From: Pseudoxanthomonas indica
GTDB taxonomy: Bacteria > Pseudomonadota > Gammaproteobacteria > Xanthomonadales > Xanthomonadaceae
Reading direction: 5' to 3'
Assembly (NCBI RefSeq): GCF_900167565.1
Contig: NZ_FUZV01000001.1
Span: 2,147,001-2,211,000, forward strand
DNA length: 64,000 nt
Shown here: positions 1-64,000 of the stretch, piece after piece
Numbering within the stretch: position 1 is the stretch's first letter
How the letters are laid out: each line of letters starts with the position of its first letter
Notes under the pieces: model-generated
The model's input: the letters and a program-made list of their open reading frames with translations, nothing else
What the model was told of the DNA's origin: nothing
The model's database searches: none
Position numbers and translations under genes: made by a program

Positions 1-302
1 TGACCTTCACCGCGCTGATGATGGCCGGCCTGGACGGCATCAAGAACCAGATCGACCCGGGCGCACCGAGCGACAAGGATCTGTACGACCTGCCGCCGGA
101 AGAAGAGAAGAACATCCCGCAGGTCTGCTCCAGCCTGGATCAGGCACTGGAAGCGCTGGACGCCGATCGCGAATTCCTCAAGGCCGGTGGCGTGATGACC
201 GACGACTTCATCGATGGCTACATCGCGTTGAAGATGCAGGAAGTGACCAAGTTCCGCGCGGCCACGCATCCGCTGGAATACCAGCTGTACTACGCCAACT
301 GA
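1..302 (+). CDS. glnA: Glutamine synthetase type I, C-terminal part (cut by window start)
   Basis: The last 99 codons of GlnA, which joins ammonia to glutamate using ATP in the cytoplasm; the gene starts left of the window. The visible part carries the LYDLPPEE segment of GlnA type I, whose tyrosine (codon 84-86) corresponds to the adenylylation site (Tyr397 in E. coli) used by GlnE. It also carries the family C-terminal pattern [10 protein letters not shown] and the typical end in ELYY/QLYY style. It is followed on the same strand by glnK and amtB, the classical nitrogen-assimilation neighbours. The adenylylatable tyrosine implies control by the PII/GlnE cascade; the promoter lies outside the window. 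Confidence 0.97.
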
Positions 303-470
303 GTTCCCGCGGCGATGGCGACGGAATACCCCTCCCACCCGTCGCCATCGCCGCACCTGCTTCCGCAACACACGCAGCACACGCAACACCGGCTGGGGAG
401 CCGGGTGGGCCGCGCTTTCGCTTCACGGAGATCGCAACAACAGCACCACAGGGGAAACCTGGAGAGATCC

Positions 471-993
<523 letters not shown>

Positions 994-1008
994 CACTCGG
1001 AGCCCCCA

Positions 1009-2523
1009 ATGAAGACTCGACTGTTCGACGGGTGGAAGACCCGTGCGCAATCCCTGTGCCTGGCTGCCTTGTGCGGCGTGATGACGATGGGCGTGGCCCT
1101 GAGCGTTTCCGCGCAGGACACTACCGCCGCACCGGCAGCGGCCACCACCGAAGTGGCGGCAACACCGGCCACTGACACGGCTGCCGTGCCGAGCGATGCC
1201 GCCGCCACTGCGGCGCCTGCGGCCACCGAAGCCGCAGCGACGACCGAAGCCGCCGCCACCACCACCGAAGCCGCTGCGGCAGAACCGGCGCCGGTCGTGG
1301 AGAAAGGCGACGTGGCGTGGATGCTGACCTCCACCTTGCTGGTGCTGCTGATGGTGGTGCCGGGCCTGGCCCTGTTCTACGGCGGCATGGTGCGTTCGAA
1401 GAACGTGCTGTCGGTGTTGATCCAGGTGATCACCGTGTTCTCGCTGCTGGTGATCCTGTGGGTGTTCTACGGTTACAGCCTGGCGTTCTCAGGTGAAGGT
1501 CCGTGGATCGGCAACCTCGACAAGGCGCTGCTCAAGGGCGTCACGCTCGAGTCGCTGGCGGCCACGTTCACCGCAGGCGTGAGCTTGCCGGAGTACGTGT
1601 TCGTCGGTTTCCAGGCCACCTTTGCCGGCATCACCGGCGCGTTGATCATCGGCGCCTTCGCCGAGCGGGCGAAGTTCTCCGCCGTGCTGCTGTTCTCGGT
1701 GCTGTGGTTCACCTTCGGCTACCTGCCGCTGGCGCACATGGTGTGGGCCGCGGGCGGTTTCCTGTTCGAGAAGGGCGCGCTGGATTTTGCCGGCGGCACC
1801 GTGGTGCATATCAACGCCGGTATCGCCGGCCTGGTTGGCGCGTACTTCGTCGGCAAGCGCGTGGGCTTCGGCCGCGAAGCGCTCAAGCCGCACAACGTCA
1901 CGCTGACCTTCGTCGGTGCGGCGCTGCTGTGGGTGGGCTGGTTCGGATTCAACGCCGGCTCCAACCTGGAAGCCAATGCCGGTGCGGCGCTGGCCTTCCT
2001 CAACACGCTGCTGGCCACGGCCGCGGCGATCCTGGGTTGGGCGCTCACCGAGAAGTTCACCAAGGGCAAATCCTCCGCGCTGGGCGTGGCCTCGGGTGCG
2101 GTGGCCGGTCTGGTCGGCATCACCCCGGCCTGCGGTACGGTCGGCCCGTTCGGCGCGATCGTCATCGGCCTGGCGGCCGGCGTGATCTGCGTCTGGGGCG
2201 TCACCGGCCTGAAGCGCCTGCTGGGCGCGGACGACAGCCTGGATGTGTTTGGCGTGCATGGCCTGGGCGGCATCATCGGCGCGATCCTGACCGGTGTCTT
2301 CAGCGCGGCCTCGCTGGGCGGCGTGAAGGGCGAGGGCTATGACATCGCCACCCAGGTCGGCATCCAGGCGCTGGGCGTCGGCATCACCATCGTCTGGATT
2401 GGCGTGGTGTCGGTCGTCTCGTTCCTGATTGCCAAGCTGGTCTTTGGCCTGCGCGTGGCTGAGGAAGCCGAACGCGAAGGCCTGGACATCACCTCCCATG
2501 GCGAATCGGCCTACGAGGCCTGA
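1009..2523 (+). CDS. amtB: Ammonium transporter Amt, with long Ala/Thr-rich N-terminal extension
   Basis: 504-residue ammonium channel of the inner membrane, gated by GlnK. Residues 1-35 look like a cleavable signal peptide ending SVSA. Residues 36-98 are a low-complexity Ala/Thr/Pro/Glu stretch with repeated TEAAA units. The Amt domain starts near residue 101 (DVAWMLTSTLLV), giving the eleven-helix core with an outside N-terminus. The two pore histidines are visible in LAHMVWAAGG and FGVHGLGG. The linker is longer than in E. coli AmtB, where the mature protein begins almost at once. It sits 15 bases after glnK and is very likely cotranscribed with it. Confidence 0.96.
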   Translation: MKTRLFDGWKTRAQSLCLAALCGVMTMGVALSVSAQDTTAAPAAATTEVAATPATDTAAVPSDAAATAAPAATEAAATTEAAATTTEAAAAEPAPVVEKGDVAWMLTSTLLVLLMVVPGLALFYGGMVRSKNVLSVLIQVITVFSLLVILWVFYGYSLAFSGEGPWIGNLDKALLKGVTLESLAATFTAGVSLPEYVFVGFQATFAGITGALIIGAFAERAKFSAVLLFSVLWFTFGYLPLAHMVWAAGGFLFEKGALDFAGGTVVHINAGIAGLVGAYFVGKRVGFGREALKPHNVTLTFVGAALLWVGWFGFNAGSNLEANAGAALAFLNTLLATAAAILGWALTEKFTKGKSSALGVASGAVAGLVGITPACGTVGPFGAIVIGLAAGVICVWGVTGLKRLLGADDSLDVFGVHGLGGIIGAILTGVFSAASLGGVKGEGYDIATQVGIQALGVGITIVWIGVVSVVSFLIAKLVFGLRVAEEAEREGLDITSHGESAYEA

Positions 2524-2553
2524 TCGCGACTGGTCCCACCGCTGCGGGACGGC

Positions 2554-2574
2554 ATTGCACTAAACTGGTGCAAT
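2554..2574. promoter_or_regulatory. NtrC-type binding palindrome ahead of ntrB
   Basis: ATTGCAC (2554-2560), seven bases, then GTGCAAT (2568-2574): a perfect 7-7-7 inverted repeat. It contains GCAC-N7-GTGC, the consensus core for NtrC dimers in enteric bacteria. It lies between amtB (stop 2523) and ntrB, so NtrC may repress or tune its own operon, as at E. coli glnLp. The site covers the first possible ntrB ATG (2573), which supports a start further downstream. Confidence 0.6.
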
Positions 2575-2602
2575 GTCGTCCCCGGCGCCTTACGAACGCA
2601 TC

Positions 2603-3647
2603 ATGTCGAACGAACCCAGCACCGACGCGCTGAGTACGGCGGTGGCCTGGGCCGATGCCGACGGCCACGTCGGCGGAGTCAATGCCGCTTTCGCCCGCTG
2701 GATGGGAGTCAGCGCCCGGCGCCTGCTCGGCCAGCCATTGGCGGCGCTGGAAATAGAGGGCGATGCGATGGCCCGCTTCCTGGAGAACACCGATCGCGAC
2801 GTGCTGCGCCTGCACCGCATGGCGCTGGGCATGCCGGGCGAGTCACCCCGCTTTGCCGAAGGCTGGCTGTCACGGCTGGAAGGCGGCGGCTGGATCCTGG
2901 AATGCCATCCGGTGGACGAATTCCCGGGCGTGGATCCCAGCCTGGCCCTGCCCAGCGCATTGACCGCCGCCCTCAAGGGCCTGGCGCACGAACTGCGCAA
3001 TCCGCTGGCCGGTCTGAAAGGCGCGGCGCAACTGCTGTCGCGTCGCGCGCAACTGCGCAACGACAATGACGACGAGCGCGAACTGATCACCCTGATCGAA
3101 TCCGAGATTGGCCGCCTCAACGGCTTGCTGGAGCAACTGCTCTCACCCGCGCCGCAACGTCCGCACACGCCGCTGAACATCCACGTGGTGCTGGAGCGGG
3201 TGCTGCGCCTGGCCGAGAACGAAGGCGGCTGGTCGGTGCGCCTGCAGCGCGACTACGACCCCAGCCTGCCCGAACTGCCGGGCGATGCGGATCGCCTGAC
3301 CCAGGCCGTCTGGAACCTGGTGCGCAATGCCATTCAAGCCGGCGCCAGCACGGTCACCCTGCGCACCCGCGTCGAACACGGCTCGCGCATCCACGATCAT
3401 CTGCACGCGATGGCGCTGCGGGTGGAAATCATCGACGACGGCCGAGGCGTTCCCGACGAACTGGCCGAACACCTGTTCCTGCCGCTGGTCAGCGGCCGCG
3501 CCGAAGGCACCGGCCTGGGTCTGGCGCTGGCACAGCAGGTTGCGCGCGAACACCGCGGCACGTTGAGCTACCGCTCGCGCCCCGGGCATACCGTGTTCAC
3601 CCTGCTGCTGCCACGCGCGGTGGAAGGCGACGAGGAGCGAAATTCCC

Positions 3648-3658
<11 letters not shown>
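2603..3658 (+). CDS. glnL: Nitrogen regulation sensor histidine kinase NtrB (GlnL)
   Basis: Cytoplasmic two-component kinase that phosphorylates NtrC when nitrogen is short and is held in phosphatase mode by PII. It has about 351 residues and no membrane segment. A PAS-like region occupies roughly residues 10-105. The phospho-acceptor box AHELRNPL has His129. The ATP-binding domain shows the N box (NLVRNAIQAG), the G1 box (DDGRGVP) and GTGLGLALAQQ. I chose ATG 2603 because the upstream ATG at 2573 overlaps an apparent NtrC operator; neither start has a good ribosome site, and 2573 would add ten residues. It ends inside the first codons of ntrC (11-base overlap), so the two are translationally coupled. 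Confidence 0.93.
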
Positions 3659-5090
<1,432 letters not shown>

Positions 5091-5101
5091 GGCTTTCATT
5101 G

Positions 5102-5141
5102 CGCGTGAATGACAGCGCGGTTACGTTGTCGCATTCACGCG
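5102..5141 (+). other. Long hairpin in the ntrC-sodC gap
   Basis: CGCGTGAATG (5102-5111) and CATTCACGCG (5132-5141) are a perfect 10-base inverted repeat. Inside it ACAGCG pairs with CGTTGT (one G-U), so RNA could form a 16-pair stem with a two-base bulge and a six-base loop. No T run follows. It could be a processed 3' end for ntrC, an operator for sodC, or a structured sodC leader. Confidence 0.5.
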
Positions 5142-5159
5142 TTCTGAAAGGAGACAACC

Positions 5160-5717
5160 ATGCGTATTGTTTTGCTCGCCGCCGCCTCGGCCCTGGTACT
5201 CGGCGCCTGCGGCAGTTCACCGCCGCCCACGCCTGCCGCTGCGGCTCCTGCAGGCAGCACGGCCAAGCAGGGCATCGCCAATCTCGCCCCGGCATCGGGC
5301 AGCCTGGTCAGCGGAAAGATCACGCTGACCCCGATGGGCGATGGCGTGCACCTGACCGGCGTGGTCGGCGGTCTGCCGGCCAACAGCACGCATGGTTTCC
5401 ATGTGCACGAAAAGGGCGACTGCAGCGCCGCCGACGCCACCAGCGCCGGTCCGCACTTCAATCCTGCAGGCAGTGGTCACGGACGCGCGGGTGGCGGTGC
5501 GCACCACGCCGGTGACATGGACAACATCGTGGCGGATGCCGAAGGCGTGGCGCGCGTCAGCGTGCACGTGATGGGCGTGACGCTGGGCGGAGGCGCTGCC
5601 AACGACATCGCCAACCGTGCGTTGGTGGTGCATGCCTCGCCCGATGACTACACCAGCCAACCCGCCGGCAATGCCGGTGCGCGCGTGGCGTGCGGCGTGA
5701 TTGCGGTCACCGAGTAA
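5160..5717 (+). CDS. sodC: Copper/zinc superoxide dismutase, lipoprotein
   Basis: 185-residue envelope superoxide dismutase that removes superoxide in the periplasm. The N-terminus is a lipoprotein signal with lipobox LGAC (Cys17), followed by a Pro/Ala-rich linker. The copper ligands lie in HGFHVH (78-83). The zinc-loop region GPHFNPAGSGHG follows, then HAGDMDNI, and the last ligand region lies in RALVVHASPDDY. The two disulfide cysteines are present (GDCSAA and VACGVIA). AAGGAGA lies just before the ATG. It stands alone between the ntrC hairpin and a convergent gene. Confidence 0.96.
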   Translation: MRIVLLAAASALVLGACGSSPPPTPAAAAPAGSTAKQGIANLAPASGSLVSGKITLTPMGDGVHLTGVVGGLPANSTHGFHVHEKGDCSAADATSAGPHFNPAGSGHGRAGGGAHHAGDMDNIVADAEGVARVSVHVMGVTLGGGAANDIANRALVVHASPDDYTSQPAGNAGARVACGVIAVTE

Positions 5718-5732
5718 CGCGTGATGCAGTGG

Positions 5733-5758
5733 CTCCCCTTCCGAATGCGGTAGGGGAG
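5733..5758. terminator. Terminator-like hairpin between sodC and a convergent gene
   Basis: CTCCCCT (5733-5739) pairs with AGGGGAG (5752-5758), with an inner CCG/CGG stem and an AATG loop. It lies 15 bases after the sodC stop and 6 bases from the stop of the opposing gene, so it may serve both. The T content after it is weak. Confidence 0.5.
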
Positions 5759-5764
5759 TTCGCT

Positions 5765-6646
5765 TCAGTCGACCAGCCAGCCACGCGGATCCGCGGTGGC
5801 CGGGCAATGCGCAAACGTCACCGGTATGCCGTGTGCATCCAGCACGGCGGCGAACTGCTGCTGGCGCGCCTGGAAAAATCCGAAGGCGCGTTCCAGGCGT
5901 TCATCGGTCTGCTCTTCCGGCGCATAGCGCTGGCGCCAAGCTGTCGGCTCGAAGAGGGCGATGCGCACCTCACCATCGGCATAGCGCAGCAACGGCTCCG
6001 GCAAGTGATCCAGCCATGCCTCCTGCTGCGGCGCCAGCAGCGCGGTCTCGATCACCGGCCACAGCGCTTCCAGCCCGCCATGGCCGTACTGCATTGCGGT
6101 CAGCGCCGCCAGGTCGTGCAGGGTCAGATAGCGGGCGTGCTCAATCCGCGCGTTGAACGACTGTTGCGCCAACAGCGCGGTGTCGGCCTGCGCCATGCCG
6201 GTTTCCAGCAACACGGCCTCCAGCTGATCGGCGACGTCGGCCAGGGCAGCCGCATCCGAACCGCTCAGCAGAAAGGGCAACACGCGCAGCGCGCCCCCGT
6301 GCAGATCCTCGCTGGCCTGAAAGGGCATGGGCACGTCGCCGCTTTCATCGGCGCCAAAGGCAATCATGCGCGGGCCACTGTTGCGCCCCGGCGCGCGCTG
6401 GTACAGCTCTTCCAGACGCCGATGCAGCGGCCAGCCCGGACGCAGTGCCTCGGCGGGATCAAAGTGTGCGGCCGCCAGACTGAGGTCCAGCTCGCGGATG
6501 CCCGGCACCAGCGCGGCGAGATCGCGGCCCAGACGCTCCACCAGCGCACCGGCATCGGCCGGCCGCAGTGCGCTGACGGTGGGAGATCCCCCCGCGGACA
6601 GTTCCAGCGCAAGAAATCCCTTCACATGATGTGATGCATCAGTCAT
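5765..6646 (-). CDS. Conserved protein of unknown function next to fadI
   Basis: 293 residues, acidic and soluble, without signal peptide or membrane helix. I do not recognise a catalytic motif. The composition (long leucine/alanine helices, RPGWPLHRRLEELYQRAPG, several Asp/Glu patches) suggests a helical cytoplasmic protein. It is convergent with sodC and divergent from fadI, whose promoter begins only nine bases beyond this gene's ATG. No ribosome site precedes that ATG, so the message may be nearly leaderless; a GTG seven codons in is an alternative start. A third-position G/C bias like that of its neighbours supports a real gene. Confidence 0.8.
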   Translation of the reverse strand: MTDASHHVKGFLALELSAGGSPTVSALRPADAGALVERLGRDLAALVPGIRELDLSLAAAHFDPAEALRPGWPLHRRLEELYQRAPGRNSGPRMIAFGADESGDVPMPFQASEDLHGGALRVLPFLLSGSDAAALADVADQLEAVLLETGMAQADTALLAQQSFNARIEHARYLTLHDLAALTAMQYGHGGLEALWPVIETALLAPQQEAWLDHLPEPLLRYADGEVRIALFEPTAWRQRYAPEEQTDERLERAFGFFQARQQQFAAVLDAHGIPVTFAHCPATADPRGWLVD

Positions 6647-6654
6647 GTCGGCGT

Positions 6655-6683
6655 TTGGCGGTGATGGAGGGGCGGATTACACT
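6655..6683 (+). promoter_or_regulatory. Sigma-70 promoter for fadI
   Basis: TTGGCG (6655-6660), 17 bases, TACACT (6678-6683), each four of six matches to consensus. Transcription would start near 6690. This places the longer possible fadI start at 6645 upstream of the promoter and supports the start at 6744. Confidence 0.45.
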
Positions 6684-6743
6684 GGCATTATGCCTGCCGC
6701 TGCTGCGGCTTCCGAGCTTTCCCCACTTTCGATGAGGTTTCCC

Positions 6744-8024
6744 ATGCCAGCCGCCCGTCCCGTCGCCATTCTCGGCGGCGTACGCATTCCGTTCTGCCGC
6801 CAGAACACGGCCTATGCGGATGTGGGCAACCTGGGCATGTCGGTGCGCACGCTGGGTGCGCTGGTCGAGCGCTTCGGCCTGCACGGCCAGCAGCTGGGCG
6901 AAGTGGCGATGGGCGCGGTGATCAAGCATTCCAGCGACTGGAACCTGGGTCGCGAGGCCGCCCTGTCATCCGGCCTGTCGCCGTTGACCCCGGGCATCAC
7001 CCTGCAGCGCGCCTGCGGTACCAGCCTGGACAGCATCATCACGGTGGCCAACAAGATCGCGCTGGGCCAGATCGACTCGGGCATCGGCGGCGGCTCGGAC
7101 ACCACCTCCGACGTGCCGATCGTGTACGGCAAGAAGTTGCGTGCGCGCGTGCTCGCCGCCAACCGTGGCAAGACGCCCCAGGACAAGCTCAAGGCGCTGG
7201 TCAAAGGCTTCAAGTTCAGCGAGCTCAAGCCCGAGTTCCCCGGCGTGGCCGAACCGCGCACCGGCAAGAGCATGGGCGATCACTGCGAAGACATGGCCAA
7301 GGAATGGAACATCTCGCGCGACTCGCAGGATGAGTTGGCGGTGTCCTCGCACCGCAAGCTGGCCGCCGCCTATGAGCGCGGATTCTTCAGCGACCTGATC
7401 GCGCCGTTCCGCGGCATGGAGCGTGACAACATCCTGCGTCCGGATACCTCGCTGGAAAAACTCGCCACACTCAAGCCGGCCTTCGACAAGATCTCTGGTC
7501 GCGGCACCCTGACCGCCGCCAATTCCACTCCGCTCACCGACGGCGCCGCCGCGGTGCTGCTGGCCAGCGAAGAGTGGGCGCGCGCGCATGGCCACGAGCC
7601 CCTGGCCTATTTGCGCGACGCGCAGGTGGCCGCGGTGGATTTCGTGCATGGCGAAGGCCTGTTGATGGCGCCCACCGTGGCGGTGCCGGAAATGCTCAAG
7701 CGCCAAGGCCTGACTTTGCAGGATTTCGATTTCTACGAAATCCACGAAGCCTTTGCTGCGCAGGTGCTGTGCACCCTGCGTGCGTGGGAAAGCGAAGACT
7801 ACTGCCGCAACCGCCTGGGCCTGGATGCACCGCTGGGCAGGATCGATCCGGCCAGGATGAACCCCAACGGCTCCTCGCTGGCCACCGGCCACCCGTTCGC
7901 CGCGACCGGCGCGCGCATCGTCGCCACCGCCGCCAAGGAATTGAAGGAACGCGGCGGTGGTCGCTGCCTGATCTCGATCTGCACCGCCGGCGGCATGGGC
8001 GTGGTGGCGATTCTGGAGCGCTAA
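6744..8024 (+). CDS. fadI: Acetyl-CoA C-acyltransferase (thiolase) FadI type
   Basis: 426-residue thiolase that cleaves 3-ketoacyl-CoA in fatty-acid beta-oxidation. The catalytic set is visible: nucleophile Cys91 in QRACGTSL, His383 in SSLATGHPFAATG and Cys413 in CTAGGMG. The length and motif spelling fit the FadI/trifunctional beta-subunit branch better than FadA; the alternative is an acetoacetyl-CoA thiolase. The start at 6744 has GAGG six bases upstream (6734-6737) and follows the mapped promoter-like element; in-frame ATGs also occur at 6645, 6690 and 6732. No FadJ partner is adjacent. Its stop overlaps the stop of hemY on the other strand. Confidence 0.93.
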   Translation: MPAARPVAILGGVRIPFCRQNTAYADVGNLGMSVRTLGALVERFGLHGQQLGEVAMGAVIKHSSDWNLGREAALSSGLSPLTPGITLQRACGTSLDSIITVANKIALGQIDSGIGGGSDTTSDVPIVYGKKLRARVLAANRGKTPQDKLKALVKGFKFSELKPEFPGVAEPRTGKSMGDHCEDMAKEWNISRDSQDELAVSSHRKLAAAYERGFFSDLIAPFRGMERDNILRPDTSLEKLATLKPAFDKISGRGTLTAANSTPLTDGAAAVLLASEEWARAHGHEPLAYLRDAQVAAVDFVHGEGLLMAPTVAVPEMLKRQGLTLQDFDFYEIHEAFAAQVLCTLRAWESEDYCRNRLGLDAPLGRIDPARMNPNGSSLATGHPFAATGARIVATAAKELKERGGGRCLISICTAGGMGVVAILER

Positions 8025-9283
8025 CCGCGCAGACGCGGCATGCCGTGTTCGTCGCGTTCTTCGCTGACGGCTTCGTCGAAGATCTTCTGTCGCATGTCGC
8101 GGCCCGGCAGCTCCACCGCTGCCTGGCCACGGCGCACGCGCAGCGCGTTGGCGTAGCAGCGTTGCGCAGCGCCGTCGTCGCCGGCGGCGGCAAAGCCATC
8201 GCCCAGCTCTTCCCACGCTTCAGCGCTCGCGCCTTGCGCCAATGCGCGATGCAGGAATTCCTGCGCCTGCGGCCACTGGCCCTGCTGGCGACTCAGCTTG
8301 GCCAGTGTGACAAGCAGGGCGGGACTGGCCGGGTGCGCCTGCAGCCAACGCTGCGCACTGGCACGGCGCGAGTCGGCCTTGGCCACGGGCAGGTCGCCAT
8401 ACAAGCGCACTAGCGATTCGTCCCAGCGCGTGTCGATGGCTGACTCCAGGCTGCGGACGGCGGCATCGTCCCAACGCATCGCCGCAGCGCGCTCGGCGTA
8501 CGCGGCCACCACGGCCGGTTCATTGCGCAGCGGTTTGGGCAGGGTTTCCCAGCGTTCGGCCAGGACATTGGCGTCGCCGGCTTCGCGAACGGATTGCGCC
8601 GCCAGGCGCGATTCCAGCGTTGTGACGCGATCAGTCGGCAACGCCTGTTGCTGCTTGATGGCACCGAGCAGTCCGTAGGCTTCACCGCTGCGCCCCAGCG
8701 CGGCAAGCGCTTCGGCGCGCAAGGCCAGACCGCGCGGCGGCAGCGGTTGCGCGTCGCTTGCGTCCAGCGCCGTCAAGGCCTCCAGCGGCATCGACGCCGC
8801 CAAGGCGCGGTCTGCCACCAACAGGGCATGGGCGGTGGCGCTGCGCTCCTGCAATGCCACCAGATGGCGCTGTGCCGCGGCGCCATCGGCACGTGCGTCG
8901 GCCGCGCGCACGGCCGCGACGCGTGCAATCGCACCCACCTCGTGGTCTTCGGCGGCGCGCTCGAGCAGTTTCTCCGCACGTGTCCAATGGCCCGCATGCA
9001 GACTGTCCAGGCCTTCAATCAAGCGCGCGCGCGCCTGCTTGCGCCGGTAGCGGTGCCAGGCGCGGAATGGCAGCGTGATCAGCTTCCAGGCCAGCCAGGT
9101 GGCGGAGGCCACCAGCAGCAAGGTCAGCAAGGCGCGCGGGACGTCGGTTTCCCAGTCGTAGCCGCCAAACTGCACGAAAACCCGACCCAGGTCGCGTCCG
9201 GGTTCATTGGCCAGCCACTGCGCGGCAAACACGCCGATGGCCAGCAGGATCAGCAGGATGACCGTGGTGCGGAAGATCTTCAT
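8021..9283 (-). CDS. hemY: Heme biosynthesis-associated TPR protein HemY
   Basis: 420-residue inner-membrane protein encoded with late-heme genes in gammaproteobacteria; its exact role in porphyrin metabolism is unsettled. Two membrane helices lie near residues 5-25 and 45-65, separated by the HemY_N-type segment WLANEPGRDLGRVFVQFGGY. The rest is an alanine-rich TPR-like helical repeat domain. The ATG (9283-9281) overlaps the stop of hemX in an ATGA, showing translational coupling. It is the last gene of hemD-hemX-hemY; the stop overlaps that of fadI tail to tail. It is not the oxygen-dependent protoporphyrinogen oxidase also called HemY in Bacillus. Confidence 0.92.
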   Translation of the reverse strand: MKIFRTTVILLILLAIGVFAAQWLANEPGRDLGRVFVQFGGYDWETDVPRALLTLLLVASATWLAWKLITLPFRAWHRYRRKQARARLIEGLDSLHAGHWTRAEKLLERAAEDHEVGAIARVAAVRAADARADGAAAQRHLVALQERSATAHALLVADRALAASMPLEALTALDASDAQPLPPRGLALRAEALAALGRSGEAYGLLGAIKQQQALPTDRVTTLESRLAAQSVREAGDANVLAERWETLPKPLRNEPAVVAAYAERAAAMRWDDAAVRSLESAIDTRWDESLVRLYGDLPVAKADSRRASAQRWLQAHPASPALLVTLAKLSRQQGQWPQAQEFLHRALAQGASAEAWEELGDGFAAAGDDGAAQRCYANALRVRRGQAAVELPGRDMRQKIFDEAVSEERDEHGMPRLRG

Positions 9284-10371
9284 GGTGTCTGCTCCGGCGT
9301 CTCCACTGGCGGGGGCACGGCAGGGTTCGTCGTCGATGGCAGGGGGCGACTCGCCACCCCGGCGTTGCGCAGCGAACGCAACTGTTGCAGCGTGCTGCCC
9401 AGCACCGGTGACTCGGCACGCAATGGCAATTTGCGCAGCGCGGCCAGCTGCGCCCGACCTTGCCGCAGGTCCGGTGAATCCGGCCACAACCGCAGCAACC
9501 AGTGATCCATGCGGGTCAACGCGGCATCGAAGCCAGCGCGATCATCGCGTTCGAGTGCGGCGTGCGCCAAGCTCACTTCGATGCGCAGCGCCGCTTCGCC
9601 CGCGCCTCGATCCGTGGGCGAAACAAAGGCGGCGTCGCGGCTAGCGCGCACCTGCACCAACGGCGCAAGCCAACGCTGCCACGCGGATCCGGAAGCAGCC
9701 TGCGAAGCGGCCGGTGTACGGGTAGGCAACCCATCCAGTGACAGCGCGAAGGCATCCAGTTGCTTCTCCAGCTGCGCCCGCGGACCCGGGCCCAGCGCGT
9801 CCAGCGCCTGCCGCTCCTGCTGCAGCACCTGCTTGAGGTTGAGCAGGCGGTGGTCATCGATCCCGTCGAGCGCGCCAGCGGCCAGCGCGTAGGCGCGGCG
9901 GGCGCCCTCCAGATCGTCGGCGATCAGCAAACGCTGCTGGGCGAGCGACAGCAGCAATTCGACTTCGTCCAGACGCAGCGCCTGCGCGCCATGGCGCGAG
10001 GGGTCGGAAAGCTTGGCGACGCTCTCCTCCAGCAACGCGCCGCGCTGGCCCAGGCCGAGCACTTCATCGCGCAGGACGCGATTGGTGGCCGCCGCATCCT
10101 GCACACGCTGGGTCAAGGTGCGTTGATCGCGGCGAACCGAATCCAGACGTTGATCCAGCGCATCGATTTGCTGGGCGGTCTCCATCGACTGCGCCTGCTC
10201 CTGCGCCTGGCGTTGGCTCCACCAGCGCCACGCCACGGCGGCAATCGCCAACAGCAACAACACGGCGATCAACGCGGCCACGCCACGGCCTCGGTGGGTC
10301 GAAGGTGGGGCCACGTTTGCCTCGTTCACACGCACATCCAGGGTTGTCGCCCGCGCAGGCGGCGGACTCAT
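9280..10371 (-). CDS. hemX: HemX family membrane protein
   Basis: 363 residues: a short cytoplasmic N-terminus, one membrane helix (about 30-50, GVAALIAVLLLLAIAAVAW), then a coiled-coil stretch (about 55-105, rich in Gln/Arg/Asp) and a periplasmic helical domain. This is the HemX architecture. It is often annotated as uroporphyrinogen-III methyltransferase, but it lacks SAM-binding motifs, so that name is doubtful. Its start lies two bases from the hemD stop (no intergenic room) and its end is coupled to hemY. Confidence 0.92.
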   Translation of the reverse strand: MSPPPARATTLDVRVNEANVAPPSTHRGRGVAALIAVLLLLAIAAVAWRWWSQRQAQEQAQSMETAQQIDALDQRLDSVRRDQRTLTQRVQDAAATNRVLRDEVLGLGQRGALLEESVAKLSDPSRHGAQALRLDEVELLLSLAQQRLLIADDLEGARRAYALAAGALDGIDDHRLLNLKQVLQQERQALDALGPGPRAQLEKQLDAFALSLDGLPTRTPAASQAASGSAWQRWLAPLVQVRASRDAAFVSPTDRGAGEAALRIEVSLAHAALERDDRAGFDAALTRMDHWLLRLWPDSPDLRQGRAQLAALRKLPLRAESPVLGSTLQQLRSLRNAGVASRPLPSTTNPAVPPPVETPEQTP

Positions 10372-10372
10372 G

Positions 10373-11143
10373 CTAGCGGATTGCGGCGCGCGTTCGCGTC
10401 GCGGCCGCGTCGAGCAACTGGACGGGCCTCGGACCCGCCGCCGTGAGCACCTCCCGGAAACCGCTGACCCGGGCGTGTTCGGCCAGGCGCTCGCTGGCGA
10501 CCACCGCGGGACGGGCCAGCAACGCCGCGCGTGCGGGCGCGGGCAGTTGCTGCAACACCCGGTCGAGGGCGCCGCTGCTGCTGATCAGGACACAGGCAGG
10601 CGCCGCCAGGTTCTGCAACTTGTTCAGCGCGGTGGACAGCAACGGAATGTCGTGGCGCGCATAGACATCGGCACGCAGCACGTGCGCACCGCGTGCGACC
10701 AAGCTCGGCGCGAGCAGGTTGCGACCGTCGGGCGCGCTGACGAAACCCAGTTGGCTGCCTTCAAGGTGCTGGAGTTCGGGCATGGCCAGCAGGCCTTCGC
10801 TATCCATGCGCGAAGGGTGCACCACGTCGGTGATGCCACGCCGGTGCAGGGCCTGGGCGGTGCCGGACCCGACCGCCAGCCATTGCTGCCCGCGACGGGC
10901 TGTCAACGTCTCCAGCCCGGCGGCCGCATCGACCGCGGCAGGACTGGTGAACAGCACTCGCTCGGCCTGCAGCGCACTGGTCAGCGCAGTGCGCGTGGCC
11001 TCATCAGCACGTGCCTGTATGCGCCAGGGCGAGAGCGCCAGCAGACGCGCGCCGCGGCGTGCCGCCGCTCGGCGCAGGGCCTGATGATCGCCGCTGGCGC
11101 GCAGGGAGATCACGTACCATCCCTCGTTCTTCGTATCGGTCAT
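10373..11143 (-). CDS. hemD: Uroporphyrinogen-III synthase
   Basis: 256-residue cytoplasmic enzyme that cyclises hydroxymethylbilane to uroporphyrinogen III, the branch point to heme, siroheme and cobalamin. HemD is poorly conserved, but family marks are present: WYVISLRASGDH at the N-terminus, VLFTSPAAVDAAA, WLAVGSGTAQALHRRG, GFVSAPDGRNLLAPSLVARG and VLISSSGALDRVLQQLP. It heads the hemD-hemX-hemY operon. Its ATG overlaps an in-frame ATG of the divergent thioesterase gene, so the two promoters must lie inside each other's coding ends. Confidence 0.9.
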   Translation of the reverse strand: MTDTKNEGWYVISLRASGDHQALRRAAARRGARLLALSPWRIQARADEATRTALTSALQAERVLFTSPAAVDAAAGLETLTARRGQQWLAVGSGTAQALHRRGITDVVHPSRMDSEGLLAMPELQHLEGSQLGFVSAPDGRNLLAPSLVARGAHVLRADVYARHDIPLLSTALNKLQNLAAPACVLISSSGALDRVLQQLPAPARAALLARPAVVASERLAEHARVSGFREVLTAAGPRPVQLLDAAATRTRAAIR

Positions 11144-11159
11144 GGGCGGATTATCTGCG

Positions 11160-11618
11160 ATGGATGTATCGCACGCGCTGGAAAAACTGGCGGACTACTG
11201 CCGCGGCATGCCACCGGTGGCGGCGATGCAGGTCACGGTAGCCGGATTCGAAGCCGGTCAGTTGCGCTTGCAGGCCCCTTTGAGCGCCAACGTCAACGAC
11301 AAGGGCACCGCTTTTGGCGGCAGCCTGACCTCGATCATGACCGTGGCCGGCTGGGGCCTGGTGACGATGCAGCTGGATCTGGCCGGTGAACAGGCCGAGG
11401 TTTACGTGGCCGACAGCGCCATCCGCTATCTGGCCCCCTTGCGGGACGACCTGCTGGCGCGGGCCCAGTGGGCCGAGGGTGAGGACTGGGATAGCTTCCT
11501 GGCGACGCTGCGCCAGCGCGGACGGGCGCGCATCCAGGTCCGTGCCTGGGTGGATCTGCCTGAAGGCGGGCAGGCCACCACCCTGGAAGGGCGCTTCGTG
11601 GCGATTGCGAAAAGGTAG
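11160..11618 (+). CDS. Hotdog-fold thioesterase-like protein (YiiD C-terminal type)
   Basis: About 152 residues, single hotdog domain. The segment ANVNDKGTAFGGSLTSIMTVAGWG matches the helix and loop of YiiD_C-type putative thioesterases, which are thought to act on acyl-CoA or acyl-ACP; the substrate is unknown. I prefer ATG 11160; ATG 11142 would overlap the start of divergent hemD and add six residues. No clear ribosome site precedes either. A secreted protein gene follows after 27 bases. Confidence 0.82.
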   Translation: MDVSHALEKLADYCRGMPPVAAMQVTVAGFEAGQLRLQAPLSANVNDKGTAFGGSLTSIMTVAGWGLVTMQLDLAGEQAEVYVADSAIRYLAPLRDDLLARAQWAEGEDWDSFLATLRQRGRARIQVRAWVDLPEGGQATTLEGRFVAIAKR

Positions 11619-11645
11619 GATGGCGCGACCCGGGGGGAGATGACG

Positions 11646-12059
11646 ATGCGACTTTTGCTGAAGACGGCGACCTTGCTGGTCCTGATGCTGGTGCTGGGCC
11701 AGGCCGACGCCCGCCAGAAAGGCAAGCTGGACGAAACCCAGAACGCCTACGCTGCCGCCATCCGCTGGGGCGATTTCGAGGGCGCGGTCAATTTCCTCGA
11801 CCCGGCCTGGCTCGAGGAACACCCGGTGGGCGAGTTCGAACTCAGCCGCTTCGAGCAGATCCAGGTGTCGGGCTACCGCGACATGAATACCAGCATGGAG
11901 CCTGACGGCACGGTGGTGCGGTCGGTGGAGGTGCGGATCATCAACAAGCACACCCAGGCCGAACGGACCGTGCGCTACCGCGAGCGCTGGCGCTGGGATG
12001 ACGAGGCCAAGCGCTGGTGGGTGGTCGGTGGCCTGCCGGACTTCTGGAAGGGCGAATAA
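11646..12059 (+). CDS. Small secreted protein of unknown function
   Basis: 137 residues with a signal peptide (MRLLLKTATLLVLMLVLGQADA). The mature part has a DUF-like pattern: a helix (KLDETQNAYAAAIRWGDFEGAVNFLDPAW), then beta strands with RYRERWRWDDEAKRWWVVGGLPDFW, resembling SnoaL/NTF2-like cone folds in envelope proteins. GGGGGGAGA (11632-11640) sits six bases before ATG 11646; ATG 11640 is also in frame. No function is known to me. Its place before the rhodanese-secB-gpsA block looks like conserved xanthomonad order, from memory. Confidence 0.82.
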   Translation: MRLLLKTATLLVLMLVLGQADARQKGKLDETQNAYAAAIRWGDFEGAVNFLDPAWLEEHPVGEFELSRFEQIQVSGYRDMNTSMEPDGTVVRSVEVRIINKHTQAERTVRYRERWRWDDEAKRWWVVGGLPDFWKGE

Positions 12060-12107
12060 GCCGGCCCCTGTGCGACAATCGCGGTTTACCCTGATTCCCG
12101 CCTCCCT

Positions 12108-12542
12108 GTGAACTTCGACAAACTGCAGGCCTTTGCGGCCTCGAGCCCGCTGCTGACTTCGATTTTCGTGGTCGTCACCGTGGCCCTCCTCTTCACCGAA
12201 GTGGCGCGCCTGTTCCGCGGCTACAAGGCTCTGCGTCCGGCCGAACTGACCGCGCTGATCAACCGCGACAACGCCCTGGTGGTGGACCTGTCGGCCAGCG
12301 CCGACTTCGAGAAAGGCCACATCGCGGGCAGCCGGAACGTCACCTCCAGCCAGTTCGATCCCGAGAACAAGCTGCTGGCGCCGGCCAGGAACCTGCCTGT
12401 GGTGCTGGTCTGCCGCGCCGGCAACGCCTCGGCCGATGCCGCCAAGCGGCTGAAAAAGGCCGGCTTCACCCAGGTCTACTGGCTTGAAGGTGGCATTGCC
12501 GCCTGGCAGCAAGCCGATCTCCCGCTGGTCAAAGGCCGCTGA
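12108..12542 (+). CDS. Membrane-anchored rhodanese-like protein
   Basis: 144 residues with a GTG start at 12108. One membrane helix (about 14-32) is followed by a rhodanese domain: VVDLSASADFEKGHIAGSRNV, then the active-site loop VCRAGNASA with catalytic Cys102, and FTQVYWLEGGIAAWQ at the end. Rhodaneses transfer sulfane sulfur; single-domain anchored forms beside secB are common in gammaproteobacteria (YibN type) and their substrate is unknown. It lies upstream of secB and gpsA on the same strand. Confidence 0.92.
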   Translation: MNFDKLQAFAASSPLLTSIFVVVTVALLFTEVARLFRGYKALRPAELTALINRDNALVVDLSASADFEKGHIAGSRNVTSSQFDPENKLLAPARNLPVVLVCRAGNASADAAKRLKKAGFTQVYWLEGGIAAWQQADLPLVKGR

Positions 12543-12579
12543 ACCACCCTTGAACCAGCGCGGTCACGTCTCCATGACG

Positions 12580-12588
12580 TGAGATAAT
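12580..12588 (+). promoter_or_regulatory. Extended -10 promoter for secB
   Basis: TGA followed by GATAAT (12583-12588) fits an extended -10 element; there is no good -35 at 17 bases. A CACGTC/GACGTG inverted repeat directly precedes it. The predicted start is near 12595, giving a 35-base leader before the secB ATG. Confidence 0.4.
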
Positions 12589-12629
12589 CACCCTCTTTTT
12601 CCGCTCAACCGAATTTCCGGAGTTACGAA

Positions 12630-13145
12630 ATGTCCGAAGAAACCACCAATGGCGCAGTGGCGCCGGCCGACAACGCCGTCGCATTCACCGTCGAGAAGAT
12701 CTACGTCAAGGACGTTTCGTTCGAGGTTCCGGGCGCACCGGCGATCTTCACCGAGAACGTGCAGCCGGACCTGCAGCTCAACCTCAACCAGCGCGTGCAG
12801 CGCCTGAACGACAACGCCTTTGAAGTGGTGTTGGGCGTAACCCTGACCTGCAAAGCCGGCGACAAGACCGCCTATGTGGCCGAAGTGCAGCAGGCCGGCA
12901 TCTTTGGCCTGATGGGCCTGGACCCGCAGGCCGTGGACGTGCTGCTCGGCACCCAGTGCCCGAACATCCTGTTCCCGTACGTGCGTCAGCTGGTCAGCGA
13001 CCTGGTCCAGGCCGGCGGCTTCCCGCCGTTCTTCCTGCAGCCGATCAACTTCGAAGCCCTGTACGCCGAAACCCTGCGTCAGCGCTCGGCCCAGCAGGCC
13101 GGCGGTGAATCGCTGGCGACCACGGAACCGGCAGGCAACGCCTGA
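12630..13145 (+). CDS. secB: Protein-export chaperone SecB
   Basis: 171-residue cytosolic tetrameric chaperone that holds precursors unfolded and passes them to SecA. The family core is clear: [19 protein letters not shown] at the N-terminus, [54 protein letters not shown]. The C-terminal tail is acidic and Ala/Gly-rich. GGAGTTA lies before the ATG. It sits in the common order rhodanese-secB-gpsA. Confidence 0.97.
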
Positions 13146-13198
13146 TTCCATGGGGCACAATCCCGTCGTGGCGCCCGTTGCGCCGATGGGGGTGATGC

Positions 13199-14233
13199 AT
13201 GGCTGATTCAGTGAGCGACGCCTTGCGCATAGGCGTCCTCGGTGCGGGCTCTTGGGGCACCGCGCTGGCCGCACTGATGGCACGCCACGGCCATCGCGTC
13301 ACCTTGTGGGGACGCGATGAAGCCGTGATTGGCGCCATCGATCAGCAGCACGAGAATCCACGCTACCTGCCAGGCATCGCCTTGCCTGACAGCTTGCGCG
13401 CCACTGCCGATCTGGCCACCGCCTTGGCGGATGCCGATCTGGTGCTGGTGGTCGTGCCATCGCACGCCTTCACCGAGACCCTGCGTCTGCTCGCGCCCCT
13501 GCGTCCTTCGCAGGCCGGCGTGGCGTGGGCGACCAAGGGCTTTGAACCCGGTTCCGGTCGCTTCCTGCACGAAGTGGCGGAGGAAATCCTCGGCGCCGAC
13601 GTGCCGCTGGCGGTGGTGACCGGTCCTTCGTTCGCCAAGGAAGTCGCGTTGGGCCTGCCTACGGCGGTGACCGTGCATGGCCACGATGCCGCCTTCGCGC
13701 AGACCATGGCCGAAGTGCTGCACGGCCCGGCCTTCCGCGCCTATACCGGCGATGACATGGTCGGTGCGGAACTCGGCGGCGCCATGAAGAACGTGCTGGC
13801 CGTGGCCACGGGCGTGTCCGATGGCATGCAGCTAGGCCTGAATGCGCGCGCTGGTTTGATCACGCGTGGACTCAACGAGATGTTGCGACTGGCTGCTGCG
13901 ATTGGTGGCAAGCCTGAAACGTTGATGGGTCTGGCCGGCCTGGGCGATCTGGTGCTGACCTGTACCGGCGACCTCTCGCGCAATCGCCGTCTGGGCCTTG
14001 CGCTCGGACGCGGGCAGTCCATCCAGGATGCCGTGCGCGAGATTGGCCAGGTGGTCGAATCCATGCAGGCCGCTGACGAAGTGATGCGTCAGGCCGAACG
14101 CAACGGCATCGAGTTGCCCATCTCCAGCGCCGTGCGCGCGGTCCTGCACGGCGAAATGACCCCGGCTGCGGGTCTTCAGCAATTGCTTGCGCGTGAGCAG
14201 AAGCCGGAGTATCCGGAAACGCTGTTCAAGTAA
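13199..14233 (+). CDS. gpsA: NAD(P)-dependent glycerol-3-phosphate dehydrogenase
   Basis: 344-residue cytoplasmic enzyme that reduces dihydroxyacetone phosphate to sn-glycerol 3-phosphate for phospholipids. It has an N-terminal Rossmann motif [13 protein letters not shown] (about 13-25), [14 protein letters not shown], the catalytic region [20 protein letters not shown] and [19 protein letters not shown]. Length is normal for GpsA. It lies 53 bases after secB and ends at a strong intrinsic terminator. Confidence 0.97.
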
Positions 14234-14245
14234 GGCCATGAAGAA

Positions 14246-14268
14246 AGCCGGCGCAAGCCGGCTTTTTT
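14246..14268 (+). terminator. Intrinsic terminator after gpsA
   Basis: AGCCGGC (14246-14252), GCAA loop, GCCGGCT (14257-14263), followed by a T run to 14268. This is a textbook rho-independent terminator 13 bases past the gpsA stop. Confidence 0.93.
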
Positions 14269-14284
14269 CATTTCCCGCAAAGAA

Positions 14285-14309
14285 GAAGCCCGGCCAATGG
14301 CCGGGCTTC
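14285..14309 (-). terminator. Intrinsic terminator after ax21
   Basis: GAAGCCCGGCC (14285-14295) and GGCCGGGCTTC (14299-14309) are perfect 11-base arms around a three-base loop. Read on the minus strand it is followed by TTCTTTGC, so it ends the ax21 message. It sits back to back with the gpsA terminator. Confidence 0.82.
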
Positions 14310-14358
14310 GGTGCGACGTGGGAGAGAGAGGGTCACGTCGCGGTAAAACGTGTAGCGA

Positions 14359-14943
14359 TTACCAGCTGAAGCGCGGGCCGACAAACCACTGGGCGTCGCC
14401 ACCGTCAACAATCTTGACGTCGGCCGAGGCGCTCCAGTTCGGGGTGAACTTCACCTGGGCGCCAAGGCGGCCGTAGAAGTCACCGTCGTAGTCGTCGCCG
14501 TCTTCATAACCGGCCAGCGCGTAGCCGTTGAGGTTGTTGGTCAGCGCGCTGTTGACGCCCACTTCCACGCTGTAACCATCAGCGCTGAAGCCCGGCACGC
14601 GGACATTGCCGACGTGGAAGCTGTCGGTCTTGACCTTCTCGTAAGCAACGCGGGTCAGCAGGTCGACGCGCTTGGACAACTCGTGGTTGTAGCCCACGCC
14701 CACGCGCCACTGGTCGAAGTCGACATTGACGTTGTCCACTTCCTGGTTGCTGTAATCGGCGAACAGGTGGAAGTTCGGGGCAATGGCCACCGAGCCCTTC
14801 AACGCCCAACCGTCGGAATCCGGACCGTCAACATTGGTCTTGGTGTAACCGCCTTCCACATAGTTGTACGAGACGCCATCGGCGGCGGATGCGGCGAACG
14901 GGACAGCAGCAACCAGGGCCAGGGCAAGCAAGGACTTCTTCAT
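14359..14943 (-). CDS. ax21: Ax21-family outer-membrane beta-barrel protein
   Basis: 194 residues with a signal peptide (MKKSLLALALVAAVPFAASA) and a mature part starting DGVSYNYVEGGYTKTN. That start, with DGWALKGSVAIAPNFHLF and DFDQWRVGVGYNHEL, is the pattern I know from Ax21 of Xanthomonas and Stenotrophomonas. The strands alternate aromatic and polar residues and the chain ends in FSW, as small eight-stranded porin-like barrels do. The Ax21 quorum-signal claim was withdrawn; in the literature the protein is now treated as an outer-membrane vesicle-associated barrel linked to DSF signalling. AAAGAGG precedes the ATG. Its own terminator follows. Confidence 0.9.
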   Translation of the reverse strand: MKKSLLALALVAAVPFAASAADGVSYNYVEGGYTKTNVDGPDSDGWALKGSVAIAPNFHLFADYSNQEVDNVNVDFDQWRVGVGYNHELSKRVDLLTRVAYEKVKTDSFHVGNVRVPGFSADGYSVEVGVNSALTNNLNGYALAGYEDGDDYDGDFYGRLGAQVKFTPNWSASADVKIVDGGDAQWFVGPRFSW

Positions 14944-15191
14944 GTGTTCAAACCTCTTTGTAATTGTTAGGTATCCAACCCAGCGCTGAAGGCAGTGCCC
15001 GTTCGCTGCTGGTGATGTGAATTATCCGTTACGTGCTTCAACTCACACTGAATACCAAACTGAGTAGTACATAAATTAGGCGGTTGAATGGGGAACTTTC
15101 GCCACATGCGGCGCGGCCTCCGGGCCGCCACCCGGGAGCCTCGGCCATAGGGAAGACCCTTCCGCGCAATCGCTGCCCAGCGATGCGGGGC
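14944..15191. other. Divergent intergenic region between ax21 and the iron module
   Basis: Non-coding and lower in G+C than its surroundings, especially 15010-15090. It carries the ax21 leader and ribosome site on the minus strand. I see no convincing -35/-10 pair for ax21 and no small gene. The stretch 15091-15190 is GC-rich again and leads into the iron-module promoter. Confidence 0.55.
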
Positions 15192-15220
15192 TTGCAAGAT
15201 GCGAACCATTCGCATTTAAT
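15192..15220 (+). promoter_or_regulatory. Promoter with embedded Fur-like palindrome for the siderophore receptor
   Basis: TTGCAA (15192-15197), 17 bases, TTTAAT (15215-15220) form a sigma-70 promoter. The spacer contains ATGCGAA-CCA-TTCGCAT (15199-15215), a perfect 7-3-7 inverted repeat similar to proteobacterial Fur boxes of the AATGCGAAT type. Binding there would block RNA polymerase, which suits an iron-repressed receptor gene 120 bases downstream. Confidence 0.6.
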
Positions 15221-15339
15221 TGTCACACTTCTGGTGCCCCTGACGGCACGCACATGGCCTCGCGCCTTGCTCGATTGGAGCGGCGCGGCCCGTGCGTGCG
15301 GCTATGCCCTGCCTGTTTTCCAGCCCACTCCCAGACCCC

Positions 15340-17529
15340 ATGTCCCCCCAAAACCTGCATGCCGCGCCCTTGCGCAAAACTTCGTTGCTCCCGGTCGTCC
15401 GTGGCCGCCTGCCGCTGTCGATCTGCCTGGCGCTGGCCTGTGTGTCAGGTCCACTGATGGCGCAAGAAGCGTCGGGCGGTCCGAGCGCGACGGCCGATAC
15501 GGCCACCGAGCTGGACTCGGTGCTGGTGGTGGCCCAACGCGCCGAACGCGTCAGCAATGGCGCCACCAACCTGGACTTGGACATCAAGGACACCCCGCAG
15601 TCGATCAGCGTGGTGAGCAACGAGCAGATGCAGCAGTTCGGCACCGACAGCCTCAACGAGGCGCTGCGCCTGTCCACCGGCATCCAGGTGGACGAATGGG
15701 AAACCAACCGCACCACCTTCACCTCGCGCGGCTTCGATATCGAGAACACGCAGATCGACGGCGTGGGCCTGCCCAATGACTGGGGTGTGGTGACGGGCGC
15801 CATGGATACGTTCGGCTATGAAAAGCTGGAAGTCATCCGCGGTGCCAACGGCCTGCTGACCGGCGTGGGCAACGCCGCCGGCACCATCAACTACGTGCGG
15901 AAGCGTCCGACCAACGATGCGCAGGGTTTGGTTGGCATCAGCTATGGCAGCTGGGCCACGACGCGCGCTGAAGTCGACTATTCCACGCCTTTCATCGCCG
16001 ACGGAACCTGGGCCGGGCGCGTGGTCGCCGCCCATGAGCAAGGCGACTCCTATCTGCGCGGCAAGGACGACAAGCGCGACTTCCTTTACGGCGTAGTCGA
16101 CGGCCAGCTGGGCGACAACGGCACCTTGACCGTGGGCTATTCCTGGCAGAAGGGCCAGACCAACGGCAACATGTGGGGCGCGCTGGGTTTCATGTACAGC
16201 GACGGCACCCAGGCCGAGTGGGATCGCAGCGCCTCCACCACCCAGGATTGGACCAACTGGGATACCACCACCCAGAACGCCTTTGCCGAATACACCCACC
16301 GACTCGGCGAAGACTGGCAGCTCAAGCTCTCCTACAACTACCGCGACGTCGAAAACGCGACCAAGCTGTTCTACGCGATCGATTACAACGCCACTGGCCT
16401 GGAACCCGGCAGCAACCTGGGACTGTTCGGCTATCCCTGGCGTGGCGATGATGAAATGTCGGCGCATTTGGGCACTGCCACGATCAACGGCCATTTCCAA
16501 TGGCTGGGCCGTGACCAGGAAGTGATGTTCGGTGTCAGCTGGGCCAAGAGCGAAGCCAACAACTGGGAATACGCCGAGGCGATCTACGCCGGCGGCAACG
16601 AGTACGGCTACATCCAGATGCCTGGTTTCCCCTGGGCCGGCAACGTGGTGCCCGAGCCGGAGTGGGGCGCGCTCTCGCTGTACGGCAGCTTGAACCAACG
16701 CCTGAAGCGCGCGTTCGGCGCCACCCATCTTTCCTTTACCGATCGTTTCAAGGGCGTGCTCGGTTTCAACTATGCGGAGTACCACCGCGATGGCGCGAGC
16801 TACGGCGCTGCTTTCGATCAGACCGAAAGCCACACCAGCCCGTACGCCGGCCTGACCTACGATTTCAACGAGCAGATCCTGGGCTACGTCAGCTACTCCG
16901 ACATCTACCACCCGCAAAGCCAGACCGACGTCGACGGCATGTACCTGGATCCCACCAAGGGCAGCAACTACGAAGTGGGCGTCAAGGCCGACTGGCTGGA
17001 CAAGCGCCTGCTGACCACGCTGGCGGTCTTCAAGGCCGAGCAGGATGGCCTGGCGACCGGCGAGGGCTACAACCAGCATGGCCAGTACTACTACGTGCCC
17101 GTGGACGTGGAATCCAAGGGTGTCGAATTCGAAGCGACCGGCAAGATCAGTGACAACGTAGACCTGGTGGTCGGCGCCACCGCGCTGAAGCTGACGGGCC
17201 GGGATGGCGACGACACATTCCGCTGGGTCCCGCGCCGCACCGCCAACCTGCTGCTGAGCGCACGCCTGCCCAGCTACGCCGCGCTGTCGTATGGCTTGGG
17301 CGCGCGCTGGCAGAGCGATATCTCGAACCAGGAAAACAATGGATTCGTCGTGCGACAGGACAGCTATGCGGTGTTCAATGGCTTCGTCGCCTGGGACTTT
17401 GTGCCGAACGCCACGCTGCGCTTGAACGTCAACAACATCGGCGACGAGAAATACATCAACACGTTGCGCTACAGCGGCTATTACGGCGCACCGCGCAACT
17501 ACACCCTCAGTCTGAACTGGCGGTTCTGA
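15340..17529 (+). CDS. TonB-dependent siderophore receptor
   Basis: 729-residue outer-membrane receptor. A signal peptide ending LMAQ is followed by a TonB-box-like ELDSVLVVAQ. The plug domain shows DTPQSISVVSNEQM, EALRLSTGIQVDEW, RGFDIENTQIDGV and EVIRGANGLLTGVGNAAGTINYVRKRP, the ferric-siderophore subfamily. The 22-strand barrel ends NYTLSLNWRF with terminal Phe. Starting at 15340 places the signal peptide at once; an ATG at 15292 would add 16 atypical residues. It is followed within 41 bases by DUF3649, PepSY and DUF3325 genes, a known iron-uptake arrangement. The siderophore cannot be read from sequence; no siderophore synthesis genes are nearby, so it may use foreign ones. Confidence 0.93.
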   Translation: MSPQNLHAAPLRKTSLLPVVRGRLPLSICLALACVSGPLMAQEASGGPSATADTATELDSVLVVAQRAERVSNGATNLDLDIKDTPQSISVVSNEQMQQFGTDSLNEALRLSTGIQVDEWETNRTTFTSRGFDIENTQIDGVGLPNDWGVVTGAMDTFGYEKLEVIRGANGLLTGVGNAAGTINYVRKRPTNDAQGLVGISYGSWATTRAEVDYSTPFIADGTWAGRVVAAHEQGDSYLRGKDDKRDFLYGVVDGQLGDNGTLTVGYSWQKGQTNGNMWGALGFMYSDGTQAEWDRSASTTQDWTNWDTTTQNAFAEYTHRLGEDWQLKLSYNYRDVENATKLFYAIDYNATGLEPGSNLGLFGYPWRGDDEMSAHLGTATINGHFQWLGRDQEVMFGVSWAKSEANNWEYAEAIYAGGNEYGYIQMPGFPWAGNVVPEPEWGALSLYGSLNQRLKRAFGATHLSFTDRFKGVLGFNYAEYHRDGASYGAAFDQTESHTSPYAGLTYDFNEQILGYVSYSDIYHPQSQTDVDGMYLDPTKGSNYEVGVKADWLDKRLLTTLAVFKAEQDGLATGEGYNQHGQYYYVPVDVESKGVEFEATGKISDNVDLVVGATALKLTGRDGDDTFRWVPRRTANLLLSARLPSYAALSYGLGARWQSDISNQENNGFVVRQDSYAVFNGFVAWDFVPNATLRLNVNNIGDEKYINTLRYSGYYGAPRNYTLSLNWRF

Positions 17530-17569
17530 TCATCCGCTCCGATCCACGACAAGAGACTAGCCGAACGCC

Positions 17570-17893
17570 ATGTCGAGCAACCCGGTCATGAGCTCCACTT
17601 CCCGCGCCGTGCGCCTGCGCATCGCCGCGCGCGTGTGCGCCGCGGTGTTCGGTGGCTATGCGTTCGCCTGGGGCACGGTGGCTGCGGTCACCAGCCTGAT
17701 GTTCGCCGCCGGGCTGGAATTCCACGACGCCGAATTCATGGGCGGGCTCATGGGATTGCTGGCCTATCTGGTGGTATTTCTGTGGACCTTCGCCGCGCGC
17801 CGTCTGGCGGTGGTGTGGGCGGTCATGCTGGGCGGTGGTTTGCTGATGGCCGCCATCGGGTCACTCGTGCAATCGTGGTTGATCGGAGGCTGA
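17570..17893 (+). CDS. DUF3649 iron-uptake membrane protein
   Basis: 107 residues with three predicted membrane helices (about 28-48, 58-76, 82-102). It matches the DUF3649 family, small inner-membrane proteins almost always found between a siderophore receptor and a PepSY protein. Their job is unknown but tied to iron uptake. It begins 40 bases after the receptor stop and ends 4 bases before the PepSY gene, so cotranscription is likely. Confidence 0.88.
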   Translation: MSSNPVMSSTSRAVRLRIAARVCAAVFGGYAFAWGTVAAVTSLMFAAGLEFHDAEFMGGLMGLLAYLVVFLWTFAARRLAVVWAVMLGGGLLMAAIGSLVQSWLIGG

Positions 17894-17897
17894 TGCC

Positions 17898-19565
17898 ATG
17901 ATGAATAGTTTTCGCCAGGCGATGGCCTGGCTGCACACCTGGTTCGGTCTGGTGCTGGGCTTTGTGCTGATGGCGGCGTTCTTCTTCGGCGCGCTGTCGG
18001 TGTTTGATCGCGAATTCGATCGCTGGTCGATTCCCGCCACCCGCTACGAACCCCAGCCCATGCCGTCGTTCGAAGCGGTGCTGCGGCCGGCGTTCGAGCG
18101 CATGCAGCCGACACCACAGGCCATCGACGACATGCGTCCGCGCGTCAACGGAGCCATGCCGGAAACCTTCAAGACGGTGGAAAGCTGGAGTGCCTACACC
18201 ACGCACCGCGATCCGGTACTGGCTATATTCGCGGGTTACGACGTGCCGAATGCGAAGGATCCGGAGGAAGCGATCTGGGCCTACGCGACGATCGACCCGC
18301 GTAACGGCAATCTCATTCCCGATGATCACCTGAAGATCGGCAGCGGCTTCTTCTTCCCGCTGCATTACGGACTGACCCTGGACTGGAAAAACCTGGGCAT
18401 CTGGATTGTCGGCTTCTCCGCGCTGATCATGCTGGCCGCGCTGGTTAGCGGCGTGGTGATGCATCGCAAGATCTTCCGCGAGTTCTTTACCTTCCGCCCC
18501 GGCAAGGCGCGTCTGCGCAGCACACTGGATCTGCACAACCTCACCGGCGTGGTGGCGCTGCCGTTCCACTTCTTCTTCGCCTTCACCGGGCTGGTGATCT
18601 TCGCCACCACCTACTACTTCCCGGTCGGCCATACGCAGCTGCACGACCTGCATGACCTGCACGAGCAGGTGGAAGCGCAGGAAACCGGCCTGCCGCATGA
18701 GCGCGCCGGCGTCGCCGCAGGCCTGGCCTCGGTGGATGCGATGGTGGCCGACGCGCAGCGCCGCTGGGCGGCCAAGGACAAGGCCGGCGATGTCGGCTTC
18801 CTGGTGCTGCAGCATGTGGGCGACGCCAACGGCTACGTCAGCGTGTATCGCGCGGGTACCGACCGCATCGCATTGGTGGGCGATGGCATCCATTACACCG
18901 CATCGACCGGCGCACTGATCCGTGAAGATCCGCCGGCCACCTCGGTGGGCCGGGTCAGCGAGTTCCTCACCGGCCTGCACCTGCAGCATTTCCGCCATTG
19001 GTTGTTGCGCTGGATGTACGTGCTCGGCGGCTTGGCCGGCGCAGTGTGCATCGCCACCGGTTTCATCTTCTTTGTCGAGAAGCGCAAGCGTCAGCACGCA
19101 TTGCAGGGCAGCCAGGGCGCGCGCATCGTCGACGCACTCGCGGTGACGACGGTGACGGGCATGGTGCTGGCGGCGCTGGGCATCCTGATCGCCAACCGCT
19201 TGCTGCCGGAGAACCTGCCCTTGCGCGGTGACTGGGAGCGCTACGCGTTCTGGGCCACCTGGGTGCTGGCCTTGCTGCATGCGGGCTGGCGCAGCGCGGC
19301 GGTTTCGAAGGGCCTGACCAATCCGGCATGGCGCGAGCAGACCTGGGCGATCGTGGTGTTTGCGCTTGCCGCGGTGGCGTTGAACTGGATCACCACCGGC
19401 GATCACCTGCTGAAGACCCTGTCAGCCGGCTATTGGCCGGTGGCGGGCATCGACCTGTCATTGCTGGCGACCGCGGTGATCGCGCTCGTCGTCTCGCGCA
19501 AGCTGGGCCAGCGGGCCGTGGCGAGCCAGCGTCGCGAGACCAGTGGAGAAGCCGCGCATGCCTGA
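17898..19565 (+). CDS. PepSY-associated membrane protein (putative ferric-siderophore reductase)
   Basis: 555 residues of the PepSY_TM family. It starts with a helix containing AMAWLHTWFGLVLGFVLMAAFFFG, a large periplasmic part, two central helices around residues 170-190 and 215-240 (LDLHNLTGVVALPFHFFFAFTGLVIF), and more helices at the C-terminus. Conserved histidines in membrane segments (HTW, HNL, PFHFF, LHLQHFRHW) could bind heme. Related proteins have been proposed to reduce ferric siderophores at the inner membrane; that role is inference here. It overlaps the next gene by 8 bases. Confidence 0.88.
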   Translation: MMNSFRQAMAWLHTWFGLVLGFVLMAAFFFGALSVFDREFDRWSIPATRYEPQPMPSFEAVLRPAFERMQPTPQAIDDMRPRVNGAMPETFKTVESWSAYTTHRDPVLAIFAGYDVPNAKDPEEAIWAYATIDPRNGNLIPDDHLKIGSGFFFPLHYGLTLDWKNLGIWIVGFSALIMLAALVSGVVMHRKIFREFFTFRPGKARLRSTLDLHNLTGVVALPFHFFFAFTGLVIFATTYYFPVGHTQLHDLHDLHEQVEAQETGLPHERAGVAAGLASVDAMVADAQRRWAAKDKAGDVGFLVLQHVGDANGYVSVYRAGTDRIALVGDGIHYTASTGALIREDPPATSVGRVSEFLTGLHLQHFRHWLLRWMYVLGGLAGAVCIATGFIFFVEKRKRQHALQGSQGARIVDALAVTTVTGMVLAALGILIANRLLPENLPLRGDWERYAFWATWVLALLHAGWRSAAVSKGLTNPAWREQTWAIVVFALAAVALNWITTGDHLLKTLSAGYWPVAGIDLSLLATAVIALVVSRKLGQRAVASQRRETSGEAAHA

Positions 19566-19890
19566 GTCCACCCACGCTGCATGGCTGCTGGCGTGCGCCT
19601 TGCTGGTCAGTGTCGTCAGCATGGGCTGGCTGGCGCTTTCCATGCAGGTGCACGCGCAACAGGTGTGGGGAACCGCATTGTCCGCCACCAGTTCACGCCT
19701 GCTGCGCTGGATGGGCGGCATCGGGATAGTCGTCGTGCTGGCCCTGTGCCTGACGGTGGATCACGCCACCATGGCGACGCTGGTATGGGTGATGGCCGTG
19801 ACCGGCGCATCACTGCTGGTGGCCTTTACCCTGAGTTCGCACCCGCGCTGGTTGCGGGTACTGGCGCCGTGGGTACGCGCGCCACGCTGA
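19558..19890 (+). CDS. DUF3325 small membrane protein
   Basis: 110 residues with three membrane helices (about 7-28, 48-66, 72-92). It fits DUF3325, the fourth member of the receptor-DUF3649-PepSY-DUF3325 set. Its ATG lies inside the end of the PepSY gene (8-base overlap), so translation is coupled. It ends 7 bases before the stop of the convergent permease gene; no terminator is visible between them. Confidence 0.85.
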   Translation: MPESTHAAWLLACALLVSVVSMGWLALSMQVHAQQVWGTALSATSSRLLRWMGGIGIVVVLALCLTVDHATMATLVWVMAVTGASLLVAFTLSSHPRWLRVLAPWVRAPR

Positions 19891-19897
19891 TCCGCGC

Positions 19898-21184
19898 TCA
19901 GACCTTGCGCCGAGTCAGATACAGCAGCGCGCCCACCGCCAACGCCACGCCTGCCGCCAACAAATTGCCCAAGGTGGCGCTGGCCAACAGCCCCAGCGAC
20001 AACAGCAGCGCCGCCAGCGGAATGATGGGGCCGCCGGGCAACTTCAATGCGCCCGGATGATTGGCGTAGCGTCGCTGCAGCACCAGCAGTGACAACACAG
20101 TGCCGATGTAGGCGCACAGGCGCGCCACCACCGACAACAGCGCCAGCTTCACGAACGAACCGGACAAGGCCAGGGTGAGCGCCAACACACCTTGCGTGAT
20201 GATCGCCACGGCCGGCGTGTGGAAGCGCGGGTGGATGCTGGCCAGCATGCGCGGACCGAAGCCATCCTGCGCCAGCGAGTACAGCACGCGCGGACCGAAC
20301 AACATGGTGTTGCTGTTGGTGCCCAGAATCGAGATGGTCGCGCCCACCGTGAGGATCAGCGCCAGACCCTCGCCACTGAAACTGGCGGCGGCATCGGCCA
20401 GCGGCGTCTGCGACGCGGCCAGATTGACCAGCGTGCCCTGCGCCACCAGCTGCACCGCCGCGTAGATCAGCGTCACGGTGGCGATCATGGTCAACAGCGC
20501 AAACGGCACGTCGCGACGAGGGTTGCGGAATTCGCCTGCGGCGGCCGGGATGTTCTCGAAGCCGGCGTAGGCAAACAGCAGCAACAACGCGGCTTCGCCG
20601 AGGTTGCGCAACGGCGGCGCTTCGCCACCGCCCAGCAGGGCAGGGTCGATGTAGAAGACGCCAATCAGGATGAACAACGCCAGCGGCAGCAGCTTGCCAA
20701 TTACCAGCGCCACACCGGTACGCGCCGCCGACTTCACGCCGATCACATTGATGAAGGTCAGCAGCGCCAACGAACCCACCACGATCACCAGGCGCCCCGC
20801 GCCATCGGACGCCGGGGACCAGAAGCGAGCCACCGCATCGGCCAGCGCGTTGCTCAACGCGGCCGCGGAAGCGATGCGCGTCAGCCACACCATCCAGCCG
20901 ATCTCGAAGCCGATGAACGGACCAAACGCTTCGCGCGCATACAGATAGCTGCCGCCGGGCTCATCGAAGTAGCTTGCGGCCTGTGCGTAGCACAGCACCA
21001 GCAGCGCCACCGCCAGGCCGGCCAGCAGCACCGCCCACACGCTGGCCGGGCCCAGCAGCACCGCCGTCGCGGCAGGCAGCAGATAGATGCCGCTGCCAAT
21101 CACGTCGTTGATGGACAGGCCGACAATCTGCCAGCGACTGACCGCGCGGACGAAACCGGGCGAGGAAGGGTTGGTTTCGCTCAC
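19898..21184 (-). CDS. APC-family amino acid permease
   Basis: 428 residues, twelve predicted membrane helices. The APC signature is at the N-terminus: SRWQIVGLSINDVIGSGIYLLP, with the substrate-backbone motif GSGIY in helix 1, and FDEPGGSYLYAREAFGPFIGFEIGWM in helix 3. It is a cytoplasmic-membrane amino acid transporter of unknown substrate. It is the last gene of the left arm of the putative murein-peptide locus and overlaps the YafK-like gene by four bases (ATGA), so it is made with it. An amino acid or small peptide from cell-wall turnover is a plausible cargo, by context only. Confidence 0.9.
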   Translation of the reverse strand: MSETNPSSPGFVRAVSRWQIVGLSINDVIGSGIYLLPAATAVLLGPASVWAVLLAGLAVALLVLCYAQAASYFDEPGGSYLYAREAFGPFIGFEIGWMVWLTRIASAAALSNALADAVARFWSPASDGAGRLVIVVGSLALLTFINVIGVKSAARTGVALVIGKLLPLALFILIGVFYIDPALLGGGEAPPLRNLGEAALLLLFAYAGFENIPAAAGEFRNPRRDVPFALLTMIATVTLIYAAVQLVAQGTLVNLAASQTPLADAAASFSGEGLALILTVGATISILGTNSNTMLFGPRVLYSLAQDGFGPRMLASIHPRFHTPAVAIITQGVLALTLALSGSFVKLALLSVVARLCAYIGTVLSLLVLQRRYANHPGALKLPGGPIIPLAALLLSLGLLASATLGNLLAAGVALAVGALLYLTRRKV

Positions 21185-21978
21185 GGTGCGGCTCCGTCAA
21201 GGGCAGGCAGTTTCCAGGATTGGCGCAGGCGCTCGTACTCGGCGCGCGGCAGTTGCACCAGCAGCGGTTGCTTGCGCGCATCCAGCCAGGCGAGCAGGCG
21301 GTTCATGCTCGGCTCGGCCATCGCGGTGCAGCCCGCCGTGGCTTCGCCGGGCGCCTTCCACAAGTGCGCGAAGATGCAGCTGCCCGCGCCGGGCACGTTG
21401 TTCGCGTTGTGCTGGATCACGAAGCCTTCCTTGTAGCGCTGGTCGCCCTGGGCATGGATGTCGCGGCGCATGGGTTCGGTCGACTCCTTCACTGCGGCGT
21501 CGCCGACTTCGCGGCTGTCGACAATCTGGTTGTAGAGCGGTGAACCCGGCACGTCGATGCAGTAGTTCGTCGCGCTCATCGGCGCGTAGTGCAAGCCGGT
21601 CTTCACCCGTTCGGTGTAACCGAAGGCCTCACCCAAGGTGAAGATGCCGGCGGGCGCCTTGCCATCGCCTTCCTTCTTCTGAGGGCCCTGCGCCTGGGCC
21701 GCGTGCAGGCCAGCGCCCCAAGCCAGGCCGGTGCGACCCACGGCGATGCGATCCGGCGCACCCAGTGCGGTCCAGTCCTTGCCGTCATCGGCGCGCTGGA
21801 ACAACTGCATCTGGCCATCCGTGGCATCCCAGTCGGCCGTGACTACCAGCATCAACTGACCGGAAGCATGCAGCAGTTCCGGCGGCGCGGAGGCGCCGCT
21901 TTGCGCCGTCGCAACACCGGCCAGGCCCATCAGCCCGCAAGACACTGCGGCACGCAGCAAACGAAACAGGGACGCCAT
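21181..21978 (-). CDS. Periplasmic L,D-transpeptidase-fold protein (YafK/DpaA-like)
   Basis: 265 residues with a signal peptide (about 1-25, ending ATAQ). The C-terminal half has the YkuD-fold active-site layout: a His in VIQHNANNV, then CIFAHLWKAPGEATAGCTAM with the nucleophile Cys. The GC-x-AM ending resembles YafK/DpaA, which removes Braun lipoprotein from peptidoglycan, rather than the SxGC(I/V)R of cross-linking transpeptidases. So it may be a hydrolase on murein peptides; this is inference from the motif. It lies 20 bases after the MurR-type regulator gene and is coupled to the permease. Confidence 0.85.
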   Translation of the reverse strand: MASLFRLLRAAVSCGLMGLAGVATAQSGASAPPELLHASGQLMLVVTADWDATDGQMQLFQRADDGKDWTALGAPDRIAVGRTGLAWGAGLHAAQAQGPQKKEGDGKAPAGIFTLGEAFGYTERVKTGLHYAPMSATNYCIDVPGSPLYNQIVDSREVGDAAVKESTEPMRRDIHAQGDQRYKEGFVIQHNANNVPGAGSCIFAHLWKAPGEATAGCTAMAEPSMNRLLAWLDARKQPLLVQLPRAEYERLRQSWKLPALDGAAP

Positions 21979-21998
21979 GGCGGGCTCCGGCGAAAGGC

Positions 21999-22850
21999 TC
22001 AGGAATCCAGCAGATGCTGGATGCGTTCAAGGTTGATGTTCAACTGGCGGTGCCGGTCATCGTTGACATGGCACAGCAGCACGAACAGAAAATCCAGCAG
22101 GTACTGCAGCGAGCTGCGATAGAGCAGCGCTTCCACGTGCGGCTCGCTGTCGTGCGCCGATACCACCAGGGCGGCATCGGCATGCGCACGCAGCGGATTG
22201 GCGGTATGCCGGGTAATCGACACCACCTTGCCCGACGCCGCCTGGAACTGGCGACTGATCTGCGAGAGCGTCGCCAGCTTGCCGAACTCGGAAAACACCA
22301 GCAGCACGTCACCCGGACGCGCCGCCGACAGGTTGGCCATCATCAGGATCGGATCGGCGTGGTGCACGGTCAGCACGCCGAGCAGGGACAGGCGCATCGC
22401 AAACTCGCGCGCATACAGGCCGTCGTCGCCCAGGCCGCAGACGAAGACCTTGCCGGCCTGATCGATCAGCTCGGCAATCTCTTCCAGGTTCTGGCGCGGA
22501 TTGATCGCGCGGGTCTCTTCTTCCGCCGCCGCCTTGCTGCGGCGCAGGCCCGACTCGATACGGACAAAGACATCGGCCTCGGCGTTGGCCGCCAACGGCG
22601 TCGGCGGCTCGACTCCACCCAGCCGGGCCACGGCTTCGCCAATGGAGAACTTGAGATCGGGATAGCCCTTGAAGCCGAACTTCTGCGCGAACTTGACCAC
22701 GCTGGACTGGCTGATGCCCAGTGCGCTGGCCAGCTGCTGCGAGGAATAGTCGCGCAGCAGGTGGGCGTTTTCGAGAATGAAGTCGGCGATGCGGCGTTCA
22801 ATCGCCGACATCTGGTCGCGTTCGGATCGGATCTTGATCAGTGGCGGCAT
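21999..22850 (-). CDS. MurR/RpiR-family transcription regulator
   Basis: 283 residues. The N-terminal HTH_6 domain (about 1-80) has ADFILENAHLLRDYSSQQLASALGISQSSVVKFAQKFGFKGYPDLK. A SIS sugar-phosphate-binding domain follows (about 120-260, KVFVCGLGDDGLYAREFAMRLSLLG and LLVFSEFG). In this family E. coli MurR senses MurNAc-6-phosphate. Here the gene lies inside a run of murein-peptide genes, so a cell-wall-derived ligand is likely. In the SIS loop a Glu stands where many relatives have Ser/Thr (SEFG for SxSG), so the ligand may differ. The gap to the upstream epimerase gene is 43 bases. Confidence 0.92.
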   Translation of the reverse strand: MPPLIKIRSERDQMSAIERRIADFILENAHLLRDYSSQQLASALGISQSSVVKFAQKFGFKGYPDLKFSIGEAVARLGGVEPPTPLAANAEADVFVRIESGLRRSKAAAEEETRAINPRQNLEEIAELIDQAGKVFVCGLGDDGLYAREFAMRLSLLGVLTVHHADPILMMANLSAARPGDVLLVFSEFGKLATLSQISRQFQAASGKVVSITRHTANPLRAHADAALVVSAHDSEPHVEALLYRSSLQYLLDFLFVLLCHVNDDRHRQLNINLERIQHLLDS

Positions 22851-22893
22851 CGTGCGCTCTTTATCCCATCCCGGTTCGGTCCGGTCCAGTGGC

Positions 22894-23991
22894 TCAGACC
22901 GAAATCAATTCCAGGCCCTGGATGGATTGGATGCCCAGGCCGGGCGCGTCGGTGATCGAGATTTCCGATTCGTTGAAGATGACCCCGCCCTCGACCGGAT
23001 TGAACTGCGACAGCGATGGGCCATCCAGATCGATCTTGGTGATGGCTTGCGACTTGGCGACCGCCACATGGCAGGCCGCCGCCACGCTGATGCTGCTCTC
23101 CAGCATGCAGCCGATCATGCATTCCACCCCGTACAGCGAGGCGATGTCGGCAATGCGGATGGCGTTGGACAGGCCGCCGGTCTTCATCAGCTTGATGTTG
23201 ATGATGTCGGCCGCGCGCATCTTGATCAGATCGATGACTTCGGTGGGGCCGAACACGCTCTCATCGGCCATCACCGGCGTGTGCACGCGATCAGTGACGT
23301 ACTTCAGGCCATCGATGTCGGCCGCTTTGACCGGCTGCTCCAGCAGCTCCAGCACGACGCCGGCGTCTTCCAGGTTGTGCATGGCAAATACCGCCTGCTT
23401 GGCGGTCCAGCCCTGGTTGGCGTCCAGGCGCAGCAGGGCGCGTCCTTCCACCGCCGAGTAGATCGCCTTGACCCGCTCGATATCCAGGCCGATGTCCTTG
23501 CCCACCTTGATCTTGAGCGACTCGAAGCCGCGATCCACGGCGGCAATGGAGTCGGCGACCATCTTGTCGATGTAGTCCACACTGATCGTGATGTCGGTGG
23601 TGATCACCGGGTCGCCGCCGCCGAGCATCTTGTACAGCGGCGCGTTGTAGAGCTGGCCCCACAAATCGTAGATGGCGATTTCCACCGCCGCCTTGGCGCT
23701 GGTGTTGCGCTCCAGTGCGGTCTGGATCAGGTGGGTGATCTGGTTGAGGTTGGCGATCTCCTGGCCAATCAACCGCGGCTTGATGAAGCGGGCGATCGCT
23801 TCGATGATCGACCCGTGGGTGTCACCGGTGATCACCGCCGTGGCTGGCGCCTCGCCGTAACCGACCTGGCCGGTGTCGGTATGCACCAGCACGACGATGT
23901 CTTCCACCGTGTCGACGGTGCGCAGCGCGGTCTTGAAGGGCGTTTTCAGCGGCACGCGCAGCATGCCGAACTGGATGTCGGTGATTTTCAT
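22894..23991 (-). CDS. Dipeptide epimerase (L-Ala-D/L-Glu epimerase type)
   Basis: 365-residue enolase-superfamily enzyme. The catalytic frame of muconate-lactonising-type epimerases is complete: the KxK lysines in SLKIKVGKD, metal ligands in LRLDANQGW, LELLEQPV and MADESV, and the second base in INIKLMKTGG. The N-terminal capping domain has TPFKTALRTVDTVEDIVV. The family converts L-Ala-D-Glu from murein tripeptide into L-Ala-L-Glu so that ordinary peptidases can use it. AAAGG lies five bases before ATG 23991. It starts 8 bases after the NlpC/P60 gene, the same pairing as ykfB-ykfC in Bacillus. Exact dipeptide specificity cannot be read from sequence. Confidence 0.92.
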   Translation of the reverse strand: MKITDIQFGMLRVPLKTPFKTALRTVDTVEDIVVLVHTDTGQVGYGEAPATAVITGDTHGSIIEAIARFIKPRLIGQEIANLNQITHLIQTALERNTSAKAAVEIAIYDLWGQLYNAPLYKMLGGGDPVITTDITISVDYIDKMVADSIAAVDRGFESLKIKVGKDIGLDIERVKAIYSAVEGRALLRLDANQGWTAKQAVFAMHNLEDAGVVLELLEQPVKAADIDGLKYVTDRVHTPVMADESVFGPTEVIDLIKMRAADIINIKLMKTGGLSNAIRIADIASLYGVECMIGCMLESSISVAAACHVAVAKSQAITKIDLDGPSLSQFNPVEGGVIFNESEISITDAPGLGIQSIQGLELISV

Positions 23992-23999
23992 GAAGGCCT

Positions 24000-25397
24000 T
24001 TACGGACGAATGCGTTGGATGCTGTAGATGCGGTCGACGAACGTCTTGTCGCTGCCTGCGAGCAACGGCTCCAGCGGCGTCACCGAGACGGCGTTGAGCG
24101 AGGCGCGGACGATCTGACCCTGCGGGTTCTTGTAGGTGATGCCGGTGGTGTCGTGGATCAGGTAGGTCTGGCCGTTCTCCTTGCCAATCACCATCATCAC
24201 GTGGCCCGGGATGTAGATCAGATCGCCGACCTGCAGATCGCGCACCACCTGCATGCGTTTGGCGCGGTCGTCCTGATCGGTGAAGGCGACGCGATTCAGC
24301 GCCGGGCTGACGCCCTGGTCGCTGGTGTTGCGCGGCAATTCCACGCCAAAGCTGCGATAGACCTCGGAGACAAAGCCACTGCAGTCGCGGGTGTTGTAGG
24401 AATGGCCCCAGCCGTAGCGCTCGCCGAGGAACTTGAAGCCCTGCTGCAGCAGGTTGGCCTGGGTCAGCGGCAGGTACTCGGTGGCCACGTCGGCGTTCTT
24501 CGGCAGCAGCGCAGGCACCAGTTCCAGCTTGTCGCCGGCGCCACGGATGGGCAGCTCGATCACCCACGAGGTATACGGGTGCTGGCCATTGACCGGCTTG
24601 TCGGCCGGCCAATCCTTCAACAGCGGCACGCGCACGCCCATGTCCAGCTGCAGTTCGGACACGCCAGGTTGCTCGGGTGTGTGCACGGTATGCACGGTCG
24701 GGCCGGTGACCACCAGCGTCGGCGTGCGATGGCCGTAGGCGAACACGGTGTCACGCGCGCCTTCGGCCAGGTACTGGTTTTCCACCCAGGCGGCATACAG
24801 CGGGCTGACCACGAACGACCATTGGCCGTCGCGACTGCCATGCACGATCACCACGGCGGTGCCGGGGAACAGCGCGCTTTCCTGGAAGCGATCGATGTCG
24901 GTGTCGTCGTTGGAGCGGAACACGCGGGTGCGGGTCGGGAAGGCGCGCAGGTCCGCGCGCTTCACCACCAGCGCGTAGCGCGCTTGGGTGGTGGCGGGAA
25001 CGGCATCGAGGGCGGCGTTGGCGACGATCGCGTCCAGCGCGGCCTTGCCGACTTCCTGGCCCTTGACGTCATACAGCGTGCGAGTCGGCGCGCTCGACAA
25101 CTTGCCGACCCAGTCGCGCACCTGCTCCGCGCTGAAACTTGCCGGCAGGCCTTCCACGTCGTGCACGGAGCCATCCTGTTGATGCAGGCGACCGTTCTGT
25201 GCGGCGATCGCCTGGCGATCCAGCACCACGCGGTTGGGCTGCTGGAGTTTCTTGATCCAGTAGTCGGCGGTGAGATGCCGATCTTCCACGCCGATGACCG
25301 CATGCGCGGGGACCGGCAGGGGAGTGGGTTTGTCGCGGGCAAGCAGCGGCGCTGACGGCAGCGCCAGCAGAACAAGCGAGAGCAGAAGTGAGCGCAT
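24000..25397 (-). CDS. Secreted NlpC/P60 cysteine peptidase with SH3-like domains (YkfC-like)
   Basis: 465 residues with a signal peptide (MRSLLLSLVLLALPSAPLLA). The middle has SH3-like bacterial domains (around 160-300), as in gamma-D-glutamyl-diaminoacid endopeptidases. The C-terminal NlpC/P60 domain has nucleophile Cys in TRDCSGFVSEVYRSFG, His in IPGHVMMVIG and the third polar residue His in YLIHDTTG. Enzymes of this design cut murein peptides to release L-Ala-D-Glu, the substrate of the epimerase encoded next. GGAGG lies five bases before ATG 25397; a longer in-frame reading to 25505 would bury the signal peptide. It is the first gene of the left arm and faces a promoter at 25579-25606. 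Confidence 0.92.
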   Translation of the reverse strand: MRSLLLSLVLLALPSAPLLARDKPTPLPVPAHAVIGVEDRHLTADYWIKKLQQPNRVVLDRQAIAAQNGRLHQQDGSVHDVEGLPASFSAEQVRDWVGKLSSAPTRTLYDVKGQEVGKAALDAIVANAALDAVPATTQARYALVVKRADLRAFPTRTRVFRSNDDTDIDRFQESALFPGTAVVIVHGSRDGQWSFVVSPLYAAWVENQYLAEGARDTVFAYGHRTPTLVVTGPTVHTVHTPEQPGVSELQLDMGVRVPLLKDWPADKPVNGQHPYTSWVIELPIRGAGDKLELVPALLPKNADVATEYLPLTQANLLQQGFKFLGERYGWGHSYNTRDCSGFVSEVYRSFGVELPRNTSDQGVSPALNRVAFTDQDDRAKRMQVVRDLQVGDLIYIPGHVMMVIGKENGQTYLIHDTTGITYKNPQGQIVRASLNAVSVTPLEPLLAGSDKTFVDRIYSIQRIRP

Positions 25398-25578
25398 GAC
25401 GCCTCCGTGGTGGAGCGCGGTGGGAAAAAGGTTCGGATGCAGGCGCGCCGCACCCGCGGCCTCGCAGGACGGTTGGGACCAGGTGTGGCCACCGCGTTGT
25501 TTCATCCGACTCCCCTCGGGTTGGCTGTCCCCGGGCGGCGTTGCATGGTCGAACGCGTCCCGCCCCGGGTCCGAGGAA

Positions 25579-25606
25579 TATTTACTTCTTTTTTGCCGAA
25601 CTTCAA
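25579..25606 (-). promoter_or_regulatory. Promoter of the NlpC/P60-epimerase arm
   Basis: On the minus strand TTGAAG (25606-25601), 16 bases, TAAATA (25584-25579). It lies in the most A+T-rich stretch of the region, about 180 bases before the NlpC/P60 ATG. Its -35 is overlapped by the palindrome at 25603-25620. Confidence 0.45.
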
Positions 25607-25620
25607 GAATAAATTATTGA
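25603..25620. promoter_or_regulatory. Candidate operator palindrome shared by two divergent promoters
   Basis: TCAAGAAT-AA-ATTATTGA, an 8-2-8 inverted repeat with one mismatched pair. It covers the -35 of the leftward promoter and the start of the -35 (TTGACC) of the rightward one. A/T-rich palindromes of this size are typical RpiR-family operators, and a MurR/RpiR gene lies in the left arm. Binding is inferred. Confidence 0.45.
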
Positions 25621-25645
25621 CCCCGGTCTTTCGCCGTGTTACACA
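25617..25645 (+). promoter_or_regulatory. Promoter of the transglutaminase-TonB receptor arm
   Basis: TTGACC (25617-25622), 17 bases, TACACA (25640-25645). The -35 is good (five of six), the -10 weak. Transcription would begin near 25652, 20 bases before the GTG start, with AGGGGTG between them. Confidence 0.4.
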
Positions 25646-25671
25646 AACGTGACCAGTCGGCTTAGGGGTGA

Positions 25672-27219
25672 GTGTTCGACGTGGAAGCCAGCAAGGGCCA
25701 GCACAGCCAATCCATGGGGGCGTTCCGTCCAGGGCGTACGACGCGTGCTCGCGTCGTCGCTTGGGCGATAGTACTCATGGCCGTGGCCGCGTCCAGTGCC
25801 AGCCTGGCCATGGCGTCGGAATTGCCGCCACCGGGCCCGCCGGCAATCGTGGGCCAGATCGATGCCGGGCAGTTTGCCGAGGCCGAGCAGGCCATCGCGG
25901 CAGGCCTGGCCCAGCCAGGCATCGACGCCCGCCAACGCCAGGCGCTGGAATTCCAGCGCGAGCGCATGCGCCGCATCCGCCTGGACTTCAAGCTGGACGA
26001 GACAGCCGTACTGGCGCAACTGCGCAAGCAGATTCCGGATCTGAAGCCCGAAGAATTCGCGGCCTGGGACGGCGCCGGCGAAATCGAACGCATGACCATT
26101 GACGGCAAGAAGCTCTACTTCAACCGTTCGGTCTCCAACTTTTTCCGCACCAATGCGCAAGCGGCAGCACGCCGCGCGCCGCCGGTGAAGCCCAACAGCG
26201 AGGGCCCGTACGAATCGCTGAACCCCTATCACGCCGAAGCGTTGAAGCAGGCGCGCGATACCGGCGCCACCTCGGTCGCACCGCGTCGCCTGCAGGTCAC
26301 CCAATCGGTGATCGTGGACGCCGACGCGGTGCCCGCGGGCGAAACCGTGCGCGCCTGGATTCCCTATCCGCAGGCCATCGCCGGCCAGCAGGAAAACATC
26401 CGCTTCATCGGCAGCACCACGAAGGCGCCGACGATTGCGCCGGAAAGCGCACCGCAACGCACCGTGTACCAGGAGCAAAAGGCCGTCGCCGGCCAGCCGA
26501 CGAAATTCTCGATCACCTACGAGGTGACGATCTACGGCCGCAAGTTCCTGCTGGACGAAGACAAGGTCGTACCGAGCAAATCCACCCCCGAATTGGCGCC
26601 GTACCTGGGCGAGCGTGGGCAGCACATCGTCTTTACCGATGACATCAAGCGCTTCTCGGCCACGGTGGTGGGAGATGAAAAAAATCCCTACCGCATCGCT
26701 CAGAAGCTGTTCGACGCGGTTGACCGGATTCCCTGGGGCGGTGCGCGCGAATACTCCACGATTACCAATATCAGCGACTACGCCCTGCACGCCGGCCATG
26801 CCGACTGCGGCCAGCAGACCCTGCTGCTGATGACGCTGCTGCGCTACAACGGCATCCCCGCGCGCTGGCAGTCGGGCTGGACCTACTCGGACGAGTCGGT
26901 GGGCTACGACAACATGCACGACTGGGGCTGGATGTACCTGGCGCCGTACGGCTGGGTGCCGATGGATGTCACCACCGGCCGGCTCAAGAGCGATGACCCG
27001 GGCCTGCGCGACTATTACTTCGGCGGGCTCGACGCCTACCGCATCAGCTTCAACAACGATTTTTCACAGCCACTGGTTCCGGCGAAACAACACGCCCGCT
27101 CGGAAACGGTGGATTCGCAGCGCGGCGAAGCGGAGTGGCCAGGGGGCAATCTCTACTTCGATCAATGGGACTACCGGTTCGAGTGGAAGATGTTGCCGCT
27201 CGCCCAGGACGCCGGTTAA
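25672..27219 (+). CDS. Secreted transglutaminase-like protein
   Basis: About 515 residues. A basic N-terminus and one hydrophobic segment (RVVAWAIVLMAVAASSASLAMA) suggest a signal peptide or anchor. The C-terminal half is a transglutaminase/protease-like domain with the triad Cys379 (HADCGQQTLL), His416 (NMHDWGW) and Asp432 (PMDVTTG). Bacterial members are usually cysteine peptidases or peptide ligases; no substrate is known for this one. I use GTG 25672 because of AGGGGTG just before it; ATG 25714 is an alternative. It heads the right arm, 37 bases before a TonB receptor gene, so it may process what that receptor imports. Confidence 0.87.
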   Translation: MFDVEASKGQHSQSMGAFRPGRTTRARVVAWAIVLMAVAASSASLAMASELPPPGPPAIVGQIDAGQFAEAEQAIAAGLAQPGIDARQRQALEFQRERMRRIRLDFKLDETAVLAQLRKQIPDLKPEEFAAWDGAGEIERMTIDGKKLYFNRSVSNFFRTNAQAAARRAPPVKPNSEGPYESLNPYHAEALKQARDTGATSVAPRRLQVTQSVIVDADAVPAGETVRAWIPYPQAIAGQQENIRFIGSTTKAPTIAPESAPQRTVYQEQKAVAGQPTKFSITYEVTIYGRKFLLDEDKVVPSKSTPELAPYLGERGQHIVFTDDIKRFSATVVGDEKNPYRIAQKLFDAVDRIPWGGAREYSTITNISDYALHAGHADCGQQTLLLMTLLRYNGIPARWQSGWTYSDESVGYDNMHDWGWMYLAPYGWVPMDVTTGRLKSDDPGLRDYYFGGLDAYRISFNNDFSQPLVPAKQHARSETVDSQRGEAEWPGGNLYFDQWDYRFEWKMLPLAQDAG

Positions 27220-27256
27220 GCCACCACCAGATCACACCTAGCAGGAGAGAGCGGGG

Positions 27257-30200
27257 ATGAAAGGCAGGAAGTTCAAGAAAGCAGCTTTGTACGTGGCGTT
27301 GGGCGCGAGCCTGGCGGCGATGGCGCCGATGGCGATGGCGCAGAGTTCCAACGGCGGTGTTGCTGGTCGCGCCACCGTGGGTGACTCGATCACGGTGACC
27401 AGCCCCGCCACAGGCCTCACCCGCACCGTGACCGTCGGCAGCGACGGCACTTACCGCTTGAGCCAGTTGCCGGTGGGTGACTACCAGTTGCAGGTCAAGC
27501 GCAACGGCCAGGACGTGGGCAGCGCCGTGGGCGTCACCGTATCGCTGGGTGGCACCACCACGGTGAACCTGGGCGCTGAAGGTGGCCTGGTCAACCTGGA
27601 CGCGCTGCAGGTGGTGGGTTCGCGCGTGGTCAACCGCGTGGACGTGCGCTCGGTGGAGTCGGCGACCAACATCCGTCGCGACGAAATCGCGCGCCTGCCG
27701 GTGGACCAGTCGCTGGCATCGGTCGCCCTGCTCGCCCCCGGCGTGGTCGCCTCGGGCGCCACCTTCGGCGGCCTGACCTTCGGCGGTTCGTCGGTCGCGG
27801 AAAACGCCGTCTACATCAACGGCCTGAACGTCACCGACCCGTACCGTCGCCAGGGCTATTCCTCGGTGCCGTTCAATTTCTACGAAGAGTTCCAGATCAA
27901 GACCGGTGGCTACTCGGCTGAGTTCGGCCGCAGCACCGGCGGCGTCATGAACGCCGTGACGCGATCCGGCAGCAACGAATTCCACGCGGGCGCCGAGATC
28001 ACCCTGGAGCCAGGCGGCTGGAAAGCCAAGAAGGAAGATCACTTCCACCGTGATGGCACGCTGGACGAGCGCGACCGCACCAGTCGGGACAGAAGCGCGC
28101 TTTACAAGACGAACGTCTGGGCTTCCGGTCCGCTGGTGAAGGACAAGTTGTTCTTCTTCGCCATGTATGAAAAGCGCGACAGCAGGCCGAAGGACATCGA
28201 CGAGGAAAAGTCGTTCATCACCAAGAGTGACAACGATTTCTGGGGCGCCAAGTTCGACTGGCAGATCACCGACAATCACTTGCTGGAAGTGCTGGCGTTC
28301 TCCGACCAGTCCGACTTGCTGACCGACACCTACGACTACGATTGGGACAATGCCCGTCAAGGCGCCTGGACCGGCAGCGGCACCAGTGGTTCCGGCGGCG
28401 ACAACTGGTCGGTGACCTACACCGGGCAGTTCGGCAGCAACTTCACCGCCAAGGCCCTGTACGGCGTCAACAAGCGCAGCGCACTGCAAGGCACGCCGCT
28501 GGATGGCGAGTGCAACATCGTCACTACCTCCGGCGACTTCGACAGCCATTTCGGCGAGCCGGATCTGGCCACTGGCTGCCATCCCACCGACTCCAGCGTC
28601 AGCAACCGCTACGACAAGCGCGAGGCGTCCCGCGTGGATTTCGAGTGGTCGCTGGGCAACCACCTGCTTCGCTTCGGCGCGGATCAGGAAGTGATGGATT
28701 CGGAAAGCGAAACCTTCTATCCCGGTGATGGCAGGAGCTACCAGGCCCAGTGGATCGAAGGGGGCTCGGAATTGCCCACCGGCGGTATCGTGCCGGCGGA
28801 CGGCTTCATCGTGGATGCGCGTCGCTACGTCACCGGCGCTCCCGTCACCACGAAAGCACAGGCGATCTACCTCGAGGACAACTGGAACATCACCCCCAAC
28901 CTCCTGTTGAACCTGGGCGTGCGCTTTGACCAGTTCGAGAACAAGCTCGCCTCGGGCGCGACCTTCGCCAAGGCCGACTTCTCCGACATGTTCTCGCCGC
29001 GCTTCGGCTTCAGCTGGGACGTGAAGGGCGATGGCACCATGAAGGTGTTCGGTAATGCAGGACGCTACTACATCCCGCTGACCAACAAGCTCACCGACTA
29101 CTTCGGCGGCGGCACCACCGACGAACATACGTACTACGCGTTCGAAGGTTGGGAAGAGCGCGTCCATCCGGTCTCGGGTACCAGCTACCTCTACCCGATT
29201 CTGGGCGAGCAGCTCGGTGACGTGAACACCGATGGCAACGCGGCAGCACCCAGCGATGTGCGCACGGCAGTGGCCGACAACATCAAGCAGGTGTTCCAGG
29301 ATGAATTCATCCTGGGCTTCCAGCAGGCACTGAACGAAGCCTGGTCCTACGGCATCAACGCCACCTACCGCAAGGTGACGCGAGCCGTGGAAGATGCGCG
29401 CATCAACCATGTGGAAGGCTGTGACTGGTACTCGGGTGACTGGCCGATTATCAATCCCGGTGAAACCACGCGCCTGTGGTGCCCGGACACCAACAACTGG
29501 GTGACCTTCGACTCCTCGAAGGATGGCTACCGCGCCACGGGCAGCGGCGCCATCATGGGATACAAGAAGCCCAAGCGTACGTACAAGGCCATCGAGTTGC
29601 AGGTGGATCGCGCGTGGGACGACAAGTGGGCGTTCAACGCCAGCTACCTGTGGTCCAAGTCCGAAGGCAACATCGAAGGTCCGGTCAACTCCGATACCGG
29701 TTACGCCGACACCAACCTGGTGCAGTACTACGATCACCCGGCCGTCAATGAGCGTTACGGCGTGCTGTTCAACGACTACCGCCACCAGTTCAAATTCCGC
29801 GGCAGCTACAAGCTCAACGACATGTGGAGCTTCGGTTCCACGCTGTCCGTCCGCTCGGGTGGTCCCATCACCGCCTTCGGCGTGGTGTGGCCGAACGACA
29901 ACCGCGTGGCCGGTGGCCCGGGCGAGTTCAGCGGCGGCGGTTCCGGCTGGCTGTGCCTCAATCAGCCGGTGGCGACCTGCCGCGACTACTCCGCGCGCCA
30001 GCTGACGTACTCGCCGCGTGGCGCGTTCGGTCGCATGCCCTGGATATACGACCTGGGCGCCAGCGTGGTCTGGACCCTGCCGGTGGAAGATGTCGATCTG
30101 AAGGCACGTCTGTCCGTGTACAACCTGCTCAACAACCAGGAAGTGATCAATGTCCACTCGCGCTACGAGGCCGCACCGGGCGCGCGCATGGACCACTTCG

Positions 30201-30262
30201 GCGAAGGCACGGTCTGGCAGGCGCCGCGCTACCTTCAGTTGGTGGTGACTTACAACTTCTAA
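27257..30262 (+). CDS. Large TonB-dependent receptor with carboxypeptidase-regulatory-like domain (Oar-like)
   Basis: 1001-residue outer-membrane receptor. After a signal peptide (ending AMAQ) comes a beta-sandwich domain (about 33-115, ITVTSPATGLTRTVTVGSDGTYRLSQLPVGDYQL) of the CarboxypepD_reg type. The plug follows (SVALLAPGVVASGATFGG, GLNVTDPYRRQGYSSVPFNFYEEFQIKTGG, GRSTGGVMNAVTRSGSNEFHAG), then a long barrel ending LQLVVTYNF. Such Oar-like receptors take up peptides or other oligomers rather than siderophores. It is cotranscribed with the transglutaminase-like gene and followed by an intrinsic terminator. Murein-peptide uptake is inferred from neighbours only. AGGAGAG precedes the ATG. 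Confidence 0.92.
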   Translation: MKGRKFKKAALYVALGASLAAMAPMAMAQSSNGGVAGRATVGDSITVTSPATGLTRTVTVGSDGTYRLSQLPVGDYQLQVKRNGQDVGSAVGVTVSLGGTTTVNLGAEGGLVNLDALQVVGSRVVNRVDVRSVESATNIRRDEIARLPVDQSLASVALLAPGVVASGATFGGLTFGGSSVAENAVYINGLNVTDPYRRQGYSSVPFNFYEEFQIKTGGYSAEFGRSTGGVMNAVTRSGSNEFHAGAEITLEPGGWKAKKEDHFHRDGTLDERDRTSRDRSALYKTNVWASGPLVKDKLFFFAMYEKRDSRPKDIDEEKSFITKSDNDFWGAKFDWQITDNHLLEVLAFSDQSDLLTDTYDYDWDNARQGAWTGSGTSGSGGDNWSVTYTGQFGSNFTAKALYGVNKRSALQGTPLDGECNIVTTSGDFDSHFGEPDLATGCHPTDSSVSNRYDKREASRVDFEWSLGNHLLRFGADQEVMDSESETFYPGDGRSYQAQWIEGGSELPTGGIVPADGFIVDARRYVTGAPVTTKAQAIYLEDNWNITPNLLLNLGVRFDQFENKLASGATFAKADFSDMFSPRFGFSWDVKGDGTMKVFGNAGRYYIPLTNKLTDYFGGGTTDEHTYYAFEGWEERVHPVSGTSYLYPILGEQLGDVNTDGNAAAPSDVRTAVADNIKQVFQDEFILGFQQALNEAWSYGINATYRKVTRAVEDARINHVEGCDWYSGDWPIINPGETTRLWCPDTNNWVTFDSSKDGYRATGSGAIMGYKKPKRTYKAIELQVDRAWDDKWAFNASYLWSKSEGNIEGPVNSDTGYADTNLVQYYDHPAVNERYGVLFNDYRHQFKFRGSYKLNDMWSFGSTLSVRSGGPITAFGVVWPNDNRVAGGPGEFSGGGSGWLCLNQPVATCRDYSARQLTYSPRGAFGRMPWIYDLGASVVWTLPVEDVDLKARLSVYNLLNNQEVINVHSRYEAAPGARMDHFGEGTVWQAPRYLQLVVTYNF

Positions 30263-30280
30263 GCCATACGCTGCAACACG

Positions 30281-30312
30281 AACCGCCGCTGGTGAAAACC
30301 AGCGGCGGTTTT
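30281..30312 (+). terminator. Intrinsic terminator after the large TonB receptor
   Basis: AACCGCCGCTGG (30281-30292) and CCAGCGGCGGTT (30299-30310) are perfect 12-base arms around TGAAAA, ending in TTTT. It separates the receptor from the hydrolase gene 25 bases later, so the downstream genes depend on read-through or their own start. Confidence 0.88.
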
Positions 30313-30336
30313 GCATGAGAGACAGAAGGGCACGCG

Positions 30337-31896
30337 ATGACGAGCAAACGTAACCCCCTGGCATACCTGCTCATGGGCCTGTTGGCGCATGTACCGGCTT
30401 ATGCGGCCAACAATCGAGCATTCGACGCGGCCGTCGAGCAGACCGTGCAGCGTTATCAGCTGCCCGGCATCGCCGTAGGCGTCATCGAAGACGGCAAGAT
30501 CGTCTACACCAACACGACGGGCCAGCTCGAATCCGGCAAACCCGAAGCCATCAACGCCGACACGGTTTTCAAGATCGCTTCCAACACCAAGGCGATGACC
30601 GCCGCCGTACTGGCGCGCCTGGTCGACCAAGGCAAGCTCAAGTGGGATGACCCCGTCACCAGGTACCTGCCACAGTTCCGCATGAATGACCCCTGGGTCA
30701 CGCAGAACATGCAGGTGCGCGATTTGCTGGTGCACAACAGCGGCCTGGGCCTGGGCGCCGGCGATCTGATGCTGTGGCCCGAGCCCAACGATTTCAAACG
30801 GGCGGACATCATCGCGGGCCTGGCGCACCTCAAGCCTACCCACAGCTTCCGTTCGCATTACGCCTACGACAACCTGCTTTACGTGGTGGCCGGCGAAGTG
30901 GCGGCTGCCGCGGGCGGCAAGCCCTACGACCAGTTGGTCAAGCAGGAAATTTTCGAACCACTCAAGCTGCAACGCTGCCAGGTCGGCGAGTGGAAGCGCA
31001 GCGACGTGGGCAATGTCGCGCAGCCGCACATGCGCACTGACGCTGGCGCCAAAGCGATCCGCGAAGACGGCGACGTGGCGCCCGACATCACCTCGATGGC
31101 CGCTGGTGGCATCCGTTGCAGTCTCAACGACATGCTGACCTGGACCGCGCAATGGCTGGATCCGTCGCGCGCACCGGGCTGGTTGAGTGATGCGCAGCGC
31201 AAGGCGGTCTGGACGGCGCATATGCCGATGCCGGTTTCCAAACGCATGCGCGAATGGGACAACAGCCATTTCTCCGCGTACGGCTACGGCTGGCGCCTGT
31301 CTGACGTGGATGGTGTGTGGAAGGTGGCGCATACCGGCACGCTGGCCGGCATGTATTCGTCGGTGATCCTGCTGCCGGACAAAAAGGTGGCCATCGTCAT
31401 CCTGATCAATGGCGAAGGCGAGGATGCCCGCGCCGTGCTGGGCGAGGTGCTGACCAAGCATTACACCGCGCCCAAGGACAGCAAGGACGTGGCCTGGTAC
31501 GCCGCGGCGATAGAGCGCGAAGAAGCTGCAAAGCCGGAGGCACACACCGTGCCCGATACCTCGGCGCGCGTGCCGGCTACAGCGGCACAACTCGGTCAGC
31601 TCCTCGGCCGCTATCGCGATCCGTGGTTCGGCGAGGTGCGCCTGTGCGCGGCAGGGGAACGGGTGGAATTCGTTTCCGCGCGTTCGCCGATGCTGCGCGG
31701 CCAGGTCATGCAGCTGGGCGACCGCTGGCTGGTGGACTGGGACGACGACAGCGTGGATGCCGAGCCTTGGCTCGCGTTTTCCACACCCGTGGGCAGCAAG
31801 GTGACGCATATGCGCCTGTCGCATATCGATCCCGACGCCGATTTCAGCTATGACTATGCGGACCTGGATTTGCAACGCGAAGGCCGCTGTGACTGA
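30337..31896 (+). CDS. Secreted serine hydrolase, class C beta-lactamase fold
   Basis: 519 residues with a signal peptide (ending AYAA). The beta-lactamase/DD-peptidase motifs are all present: SxxK at Ser82-Lys85 (KIASNTKAMT), YxN in HYAYDNLLYV and HTG in VAHTGTLAGM. A C-terminal extension (about 390-519) resembles the DUF3471-type beta domain of related esterases. Members range from beta-lactamases to D-aminopeptidases and esterases. With a D-Ala-D-Ala dipeptidase gene overlapping its end, a role on D-amino-acid peptides is plausible. The stop lies 8 bases inside the next gene. Confidence 0.9.
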   Translation: MTSKRNPLAYLLMGLLAHVPAYAANNRAFDAAVEQTVQRYQLPGIAVGVIEDGKIVYTNTTGQLESGKPEAINADTVFKIASNTKAMTAAVLARLVDQGKLKWDDPVTRYLPQFRMNDPWVTQNMQVRDLLVHNSGLGLGAGDLMLWPEPNDFKRADIIAGLAHLKPTHSFRSHYAYDNLLYVVAGEVAAAAGGKPYDQLVKQEIFEPLKLQRCQVGEWKRSDVGNVAQPHMRTDAGAKAIREDGDVAPDITSMAAGGIRCSLNDMLTWTAQWLDPSRAPGWLSDAQRKAVWTAHMPMPVSKRMREWDNSHFSAYGYGWRLSDVDGVWKVAHTGTLAGMYSSVILLPDKKVAIVILINGEGEDARAVLGEVLTKHYTAPKDSKDVAWYAAAIEREEAAKPEAHTVPDTSARVPATAAQLGQLLGRYRDPWFGEVRLCAAGERVEFVSARSPMLRGQVMQLGDRWLVDWDDDSVDAEPWLAFSTPVGSKVTHMRLSHIDPDADFSYDYADLDLQREGRCD

Positions 31897-32599
31897 ACGA
31901 TTGTTTCCATTGGGATGGGCCTGCGCGCTGTTGTTGAGCGCCTCCGTGCAAGCAGCCGAGGTGAAGGTCTCCCCGGCCACCCGTCTGGCCGAAGTGGATC
32001 TGGTGGATGTCGGCGCGCTCATCGCCGACGCGCAACTGGAAATCCGCTACGCCGGTTCGCACAACTTCGTGGGCACGCCGGTGACAGGCTACGAGGCGCC
32101 CAAGTGCTATCTGCTGCGGCCGGTGGCCGAGGCGCTGGTGCAGGTCGCCGCCGATGTGCGCGAGCAGGGCTACCGCTTGCGCCTGTTCGATTGCTATCGC
32201 CCGGTGCGCGCGGTCCAGCACTTCGTGCGCTGGGCGCATGATCTGGACGATCAGCGCAACAAGGCCGAGTTCTATCCCAACCTGGACAAGTCGGTGCTGC
32301 TCGACGGCTATATCGCCGAGACCTCCGGACACAGTCGCGGCGCGACCGTGGATCTGAGTCTGGATCACTGCACGGCAGATGCGTGCGCGGAGCTCGACAT
32401 GGGTACTTCGTTCGATCGCTTCGACACGCTGGCCAATACCGACGACCCGCGCATCCAGCAGGCGGCGCGCGAGCATCGCGATCTGCTGCGTGCGGCCATG
32501 CAGCGGCGAGGCTTCCGCAACTACCCGCTGGAGTGGTGGCACTTCACCTTCCAGCCTGAGCCAACGCCGCAGACGGCGTACGACATTCCCGTGCGATGA
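31889..32599 (+). CDS. D-alanyl-D-alanine dipeptidase (VanX/DdpX family)
   Basis: About 236 residues including a signal peptide (ERLFPLGWACALLLSASVQA), so it acts in the periplasm. The VanX zinc motifs are clear: SGHSRGATVDL (SxHxxGxAxD) and EWWHF (ExxxWH-like region), with RLRLFDCYRPVRAVQHFV upstream supplying the conserved Arg. It would split D-Ala-D-Ala into two D-alanines. I use GTG 31889 with GAAGG five bases upstream; a frame from 31850 would overlap the hydrolase gene more and hide the signal peptide. It overlaps the next gene by four bases. No VanA/VanH genes are near, so this looks catabolic, not a vancomycin-resistance set. Confidence 0.92.
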   Translation: MTERLFPLGWACALLLSASVQAAEVKVSPATRLAEVDLVDVGALIADAQLEIRYAGSHNFVGTPVTGYEAPKCYLLRPVAEALVQVAADVREQGYRLRLFDCYRPVRAVQHFVRWAHDLDDQRNKAEFYPNLDKSVLLDGYIAETSGHSRGATVDLSLDHCTADACAELDMGTSFDRFDTLANTDDPRIQQAAREHRDLLRAAMQRRGFRNYPLEWWHFTFQPEPTPQTAYDIPVR

Positions 32600-33876
32600 G
32601 CTCGCACGTGCGGCGCGGGTCTGCGCAAGTAGCCGACGTGGCGGTGTTGGGCTGCGGCATCGTCGGCTTGTCGATCGCCTTGCAGCTGCAGCAGCGCGGG
32701 CTGTCATGCCTGTTGATCGATCCGCGCGGCCCGGCCGGTGATGCCTCGTTCGGCAATGCCGGCTCGGTGTCGGTCGGCAATCTGTTTCCGCAGGCGGTGC
32801 CAGGCACGATCGCGTCGGCCCTGCGCGGACTGCGCAATCCTTTGGCGCCACTGAAACTCGACTGGCCTGCCTTGCCGCACTACGCGGGATGGTTGTGGCG
32901 ATTTGCCCGCCAGGCGCGCTGGGATTGCGTGGAGCAGACGTTGACGGCCTTGCAGGCGTTGAACGTGCAGGCGCGGCAGGCCTGGCTGGATCTGGCCGAC
33001 GCCGTCGACGCGCGCGATCTGATTGGCGAAACCGGCTACCTGCATGTCTACAGCGAGGACGCGAGCTTCGAGGCCAACGCCTGGGCGCGCGGCCATCTGC
33101 AGGCGCAGGGCGTGGCCCATGCCGTGCTGGATGCGCAGCAACTGCGCGATCTGGAGCCGGGCATTGCCGCAATCGCCCGCCACGGTGTCCTGCAACGGGA
33201 CTCGCTGTTCGTCCGCGATCCGGGCGCGTTCTGCCAGCGCCTCCATGGCCGCCTGCTTGCGCGCGGGGCGCAGGCAATGACGGACCGGGCCACGGCGATC
33301 CAGGTCGAAGGCGCCGGCTACCAGGTGCGGACCGGAACAGGTTCAGCGCATGTGGATCAGGTGGTGGTGGCGGCCGGCGCATGGAGTACCGCGCTGTTGC
33401 GACCGCTGGGCGTACGCCTGCCGGTGGCCGCGGCGCGCGGCTATCACGCCGCCTATGCGCCACAAGCGGATCTGGTGGGTCGGCCTACGTTGTGGGCGGA
33501 GCGCTATCTGGTGGTCTCGCCCATGGCCGCGGGCATCCGCGTCACCGGCTTCAAGGAAATGACCGCGCCGGATCGGCCGGCGCGACCGGCCCTGATGCAG
33601 GCGCTGGCGCCGGAGGCCAGGCGGCTGTTTCCTGGACTTGGTTCCGCACCGCAGTCGATCTGGTCCGGTTTGCGGCCGTGCACGCCGGATTCGTTGCCGA
33701 TCCTCGATCAGGTGCCGGGCGAGCGCATCTTTGTCGCCACCGGGCACGGTCATCTGGGTCTGACCCAGGGGCCGGTCAGCGCCGAGTTGATGACTGCGCG
33801 CATCCTCGGCCAGTCACCGCGGGTGCCGATGCACGCCTATCGCCTGGATCGCTTCGGCATGCGTGTCGGCTCGTAG
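32596..33876 (+). CDS. FAD-dependent D-amino-acid dehydrogenase (DadA-like)
   Basis: 426 residues of the DAO superfamily. The N-terminal dinucleotide-binding motif is VLGCGIVGLSIALQLQQRG with a downstream acidic residue (LLIDPRG). The DadA-type region DASFGNAGSVSVGNLFPQAVPG follows, and the C-terminus has WSGLRPCTPDSLPILDQVPG and VATGHGHLGLTQGPVSAEL, as in DadA. It would oxidise D-alanine to pyruvate and feed electrons to quinones at the inner face of the membrane. It starts in the stop of the dipeptidase gene (ATGA), giving a direct substrate-product pair. The substrate is inferred from that pairing. Confidence 0.9.
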   Translation: MSSHVRRGSAQVADVAVLGCGIVGLSIALQLQQRGLSCLLIDPRGPAGDASFGNAGSVSVGNLFPQAVPGTIASALRGLRNPLAPLKLDWPALPHYAGWLWRFARQARWDCVEQTLTALQALNVQARQAWLDLADAVDARDLIGETGYLHVYSEDASFEANAWARGHLQAQGVAHAVLDAQQLRDLEPGIAAIARHGVLQRDSLFVRDPGAFCQRLHGRLLARGAQAMTDRATAIQVEGAGYQVRTGTGSAHVDQVVVAAGAWSTALLRPLGVRLPVAAARGYHAAYAPQADLVGRPTLWAERYLVVSPMAAGIRVTGFKEMTAPDRPARPALMQALAPEARRLFPGLGSAPQSIWSGLRPCTPDSLPILDQVPGERIFVATGHGHLGLTQGPVSAELMTARILGQSPRVPMHAYRLDRFGMRVGS

Positions 33877-33913
33877 TCGCATCAGGGACCACGCTTGCGA
33901 TTCCGTCGATGAC

Positions 33914-34390
33914 TTACGCGCCGCCGGCAAAGCCCTGCTGGCGCCAGGCTTCGAAGACCATCACCGCCACGGTATTGGACAGGTTCAAGCTGCGGTTGTC
34001 CGGGCGCATCGGCAAGCGCAGGCGCTGTTCGGCCGGCAGTGCATCAAGAACCTCCTGCGGCAGTCCGCGGGTTTCCGGGCCGAACAGGAAGGCATCGCCA
34101 TCGCGGTATGCCGGCTGGTCGTAGCGCAGCGTGCCGCGGGTGCTGAGTGCGAACAGGCGCTGCGGCTGGATGGCGGCCAGTGCTTCGTCGAGTGAGTCAT
34201 GCACCTGCAGCGCGGCGTACTCGTGGTAATCGAGGCCGGCGCGGCGCAGCTGCTTGTCATCCAGATCAAAGCCCAGCGGGCGAATCAGGTGCAGGCGAGC
34301 ACCGGTGTTCGCGCACAGGCGGATGACATTGCCCGTGTTGGGCGGAATCTCGGGTTGGTAGAGCAGTACGTCGAGCGAGAGCGCGGTCAT
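33914..34390 (-). CDS. trmL: tRNA (cytidine/uridine-34 2'-O)-methyltransferase TrmL
   Basis: 158-residue SPOUT methyltransferase that methylates the wobble ribose of tRNA-Leu. Family marks are all present: LLYQPEIPPNTGNVIRLCANTG, LHLIRPLGFDLDDKQLRRAGLDY, FLFGPETRGLP, and the knot-forming C-terminus RLPMRPDNRSLNLSNTVAVMVFEAWRQ. Length is that of TrmL (about 155). It stands alone, convergent with the DadA-like gene. Confidence 0.96.
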   Translation of the reverse strand: MTALSLDVLLYQPEIPPNTGNVIRLCANTGARLHLIRPLGFDLDDKQLRRAGLDYHEYAALQVHDSLDEALAAIQPQRLFALSTRGTLRYDQPAYRDGDAFLFGPETRGLPQEVLDALPAEQRLRLPMRPDNRSLNLSNTVAVMVFEAWRQQGFAGGA

Positions 34391-34658
34391 GCGCGGATTC
34401 TACGGACCCGGCGCAGGCGGCGTGACGTTTTTGGGTGAGGCCGCTGCGCCGGAGCGTTGGCTCCTTGGCGCAGCGTTGCCTGTACGTGCGACCGGGGGAT
34501 CGCGAAATGCCGGCCGAGAGTTGCTCGGCGGTAGCGCTGCTCGCGGCAAAAGTTCTGGCACGGCGAGAGCGGTGAAGCAGCAGCGGGTGAACGCGCTAGG
34601 AACCGGAAGTATTGCGATGAAGCCTGATGTTGCGGTGTTGCGTGAAGCGTTCCGGTTC

Positions 34659-35054
34659 TTAGCGGGCGGCCAGCTGGCGGGCCAGCATGCCGGCCTGGGC
34701 GGCGAACACGCGCAGGTCGTCAGCCGAAGGACGCACGGTGATGGCGGGCATGTCCACCACGCTGGCGGTCTGCGTGGCCAGGTAGTACGCCAGGTCGTGC
34801 GATTCCGGGTGCACGGTGACGGCCGGCAGGTTCACCACCTTGGTGTCCTTGTAAGCCAGGTAGTGGCTCAGGTCGGCGGCGTCGGGGGTCACGGTGACGG
34901 CGGGCAGGTCGACAACGCGGACGGTGTTCGACGCGGCGGCGACGGTGGTGGTGGAAGCGTTGTCGGCGTAGCTGTTGGTCGACAGCACCATGGAACCGGC
35001 GCAAAGCGTAAAGAGGGCGGCGGCGGTCAGCGGGAGCAAGGTCTTGGTGTTCAT
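34659..35054 (-). CDS. Small secreted protein with three 26-residue repeats
   Basis: 131 residues. A signal peptide (about 1-30, ending SYA) precedes three copies of a unit with core VV(D/N)(L/M)PA(V/I)TV-P-DL, beginning at residues 47, 73 and 99, exactly 26 residues apart. Each unit predicts one beta strand then a helix (DLSHYLA, DLAYYLA, DLRVFAA). I recognise no family or catalytic residue. GAGG lies before ATG 35054 and a promoter is visible at 35095-35123. The gene stands alone. Function unknown; a structural or binding role in the envelope is possible. Confidence 0.82.
   Translation of the reverse strand: MNTKTLLPLTAAALFTLCAGSMVLSTNSYADNASTTTVAAASNTVRVVDLPAVTVTPDAADLSHYLAYKDTKVVNLPAVTVHPESHDLAYYLATQTASVVDMPAITVRPSADDLRVFAAQAGMLARQLAAR
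34698..34916 (-). repeat. Three in-frame 78-base repeats
   Basis: Coding repeats starting at 34916, 34838 and 34760 on the minus strand, each 78 bases, inside the small secreted protein gene. Protein identity between units is high in the VVDLPAVTV core and lower in the helix, so the duplication is not recent. Confidence 0.75.
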
Positions 35055-35094
35055 GGGTTGCCTCGGTAGTGTGGCGTTGCGGTGGTGTGGTAGT

Positions 35095-35123
35095 AAGGTA
35101 GTACACCGAATCTGAGAGATCAA
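35095..35123 (-). promoter_or_regulatory. Promoter of the repeat-protein gene
   Basis: On the minus strand TTGATC (35123-35118), 17 bases, TACCTT (35100-35095). A tandem TACTACC repeat follows. The predicted start lies about 35 bases before the ATG. Confidence 0.4.
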
Positions 35124-35424
35124 GCAGAAGATCACGTTGGTCTTCTTTTATTCAGCGTTTGGTCAGGATTGCTTCGGGTGGCTCTTTGCTTGCTGTTCTA
35201 TGAGCAGAACCCGTGCCAATCGCAAGTTGTTGATTAAGCGGGATTTCCTTTTCCTGGCGACTGTCCGTTGTCCGGTCAGTGTCCGGCTTTGTTGCGTCCG
35301 GACTTGCAAACAAGACGGAGGCTTCCGTCCGATGTGACCTTCAACACGACCTCCTCGCCCGCGGCAGGACAGATCCGCGCTCCCTGATTTGGATGCGGTT
35401 TAGCTGCAAAGCGTTGCGTTGGAA
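35124..35424. other. Non-coding stretch between repeat-protein gene and SDR gene
   Basis: About 300 bases, less GC-rich than average, without a frame showing coding bias. Several TGTCCG words cluster at 35268-35310 without a fixed period. I see no tRNA, small RNA signature or mobile element remnant. Confidence 0.5.
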
Positions 35425-35461
35425 GGCAAAAAGTCGCGGGTGACCGCCGATGGCGGTCACC
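35425..35461 (-). terminator. Intrinsic terminator of the SDR gene
   Basis: GGTGACCGCC (35439-35448) and GGCGGTCACC (35452-35461) are perfect 10-base arms with a three-base loop, overlapping the SDR stop codon. On the minus strand a TTTTT run follows six bases later (35432-35428). Confidence 0.72.
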
Positions 35462-36161
35462 AGGGGAGCGGATCGCCCTGCCAGTCGAGGAAGCTGCCGG
35501 ACTGTTCCAGCCCTGCTTTCTGCAGCAGGGTGAGCAAGGCCGCCACCGATTCCTGTGGCGTCAGCGCGGCTTGCGGGCCGCCCATGTCGGTACGCACCCA
35601 GCCCGGGTGCAATGCCACCACGGTGATTCCGCGCGCCGACAGCGCCTGCGCCAACAAGGTGGTGGCCATGTTCTGTGCCGCCTTGCCGATGGCATAGCTG
35701 GGCGTGCGGAATTCCTGGCGCAGTCCGATCGATCCCACTTCAGATGAAAGGTTCGCCACCTTGCCGCCGTCGGCCAGCTGTTCGGCCAGGGCCTGCGTCA
35801 GCAGGAACGGGCCGGCGGCATTGGTATGGAAGCTGGCATCCAGATCCGCCAGCGCGACCTGGCCAAAGCGCTCGCCGCCACGCAGCACGCCGGCGTTGTT
35901 GATCAGCAGGTCCAGCCGTTCGCCGTCGTTGACCAGCGCGACTTCGCGCGCCAGCTCGGCATGCGAGCGTGGGTCGCCCAGTTCCAGCGGCAACACCTTG
36001 AGCCGGCCGGGATGCTCGCCCGCCAGAACGTTCAAGGCCTGCGCCTTGCCCGGGTGGCGGCAGGCGGCGATCACGTGATCGCCCCGCGCCAACAGCTGGC
36101 GGACGAACTCCAGACCCAGGCCGCGATTGGCGCCGGTAACCAGGCAGTGATGACGATCCAT
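35457..36161 (-). CDS. Short-chain dehydrogenase/reductase
   Basis: 234 residues, classical SDR. The cofactor motif is TGANRGLGLE (about 9-18), with LLINNAG for fold stability. The catalytic Ser lies in NLSSEVGSIG, and Tyr/Lys in PSYAIGKAA. An Arg in the second strand region (ACRHPGKA) hints at NADP(H). It resembles C-factor/YciK-like SDRs of unknown substrate. It is a single gene with its own terminator; two abutting palindromes lie before the ATG. Confidence 0.93.
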   Translation of the reverse strand: MDRHHCLVTGANRGLGLEFVRQLLARGDHVIAACRHPGKAQALNVLAGEHPGRLKVLPLELGDPRSHAELAREVALVNDGERLDLLINNAGVLRGGERFGQVALADLDASFHTNAAGPFLLTQALAEQLADGGKVANLSSEVGSIGLRQEFRTPSYAIGKAAQNMATTLLAQALSARGITVVALHPGWVRTDMGGPQAALTPQESVAALLTLLQKAGLEQSGSFLDWQGDPLPW

Positions 36162-36170
36162 GGCGAGACC

Positions 36171-36196
36171 TCACGTGGCGTGACCCTAGTGTAGGG
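36171..36196. promoter_or_regulatory. Two abutting 13-base palindromes before the SDR gene
   Basis: TCACG-TGG-CGTGA (36171-36183) and CCCTA-GTG-TAGGG (36184-36196) are perfect 5-3-5 inverted repeats that touch end to end, 9 bases upstream of the SDR ATG. They could be a paired operator or structured leader; chance is not excluded at this arm length. Confidence 0.3.
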
Positions 36197-36255
36197 ACAC
36201 CGACGCCGGGTAGCATCGACGGACTGGGCCATGCCCTCATTACTAGGAGTCGTAG

Positions 36256-39126
36256 ATGACCGTATCCCGCCGGCCACGTGCCGCCATGCTCGCCGTTGCC
36301 CTCAGCGCCGCCCTCAGTGGCCTGGCCTGGAGCCCGACGAATGCAATCGCCGCCGCGCCCGCCACGGATATCGTCATTCCCTACCAGGAGTTCACCCTGG
36401 CCAACGGCCTGCGCGTGATCGTGCATACCGATCGCAAGGCGCCGATCGTCGCGGTCAATGTCTGGTACCACGTGGGCAGCAAGAACGAGCAGCCGGGCCG
36501 CACCGGCTTCGCGCATCTGTTCGAGCACCTGATGTTCCAGGGCAGCGAGAACAACAAGGGCGAATTCTTCGAACCCTTCGAACTCGTAGGCGCCACCGAT
36601 CAGAACGGCACCACCAACCAGGATCGCACCAACTACTTCCAGAACGTGCCGACCACCGCGCTGGACATGGCGCTGTGGATGGAATCCGATCGCATGGGCC
36701 ACCTGCTGGGTGCCATCGATCAGAACTCGCTCGACGAACAGCGCGGCGTGGTGCAGAACGAAAAGCGCCAGGGCGAGAACCAGCCCTACGGTCGTCGCAT
36801 CTACGCGAAGATCTTCGAGGCCCTGTATCCGGCCGGCCATCCCTACAACTGGCAGACGATCGGTTCCATGGCCGATCTGGACGCGGCCACGCTCGATGAC
36901 GTCAAGACCTGGTTCCGCAGCTGGTACGGCCCGAACAATGCCGTGCTGGTGCTGGCCGGCGACATCGATCTGAAGACGGCCAAGGAAAAGGTCACCCGCT
37001 ACTTCGGCGACATCCCGGCCAGCGCCACGTTGGCGGACATGCAGCCCAACATTCCCAAGCATGCGCGCAACACCCGCGAAACCGTGCCGGATCGCGTGCC
37101 GCAGGTGCGCATCTACCGCGCCTGGCCGGTGGCCGAGATGGGCACGCCCGATGCGACCCAGCTGGAACTGTTCGCGCAGATCCTCGGCGGCAGCGCCTCC
37201 TCGCGCCTGGACACCCGGCTGGTGCACGGCGACAAGATCGCCGATGCGGTCACGGCCATGCCCTGGATGAGCGAGATCGCCGGCACCTTCATCGTCAATG
37301 CTACGGTCAAGGAAGGCGTGGACCCGGCCAAGGTGGAGCAGGTGCTGGACGAGGAAATCCAGCGCCTGATCAACGAAGGCCCGACGGCCGCCGAAGTGGA
37401 GCAGGCGCGCACCTACACCCGCGCCACCTTTGTCCGCGGCATCGAACGGATTGGCGGCTTTGGCGGCAAGTCCGACGTGTTGGCGTCGTGCGCGGTCTAC
37501 CAGGGCAAGCCGGATTGCTACCAGGACGAACTGAAGGAACTCAACGGCGCCACGCCGGCGAGCGTGCAGGCGGCCGCCCGCCGCTGGTTGGCCGGCGCCT
37601 CGCACACGCTGGTGGTGCAGCCCAGCGACACGCCGATGTCGTCGCTGCCGGAAACGGTCGCCGCCGCACCCGCCACCACGCCGGCCGCGATTCCCGCCGC
37701 GGATCCCAAGTACAAGACGGTCAAGACCGATGTGGATCGTAGCCTGGGCGTGCCCAAGACCACGAGCTTCCCGGCGTTGAAGTTCCCCGATCTGCACCGC
37801 GCCACGCTGTCCAACGGCATGCAGGTGGTGCTGGCCGAACGCCATGAAACGCCGGTGGTGCAACTGTCGGTGGAATTCCCCGGTGGCTACAGCGCCGACC
37901 TGGGCAAGAAGCTGGGCACGGCCAGCTTCACCATGCAGATGCTCGACGAAGGCGCCGGCGACTACAGCGCCCTGCAGTTCGGCGCACGCAAGGAAGCCCT
38001 GGGCGCGGAACTGAGCACCGGCGCGGATCTGGATACGGCCACGGTCGGCCTGTCCGCGCTCAGCGACAAGTTGCCCGACTCGCTGGATCTGCTGGCCGAT
38101 GTGCTGCGTCGCCCGAGCTTCGACGATGCCGAGATCGAACGCGTGCGCGCCACTTGGATCGCCGGCATCAAGCAGGAAAAAGCGCGCCCGCAAAGCGCCG
38201 CGCTGCGCGTCCTGCCGCCACTGCTGTACGGCCCGGGCCATCCGTACGCCATCCCGTTCACCGGCAGCGGCACCGAAGCATCGATTGCCTCGCTGGGCCG
38301 CGACGATCTGCTGGCCTTCCACGACCAGTGGTTGCAGCCGGACAAGGCGCGCATCGTGGTGGTCGGCGACACCACGCTGGCGCAGATCGTGCCGTTGCTG
38401 GAAGCACGCTTCGGCGATTGGAAAACCGCCACCGATGCGCCCACGTTGCCGGTCATTGCCAGCGTCGCCCTGCCCAAGGCGCCGCGCGTGTACCTGATCA
38501 ACCAGGCCGGTGCGATCCAGTCCAACATCTACGTGGCGCAACTCATCCCGCCGACGTCCAATGCCGGCACCATCGATTTCGACTTCGCCAATGGCGTGCT
38601 GGGTGGCCAGTTCACTTCGCGCCTCAACATGAACCTGCGCGAAAACAAGCACTGGGCCTACGGCGCCTACAGCAGCGCCAGTAACGCGCTGGGCCAGCGT
38701 CCGTGGTTTGCACGCGCGGCAGTGCAGAGCGACAAGACGGTGGATTCGGTCAAGGAGCTGCGCGCGGAAATCAGTGCGTTCGCCACCGGCCAGAAGGCGG
38801 CAACCGCGGCCGAAGTCGCCAAGACCCGCGCGGCCAACACGCTGGAACTGCCGGGCGCCTATGAAACCGCCGATGCCGTGCTGGAGCAGATTTCCAGCAA
38901 CCTGCGTTTCGGTCGCCCCGATGACTACGTGCAGCAATACAAGGCGCGCAATGAAGCCATCACCGGCACGGACGTCGGCGCCGCCGCGCAGACCCTGCAG
39001 CCCAATGCGCTGACCTATGTCGTGGTCGGCGACCTGTCGAAGATCGAGCAGCCCATCCGCGATCTGAAGCTGGGCGAGCTGACGGTGCTGGATGCCGACG
39101 GCAAGCCGGTCGCCGCCAAGCCGTAA
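36256..39126 (+). CDS. M16 family zinc peptidase, two-domain, secreted
   Basis: 956 residues with a signal peptide (about 1-33). The first half carries the inverted zinc motif HxxEH at His87/Glu90/His91 (GFAHLFEHLMFQG) and the downstream ligand region DEQRGVVQNEKRQ, and is the catalytic M16 half. The second half (from about 500, LSNGMQVVLAERHETPVVQL) repeats the fold without a zinc motif (TASFTMQMLDEGA), as in pitrilysin-like proteins. It should degrade short peptides in the periplasm. It stands alone with a hairpin terminator behind it. A second M16 gene of the same design lies at 52198-54948. Confidence 0.94.
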   Translation: MTVSRRPRAAMLAVALSAALSGLAWSPTNAIAAAPATDIVIPYQEFTLANGLRVIVHTDRKAPIVAVNVWYHVGSKNEQPGRTGFAHLFEHLMFQGSENNKGEFFEPFELVGATDQNGTTNQDRTNYFQNVPTTALDMALWMESDRMGHLLGAIDQNSLDEQRGVVQNEKRQGENQPYGRRIYAKIFEALYPAGHPYNWQTIGSMADLDAATLDDVKTWFRSWYGPNNAVLVLAGDIDLKTAKEKVTRYFGDIPASATLADMQPNIPKHARNTRETVPDRVPQVRIYRAWPVAEMGTPDATQLELFAQILGGSASSRLDTRLVHGDKIADAVTAMPWMSEIAGTFIVNATVKEGVDPAKVEQVLDEEIQRLINEGPTAAEVEQARTYTRATFVRGIERIGGFGGKSDVLASCAVYQGKPDCYQDELKELNGATPASVQAAARRWLAGASHTLVVQPSDTPMSSLPETVAAAPATTPAAIPAADPKYKTVKTDVDRSLGVPKTTSFPALKFPDLHRATLSNGMQVVLAERHETPVVQLSVEFPGGYSADLGKKLGTASFTMQMLDEGAGDYSALQFGARKEALGAELSTGADLDTATVGLSALSDKLPDSLDLLADVLRRPSFDDAEIERVRATWIAGIKQEKARPQSAALRVLPPLLYGPGHPYAIPFTGSGTEASIASLGRDDLLAFHDQWLQPDKARIVVVGDTTLAQIVPLLEARFGDWKTATDAPTLPVIASVALPKAPRVYLINQAGAIQSNIYVAQLIPPTSNAGTIDFDFANGVLGGQFTSRLNMNLRENKHWAYGAYSSASNALGQRPWFARAAVQSDKTVDSVKELRAEISAFATGQKAATAAEVAKTRAANTLELPGAYETADAVLEQISSNLRFGRPDDYVQQYKARNEAITGTDVGAAAQTLQPNALTYVVVGDLSKIEQPIRDLKLGELTVLDADGKPVAAKP

Positions 39127-39135
39127 GACCGCCGC

Positions 39136-39170
39136 ACGCTGGCCGTCCGCAGTGGCGGCCAGCGTCGTTT
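39136..39170 (+). terminator. Terminator-like hairpin after the M16 gene
   Basis: ACGCTGGCCG (39136-39145) pairs perfectly with CGGCCAGCGT (39156-39165), followed by CGTTT. It begins 10 bases after the stop codon. Confidence 0.6.
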
Positions 39171-39227
39171 CCATTCACCCGGACTGGGCCAGAATCTCCT
39201 GGTCCACGCCATGACCCGAGGTCATCC

Positions 39228-39539
39228 ATGCGAATCCTGCTGCTTGCCAGCTCCGTTGTGTTGTTGTCCGCCTGCACCTGGGTGCCGATTTCAGACAAGG
39301 CCAAGAGCATCAAGGTGATCGCCGCCGGCGCCGCGCCCAGCTGCGAGAAGCGCGGCGAAGTGACCGTGTCGGTCAAGGACAAGGTCGCCTTCTACGAACG
39401 CAACACGCTGCGCGTGCGCGACGAACTGGAAACCCTGGCCCGCAACGAGGCCCCCGGCATCCAGGCCGACACCGTGCAGCCGCTGGGCGATCCCGCCAAT
39501 GGCGAGCAGCGTTTCGCGGCCTACCGCTGCGGGCGCTGA
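39228..39539 (+). CDS. DUF4156 lipoprotein
   Basis: 103 residues with lipobox LSAC (Cys16). The mature part fits DUF4156: KSIKVIAAGAAPSCEKRGEVTVSVKDKVAF and NEAPGIQADTV, with a Cys near the end (AAYRCG) that could pair with the Cys in PSCEKRG. The family resembles RcsF-like small outer-membrane lipoproteins; function unknown. It has its own short gap on both sides and no strong terminator. Confidence 0.88.
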   Translation: MRILLLASSVVLLSACTWVPISDKAKSIKVIAAGAAPSCEKRGEVTVSVKDKVAFYERNTLRVRDELETLARNEAPGIQADTVQPLGDPANGEQRFAAYRCGR

Positions 39540-39637
39540 CCGTAAAGCCCCCCTGTTTGCGCAATCGGCCGGCGGCGGCTGGCCCGCTCCGGACGCCGCC
39601 GTACGGAAAAACCAAGGCATATCAAGCCACTGCGGGA

Positions 39638-39665
39638 TTGAAACCCCTGCCAGACCCCCCATAAA
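39638..39665 (+). promoter_or_regulatory. Promoter of oleA
   Basis: TTGAAA (39638-39643), 16 bases, CATAAA (39660-39665). Five and four matches to consensus, the best promoter-like element in this stretch. Transcription would start near 39672, leaving a 63-base leader. Confidence 0.5.
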
Positions 39666-39734
39666 GATGCGGTGAAGCCGGGAAGCCGGTACCCTTGTCG
39701 ACCCCTTCGGCCTGAGCCCTGGCGCTAAATTCCG

Positions 39735-40751
39735 ATGCTTTTCAAGAATGTTTCCATCGCGGGACTGGCGCACGTGGATGCGCCGCATACGCTGACGTCC
39801 AAGGAAATCAATGAACAGTTGAAGCCGACGTTGGACCGCCTGGGGATCCGCACGGACGTGCTGGGCGACATCGCCGGCATCCATGCGCGTCGCCTGTGGG
39901 ACGACGAACAGCAGGCATCGGACGTGGCCACCATGGCCGCGCGCAAGGCGCTGGCCGACGCCGGCGTCACCGCCGAACAGATTGGGCTGCTGGTCAACAC
40001 CTCGGTCAGCCGTGACTACCTGGAACCGTCCACGGCCAGCATCGTCTCGGGCAACCTGGGGCTGGGCGATCATTGCCAGAACTTCGACGTGGCCAATGCC
40101 TGCCTGGCTTTCATCAATGGCATGGACATCGCCGCGCGCATGCTGGAGCGCGGCGAGATCGAATACGCGCTGGTCGTGGACGGCGAAACCGCCAACCTGG
40201 CCTACAAGAAGACGCTCGAGCGCCTGACCTCGCCGGACATCACCGAAGAACAGTTCCGCAACGAACTGGCCACCCTGACCCTGGGTTGCGGCGCCGCCGC
40301 CATGGTGATGTCGCGCGCCGACCTGGTGCCGGAAGCGCCGCGCTACAAGGGTGGCGTGACTCGTTCGGCCACCGAGTGGAACAAGCTCTGCCGCGGCAAC
40401 CTGGATCGCATGGTCACCGACACCCGCATGCTGCTCATCGAGGGCATCAAGCTGGCGCAGAAGACCTTCATCGCCGCCAGGCAGGCGCTGGGCTGGGCGG
40501 TGGACGAACTGGATCAGTTCGTCATCCACCAGGTCAGCCAGGTCCACACCGCCGCCTTCGTCAAGGCGTTCGGCATCGATCCCAAGAAGGTGCTCACGAT
40601 CTTCGGTGAGCACGGCAACATCGGTCCGGCCAGCGTGCCGATCGTGTTGAGCAAGCTCAAGGAACTGGGCCGCCTGAAGAAGGGCGACCGCATCGCCCTG
40701 CTGGGCATCGGCTCGGGCCTGAACTGCTCGATGGCCGAAGTGGTCTGGTAA
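39735..40751 (+). CDS. oleA: Thiolase-fold fatty acyl-CoA condensing enzyme OleA
   Basis: 338 residues, the OleA length in Xanthomonas. OleA joins two fatty acyl-CoAs head to head to a 2-alkyl-3-ketoalkanoic acid, the first step of long-chain olefin synthesis. The catalytic Cys123 is in DVANACLAFINGM, the conserved Glu97 in SRDYLEPST, the catalytic His in QFVIHQVSQVHTAAF and the Asn in GEHGNIGPASVP. The motif spelling separates it from FabH. oleB, oleC and oleD follow. A terminator lies directly behind it, unusual inside an operon. Confidence 0.96.
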   Translation: MLFKNVSIAGLAHVDAPHTLTSKEINEQLKPTLDRLGIRTDVLGDIAGIHARRLWDDEQQASDVATMAARKALADAGVTAEQIGLLVNTSVSRDYLEPSTASIVSGNLGLGDHCQNFDVANACLAFINGMDIAARMLERGEIEYALVVDGETANLAYKKTLERLTSPDITEEQFRNELATLTLGCGAAAMVMSRADLVPEAPRYKGGVTRSATEWNKLCRGNLDRMVTDTRMLLIEGIKLAQKTFIAARQALGWAVDELDQFVIHQVSQVHTAAFVKAFGIDPKKVLTIFGEHGNIGPASVPIVLSKLKELGRLKKGDRIALLGIGSGLNCSMAEVVW

Positions 40752-40774
40752 GCCGGCCCACGTCCCGCAATTCC

Positions 40775-40800
40775 AAGGGCCGGTTCGCCGGCCCTTTTGT
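40775..40800 (+). terminator. Intrinsic terminator between oleA and oleB
   Basis: AAGGGCCGG (40775-40783), TTCG loop, CCGGCCCTT (40788-40796), then TTGT. It would end most transcripts after oleA, so oleB must depend on read-through or another promoter. Confidence 0.8.
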
Positions 40801-40814
40801 TTGAGGTGGCATCC

Positions 40815-41717
40815 GTGTTGAATCTCCCCGGCTATCCGTTTACCCCGCACCGTTTCGAAGTCCGCCCCGGCCTGTCGATGAGCTACCTCGACGAAGGCCC
40901 GCGCGATGGCGAGGTGGTGGTGATGCTGCACGGCAATCCGTCGTGGAGTTACTACTGGCGCACGCTGGTGGCCGGCCTGAGTGATCGTTATCGCTGCATC
41001 GTGCCGGACCATATCGGCATGGGTCTGTCGGACAAGCCCGATGACGCCCAGTACGACTACACCCTGCAATCGCGCGTGGATGACGTGACCGCACTGCTGG
41101 ATCACCTGGGGATCACCGGGCCGATGACGCTGGCCGTGCACGACTGGGGCGGCATGATCGGCTTTGGCTGGGCGCTGGCGCACGCCGAACAGGTCAAGCG
41201 CCTGGTGATCACCAACACCGCCGCGTTCCCGCTGCCCACCGCCAAGCCGATGCCCTGGCAGTTGTCGCTGGGCCGTGACAGCAAGTTCGGCGCCTTCATC
41301 ATCCGCGCCTTCAATGCGTTTTCCTCCGGCGCCTCCTGGCTGGGCGTGGAGCAGGCGATGCCGTCGGACGTGCGCCGCGCGTATGTGTCGCCGTACAACA
41401 GCTGGGCCAACCGGATCAGCACGCTGCGCTTCATGCAGGACATTCCGCTGGCGCCGGGCGACAAGGCCTGGGCGCTGGTGGAACAAGCCGGGCGGCGTTT
41501 GCCGGAATTCGCGGATCGTCCCGCCTTCCTGGGGTGGGGACTGAAAGACTTCGTCTTCGACAAGCACTTCCTGGCCGGCTTCCGCAGCGCGTTGCCGCAG
41601 GCCGAGGTGCACGCTTATGACGATGCCGGCCACTACGTGCTGGAAGACAAGTCGGCCCAGCTGGTGCCGCTGATCCGCCAGTTCCTGGATCGCAACCCGC
41701 TCACGCCGGGCGCCTGA
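40815..41717 (+). CDS. oleB: Alpha/beta hydrolase OleB (beta-lactone decarboxylase)
   Basis: About 300 residues, haloalkane-dehalogenase-like. OleB removes CO2 from the beta-lactone made by OleC and yields the cis-olefin. The nucleophile Asp110 is in AVHDWGGMIG, the oxyanion region in LHGNPSWSYYW, and the catalytic His in YDDAGHYVLED. A GTG at 40815 with GAGG nine bases upstream is my start; a TTG at 40797 would begin inside the oleA terminator. oleC lies about 500 bases on, past an opposing gene. Confidence 0.94.
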   Translation: MLNLPGYPFTPHRFEVRPGLSMSYLDEGPRDGEVVVMLHGNPSWSYYWRTLVAGLSDRYRCIVPDHIGMGLSDKPDDAQYDYTLQSRVDDVTALLDHLGITGPMTLAVHDWGGMIGFGWALAHAEQVKRLVITNTAAFPLPTAKPMPWQLSLGRDSKFGAFIIRAFNAFSSGASWLGVEQAMPSDVRRAYVSPYNSWANRISTLRFMQDIPLAPGDKAWALVEQAGRRLPEFADRPAFLGWGLKDFVFDKHFLAGFRSALPQAEVHAYDDAGHYVLEDKSAQLVPLIRQFLDRNPLTPGA

Positions 41718-41725
41718 GCGCGGGC

Positions 41726-42100
41726 TCAGGGCAGGGGATTGCGCTCGGCTTCGGCCACGCCCACCCAGTCGCTTTCCAGCAGCAGCGGCAGGCCATGGGC
41801 CAGCCGCGACTTGTCGCACTGCGCGCTGCGCTCGCCGAATTCCAGCGACGCCGGCACCGCCGCGCACACCGAGGGCCGCCGATCATGGATGGTGCAGCGG
41901 CTGTAGCGGCCGATGTCCGCATCCAGCGCGATGCAGCGTGGCTTTGTGGCCGAGGTGCCGCGCATCACCCGCTCGTGTACGCGCAGGGGTTCGGTCAGTT
42001 CGATGGGCACCTGTCCCCCCTGTTCCGGGTCCGCCTCGCTCCAGTGGAAGCTCACGCGGAAGTAGGCGCAGCAGGCGCCGCAGGTCAGGCAAGGATGCAT
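41726..42100 (-). CDS. YkgJ-family cysteine-cluster protein
   Basis: 124 residues with the YkgJ metal-binding pattern: CLTCGACCAYF at the N-terminus (CxxCxxxC-type), then CIALDADIGRYSRCTIHDRRPSVCAAVP, with enough Cys for zinc or an iron-sulfur cluster. Function of the family is unknown. It lies between oleB and oleC on the opposite strand and ends 8 bases from oleB, so it splits the ole cluster. ATG at 42100; longer frames upstream run antisense to oleC and look spurious. Confidence 0.9.
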   Translation of the reverse strand: MHPCLTCGACCAYFRVSFHWSEADPEQGGQVPIELTEPLRVHERVMRGTSATKPRCIALDADIGRYSRCTIHDRRPSVCAAVPASLEFGERSAQCDKSRLAHGLPLLLESDWVGVAEAERNPLP

Positions 42101-42214
42101 GGGGGCGATCAGGGTTGCGCCGCGGCGCGGAGAGGGTGCGGGGCGGGTGCTGTTGCACCGGCGCGGCATTGTGCCCGCTCCATTGGCTGACGCAAGTACC
42201 GTACAGCGGCGACA

Positions 42215-43873
42215 ATGCCGGCCATGACCGAACCCTGCAACATCGCCGCCAGCCTGCCGCGGCTGGCCCGCGACCAGCCCGATGCGGTGGCCATGCGCTG
42301 CCCCGATGCGGCCGGACGCTACTCCATCGAGCTCAGTTACGCCCAGCTGGACATGCGCAGCGACGCCATCGCGGCGGGGCTGGGCCGTTACGGCATCGGC
42401 CGCGGCACGCGCACGGTGGTGATGGTGCGGCCGGGGCCGGAGTTCTTCCTGTTGATGTTTGCGCTGTTCAAGGCCGGCGCGGTGCCGGTGTTGGTCGACC
42501 CCGGCATCGATCGGCGCGCGCTGCGCCAATGCCTGCGGGAAGCGGCGCCGGAGGCCTTCATCGGCATCCCCCTGGCGCAGCTGGCGCGCTTGCTGCTGGG
42601 CTGGGCCCGCAGCGCGCGAAAGATTGTCACCGTCGGCACCCGCCGTTGGCTGTGGGGCGGCACCACCCTGGCCGAGCTGGAAGCCGACGGACGCAACAGT
42701 GGCCCGCAGTTGGCCGACACCACACCCGATGAAACGGCGGCGATCCTGTTCACCAGCGGCTCCACCGGCGTGCCCAAGGGCGTGGTGTATCTGCATCGCC
42801 ATTTCGTCGCCCAGGTCGCGCTGCTGCGGCAGGCCTTCGACCTGCAGCCCGGCGGCGTCGACCTGCCGACCTTTCCGCCGTTCGCCTTGTTCGATCCGGC
42901 GTTGGGGCTGACCTCGATCATTCCCGACATGGATCCGACCCGACCGGCACAGGCCGACCCGGTGAAGCTGCACGCCGCGATGCAGCGATTCGGCGTGACC
43001 CAATTGTTCGGCTCGCCGGCGCTGATGAAGGTGCTGGCTGATTACGGCCAGCCGCTGACCGGCCTGCGCCGGGTGACCTCGGCGGGCGCGCCGGTACCGC
43101 CGGACACGGTCGCGCGGATCCGCCAGCTGCTGCCCGATGACGCCCAGTTCTGGACGCCCTACGGCGCCACCGAATGCCTGCCCGTTGCGGTGATCGAAGG
43201 CGCGGAACTGGAATCCACCCGCGCCGCCACCGAGAACGGCGCCGGTACCTGCGTGGGTCACTCGGTGGCGCCGAACCAGGTGCGCATCATCGCCATCGAC
43301 GACGCGCCGATCAGCGACTGGTCGCAGGTGCGCGAATTGCCGCGCGGCGAGGTCGGCGAGATCACCGTGGCCGGACCCACCGTCACCGACAGTTACTTCC
43401 ATCGCGACAAGGCCACCACGCTCGCCAAGATCCGCGAGCGCGATGGCGACGGGCGGGATCGCATCGTCCATCGCATGGGCGATGTCGGTTACTTCGACGA
43501 ACACGGCCGGCTGTGGTTCTGCGGGCGCAAGACCCAGCGTGTGCAAACCACCAGGGGGACGCTGTACACGGAGCAGGTCGAGCCGATCTTCAACGTCCAT
43601 CCGCAGGTGCGGCGCACCGCGCTGGTCGGTGTCGGCGCACGTGAGTGGCACGAGCCGGTGCTGTGCTTCGAGCTGCTGCCCGGCGTACCCGCGTCGCGCG
43701 CGCCGGTGGTGGAGGAGGAACTCCGCCTGCTCGCGCAACTGCATCCGGGCACCATGGGCATCACCCGCTTCCTGCATCATCCGGCGTTCCCGGTGGACAT
43801 CCGCCACAACGCCAAGATCGGACGCGAGAAACTGGCGGCCTGGGCCGCCAAACAGGGGACACGCAACGCATGA
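42215..43873 (+). CDS. oleC: OleC beta-lactone synthetase (AMP-dependent ligase fold)
   Basis: 552 residues of the ANL superfamily. OleC uses ATP to turn the 2-alkyl-3-hydroxy acid from OleD into a cis-beta-lactone. The phosphate loop is [13 protein letters not shown] (about 184-196). The second motif is YGATECLP, and the hinge and lysine region lie in [15 protein letters not shown] and [15 protein letters not shown] 42215 and 42224 are both possible; a GACAAT that could serve as a -10 overlaps the first, which would make the second nearly leaderless. It overlaps oleD by four bases (ATGA). Confidence 0.95.
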
Positions 43874-44877
43874 AAATCCTGGTCACCGGTGGTGGCGGTT
43901 TCCTCGGCCAGGCGCTGTGTCGCGGCCTGGTCGAACGGGGCCATCACGTCATCAGCTTCAACCGTGGCCATTACCCGGCGCTGGCGGCGCTGGGCGTCGG
44001 CCAGATTCAAGGCGACCTGGCCGATGCACATGCCGTGCATCACGCCGCCGCCGGCATGGATGCGGTCTTCCACAACGCCGCCAAGGCCGGCGCCTGGGGC
44101 AGCTACAAGAGTTACCACGACGCCAATGTGGTCGGCACGCAGAACGTGCTCGATGCCTGCCGCGCGCATGCCATCAGCCGCCTGGTCTACACCTCCACGC
44201 CCAGCGTGACTCATCGGGCCACCCATCCGGTCGAAGGCGGCACCGCCGACAGCGTGCCCTATGGCGAGGGCTTCAAGGCACCCTACGCCACCACCAAATT
44301 GATCGCGGAAAAGGCGGTGCTGGCGGCCAATGGTCCGGAGCTGGCCACGGTGGCATTGCGACCGCGCCTGATCTGGGGCCCGGGCGATCAGCAGATCCTG
44401 CCGCGGCTGGTGGAGCGTGCCCGCAGCGGCCGCCTGCGCATCGTCGGCGACGGCAGCAACCGCGTCGACACCACTTACATCGACAATGCCGCGCAGGCGC
44501 ACTTCGATGCCTTCGAGCATCTGGCGCCGGGCGCGGCCTGCGCGGGCAAGGCGTACTTCATTTCCAACGGCGAGCCCAAGCCGATGGTCGAGCTGCTCAA
44601 TGCACTGCTCGATGCCGCCGGCGCGCCGCGGGTGCAGCAGCGTCTTTCCTTCAAGACCGCCTTCCGCATCGGCGCGGTGTGCGAGGCGCTATGGACGGTG
44701 TTGCCCTTGAAGGGCGAACCGCCGATGACCCGCTTCCTGGCCGAACAGCTGAGCACGTCGCACTGGTACAGCATGGAGCCGGCCCGGCGCGACTTCGGGT
44801 ATGTGCCCCGGGTGTCGTTTAACGAAGGAATCACCCGGCTGAAGGCTTCACTCCGCAGCGACGCCGTCCTCACCTGA
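43870..44877 (+). CDS. oleD: NADPH-dependent 2-alkyl-3-ketoalkanoate reductase OleD
   Basis: 335 residues of the extended SDR/3-beta-hydroxysteroid dehydrogenase branch. OleD reduces the OleA product to the 2-alkyl-3-hydroxy acid. The cofactor loop [15 protein letters not shown] starts at residue 6, with SFNRGHY placing an Arg for NADPH. The catalytic pair is in [12 protein letters not shown] (YxxxK), and the Ser in TSTPSVTH. It begins in the oleC stop, so the pair is coupled, and it closes the ole cluster. Confidence 0.95.
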
Positions 44878-44944
44878 CCATGACCGCCCGCTGGCCACCA
44901 TGGTTTGGCGCCAAGCGGGCGCGTATACGCTTTCAGGAGATCCC

Positions 44945-45106
44945 ATGCTGCGCTACGCCGTCATCTTCTTCGTCATTGCCCTGATTGCGGCGGTGCTCGG
45001 TTTCAGCGGTATCGCCGGTGCTGCCAGCAACATCGCCTGGATCTTGTTCGTGGTGTTCCTGATCCTGGCCATCATTGCGATGTTCCGCGGTCGCAGCGTC
45101 CCCTAA
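44945..45106 (+). CDS. DUF1328 small membrane protein (YtjA type)
   Basis: 53 residues with two hydrophobic helices ([17 protein letters not shown] and [18 protein letters not shown]). This is the DUF1328 pattern LGFxGIAGAASxIAxILF. Family members are small stress-linked inner-membrane proteins of unknown function. CAGGAGA sits just before ATG 44945. It stands alone between oleD and ubiJ. Confidence 0.9.
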
Positions 45107-45130
45107 CGCCGCCCGCATCGCATTGCGACA

Positions 45131-45164
45131 GCACACCGCCGCGGCCTCGTCCGCGGCGGTGTGC
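45131..45164. other. Perfect 14-base hairpin before ubiJ
   Basis: GCACACCGCCGCGG (45131-45144) and CCGCGGCGGTGTGC (45151-45164) pair without mismatch around a six-base loop. No T run. It ends the DUF1328 message or acts in the ubiJ promoter: a possible -10, TAGAAT (45179-45184), lies 15 bases on, and ubiJ begins 9 bases after that. Confidence 0.6.
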
Positions 45165-45192
45165 GTTCGGGGTATGGGTAGAATGGCGGCCT

Positions 45193-45834
45193 ATGTCCGC
45201 CACCCCCTTTGATCTGCTCAAGCCCTTTGCCGGACGCGCGCTGGAAACCGCGCTCAACCGCGCCTTGGCCCTGGACCCCGATACCCGCGCCGCACTCGCG
45301 CCGTTGGAAGGTCGTCGCATCCAGCTGACCCTGGAATCGCCGCCATTGGCCCTGGAAATCCGCGTGGGCGGCGGCGAGTTGCAGGTCGGTCCGGTCAGCG
45401 AGATCCACGAAGCCGACCTGGCCGTGCGCAGCAGCCTGGGCGGCCTGCTGTCGCAATTGCCCTTCCTGCGCCGCGATCACGGCGCGCCGGTGGGCAAGGT
45501 GCGCATCTCCGGCGATGCCGAACTGGCGCGGCGCCTGCAGCAGCTGGCCAGCCGTTTCGATCCGGACTGGCAGCAACCGTTCACCGCGGTATTCGGTGAC
45601 GTGATTGGCGTGCAGGTGGCCCAGGCCGCGCGCGCGGCCTTGCAGCAGGCACGCGACGGCGCTCAGCGGCTGGCCGAGAACACCGCCGAATTCCTCACAG
45701 AGGAATCGCGTGACGTGGTGGGCCGCGCCGAACTCAATGCCTTCCACGATGACGTGGACAGCGTGCGCGATGGCGTCGAACGGCTGGCGGTGCGCGTGCA
45801 ACGCCTGCGGGCCGGCCGCGGAGACGGCGCATGA
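45193..45834 (+). CDS. ubiJ: Ubiquinone biosynthesis accessory factor UbiJ (SCP2 domain)
   Basis: 213 residues. An SCP2-like lipid-binding domain (about 20-135, with [24 protein letters not shown] and [26 protein letters not shown]) is followed by a C-terminal helical coiled region. UbiJ helps assemble the soluble complex that modifies the ubiquinone ring in E. coli. Its overlap with ubiB (four bases) matches the common ubiJ-ubiB neighbourhood; ubiE is not in the window. The ATG may be almost leaderless given the TAGAAT 9 bases upstream. Confidence 0.9.
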
Positions 45835-47489
45835 GGCCGGTGTTGCGCGCCAGCCGCATCGGCCGGGTGCTGCTGCGCTATCGCCTGGATGACCTGCTCG
45901 ACGACACCCCGGCCGAGCGCTGGTTGAAGCTGGCGCGCCCGTTCGTGCCGCGCGCCTCTGCCGAGATCGCGGTGCAGCCGCGCGGTGCCCGCCTGCGCCT
46001 GGCGCTGCAGGAACTCGGGCCGATCTTCGTCAAGTTCGGCCAGATCCTCTCGACCCGCCGCGACCTGGTGCCGCCGGACGTGGCCGAGGAACTGGCGCTG
46101 CTGCAGGATCGCGTCAAACCCTTCGATGGCGATCAGGCGCGGATGATCGTCGAGCGCGCGCTGGGCCAGCCAATCGATCAGGCCTTCGCCGACTTCGACA
46201 CCACGCCGCTGGCGTCGGCCTCGATTGCCCAGGTGCATGCCGCGCTCCTGCCCGGTGGCCGCGAAGTGGTGGTCAAGGTGCTGCGCCCGGATATCGAAAA
46301 GCAGATCGCCGGCGACATCTCCCTGCTCAAGTCGTTGGCGTCGCTGGTGGAGCGCGCCCATCCCAGCGCCGACAAGATCCGGCCGAAGGAAATCGTCGCC
46401 GAGATTGAATCCACCCTTGCCGCCGAACTGGATCTGCAACGCGAAGGCGCCAACGCCAGCGTGATGCGGCGCTTCTGGAAGGACTCCGACGATCTGTACG
46501 TGCCGGAGATCATCTGGAGCCACACCAGCGACCGCGTGCTGACTATGGAGCGCGTGCACGGCATTCCCTCCGACGACATCGCCGCACTCGACGCCGCCGG
46601 CATCGATCGGCGCGCGCTGGCGGCCAAGGGCGTGCGGGTGTTCTACACCCAGGTGTTCCGCGACAACTTCTTCCACGCCGACGCGCACGCCGGCAACATC
46701 TGGGTCGATACCGATCCGGCGCGGCGCGCCAATCCACGTTTCATCGCGCTGGATTTCGGCATCACCGGCCAGCTCTCGTCCGAGGATCAGTACTACCTGG
46801 CCGAGAACTTCATGGCCATCTTCAACAAGGACTACCGGCGCATCGCCGAGCTGCACGTGGAAGCGGGCTGGATGCCGGCCAGCGTGCGCATCGACGAACT
46901 GGAAGCGGCGGCGCGCGCGGTCTGCGAACCGTACTTCACCCGGCCGCTGTCGGAGATTTCGCTGGCCGAAGTGCTGCTCAAGCTGTTCCGCACCGCCCAG
47001 CGCTACGAACTGACCCTGCAGCCGCAGCTGATCCTGTTGCAGAAAACCCTGCTCAACATCGAGGGCGTGGGCCGGCAACTGGATCCGCAGCTGGACATCT
47101 GGGCAGTGGCGCGGCCGGTGCTCGAACGGATCCTGCTGGAACGCTACAGCCCGCAGCGCGCCATCCAGGAACTGCGCAAGCGCCTGCCCGAACTGATGAC
47201 GCGTGCGCCGGACATGCCGCGCCTGATCCACACCTGGCTGACCCAGCAGACCGAAGGCCGGCATGAGCTGGCCATGCGCTCGCGCGATCTGGCCGACCTG
47301 GCCGGGACCATGCGCGGCATGCAGCGACGGGTGGTGGCGGCGATCCTGGGCGTGGGCCTGCTGCTGGTGGCGGCGGTGCTGTACGGCCTGGAAGCGGGTG
47401 GACCGCGCATTTTTTCGGTGCCGGCTTCGGCATGGATTGCCGGCATCGGCGGCTTGTGGGCGTTGCTGGCGGCGTGGCCACGGCGCTAG
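45831..47489 (+). CDS. ubiB: Ubiquinone biosynthesis kinase-like protein UbiB
   Basis: 552 residues of the ABC1/ADCK atypical kinase family, needed for ubiquinone synthesis. The KxGQ motif that marks the family is in [22 protein letters not shown] (about residues 61-82). The Ala-rich loop [16 protein letters not shown], the [11 protein letters not shown] segment, the catalytic DAHAGNI and the metal-binding [11 protein letters not shown] follow in order. Two membrane helices close the protein ([23 protein letters not shown] and the last 20 residues). It is coupled to ubiJ by an ATGA. Confidence 0.96.
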
Positions 47490-47565
47490 CTGATCGGCGC
47501 AAGCTCGCCACGGATTTCAATCAAGTACGCGGCCCTGCGGTCGCTTCCACCGGCAAAGGGGACCG

Positions 47566-48336
47566 ATGGTGAATCAGTTGAATGCATTGGCACGCGGCAG
47601 CAAAGCAGTACTTGGCTTGTGCGCGTTGCTGGCCCTGGCCAGCTGCGTAAGCACGCCGGTCAGCGAGCGCAATCCGTTGGCGCGGTGGGAAGCCTCGCCC
47701 AACTACGAACCGCGCCGGCCGATCCTGATCGTCATCCATGCCACCGAGCAGGATTCGGTGCAGGAGAGCCTGCTGACCCTGCGCACCGCCAATTCGGGCG
47801 GTCCGGTGAGTTCGCATTATTTGATTGGCCGCGATGGCCAGCGCTACCAGCTGGTGGCCGATGATCAACGCGCCTGGCATGCCGGCGGCGGACACTGGGG
47901 CACCATCACCGACGTCAACTCGGTGTCGCTGGGGATCGAGCTGGACAACAACGGTCGCGACGAATTCGCGCCGGCGCAGATCGACAGCCTGCTGGTGCTG
48001 CTGGGTGACCTGTGCGAGCGACATGACATCCCGCGCACGCAGATCGTGGCGCACGCCGACTTCGCGCCCACGCGCAAGCAGGATCCCGGCACGCGCTTTC
48101 CCTGGCAGCGCCTGGCCGAGGCGGGCTTCGGTCGTTGGCCGGCAGCGGACGCGCCGCCGGCAGCGGAAGGCTTCGATCCCTGGAATGCCCTGCGCCTGCT
48201 GGGCTATCCGCTGACCGACCGCGCGGCCACCGTGCGCGCCTTCCATCGGCGCTATCGCGGCACGGATGGCGACCAGCTGGACGTGGAGGATCTTCGCATC
48301 CTGTCCTCGCTGGTGAGCCAGGTCGAAGGCAGCTGA
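47566..48336 (+). CDS. N-acetylmuramoyl-L-alanine amidase, lipoprotein (AmiD-like)
   Basis: 256 residues with lipobox LASC (Cys27), predicting an outer-membrane lipoprotein. The Ami_2 zinc domain has ligands His in ILIVIHATEQDS, His in IVAHADFAPTRKQDPGTRFPW and Asp in the same segment. A C-terminal peptidoglycan-binding-like helical domain starts near residue 200 (FDPWNALRLLGYPL). Length and layout match AmiD, which cuts the stem peptide from murein fragments, including anhydro forms. It is the third murein-active enzyme set in the window but lies outside the 20-34 kb locus. Confidence 0.93.
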   Translation: MVNQLNALARGSKAVLGLCALLALASCVSTPVSERNPLARWEASPNYEPRRPILIVIHATEQDSVQESLLTLRTANSGGPVSSHYLIGRDGQRYQLVADDQRAWHAGGGHWGTITDVNSVSLGIELDNNGRDEFAPAQIDSLLVLLGDLCERHDIPRTQIVAHADFAPTRKQDPGTRFPWQRLAEAGFGRWPAADAPPAAEGFDPWNALRLLGYPLTDRAATVRAFHRRYRGTDGDQLDVEDLRILSSLVSQVEGS

Positions 48337-48344
48337 ATGCCGGG

Positions 48345-48361
48345 CCCGATTCGCAATCGGG
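48345..48361 (+). terminator. Weak terminator-like hairpin after the amidase gene
   Basis: CCCGATT (48345-48351), CGC loop, AATCGGG (48355-48361), followed by GTTAAAGCGGTTTTAATT. The stem is short but sits 8 bases after the stop codon. Confidence 0.4.
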
Positions 48362-48418
48362 GTTAAAGCGGTTTTAATTGATCCGCTCCATCATCGCCGT
48401 CACCCCCCGGGACGGCTG

Positions 48419-48961
48419 ATGGAGATCGTCGTGAACGCATTCCCTTCCCTGCTTGGCAGGATTGCCCCGCCTCACGCCGCAACCACCTACCTGCCGGATA
48501 CATCGGTGGTGGTGGACATCCGACGGCTGGAGCGCGAAGACTTGCCCGCGCTGTACGTCCTGCGCCAGGAGCAGCGCGATGAAGTCAGCCGGCATGCCGA
48601 TGTCGTGGCCGATGCCGACGCGCTGGAACTGCAGGAAGTCCTGTTCGATCTCCCGCGCCGATGCTGGGCCTGGATCGCACGGGATCACGACGAGCCGGTA
48701 GGTTACGCGCTGGCCACCGTCGGCTATGCGGTGCTGGAAGGCGGCTACTACCTGCGCCTGGAATCCCTGCATGTGCACCATGCCTGGCGCCGTCGCGGCA
48801 TCGAAAGCCAACTGCTGGAAGCAGCGCGGCGCACCTCGGTCGACCTGGGCTGCCTGAGCCTGCAGTGGTCGGACGGCGCGCATCTGCCGCGCCTGTCTGC
48901 GGAAGGCGTGGTCCATCGGCATGCCGCCGCACACCTGTTGCCGTCGACGGCGTCGCCTTGA
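48419..48961 (+). CDS. GNAT-family N-acetyltransferase
   Basis: 180 residues. The GNAT fold shows VVVDIRRLEREDLPALYVLR at the N-terminus, WIARDHDEPVGYALATV, then LRLESLHVHHAWRRRGIESQLLEAARR with the acetyl-CoA pyrophosphate loop RRRGIE in place of the usual RxxGxG/A. Substrate unknown. ATG 48419 is preceded by GGGACGG; a GTG at 48431 is also possible. The final Gly position of the loop is replaced by Glu, a mild departure from consensus. Confidence 0.85.
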   Translation: MEIVVNAFPSLLGRIAPPHAATTYLPDTSVVVDIRRLEREDLPALYVLRQEQRDEVSRHADVVADADALELQEVLFDLPRRCWAWIARDHDEPVGYALATVGYAVLEGGYYLRLESLHVHHAWRRRGIESQLLEAARRTSVDLGCLSLQWSDGAHLPRLSAEGVVHRHAAAHLLPSTASP

Positions 48962-48981
48962 GCGAAGCGGAATCTGCTGTC

Positions 48982-50082
48982 ATGCCGCGTCTTCGTCCCG
49001 CACGCTCGCGCCTGCGTCGCGTGCTCTCCCTTTTCGCACTCCTTTCTGCCGTGGCCCTCTACATGTCGCTGTCCGCTTGCCGCACCGTTCCCTATCCGCA
49101 GTCGCCGCAGTTTGCCGACGACGCCTTCCGCAATCCGGTGACGCCCAAGCAACCCGGATGGCGCGAGATGGCGGCGCTGACCTGGCGCTTCATGTTCGAC
49201 AAGCCCAAGGACACCGTGCCGGACGTAGCGCTGCCGGTGCGTTCGATTGCCCGCGAGGAACTCGACGCAGCGACCGATGGCACCCTGTATCGGCTGGGCC
49301 ACTCCACCGTCCTGATCAAACTCGAGGGCGGTTGGTGGCTCACCGATCCCGTGTTCTCCGAGCGCGCCTCGCCGGTGCAGTGGGCCGGACCCAAGCGCTT
49401 CCATGCGCCGGCGTTGGCGCTGGCGGATCTGCCGCCGATCACCGGCGTGATCCTCTCGCATGACCACTACGATCACCTGGACAAAGCGGCGATCCGCGCA
49501 CTGGCCGATCGCGTGCAACATTTCTACGCACCACTGGGTGTGGGTGATCTGCTGGTGGAATGGGGTGTGCCGCGCAATCGCGTCAGCCAGTTCGACTGGT
49601 GGCAATCGGTGCAGGTCGGCAACGTGCGCCTGACCGCCACGCCGGCGCAGCACTTTTCCGGGCGCGCGCCGTTCCAGAACAATCCCACCCTGTGGGCGTC
49701 GTGGGTGTTCCAGGCACCGGATCTGAGCCTGTTCTTCAGCGGCGACAGCGGCTACTTCAGCGGCTTCCGCGAGATTGGCGAACGTTTTGGCCCGTTCGAT
49801 CTGACCCTGGTCGAATGCGGCGCCTACGACGCGCAATGGGAAGGCGTGCACATGCTGCCGGCGCAAAGCGTGCAGGCGCATCGCGACCTGCGCGGGCGCT
49901 GGATGCTGCCGATCCATAACGGCACCTTCGATCTGGCCTTCCACGCATGGCATGCACCGCTGGAGGCTGTCTCCGCGGAGGCGCAGCGGCAAGGCGTGGC
50001 CTTGAGCACGCCGATGATCGGCCAGGCCGTCGACGCGCGCGAACCGCAGGCCTTCACCGCGTGGTGGCGTCAGCCCCGATAA
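48982..50082 (+). CDS. MBL-fold metallohydrolase, lipoprotein (NAPE-PLD-like)
   Basis: 366 residues with a basic N-terminus, a hydrophobic segment and lipobox LSAC (Cys33). The metallo-beta-lactamase motif HxHxDH is in ILSHDHYDHLD, with later metal ligands in ATPAQHFSGR, FFSGDSGYF and LPIHNGTFDLAF. The order and the WWLTDPVFSERASP segment match the NAPE-PLD/UlaG-type branch, which includes phospholipases and nucleases. The substrate here is unknown; anchoring suggests an envelope lipid. The gene follows the GNAT gene by 20 bases on the same strand. Confidence 0.9.
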   Translation: MPRLRPARSRLRRVLSLFALLSAVALYMSLSACRTVPYPQSPQFADDAFRNPVTPKQPGWREMAALTWRFMFDKPKDTVPDVALPVRSIAREELDAATDGTLYRLGHSTVLIKLEGGWWLTDPVFSERASPVQWAGPKRFHAPALALADLPPITGVILSHDHYDHLDKAAIRALADRVQHFYAPLGVGDLLVEWGVPRNRVSQFDWWQSVQVGNVRLTATPAQHFSGRAPFQNNPTLWASWVFQAPDLSLFFSGDSGYFSGFREIGERFGPFDLTLVECGAYDAQWEGVHMLPAQSVQAHRDLRGRWMLPIHNGTFDLAFHAWHAPLEAVSAEAQRQGVALSTPMIGQAVDAREPQAFTAWWRQPR

Positions 50083-50089
50083 GCCGGGA

Positions 50090-51466
50090 CTACGCGGCGG
50101 GAAAGACCACGCGCACGCACAGGCCGCACGCATCGCGGCCATCTTCCACCGACAGCGTCGCGCCATGGGCGCGGGCAATCCGCTGCACCAGCGACAGGCC
50201 GATGCCGCTGCCGCGTTCACCGTTGCCGGTGCTGCCGCGGAAGAAGCGTTCGAAGATCCGCTCGCGCTCGTCCAATGGCACGCCCGGGCCGTTGTCGCTG
50301 ACGGTCATTTCCACGCCGCCGTCGGCGCGCCGCGCGCAGTGCACGCGGATGTGGCCCTGCTCGCCGCTGTAACGCACCGCATTGTCGATCAGGTTGCGCA
50401 CCAGCACGCCCAGATCATCCAGGTCGCCACGCACCGACGCCAATCCGGTATCCAGGCTGATGGTCTGCTGGCGGCGCGCGGCCATGCCTTCGAATTCGCG
50501 CGCGACCAGGCTGATGACGTCGGCCAGCTCGACCACCGCATGCTCCTGGCCACGCTGCGAGGCGTCGATGCGCGCGGAGTCCAGCAACTGCTGCGCCAGC
50601 CGCGAGGTACGCTCGATGCCTTGCGACAGCTGCACCAGCGCTTCGCGCGCATCGGCCTGGCTGCCGGCGCGCAAGGCCACCTGCGTCTGCGTCAACAAGG
50701 CGGCCAGTGGCGTGCGCAGTTCGTGCGCCGCATCGGCGAGGAATTGCCGCTCGCCCTGCATCGCCTGCGACAGGCGCGCGAGCAGGTCGTTGAACGATGC
50801 CAGCAGCGGTTTGATCTCGCGCGGGATATCCCGCGTCGACAGCGGCGCCAGATCCATCGCCTCGCGCTGCGCCATCTGATCGCGCAGCCGGTTGACCGGA
50901 CGCAGGCTCCATTGAATCGCCGCCCAGATCGCCAGCGCCAGCGCAAACAGCAGGGCCAGCGCCGACAACAAGCTCACCTTGAGCCAGTAACCCAGTTCCG
51001 CCTGCAACTGCGAGCGCGCCATGCCCACCTGTACCTGCACGCGGCCACTGGCATCGGTGATGGCGTACACGCGCCAGTCTTCGCCCGCCGCGCGGGTGGT
51101 GGCCAGGCCATCACGGAAGGCAGGTTGCAGCGGTTCGGCCGGTGCGCCCTTGGACGACACGATGCTGGCGCGCCGCTGCAGGCTCCAGACCTGGAAGCGG
51201 ATCTTGTCGAACTTGGTGTTCGGCTCGGCCTGCAGATCGCCGGGCAGGGTCAAGCGCCTGCTGCCTTCCACCGCATCGACGTCGCTCGGCATGGACAACA
51301 GGATCTGCTGCCCCACTTCGCGCAAGGAACCATCCCAATGCCCGCTTTGCTGGCGCGAGACCTGCAGGTATTGGCAGCCGAACCAGAACAGCCAACCACC
51401 CAGCATCACGCTCATCAGCGTGACCAGCAGCTTGCCTTTCAGTGATCGCTCGTGGCGGTGGCTCAT
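50090..51466 (-). CDS. Two-component sensor histidine kinase (PmrB/QseC-like)
   Basis: 458 residues. First membrane helix about 12-30, a periplasmic sensor of about 130 residues (31-160), second helix about 164-186, HAMP segment with RPVNRLRDQMAQRE, then the phospho-acceptor His248 in FLADAAHELRTPLAAL. The ATPase domain has NLIDNAVRYSG, SDNGPGVP and GSGIGLSLVQRIA. The arrangement is like PmrB/QseC kinases. The signal cannot be read; the sensor lacks an obvious acidic metal patch. It overlaps the response regulator gene by four bases and is convergent with the MBL gene, 7 bases apart. Confidence 0.94.
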   Translation of the reverse strand: MSHRHERSLKGKLLVTLMSVMLGGWLFWFGCQYLQVSRQQSGHWDGSLREVGQQILLSMPSDVDAVEGSRRLTLPGDLQAEPNTKFDKIRFQVWSLQRRASIVSSKGAPAEPLQPAFRDGLATTRAAGEDWRVYAITDASGRVQVQVGMARSQLQAELGYWLKVSLLSALALLFALALAIWAAIQWSLRPVNRLRDQMAQREAMDLAPLSTRDIPREIKPLLASFNDLLARLSQAMQGERQFLADAAHELRTPLAALLTQTQVALRAGSQADAREALVQLSQGIERTSRLAQQLLDSARIDASQRGQEHAVVELADVISLVAREFEGMAARRQQTISLDTGLASVRGDLDDLGVLVRNLIDNAVRYSGEQGHIRVHCARRADGGVEMTVSDNGPGVPLDERERIFERFFRGSTGNGERGSGIGLSLVQRIARAHGATLSVEDGRDACGLCVRVVFPAA

Positions 51467-52125
51467 TCGGCGTCTCCGACCCGATAGCCGAAACCATGCA
51501 CGGTGGTGATGAAATCCTCGCCCAGCTTGCGCCGCAGCTGGTGGATGTAGACCGCGATGGTGTTGCTCTCGATGCTGCCGTCGCCGCCGTAGACCAGCGA
51601 CTCCAGCGCATCGCGCGGCACCACCCGGCCGGCGCGTTCCATCAGCGCCAGCAGGGTGCGGTATTCGTGCACGCCCAGCTTCACCGCGCTGCCGCCACGG
51701 CTGACGCTGCGGGCGGCCGGATCCAGCTCGACATCGCGGTAGCGCAGCACCGGCGTGACCCGGCCCTGGCTGCGGCGCACTACCGCACGCAGGCGTGCGC
51801 ACAGCTCATCGGTCAGGAACGGCTTCACCACGTAGTCGTCGGCGCCGGCATCCAGCCCGCGCACGCGGTCGCTGAGCTGATCGCGGGCGGTGACAATCAA
51901 CACCGGCGTGCTGTCATAGCGCTGCCGCATCGCGGCCAGCACGTCCAGGCCGGAGCCGCGCGGCAGCCCCAGATCCAGCAGCACGGCGGAAAAGCCGTGA
52001 TCCACCAGCGCCGTGCGGGCGGCGCCGGCATCCTCGGCGCGGGTCACTTCCCAGCCATCCTGGCGCAACGCCGCGGCGACGGCGTCGCCCAGCATCCGGT
52101 CGTCTTCGACCAGCAGTACATGCAT
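51463..52125 (-). CDS. OmpR-family response regulator (PmrA/QseB-like)
   Basis: 220 residues. The receiver domain has acidic pocket EDD (8-10), phospho-acceptor Asp51 in LLDLGLPRGSG, Thr in LIVTARDQ and Lys in YVVKPF. A winged-helix DNA-binding domain (about 125-220) ends with NTIAVYIHQLRRKLGEDFITTVHGFGYRVG. I start at MHVLLVED (52125); eight extra in-frame codons upstream lack family support. It is the first gene of the two-component operon and is preceded by a TTTAAG/CTTAAA box. Confidence 0.95.
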   Translation of the reverse strand: MHVLLVEDDRMLGDAVAAALRQDGWEVTRAEDAGAARTALVDHGFSAVLLDLGLPRGSGLDVLAAMRQRYDSTPVLIVTARDQLSDRVRGLDAGADDYVVKPFLTDELCARLRAVVRRSQGRVTPVLRYRDVELDPAARSVSRGGSAVKLGVHEYRTLLALMERAGRVVPRDALESLVYGGDGSIESNTIAVYIHQLRRKLGEDFITTVHGFGYRVGDAE

Positions 52126-52168
52126 CTCGGGAGTCCGGGAATAAGGCATGTCAGGCTACCGCCGCGGT

Positions 52169-52185
52169 TTTAAGGTCTTCTTAAA
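52169..52185. promoter_or_regulatory. PmrA/QseB-type box upstream of the two-component operon
   Basis: TTTAAG-GTCTT-CTTAAA: two half-sites five bases apart, both an inverted repeat and, on the minus strand, a TTTAAG-N5-CTTAAA pair like the PmrA/BasR consensus. It lies 44-60 bases before the regulator ATG, so autoregulation is likely. Confidence 0.5.
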
Positions 52186-52197
52186 CTCCACCCGCCG

Positions 52198-54948
52198 TCA
52201 GGGTTTGAAGTCGCCGGCCAGGTAAACACTCAGGGTGTCCGCACGCAGGTGCTTGCGGATCGCGGCATTGACCTGCTCGCGGGTCAGCCCGGCGTACTTG
52301 GCGTCAAGATCCGCGGTGAACTGCATGGTGCGGCCGTAATAGGCCTGATCGGCCAGCATGCCGGCCACGCTGCCATCCTCGGCGCGGTTCTGTTCGCGCT
52401 CGGTGAGGGTGCCGGCGACCGCATCGCGCAGTTCCTCTTCGCTGATGCCATCGCGGATAAAGCGCGCCAGCTCCTCGCGGATGGCGGCTTCCACCTTGGC
52501 CATGTTCTCCGGCGCGGCGATCGCCTGCACGTTGAAGCTGCCGTTGTCGTCCGTACCCTCGCGGCTGTCATCGGCGCGCACGCTGCTGGCCACGCCGTAG
52601 CTCAGGCCGTCCTTCTGGCGGATGCGATCGCCCAGGCGCGACTTCAGCGCACCGCCGCCAAAGATCCGGTTGGCGATCAGCAGGGCCGGGTAGTCCGGAT
52701 CGGTCACCCGCAGCGACAGGTTGCTGCGCGCCAGCAGCACCGCATTGGGCTTGTCGGGTGTGCGCAGCTGTTCGTGTGCGGCGGCCACGTCGACGTACTG
52801 GGTGGCGATGGGCTGGTAGGGATGCGGTGACTGCCATTCGGCGAACAACTGCTGCAGCTGCTGCTTCACCGCGACCGGATCAAAATCGCCGACCACCGCG
52901 ATTTCGCCTTCGGCCGTGCCGTAGAAGTCGCGGTGGAACGCCACCAGGTCGCTGCGCTTGAGCGCGCGCACGCCGGCGATGGCATCGTCCAGCGATTCGA
53001 TATGCAGCGGATGACCCACCGGCCACGGATCAAAATGCTCGGCCAACGCCTGGCCCGCCACGCTGCCGGGTTCCTTGCGCGAGGCCTCCATGCCGGTCAA
53101 TGCCTGCAGGCGCAGCTGCTCGAACTCGGTCTCCGGAAACGCCGGATGCCGCAATACGTCGGCCGCCAGCGCCAGCGCCTCGGCCAGGGTACCGCTGCGG
53201 CTGAGCAGGGAGATCGACGCGCCCTGCAGATTGCCGTCGATATCGGCCTCGGTCTTGAGCGCCTCGAAGCGCTGATCGATCTGCTCGCGGGTCAGCGACT
53301 GGCTGCCGCGCATCAGCATGGCGCCGGCCAGTCCTGCGGCATCTTCGCGCCCGGTCAAGGTCGCCACATCGCCGAAGCGGAAGTTCGCCGACACCATCAC
53401 CGTGCCGCCGCGGGTCTTCTTCGGCAACAACGCCACGCGCAGGCCGGAGCCGAGGGTGAAGCGCTGCGTGCGGGCTTCCAGGTTCTGCGGCGTGGGATCG
53501 AACTGTTCGCCGGCAGCGACAGCTTCGCGCCCCGTGTAACCCTCCACCAGGCTGGCCACGGCGGGTCGCTGCGCGATGGCCACGCGATCAGGCGGATCGG
53601 TGGGGATGAAGCGACCCAGTGTGCGGTTGCTGCTCTTCAGGTAAGTGGCGGCGACACGATTGACGTCATCGGCGCTCACCTTCTCGATCGCATCGCGGGT
53701 AATGAACAACAGGCGCCAGTCGCCAGCGGCGAGGAACTCGGACAGCCCCATGCCCACCGCGTTGACGTCGGTGAAGTAGAGTTCGTAGGCGTTGTTGATG
53801 CGCTGCTTCGCCTCGTCGACTTCCTGCGCGGTGATCGGCTGCCGGCTCAAGGCCTCGGCCTGTTCCAGCAGGATGCCCTCGGCCTTGCCGGCATCGCCAT
53901 CCTTCGGCACCACCGCCAGCACGCTGAACAAGCCCGGGTCACGCAGCGCTTCGCTGCCGGCGCCGGTGCCTGCCGCCAGATGGGTCTGCACCAGCGCCTT
54001 GTGCAGGCGACCGCCGGGCGAATAGCCCAGCACGTTGCCCAGCACGCTCAACGCAGCGCTGTCCGGATGGCCGGCAGCGGGCACGTGATAAACCGCGGCA
54101 ATGAAGCGCACATCGCCACTGCGGCGCACGTCGACTTCGCGCGGACCATCCTGCGCGGGTTCGACGGTATGGAACTGGGGCAGTTCGCGCGCCGGCTTGC
54201 GGATCTTGCCGAAGTGCGCGTTGACGCGCGCCAGCACCGTGGCCGGATCCAGGCGTCCGGCCAGGATCAGGGTCGCGTTGTCCGGCTGGTACCAGGTGCG
54301 ATAGAAGCCTTGCAGCTGCTCAATCGGTACGCCTTCCACATCCGAACGCGCGCCGATCGTGCTGTGCCCGTAGTTGTGCCAGAGGAAGGCGGTGGAACGG
54401 ATGCGCTGCAGCAGCACGCCGCCGGGATTGTTCTCACCGGCTTCCAGCTCGTTGCGCACCACCGTCATCTCGCTGTCCAGATCGCGCTTGGCGATGTTGG
54501 AATTGATCATGCGATCGGCCTCCAGCGCCAGCACCCAGTCCAGGGTCTGCGCATTGGCCGGGAACGAGCTGAAGTAGTTGGTGCGGTCCATCGAGGTGGT
54601 GGCATTGAAATCGATGCCACGCTTCTTCATTTCGCCGCTGATGTCGGCATGCGTGGGCGTGCCCTTGAACAGCAGGTGTTCCAGCAGGTGCGCCATGCCG
54701 GTCTGGCCGTAGTTCTCGTGCACCGAACCCACCCCGTAGACCAGGTTGACGGTCACCGTGGGTTTGCTGGCATCGGGAAACAACAACACCCGCAGGCCAT
54801 TGGGCAGGCGGTACTCGCTGATGCCTTCGATACTGGGTCCGGCCACCACGCCACGCGGCAGCGCCACCTCGGCCAGCAGCGCCGGGATCGCGCACAGGTT
54901 CAACACCAGCGCGAATCCGAATGCGACAATGAGGCGAGGTGTTTTCAT
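52198..54948 (-). CDS. M16 family zinc peptidase, second two-domain copy
   Basis: 916 residues with a signal peptide (about 1-26). The zinc motif is HxxEH at His87/Glu90/His91 (GMAHLLEHLLFKG), with the distal Glu in EMTVVRNELEAGENN. The C-terminal half (from about 480) has the degenerate M16 repeat (GSGLRVALLPKKTRGGTVMV and AAGLAGAMLMRGS). It is a periplasmic peptidase, probably for peptides released in the envelope. It shares design and motif positions with the M16 gene at 36256 but is clearly diverged. Its ATG is 61 bases from the divergent pseudouridine synthase gene. Confidence 0.94.
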   Translation of the reverse strand: MKTPRLIVAFGFALVLNLCAIPALLAEVALPRGVVAGPSIEGISEYRLPNGLRVLLFPDASKPTVTVNLVYGVGSVHENYGQTGMAHLLEHLLFKGTPTHADISGEMKKRGIDFNATTSMDRTNYFSSFPANAQTLDWVLALEADRMINSNIAKRDLDSEMTVVRNELEAGENNPGGVLLQRIRSTAFLWHNYGHSTIGARSDVEGVPIEQLQGFYRTWYQPDNATLILAGRLDPATVLARVNAHFGKIRKPARELPQFHTVEPAQDGPREVDVRRSGDVRFIAAVYHVPAAGHPDSAALSVLGNVLGYSPGGRLHKALVQTHLAAGTGAGSEALRDPGLFSVLAVVPKDGDAGKAEGILLEQAEALSRQPITAQEVDEAKQRINNAYELYFTDVNAVGMGLSEFLAAGDWRLLFITRDAIEKVSADDVNRVAATYLKSSNRTLGRFIPTDPPDRVAIAQRPAVASLVEGYTGREAVAAGEQFDPTPQNLEARTQRFTLGSGLRVALLPKKTRGGTVMVSANFRFGDVATLTGREDAAGLAGAMLMRGSQSLTREQIDQRFEALKTEADIDGNLQGASISLLSRSGTLAEALALAADVLRHPAFPETEFEQLRLQALTGMEASRKEPGSVAGQALAEHFDPWPVGHPLHIESLDDAIAGVRALKRSDLVAFHRDFYGTAEGEIAVVGDFDPVAVKQQLQQLFAEWQSPHPYQPIATQYVDVAAAHEQLRTPDKPNAVLLARSNLSLRVTDPDYPALLIANRIFGGGALKSRLGDRIRQKDGLSYGVASSVRADDSREGTDDNGSFNVQAIAAPENMAKVEAAIREELARFIRDGISEEELRDAVAGTLTEREQNRAEDGSVAGMLADQAYYGRTMQFTADLDAKYAGLTREQVNAAIRKHLRADTLSVYLAGDFKP

Positions 54949-55009
54949 GATCCACTCCAGGCACGTACAGGCCGCGAGTTTCGCAGATTTTCCCGCAGAG
55001 CAGAGTTCC

Positions 55010-55726
55010 ATGGCCGAGACTGGCGCCCCCGCAATGAGCGTGCTTTATCAGGATCAGTGGCTGGCCGTGGTCGACAAACCCGCCGGGCTGATGGTCCATG
55101 ACAGCAAGCTGGCGCGCGGCGAAACCGAGTTCCTGGCGGATCTTCTGCGTGCGCAGTTCGACCGGCCGATCTTCCTGATCCACCGCCTGGATCGCGCCAC
55201 CAGTGGTTGCCTGCTGATTGCCTTTGATCGCGATACGGCATCACTGCTCGGTCGCGATTTCATGTCGCGTGATGTCGAGAAGGATTACCTGGCTGTTTGC
55301 CGTGGTTGGCCGGACGCGAGCATCGATCTGGACTATCCGCTCGATGGTGGTCCGGGCAAACCGCTGAGGCGACCAGCCGTGACCGGCTTCGTGCGCTTGG
55401 CGACCGGTGAACTGGCCATGCCATCGACCGGATTCGACACCTCACGCTACGCCTTGCTGCGTTGCCGCCCCGAGACCGGTCGTTTCCGCCAGATCCGTCG
55501 CCACCTCAAGCATCTGTCGCATCACTTGATCGGCGACAGCAGCCATGGCGATGGCCGCCACAACCGCAACTTCCGCATGCAGGGCGTGCATCGCATGTTG
55601 CTGCACGCCGTGCGCCTGTCATTCCGTCATCCGCACAGCGGCGAGCGGATCGAAACCGTTGCGCCGCTGGATGCGGAATTCCGCAAGGCCTTCGCCCTGT
55701 TTGGCTGGGACGTCGAACTGCGCTGA
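55010..55726 (+). CDS. RNA pseudouridine synthase, RluA family (TruC-like)
   Basis: 238 residues. The catalytic Asp61 lies in LIHRLDRATSGCLLIAF, the RluA signature. VLYQDQWLAVVDKPAGLMVHDS opens the domain, and PETGRFRQIRRHLKHLSHHLIGDSSHGD with LLHAVRLSFRHP closes it. The closest known design is TruC, which makes pseudouridine 65 in tRNAs; an RluA-type rRNA/tRNA role remains possible. I use ATG 55010; MSVLYQDQW at 55034 is an alternative closer to TruC length. Confidence 0.92.
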   Translation: MAETGAPAMSVLYQDQWLAVVDKPAGLMVHDSKLARGETEFLADLLRAQFDRPIFLIHRLDRATSGCLLIAFDRDTASLLGRDFMSRDVEKDYLAVCRGWPDASIDLDYPLDGGPGKPLRRPAVTGFVRLATGELAMPSTGFDTSRYALLRCRPETGRFRQIRRHLKHLSHHLIGDSSHGDGRHNRNFRMQGVHRMLLHAVRLSFRHPHSGERIETVAPLDAEFRKAFALFGWDVELR

Positions 55727-55729
55727 GGC

Positions 55730-56119
55730 TCAGCTCACCCGCAGCGCGGCCAGCACGATCAGCGCCAGTGCAGCCAGGAAGCCCACCAACCAGGCCAGGC
55801 TGCGCAACGGCGGCTTGTCGGCCACGTAGAACACGCCGTGGAAGATCCGCGCAACGGTGTAGATGAGGGCCAGGGTGCTGATCATCGTCGGTGCGATGCC
55901 CACCGCCTGCGCCATCAACACACCGGCCACGAACACCGGGAACGACTCGAAGCCGTTCAAGTGCGCCGCGTGCGCACGCACCGAACGCGGATTGGTCTGC
56001 TTGGCCTGCCATTCGCGCGGCGCGTGGTTGTTGTATCGCTCGCCGGAACTCTTGGCGACGTAAACCCAAAGATACGGCAACAGTGCGGTGATGAAGATGC
56101 ACCAGTAAGCAATGGTCAT
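55730..56119 (-). CDS. MAPEG-family membrane protein
   Basis: 129 residues, four predicted helices. The MAPEG pattern is visible: AHAAHLNGFESFPVFVAGVLMAQ (the E-F-P core of helix 2), ARIFHGVFYVADKPPLRSLAWLVGFLAALALIVLA. MAPEG proteins in bacteria are of uncertain function, some with glutathione transferase or peroxidase activity. ATG 56119 has GGAG eight bases upstream; a GTG at 56146 would add nine residues. It lies 3 bases past the pseudouridine synthase stop (convergent) and downstream of the M28 gene. Confidence 0.88.
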   Translation of the reverse strand: MTIAYWCIFITALLPYLWVYVAKSSGERYNNHAPREWQAKQTNPRSVRAHAAHLNGFESFPVFVAGVLMAQAVGIAPTMISTLALIYTVARIFHGVFYVADKPPLRSLAWLVGFLAALALIVLAALRVS

Positions 56120-56150
56120 GTACACACTCCAGGACAGGAAGGACACACGA

Positions 56151-56174
56151 CAACGGCGCCCTGCGGCGCCGTTG
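56151..56174 (-). terminator. Hairpin between the M28 gene and the MAPEG gene
   Basis: CAACGGCGCC (56151-56160) and GGCGCCGTTG (56165-56174) are perfect 10-base arms with a CTGC loop. On the minus strand it follows the M28 stop by 15 bases. No T run, so termination may be partial. Confidence 0.5.
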
Positions 56175-56189
56175 CGGTGGTTCGGGGAC

Positions 56190-57920
<1,731 letters not shown>

Positions 57921-58027
57921 CGAAGATTCCTCGACTCAAGGAATCCCGAGTGTATGCGATCGCCCGGCGCGGGCGCGCCGGGCGCAAGTCACGGGCGCGG
58001 GTTCCCGCAGGAACCCGGCCGGAGCGC

Positions 58028-58690
58028 TCAGTCCTGCGGCGCGGTGGCGGTGTCGAAGCGCTTGGCGGTGGCGCCGGTGATCGCACCGGTCTTGGCGCTG
58101 GCGTGCACGTAGAGCACTACTTCGCGTTCGAACACCAGCGGGCCTTCGACCACGGCATTGGGGCCGATGACGATGCGCGGCGGGCGCTTGTTGGCGTGGA
58201 AGTTGAAATTGCCCTTGGGCTTTTCGACCTTGATGCCGCCCTTGACGTGCGAGTCCACGCCGACGGTGATGTCGCCGGAGACGGTTTCGATGCCGCCACC
58301 CACGTCGGTGCCGACCAGGCCGATGCCGCCGTTGACCGTGGAGATGTCATCACGGATGCGGCTGCCGCGATCAAAGAAGATGCCGCCGTTGACCGTCTCC
58401 ACGTCGCCATCGACCTGCACCTTGGCGCCGGCCTTGATGCCGCCGTTGACGGTTTCCAGTCCGGCGGTCTTGGCGCCGTTGCCGACGCTGATGCCGCCGT
58501 TGACCGTGCTGGCCTCGCGGGTGGTGGCGTTGTCTTCGATGTTGATGCTGCCGTTGACGGTTTCCAGATCCCCGTAGGTCTGGCCGGCGTTGGCCTGGAC
58601 GCTGCCATTGACCTTGGAAATGCTGTCCTGGGCCATGGCCGGCGTGGCCAGGGCCAGGGTCAGCAGCAGGGCGGTGGAGGTACGCTTCAT
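58028..58690 (-). CDS. Secreted repeat protein with predicted beta-helix (VNGG repeats)
   Basis: 220 residues: a signal peptide (about 1-20, ending AMAQ) then seven copies of an 18-19 residue unit marked by V(N/S)G(S/G/D) at residues 27, 45, 63, 81, 100, 119 and 137. Six of seven are VNG. Such a period fits one rung of a right-handed beta-helix, as in DUF4097 or bactofilin-like polymer-forming proteins. The last third (HANKRPPRIVIGPNAVVEGPLVFEREVVLYVHASAKTGAI) continues the pattern loosely. Function unknown; a surface or adhesin-like structural role is possible. The gene stands alone. Confidence 0.85.
   Translation of the reverse strand: MKRTSTALLLTLALATPAMAQDSISKVNGSVQANAGQTYGDLETVNGSINIEDNATTREASTVNGGISVGNGAKTAGLETVNGGIKAGAKVQVDGDVETVNGGIFFDRGSRIRDDISTVNGGIGLVGTDVGGGIETVSGDITVGVDSHVKGGIKVEKPKGNFNFHANKRPPRIVIGPNAVVEGPLVFEREVVLYVHASAKTGAITGATAKRFDTATAPQD
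58271..58612 (-). repeat. Seven coding repeats of 54-57 bases
   Basis: Tandem in-frame units encoding the VNGG rungs of the beta-helix-like protein. Spacing of the VNG triplet is 18, 18, 18, 19, 19 and 18 codons. Confidence 0.72.
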
Positions 58691-58784
58691 CGAGGAGATT
58701 CCTGTGTAGTCCTGGGTGGTATGGCTTTGGATGCATGCCACGGCCGCAAGGTTTAAATCCGACCGGCGCGGGCCTAGGGTAGCG

Positions 58785-58812
58785 CTGCCATCGCAACATG
58801 CTCCGCTACAAT
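58785..58812 (+). promoter_or_regulatory. Promoter of gpmI
   Basis: CTGCCA (58785-58790), 16 bases, TACAAT (58807-58812). Both are close to the sigma-70 consensus. Transcription would start near 58819, 26 bases before the GTG. Confidence 0.45.
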
Positions 58813-58844
58813 CTTCATCTGCCTGAAGTCATTGGAAGCCGCCC

Positions 58845-60395
58845 GTGTCCACATCCCCCGCCCCGCTGTCGCGTCCCAAGCCCGTCGTCCTGCTGATCCT
58901 GGATGGCTGGGGCCATCGTGAAGACCCTACCGACAACGCGCTGGCACAGGCCGAGCTTCCCCACTGGCGGCACCTGCTGGCCACCGCGCCGCATACCCTG
59001 ATCCACACCGAAGGTCGTCACGTGGGCCTGCCCGACGGGCAGATGGGCAATTCGGAAGTGGGCCACATGAACCTGGGCGCGGGCCGCATCGTCTACCAGG
59101 ATCTGACCCGCATCGATGCCGCCATCGAAGATGGCAGCTTCTTCGACAATGCCGAACTCAACGCCGCCTGCAATGCGGTCAAGGACACCGGCAAGACCCT
59201 GCACCTGTTCGGCCTGCTCTCGCCCGGCGGCGTGCACAGCCATGAAACCCATATCCACGCCATGCTGGAGCTGGCCGCGCAACGCGGTGTCGGCAAGGTC
59301 GCCGTGCATGCGTTCCTGGACGGCCGCGACACCCCGCCGCAATCGGCCGAGCCCAGCCTGCGCGCGCTGCAGGCGCTGTGCGACAAGCTCGGCAATGCGC
59401 ATATCGCCACCGTCAGTGGCCGCTACTACGCGATGGATCGCGACAAGCGCTGGGATCGCCTGCGCAAGGCCTGGGATGCGATCGTGGAAGCGCAGAGCGA
59501 GCACCATGCCGCCGACGCGCTGTCCGCGCTGCAGGCCGCGTATGCGCGTGGCGAAAACGACGAGTTCGTCCTGCCGACGGTGATTGCCGGCGCGCAACCG
59601 ATGGCCGACGGCGATGCGGTGGTGTTCATGAATTTCCGTGCCGACCGCGCGCGCCAGCTGACCGCGGCGTTCGTGTCGCCGGCGTTCGATGGCTTCGAGG
59701 CGCGCCGCCCGCAGCTGGCGCGCTTTGTCTGCCTGACCGAGTACGACGCCAAGCTGCCCGCGCCGGTGGCCTTCGGCCCCGATGATCTGCGCCACACGCT
59801 GGGCGAACTGCTGGCCGGGCAGGGCCTGACCCAGCTGCGCATTGCCGAGACCGAAAAGTACGCGCACGTGACGTTCTTCTTCAGTGGTGGTCGCGAAGAT
59901 CCCTTCGCCGGCGAGGAGCGCATCCTGGTGCCCAGCCCGAAGGTGGCCACCTATGACCTGCAGCCGGAAATGAGCTGCCCGGAACTGACCACCAAGCTGG
60001 TCGATGCCATCGGCTCGGCCCGCTTCGACGTGATCATCTGCAACATCGCCAATCCCGACATGGTCGGCCACAGCGGCGACCTGCAGGCCGCCATCCAGGC
60101 CGCACAAGCGGTGGATCTGGCGATCGGCGCGGTGACGGCGGCAGTGCGCGCCGCGCATGGCGCGCTGATCATCACCGCCGATCACGGCAACCTGGAAATG
60201 ATGCGTGACCCGGAAACGGGACAGCCGCATACCGCCCACACCGTGGGACCGGTGCCGCTGGTCTATCTGGGTGAGCGCACGGCCACGCTGCGCAGCGGCG
60301 GTGCACTGCGCGATGTCGCGCCGACCTTGCTGGATCTGCTCGGCCTGCCGCAGCCGGCCGAGATGTCCGGACAGTCGCTGCTCGCCAACGCATGA
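58845..60395 (+). CDS. gpmI: 2,3-bisphosphoglycerate-independent phosphoglycerate mutase
   Basis: 516 residues, the usual GpmI length; interconverts 3- and 2-phosphoglycerate in glycolysis with manganese. The phosphoserine nucleophile is Ser70 in QMGNSEVGHMNLG. Metal and substrate motifs follow: LLILDGWGHR at the N-terminus, HAFLDGRDTPP, FMNFRADRARQ, NIANPDMVGHSGD and ITADHGNLEMM. GTG start with GGAAG upstream. It overlaps envC by four bases; gpmI-envC-ctpA is a conserved proteobacterial set. Confidence 0.97.
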   Translation: MSTSPAPLSRPKPVVLLILDGWGHREDPTDNALAQAELPHWRHLLATAPHTLIHTEGRHVGLPDGQMGNSEVGHMNLGAGRIVYQDLTRIDAAIEDGSFFDNAELNAACNAVKDTGKTLHLFGLLSPGGVHSHETHIHAMLELAAQRGVGKVAVHAFLDGRDTPPQSAEPSLRALQALCDKLGNAHIATVSGRYYAMDRDKRWDRLRKAWDAIVEAQSEHHAADALSALQAAYARGENDEFVLPTVIAGAQPMADGDAVVFMNFRADRARQLTAAFVSPAFDGFEARRPQLARFVCLTEYDAKLPAPVAFGPDDLRHTLGELLAGQGLTQLRIAETEKYAHVTFFFSGGREDPFAGEERILVPSPKVATYDLQPEMSCPELTTKLVDAIGSARFDVIICNIANPDMVGHSGDLQAAIQAAQAVDLAIGAVTAAVRAAHGALIITADHGNLEMMRDPETGQPHTAHTVGPVPLVYLGERTATLRSGGALRDVAPTLLDLLGLPQPAEMSGQSLLANA

Positions 60396-61651
60396 GCTTG
60401 CGCCGCGCACGCCTGCTGATGCTGGGCCTGCTGGTTGCGGCGACCGCCGCGGCCTCCGCGCAATCGCAGCGCGACGCGCAGAAGCAGCTGGAAAAGGTGC
60501 GCGGCGAACTCAAGAGCATTGCCAAGGAGCGGCGCAAGCTTGAAGGCGAGCGCGGTGATGCATCGCGCAAGCTGCGTGATGCCGACGAGCAGGTAGGCAA
60601 GAGCAGTCGCGGACTGAGCGAAACCGAAGCCTCGCTGCGTCGCGAGGAAGCGGCGCTGGCGGAGCTGCAACAACAGCGCCTGGCCAAGCAGCAGCAGCTG
60701 CGCGGGCAGCGCGAGGTGTTGGCTTCGCTGGTGCGGGCGGCGTACGCCAATGGCGAAGACGCGCCGCTGAAGGTGCTGCTGTCGCAGGACCACATCGCCG
60801 ATGCCAGCCGCACCCTGGCCTATCACCGTTATCTGCAGCGCGATCGTGCACAGCGAATCAGCCAGGTGACGGCCGACCTGCAATCACTGGATCAGCTGGA
60901 GCAGGAAATCGGCCAGCGCCGCGTGCAACTGGATGGCGAGCGCAGCCGGCAGCGCGCGCAGGTCAGCCAGTTGCAGAAGGATCGCCAGGCCAGCGCACGC
61001 CTGGTGGCCGAGCTGGATGAGCGCTACCAGGATCGCGCCGAGCGGGAAAAGGCGCTCGGGCAGGATGCGCGTTCGCTGGAGCGCCTGCTGGCCAACCTGC
61101 GTGCCGCCGCCGCACGCGCCGAGGCCGAGCGCAAAGCCGCCGCGCGCCGCGCCGCACAAGAGGAAGCACGGGCGGCCAAGGCGCGCACGTCGGCCGGACG
61201 CACGCAGAGTGGACGCGCACCCGTGCCCGCCTCGCCCAAGACCAACGTCGCCAATGCACCGGCGTTGAAGGTCGGCGGGCTGGGCTGGCCGGTATCCGGC
61301 AACCTGCTGGCCCGTTATGGCGGCCGCATGCCCGATGGCCGCACCAGCGCGGGCGTGCTGATCGGCGCGCCCGCCGGCAGTACGGTCACGGCCGTGGCCG
61401 ATGGCACGGTGGTGTTTTCCGAATGGATGACCGGCTACGGACTGATCCTCATCATCGATCACGGCAACGGCTACATGAGCCTGTATGCCCACAACGAAAG
61501 TCTGCTGCGCGATACCGGCGTGCAGGTCAAGCGCGGCGAGGCGGTGGCCAAGGTCGGCACCTCCGGTGGCCAGGGCACGCCGGCGCTGTATTTCGAACTG
61601 CGCCGCAACGGCCAACCCGTCGATCCTTCGAGCTGGCTGCAGCGACGCTGA
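60392..61651 (+). CDS. envC: Murein hydrolase activator EnvC
   Basis: 419 residues with a signal peptide (ending ASAQ). A long coiled coil (about 25-250, rich in Arg/Glu/Lys) is followed by a LytM/M23 domain (about 295-419). The LytM active site is degenerate: AGVLIGAPAG lacks the first zinc His, and the usual HxH is YAHN and LYFEL. So it should not hydrolyse murein but activate AmiA/AmiB-type amidases at the division septum, as in E. coli. It begins in the gpmI stop codon. Confidence 0.94.
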   Translation: MSLRRARLLMLGLLVAATAAASAQSQRDAQKQLEKVRGELKSIAKERRKLEGERGDASRKLRDADEQVGKSSRGLSETEASLRREEAALAELQQQRLAKQQQLRGQREVLASLVRAAYANGEDAPLKVLLSQDHIADASRTLAYHRYLQRDRAQRISQVTADLQSLDQLEQEIGQRRVQLDGERSRQRAQVSQLQKDRQASARLVAELDERYQDRAEREKALGQDARSLERLLANLRAAAARAEAERKAAARRAAQEEARAAKARTSAGRTQSGRAPVPASPKTNVANAPALKVGGLGWPVSGNLLARYGGRMPDGRTSAGVLIGAPAGSTVTAVADGTVVFSEWMTGYGLILIIDHGNGYMSLYAHNESLLRDTGVQVKRGEAVAKVGTSGGQGTPALYFELRRNGQPVDPSSWLQRR

Positions 61652-61745
61652 ACTACACACCCGCGCCGACGGGGTTCGCGCATAATCCGGCGAACTCCGC
61701 GCCTGTCGCGTAGTCCCATGGATAGTCTTGTCCCCCGGAGTTCCC

Positions 61746-63056
61746 ATGCGTCGCGTTCTGCCCCTCGCCCTCCTGTTCGCCCTGGCCGGCGGCTCCCTGC
61801 ATGCCCAGGAGCAGGCCGCACCGCCGGTCGAGCCACCTGCGGTGGGTTCCAGTGATGATCCCGATGCGGCCGAGACGGCGCCTTCCAACGTGCCGCTGGA
61901 CGAAATCCGGCGCTATGTGGCGGTCTACAACGCAGTCAAGGATGCGTACGTCGAACCGGTGGAAGACCGCAAGCTGATGCAGTCGGCGATCCGCGGATTG
62001 CTGCTGGACCTGGATCCGCACAGCACCTACTTCGACAAGGAAGACGCGGCCGCTTTCGACGAGCAGTCCACCGGCGCCTACGAAGGCATCGGCGTGGACC
62101 TGTTGCAGCAGCCGGACAACACCTTGCTGGTGGTCTCGCCGATCGACGACACGCCGGCGGCGAAGGCGGGCATCAAGGCCGGCGATCTGATCGTGGCGAT
62201 CGATGGCAAGCCGATCGGCAAGACCGACGGCATGGAGCCGTTGCGCGGCAAGCCGGGCACCAAGGTGGTGTTGACGCTGGTGCGCGATGGCACCCTCAAG
62301 CCGTTCGATGTGACCGTGGTGCGCGATGTGATCCGCATCGCCAGCGTGCGCAGCCGTCTGCTCGAACCGGGCTACGGGTATATCCGCATCAGCGCGTTCC
62401 AGACCGATACCGCCGCGGATTTCCAGAAGAAGGTGGCCGAACTGCAGGGCAAGGGAAAATTGCGCGGGCTGGTGATCGATCTGCGCAGCAATCCGGGTGG
62501 CCTGTTGCTGGCGGCGGTGCAGGTGGCCGACGATCTGCTGGACAAGGGCAACATCGTCTCCACCCGCGGCCGCATCGCCATGAGCGATTCGCGCTTCGAC
62601 GCCACCCCCGGCGATCTGCTCGACGGCGCGCCGGTGGTGGTGCTGGTGGATGCCGGCTCGGCCAGCGCATCGGAAGTGCTGGCCGGCGCCCTGCGCGACA
62701 ACAACCGCGCCCGCGTGGTCGGCAGCCGCACCTTCGGCAAGGGCTCGGTGCAGACCGTGCTGCCGCTGGACAATGGCGATTCGGTCAAGCTCACCACCGC
62801 GCGTTACTACACGCCCAGCGGCAAATCGATCCAGGCGCGCGGCATCGTGCCCGACGTGGATTTGAAACCGGAGACGAAGGACAGCGAGCCGGAGATCCTG
62901 GACTTCAGCGAAGCCACGTTACCGGGCCACCTGCGTGGCGATGACGAAGGCAAGGACGGTTACACGCCCGGCGACGTGCTCGATGGGGAAAAGCCGATCG
63001 CGGCGGCGCTGGCCGAATTGAAGAAGAGCACCGCCAAGACCGTCTCCAGCCGCTAG
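61746..63056 (+). CDS. S41 carboxyl-terminal processing peptidase (CtpA)
   Basis: 436 residues with a signal peptide (MRRVLPLALLFALAGGSLHA). A PDZ domain lies around 90-170 (TGAYEGIGVDLLQQPDNTLLVVSPIDDTPAAKAGIKAGDLIVAIDG). The catalytic serine region GSASASEVLAGAL is near residues 304-316, and the catalytic lysine is in RTFGKGSVQTV. It is a periplasmic protease that trims proteins from their C-termini. GGAG sits just before ATG 61746. It follows envC, the common neighbour order, and ends overlapping the antiporter gene stop. Confidence 0.95.
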   Translation: MRRVLPLALLFALAGGSLHAQEQAAPPVEPPAVGSSDDPDAAETAPSNVPLDEIRRYVAVYNAVKDAYVEPVEDRKLMQSAIRGLLLDLDPHSTYFDKEDAAAFDEQSTGAYEGIGVDLLQQPDNTLLVVSPIDDTPAAKAGIKAGDLIVAIDGKPIGKTDGMEPLRGKPGTKVVLTLVRDGTLKPFDVTVVRDVIRIASVRSRLLEPGYGYIRISAFQTDTAADFQKKVAELQGKGKLRGLVIDLRSNPGGLLLAAVQVADDLLDKGNIVSTRGRIAMSDSRFDATPGDLLDGAPVVVLVDAGSASASEVLAGALRDNNRARVVGSRTFGKGSVQTVLPLDNGDSVKLTTARYYTPSGKSIQARGIVPDVDLKPETKDSEPEILDFSEATLPGHLRGDDEGKDGYTPGDVLDGEKPIAAALAELKKSTAKTVSSR

Positions 63057-64000
63057 GGCATCGGCGCCTGTCCATCCGGCGCGGCCGCCACCAGCGGCCG
63101 GCCGCGCATGATGAAGTTGAACAATGGTGTGGCCATCAAGGTGGTCAGGATCGCCATGATCACCAGGATCGAGAACAGGCCGGGTTCAATGACCTTGGCC
63201 TGCAAGCCGATGTTGATGAGGATGAGCTCCATCAGCCCGCGCGCGTTCATCAGCGCGCCGATGGCCATCGCGTCGCGCGGCGGTTCGCCGGCCAGCCGCG
63301 CCGCCGCCCAACACGCCACCGCCTTGCCGCCGAAGGACGCCAGCAGGATCGCGATGGCGGGCAGCAACATGGCCGGGTCCAGAAAGACCGACAGCTGTGT
63401 CTTCAGACCGGAATAGGTGAAGAACAGCGGCAGCAGGAACACCACCACCAGCGGCTGCAGGCGCTCGCGCAGACGCTCACTGAGCGCGCCACGCGGCAGG
63501 CAGGCGCCGAGGATGAAACCGCCAAACACCGCGTGGATGCCGATTGCATCCATCGCCCAGGCGCACAGGAAGAACAACGCCAGGATCGTGGATAGCGTGC
63601 TGGCAGGCAGGCTGCCATCCTCCGGCAGCTGATCGCCCAATCGCGCCAGCCAGCGACGCACGAACAGGAACATCACCAGCAGATAGGCCAGGCCACCGCC
63701 GATGGCCAGCCAGGCCTGGCCCCAACTGCCGCCAAAACTGGCCAGCACCACGGCCAGGATGCACCAGGCCGCGGCATCGTCCATCGCGCCGGCGGTCAGC
63801 GCCAGCGTGCCCAGCGACGTGCCCGCCAGGCCACGTTCCTGGATGATCCGCGCCAGCATCGGGAATGCGGTGATGGCTATCGCCGCGCCCAGGAACAGGG
63901 CGACTTCGAAGAATCGCGTCTTCTCGGAAAACAGGCCAGGCACATCCTGCAACCAGGGGGCCAGGGCGAAGGCCAGCAGGAACGGCGCCGCAATGCCGGC
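63053..64000 (-). CDS. CPA2-type cation:proton antiporter, C-terminal part (cut by window end)
   Basis: 316 codons of an inner-membrane exchanger; the N-terminus lies right of the window. Recognisable parts are FLGAAIAITAFPMLARIIQERGL (the CPA2 helix-5 region), GAMDDAAAWCILAVVLA with the paired acidic DD of electrogenic exchangers (helix 6), AVFGGFILGACLPRG, and GLMELILINIGLQ near the end. These fit a Na+/H+ or K+/H+ (KefB/NapA-like) antiporter without an attached TrkA-N domain in the visible end. The stop overlaps that of ctpA (shared CTAG). Confidence 0.92.
   Translation of the reverse strand, partial: AGIAAPFLLAFALAPWLQDVPGLFSEKTRFFEVALFLGAAIAITAFPMLARIIQERGLAGTSLGTLALTAGAMDDAAAWCILAVVLASFGGSWGQAWLAIGGGLAYLLVMFLFVRRWLARLGDQLPEDGSLPASTLSTILALFFLCAWAMDAIGIHAVFGGFILGACLPRGALSERLRERLQPLVVVFLLPLFFTYSGLKTQLSVFLDPAMLLPAIAILLASFGGKAVACWAAARLAGEPPRDAMAIGALMNARGLMELILINIGLQAKVIEPGLFSILVIMAILTTLMATPLFNFIMRGRPLVAAAPDGQAPMP

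Follow-up and report, generated by a model that had tools for sequence, protein, structure and literature searches.

Dead bacteria leave a large pool of nitrogen in their peptidoglycan, and to our knowledge little is known about the external uptake of peptidoglycan peptides by Gram-negative bacteria. Polysaccharide utilisation loci and CUT loci unite a TonB receptor, secreted enzymes, an inner-membrane carrier and a dedicated regulator in one locus. According to the available part of PMC2954226, the NlpC/P60-epimerase pair known from the Bacillus ykf genes also occurs in Listeria, Acidobacterium, Solibacter, Bacteroides and Gramella, and cutting outside the cell followed by import has been proposed for B. 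cereus. The available part of PMC9928106 describes the murein tripeptide route of Escherichia coli (MpaA, YcjG, LdcA and AmpG) with its epimerase type and reaction sequence, and that of PMC5388701 describes environmental muropeptide use by the ampG-murTKQ operon of Tannerella forsythia.

Gene content and comparison with described systems

The window, i.e. the whole analysed stretch of 64,000 nucleotides of Pseudoxanthomonas indica DNA, contains a locus of two divergent arms with a sequence element between them. All ten genes claimed by a preliminary description were found in place by means of open reading frames and Pfam domains. The features are:

19898..21184, minus strand: APC-superfamily amino-acid permease (apc); PF13520, 150.6 bits; accessory member
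21181..21978, minus strand: YkuD-superfamily protein (ykuD); PF03734, 21.2 bits, under the cut-off of 23.4; signal-peptide-like start
21999..22850, minus strand: MurR/RpiR-type regulator (murR); HTH_6 (PF01418) and SIS (PF01380)
22894..23991, minus strand: L-Ala-D/L-Glu-type dipeptide epimerase; best PDB match 1jpm, 340.6 bits; without visible signal peptide
24000..25505, minus strand: SH3b-NlpC/P60 endopeptidase (nlpC); PF12913 and PF00877; closest to 3m1u
25576..25588, no strand assigned: block C; GAATA-N5-T-x-C, read in the right-arm direction
25607..25621, minus strand: block B, 15-bp GTCAATAAWTTATKC; between the arms, no other exact site in this genome
25637..25645, no strand assigned: block A, TGTTACACA, partly conserved; possible promoter part for both arms
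25672..27219, plus strand: transglutaminase-like cysteine peptidase (tgl); PF01841; signal-peptide-like segment
27257..30262, plus strand: Oar-like TonB-dependent receptor (oar); PF25183, PF13620 and PF07715
30337..31896, plus strand: beta-lactamase-fold serine hydrolase with DUF3471; PF00144, 224.4 bits; signal-peptide-like start
31850..32599, plus strand: M15 dipeptidase, VanX/DdpX-like (vanX); PF01427; signal-peptide-like segment
32596..33876, plus strand: FAD-dependent D-amino-acid dehydrogenase-like protein (dadA); PF01266, 205.6 bits
47566..48336, plus strand: AmiD-like lipoprotein MurNAc-L-alanine amidase; PF01510, 114.2 bits; outside the locus

Four-base overlaps, as claimed earlier, occur between apc and ykuD (21181-21184) and between vanX and dadA (32596-32599), whereas nlpC and the epimerase gene are separated by an 8-bp gap. 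The nlpC gene may start at a Met near 25397, and the true start of tgl may lie further downstream than 25672.

The locus resembles Bacillus ykfABCD/ykfBC in that the NlpC/P60 endopeptidase adjoins the dipeptide epimerase. It differs by the addition of a TonB receptor, an RpiR regulator, a shared element and YkuD-like, Tgl, DD-peptidase-like and M15 proteins, by an Asn in NlpC where YkfC has a selective Asp, and by the carriers in loci of this type (APC, SDF, DUF819, NhaC and SSF), which are not of the Dpp/Opp ABC types. As in polysaccharide utilisation and CUT loci, genes with the predicted roles of TonB receptor, secreted enzymes, inner-membrane carrier and regulator are combined, but the enzymes are predicted to act on peptide bonds and are not glycosidases, the predicted substrate is murein peptide, and Pfam detected no SusD family among the ten locus genes. 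The epimerase type and reaction sequence are those of the E. coli murein tripeptide route, whereas no MpaA or LdcA family was found among the ten genes (Pfam), cutting is predicted to be periplasmic, and an outer-membrane receptor is present. With T. forsythia the locus would share, given its inferred role, a dedicated operon for external muropeptides in a Gram-negative bacterium; however, that operon is centred on MurNAc and AmpG according to the available part of PMC5388701, in whose main text the term "tonb" has 0 occurrences. Our literature search found neither a TonB receptor for peptidoglycan peptides nor a published description of this locus.

Predicted activities of the encoded proteins

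Residue conservation was assessed in alignments that included the window protein and excluded sequences of unusual length (70 NlpC, 67 YkuD-like, 75 Tgl, 34 VanX-like, 70 epimerase and 38 beta-lactamase-fold sequences). The open frame of the epimerase extends to 24612, with a start (MKITDIQ) at 23991. The protein contains R24, K160, K162, D190, E218, D243, K267, D321 and D323, and the Lys/Lys pair, the three metal ligands, Arg24 and the DxD motif were kept in at least 95% of the 70 aligned sequences; we assume the roles of these residues (acid-base Lys/Lys, metal ligands, and Arg24/DxD as dipeptide binders) after B. subtilis AEE, the best PDB match. Its scores lie under the NCBIfam equivalog cut-offs (NF041118, 244.4 vs 500; NF011708, 112.2 vs 343) for a query nine N-terminal residues short, which also yielded the 1jpm match. 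Therefore, the protein is named epimerase-like, with its specificity assigned by residues only.

The SH3b and NlpC/P60 domains of NlpC score above the cut-off, and C375 and H435, presumably the catalytic Cys and His as in the family, are conserved; the protein is predicted to be a gamma-D-Glu-mDAP endopeptidase. Its N393, conserved in 95% or more of the 70 sequences aligned (11 of 81 omitted for odd length), aligns with the selective Asp of 3h41 (BcYkfC position 256), and because Asn replaces this Asp, we do not class the protein as YkfC. Enzymes of the YkfC type require a free N-terminal L-Ala; the Asn predicts that NlpC does not. The best PDB sequence match, 3m1u, which we take to be the Desulfovibrio NlpC/P60 endopeptidase DvLysin, likewise has Asn at this position. 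This qualifies the likeness to Bacillus ykf noted earlier: NlpC lacks the Asp typical of YkfC-type recycling enzymes and is closest to the lysin 3m1u.

A YafK/DpaA label given earlier to the protein encoded at 21181..21978 found no family-level support; its PF03734 score falls short of the cut-off. No PDB sequence match was obtained up to E 1, and the structure model was poor (mean pLDDT 56.1, 11 sequences) and was set aside. H205 and C217 are conserved, and a homologue from the rearranged locus L105 described below passes the PF03734 gathering score with 31.3. The YkuD-like protein is a possible L,D-carboxypeptidase/amidase.

In the right arm, the Tgl model (pLDDT 77.0) shows a transglutaminase-like cysteine protease fold, closest to 3isr, and C379, H416 and D432 are invariant in 15 sequences. 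This family is wide (3454 proteins at E ≤ 1e-10 among 7996 scored, of which the best 120 are listed), so only the close Tgl form marks the locus. The Oar-like receptor is predicted to function in outer-membrane uptake. The M15 protein matches VanX 1r44 (129.4 bits) and its zinc-site residues H161, D168, E228 and H231 were conserved in 95% or more of the 34 sequences aligned, with NCBIfam scores of 171.1 for VanX (cut-off 320) and 106 for the DdpX type (cut-off 176). The beta-lactamase-fold serine hydrolase, possibly a DD-peptidase, reached 89.3 bits with the AmpH model (cut-off 266), and the DadA-like protein 197.7 bits with NCBIfam DadA (cut-off 383). As the epimerase and the VanX-like, DadA-like and AmpH-like proteins all fall below NCBIfam cut-offs, their specificities are not certified.

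A near-complete route for murein peptides had been proposed for the locus. Its genes are present, but the MurNAc release step is missing from this route; it could be provided by the amidase at 47566-48336 or, in some relatives, by a locus-adjacent amidase. The window amidase, whose lipobox was read by eye, shares 66.5 and 67.1% identity with those of loci L083 and L084, and its relatives adjoin the locus in some genomes. Loci of relatives add Amidase_2, i.e. a MurNAc-L-Ala amidase, LysA (DAP decarboxylase, above the NCBIfam cut-off), an M19 dipeptidase and an SDF symporter; other carriers there are of the DUF819, NhaC and SSF types, DD-peptidase S13 is among the related-locus families, and PG_binding_1 accompanies the amidase. 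The added amidase, DAP decarboxylase and M19 dipeptidase point to the peptidoglycan stem peptide as the substrate, in agreement with the earlier proposal. A locus for general peptides or D-amino acids, with a main substrate other than peptidoglycan, would be compatible with the broad families Tgl, M15, M19, DAO and APC and with the several members below NCBIfam cut-offs. We regard it as highly improbable, because NlpC/P60, an Ala-Glu-type epimerase, a MurNAc-L-Ala amidase with PG_binding_1, S13 and DAP decarboxylase, which related loci contain between them, meet only on peptidoglycan.

Conservation of the arms and of the element between them

We surveyed 198 genomes of the own family, presumably the Xanthomonadaceae; scoring was confined to the top candidates of an initial pass, and second pieces of one gene (e.g. 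in G106, G149, G166, G178, G133 and G081) are omitted from the place lists. The tgl gene was present in 92 genomes; in 90 of them it lay no more than 6 kb away from nlpC and on the other strand, in two it was on another contig, and none of the 198 genomes had tgl without nlpC. In 121 of 124 cases, no more than 1 kb separated the epimerase gene from nlpC. All three genes occurred together in 90 genomes, about half of the sample, and 29 genomes had the nlpC-epimerase pair without tgl. The two arms are thus conserved together, as had been suggested. That they are chance neighbours is ruled out by the same survey.

Further gene counts were made in 80 named loci at 30% identity and 40% coverage, with too-short flanks excluded (denominators 69-80) and genes more than 10 kb from the epimerase gene outside the view; counts for sdf, lysA, M19, DUF819, DAO2 and the amidase refer to all 80 loci without short-flank correction. 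As these loci were picked by epimerase similarity, nlpC and epimerase counts in them are not independent. murR was found in 80/80 loci, ykuD in 74/78, the Oar-like receptor in 69/76 and the beta-lactamase-fold hydrolase in 49/76; vanX (36/76), apc (11/76) and dadA (5/73) were variable. Hence, the proposed ten-gene unit holds in that its arms stay together, but apc, vanX and dadA are variable members. Across the 80 loci, the carrier was apc in 11, sdf (SDF-family symporter) in 60 and neither in 9. Left-flank control genes were found in 0/74 and 0/69 relatives' loci (≥30% identity, ≥40% coverage). One sub-threshold left-flank match was pepSY in L056 (28% identity). In the named loci and the 198 genomes, receptor, substrate enzymes, carrier and regulator are kept together, as in TonB-dependent nutrient utilisation loci.

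The same parts occur in another order in another gammaproteobacterial family. The L105 locus there encodes an Oar-like receptor, an RpiR regulator, an epimerase, NlpC and a VanX-like protein, plus two fused frames, one with Amidase_2, PG_binding_1 and Beta-lactamase and one joining Tgl and YkuD. A class-wide survey for NlpC at E ≤ 1e-40 found 4/369 genomes, all four of the own family; since epimerase matches in three other-family genomes led to nlpC-epimerase pairs, this cut-off was too strict.

An nlpC match was absent from 60 of the 198 family genomes, so the function of the locus is dispensable. This argues against the idea that the same unit serves turnover of the own wall, by periplasmic salvage of peptides that escape AmpG, with the receptor recapturing leaked fragments or importing something else. 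The own genome carries AmpG and two Amidase_2 matches, so part of the gene set could serve self-recycling, and as it has no S66 (LdcA) match, a periplasmic YkuD-type carboxypeptidase could fill the LdcA step. However, the TonB receptor is near-constant in the named loci and also lies downstream of extra element copies, and LysA, M19 and symporters are more in keeping with feeding than with recycling into new wall. We therefore consider own-wall salvage unlikely and prefer utilisation of external murein peptides.

Exact block B (GTCAATAAWTTATKC) was detected at 94 sites in 92 of the 198 family genomes, with 0 sites for the reversed-pattern control; 92 of the 94 sites are situated within 2 kb upstream of nlpC, and the own genome contains a single one. 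With at most one mismatch, its core was present in 75/75 inter-arm regions versus 0.05/75 in mononucleotide shuffles, which preserve base content only, and block C lies at a fixed distance from block B in 75/75 regions. The exact element occurred in 91/100 genomes with nlpC and murR versus 1/38 with nlpC but without murR. Shared ancestry accounts for part of this co-occurrence. Each of the seven extra copies, and likewise the one displaced copy, is situated directly upstream of a TonB-receptor gene. A placement of the extra copies before the amidase was considered and rejected on these positions. No copy within one mismatch accompanies the second receptor of L067, and in the rearranged loci L105-L107 block B was not above shuffle level.

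The regulator is of the MurR/RpiR type by its HTH_6 and SIS domains. In RpiR regulators, the usual ligand of the SIS domain is a phosphosugar, yet no sugar enzymes are among the ten locus genes. Common control of both arms is predicted from an element that lies between the arms, tracks the regulator and is found again ahead of other TonB-receptor genes. For the left arm, a scan detected a promoter-like GTAACA-18-AATAAT that overlaps block B (1 found, shuffle mean 0.0). For the right arm, TTGACC-17-TACACA is legible by eye and was not reported by the promoter scan. Block B is likely an operator overlapping divergent promoters. Both promoter-like sequences would also fit an element that is merely a strong divergent promoter, with MurR acting elsewhere, but a strict exact 15-mer with a single genome site that tracks murR exceeds the requirements of a sigma-70 promoter, which makes this explanation distinctly unlikely.

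Proposed utilisation of murein peptides

The locus probably represents a dedicated murein-peptide utilisation system under one control. The identity of its genes, their joint conservation, the shared element and the co-occurrence of this element with the regulator follow from the sequence analysis; what the enzymes act on, uptake through TonB, the direction of regulation and the nutritional role we infer as follows. The Oar-like receptor would carry soluble wall fragments of other, lysing or growing bacteria across the outer membrane into the periplasm. There, an amidase (encoded elsewhere in the window, and beside the locus in some relatives) would free stem peptides from MurNAc, the D-Ala end would be trimmed or uncoupled by the beta-lactamase-fold, YkuD-like and VanX-like proteins, NlpC/P60 would cut between D-Glu and diaminopimelate, and Tgl may act as a further cysteine peptidase. 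Import of the products would fall to the APC permease or, in relatives, to carriers of the SDF, DUF819, NhaC or SSF type. In the cytoplasm, the epimerase would convert L-Ala-D-Glu to L-Ala-L-Glu, which a dipeptidase (M19 in relatives) would split; LysA, in relatives, would convert diaminopimelate to lysine, and the DadA-like flavoprotein would oxidise D-Ala. The MurR/RpiR protein would govern both arms via the inter-arm element.

More broadly, we lean slightly towards a form of TonB-dependent wall-peptide utilisation that combines an RpiR regulator with a two-block operator, a receptor, a full stem-peptide enzyme set and a catabolic epimerase, stays together in roughly half of the family genomes surveyed and has a rearranged counterpart in another family. 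With its defined receptor, regulator, DNA element and enzymes, the locus is accessible to ordinary gene removals, and it offers a way to approach the roles of Tgl, YkuD-like and DUF819 proteins. If the proposal is true, bacteria with this locus could feed on the walls of lysed neighbours.

Conservation of the two arms

All ten genes that the preliminary description placed in the locus were present: apc, ykuD (YkuD-like), murR (MurR/RpiR regulator), the epimerase gene and nlpC (NlpC/P60) in the left arm, and tgl (transglutaminase-like), oar (Oar-like TonB receptor), bla (beta-lactamase fold), vanX (M15) and dadA (DadA-like) in the divergent right arm. Searches of open PMC text, a scope outside which most subscription papers fall, brought up no recognised account of such a locus. 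Among 80 loci of relatives, picked by epimerase similarity, each gene being scored in the loci with a sufficiently long flank, nlpC and murR occurred in every locus (80/80 each), followed by tgl and ykuD (74/78 each), oar (69/76), bla (49/76), vanX (36/76), apc (11/76) and dadA (5/73). An SDF symporter, scoring under the GltP cut-off, replaced apc in 60 of the 80 loci, and nine had neither carrier. To the left of the locus, window 15292-19565 (+) encodes a TonB receptor and then a PepSY_TM protein, perhaps an iron-related pair. Used as left-flank controls, these genes were not conserved beside the locus (0/69 for the receptor and 0/74 for pepSY, whose lone match of 28% identity, in L056, fell below the cut). 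Window 39735-44877 (+) holds an olefin (ole) cluster with a KAS III-type gene, an alpha/beta hydrolase, and an olefin beta-lactone synthetase (NF045786) and OleD reductase (NF042422), both over cut-off.

Because the 80 loci had been picked by epimerase, 198 genomes of the same family, as drawn by the search tool, were also surveyed. Matches to nlpC, the epimerase and tgl were found in 138, 124 and 92 genomes, respectively, and all three together in 90. In 90 of the 92 tgl genomes, tgl and nlpC lay on opposite strands and no more than 6 kb apart; genomes G160 and G007 had the two matches on separate contigs, a pattern consistent with assembly breaks. Every tgl genome in the sample of 198 also contained nlpC. 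Of the 124 genomes with an epimerase match, 121 had it at most 1 kb from nlpC, and 17 genomes had nlpC without an adjacent epimerase. The nlpC-epimerase pair occurred without tgl in 29 genomes, and the left core is therefore the wider unit. This gene-order comparison bears out the proposal that the two arms form one conserved unit, and the locus is very likely one system.

A conserved element between the arms

A search for inverted repeats detected AATAA-N-TTATT in 46 of 75 inter-arm regions, and with at most one mismatch in 75/75, compared to 0.05/75 in mononucleotide shuffles. The 15-mer GTCAATAAWTTATKC (block B) has a single exact site in the 3.96 Mb genome of P. indica; with two mismatches allowed, 2 further places were found, versus 1 for the reversed control. 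Across the 198 family genomes it had 94 exact places in 92 genomes, versus zero for the reversed pattern, and 92 of the 94 were no more than 2 kb upstream of an nlpC match (median 175 bp). The 75 regions were aligned on GTCAATAA, and hence its eight columns have a consensus frequency of 1.00 by construction; the remaining seven motif columns ranged from 0.63 to 1.00, five of them being at least 0.99, and the 40 columns on each side averaged 0.58 and 0.57. Two further blocks flank block B:

25576-25588, block C, at a fixed distance from block B in 75/75 regions
25607-25621, block B, the exact 15-mer
25637-25645, block A, at a fixed distance from block B, partly conserved

The centre of block B lies 31 bp from that of block C, about three helical turns. 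For the left arm, a promoter scan returned a promoter-like pair overlapping blocks A and B; for the right arm, TTGACC-17-TACACA was read by eye and was absent from the scan's output. A repressor bound at block B would mask the promoters of both arms.

The MurR/RpiR regulator had a match in 100 of the 198 genomes, every one nlpC-positive. Of these, 91 contained the exact element, versus 1 of 38 nlpC-positive genomes lacking murR. In this single genome (G114), the epimerase match is truncated, and murR may be cut off by a contig end. Eight of the nine murR genomes without the exact element had an inexact copy upstream of nlpC, with one mismatch (four genomes), two (one) or three (three, a level also reached by some shuffles); in the ninth, G007, the locus is split across two contigs. 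Five of the other 37 murR-less nlpC loci were examined, and these had no element within three mismatches. The co-occurrence backs a putative link between regulator and element as support rather than proof, because shared ancestry accounts for part of it.

Second copies of the element in six loci (L005, L008, L009, L010, L043 and L082) were each directly upstream of a TonB-receptor gene, as were the sole copy in L011 and an unlinked exact copy in L081, which precedes the following gene:

L081:6621-9724, unlinked Oar-like receptor, 72% identical to the oar product of the window

The second receptor of L067 had no copy within one mismatch. In L010 and L082, bla, vanX and dadA come after the element-preceded receptor, and these accessories therefore appear tied to the same control, even as a separate unit.

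Related loci in other lineages

At E 1e-40, NlpC was found in 4 of 369 genomes of a class survey, all from the same family, and the epimerase in 11 of 398 genomes of a phylum survey, comprising seven from this family, one (G757) from a different family of the order and three from another gammaproteobacterial family (f140). Genome G757 contains a complete locus plus the element (L108: oar, tgl, DUF819, NlpC, epimerase, MurR, YkuD-like, SDF, a second DAO and LysA-like). Steroidobacter gossypii (L039), a species named outside the family, has a locus with the same element, possibly through horizontal transfer. In f140, locus L105 encodes an Oar-like receptor (PF25183, PF13620), an RpiR gene (HTH_6), the epimerase, NlpC, a PF03553 (NhaC-type) carrier, a VanX-like gene and two joined frames:

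L105:3056-5515, Amidase_2, PG_binding_1 and Beta-lactamase in a single open frame
L105:6573-8699, Transglut_core and YkuD in a single open frame

One of these frames unites genes placed on opposite arms in the window. L107 has the nlpC-epimerase pair, a YkuD-like gene, an S13 DD-peptidase and a large CarboxypepD_reg protein weakly resembling Oar, and L106 has DUF819-NlpC-epimerase-YkuD plus an SSF carrier, with no receptor seen in the fetched locus. The element was not found above shuffle level in L105-L107. As the same parts are reordered and two frames are joined, the f140 loci are strong evidence for a single function.

Predicted substrate

The epimerase, whose closest named relatives are from Pseudoxanthomonas (94% identical), retains in its sequence the residues that bind Ala-Glu in B. 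subtilis AEE. A lysin-to-recycling comparison of NlpC/P60 enzymes has reportedly been published (Xu 2015). The NlpC protein is nearest to 3m1u, and at the position of the selective Asp of YkfC it has an Asn, retained by 95% or more of the 70 aligned sequences. Passages of PMC2954226 describe this Asp as essential to the selectivity of YkfC for free L-Ala; with Asn in its place, NlpC would be expected to take glycan-linked peptides as well. Signal-peptide-like N-terminal segments were read by eye in the NlpC, YkuD-like, Tgl, receptor, beta-lactamase-fold and M15 proteins, and the same reading saw none in the epimerase and the DadA-like protein.

Near the epimerase of relatives, a diaminopimelate decarboxylase was recognized (TIGR01048, 468-476 bits in three tested, cut-off 297.9). 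The 80 loci also contained a lysA-like gene (35), DUF819 (28), an M19 dipeptidase (24) and a second DAO (18). An N-acetylmuramoyl-L-alanine amidase was identified in four tested relatives, and 11 of the 80 named loci had one within the sequence retrieved. The window has a related gene, one of the two Amidase_2 matches of its genome:

47566-48336 (+), AmiD-like lipoprotein N-acetylmuramoyl-L-alanine amidase, whose relatives adjoin the locus in some genomes

No element precedes this gene, and the window holds one site only. Amidase, diaminopimelate decarboxylase, M19 and Ala-Glu epimerase-type enzymes converge only on the peptidoglycan stem peptide. Peptidase_S66 (LdcA) had no match in the P. 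indica genome, though AmpG is present, and the L,D-carboxypeptidase step may be carried out by another enzyme, perhaps the YkuD-like protein. A murein peptide is the likely substrate of the locus, and on balance external fragments would be taken up as food by the Oar-like receptor.
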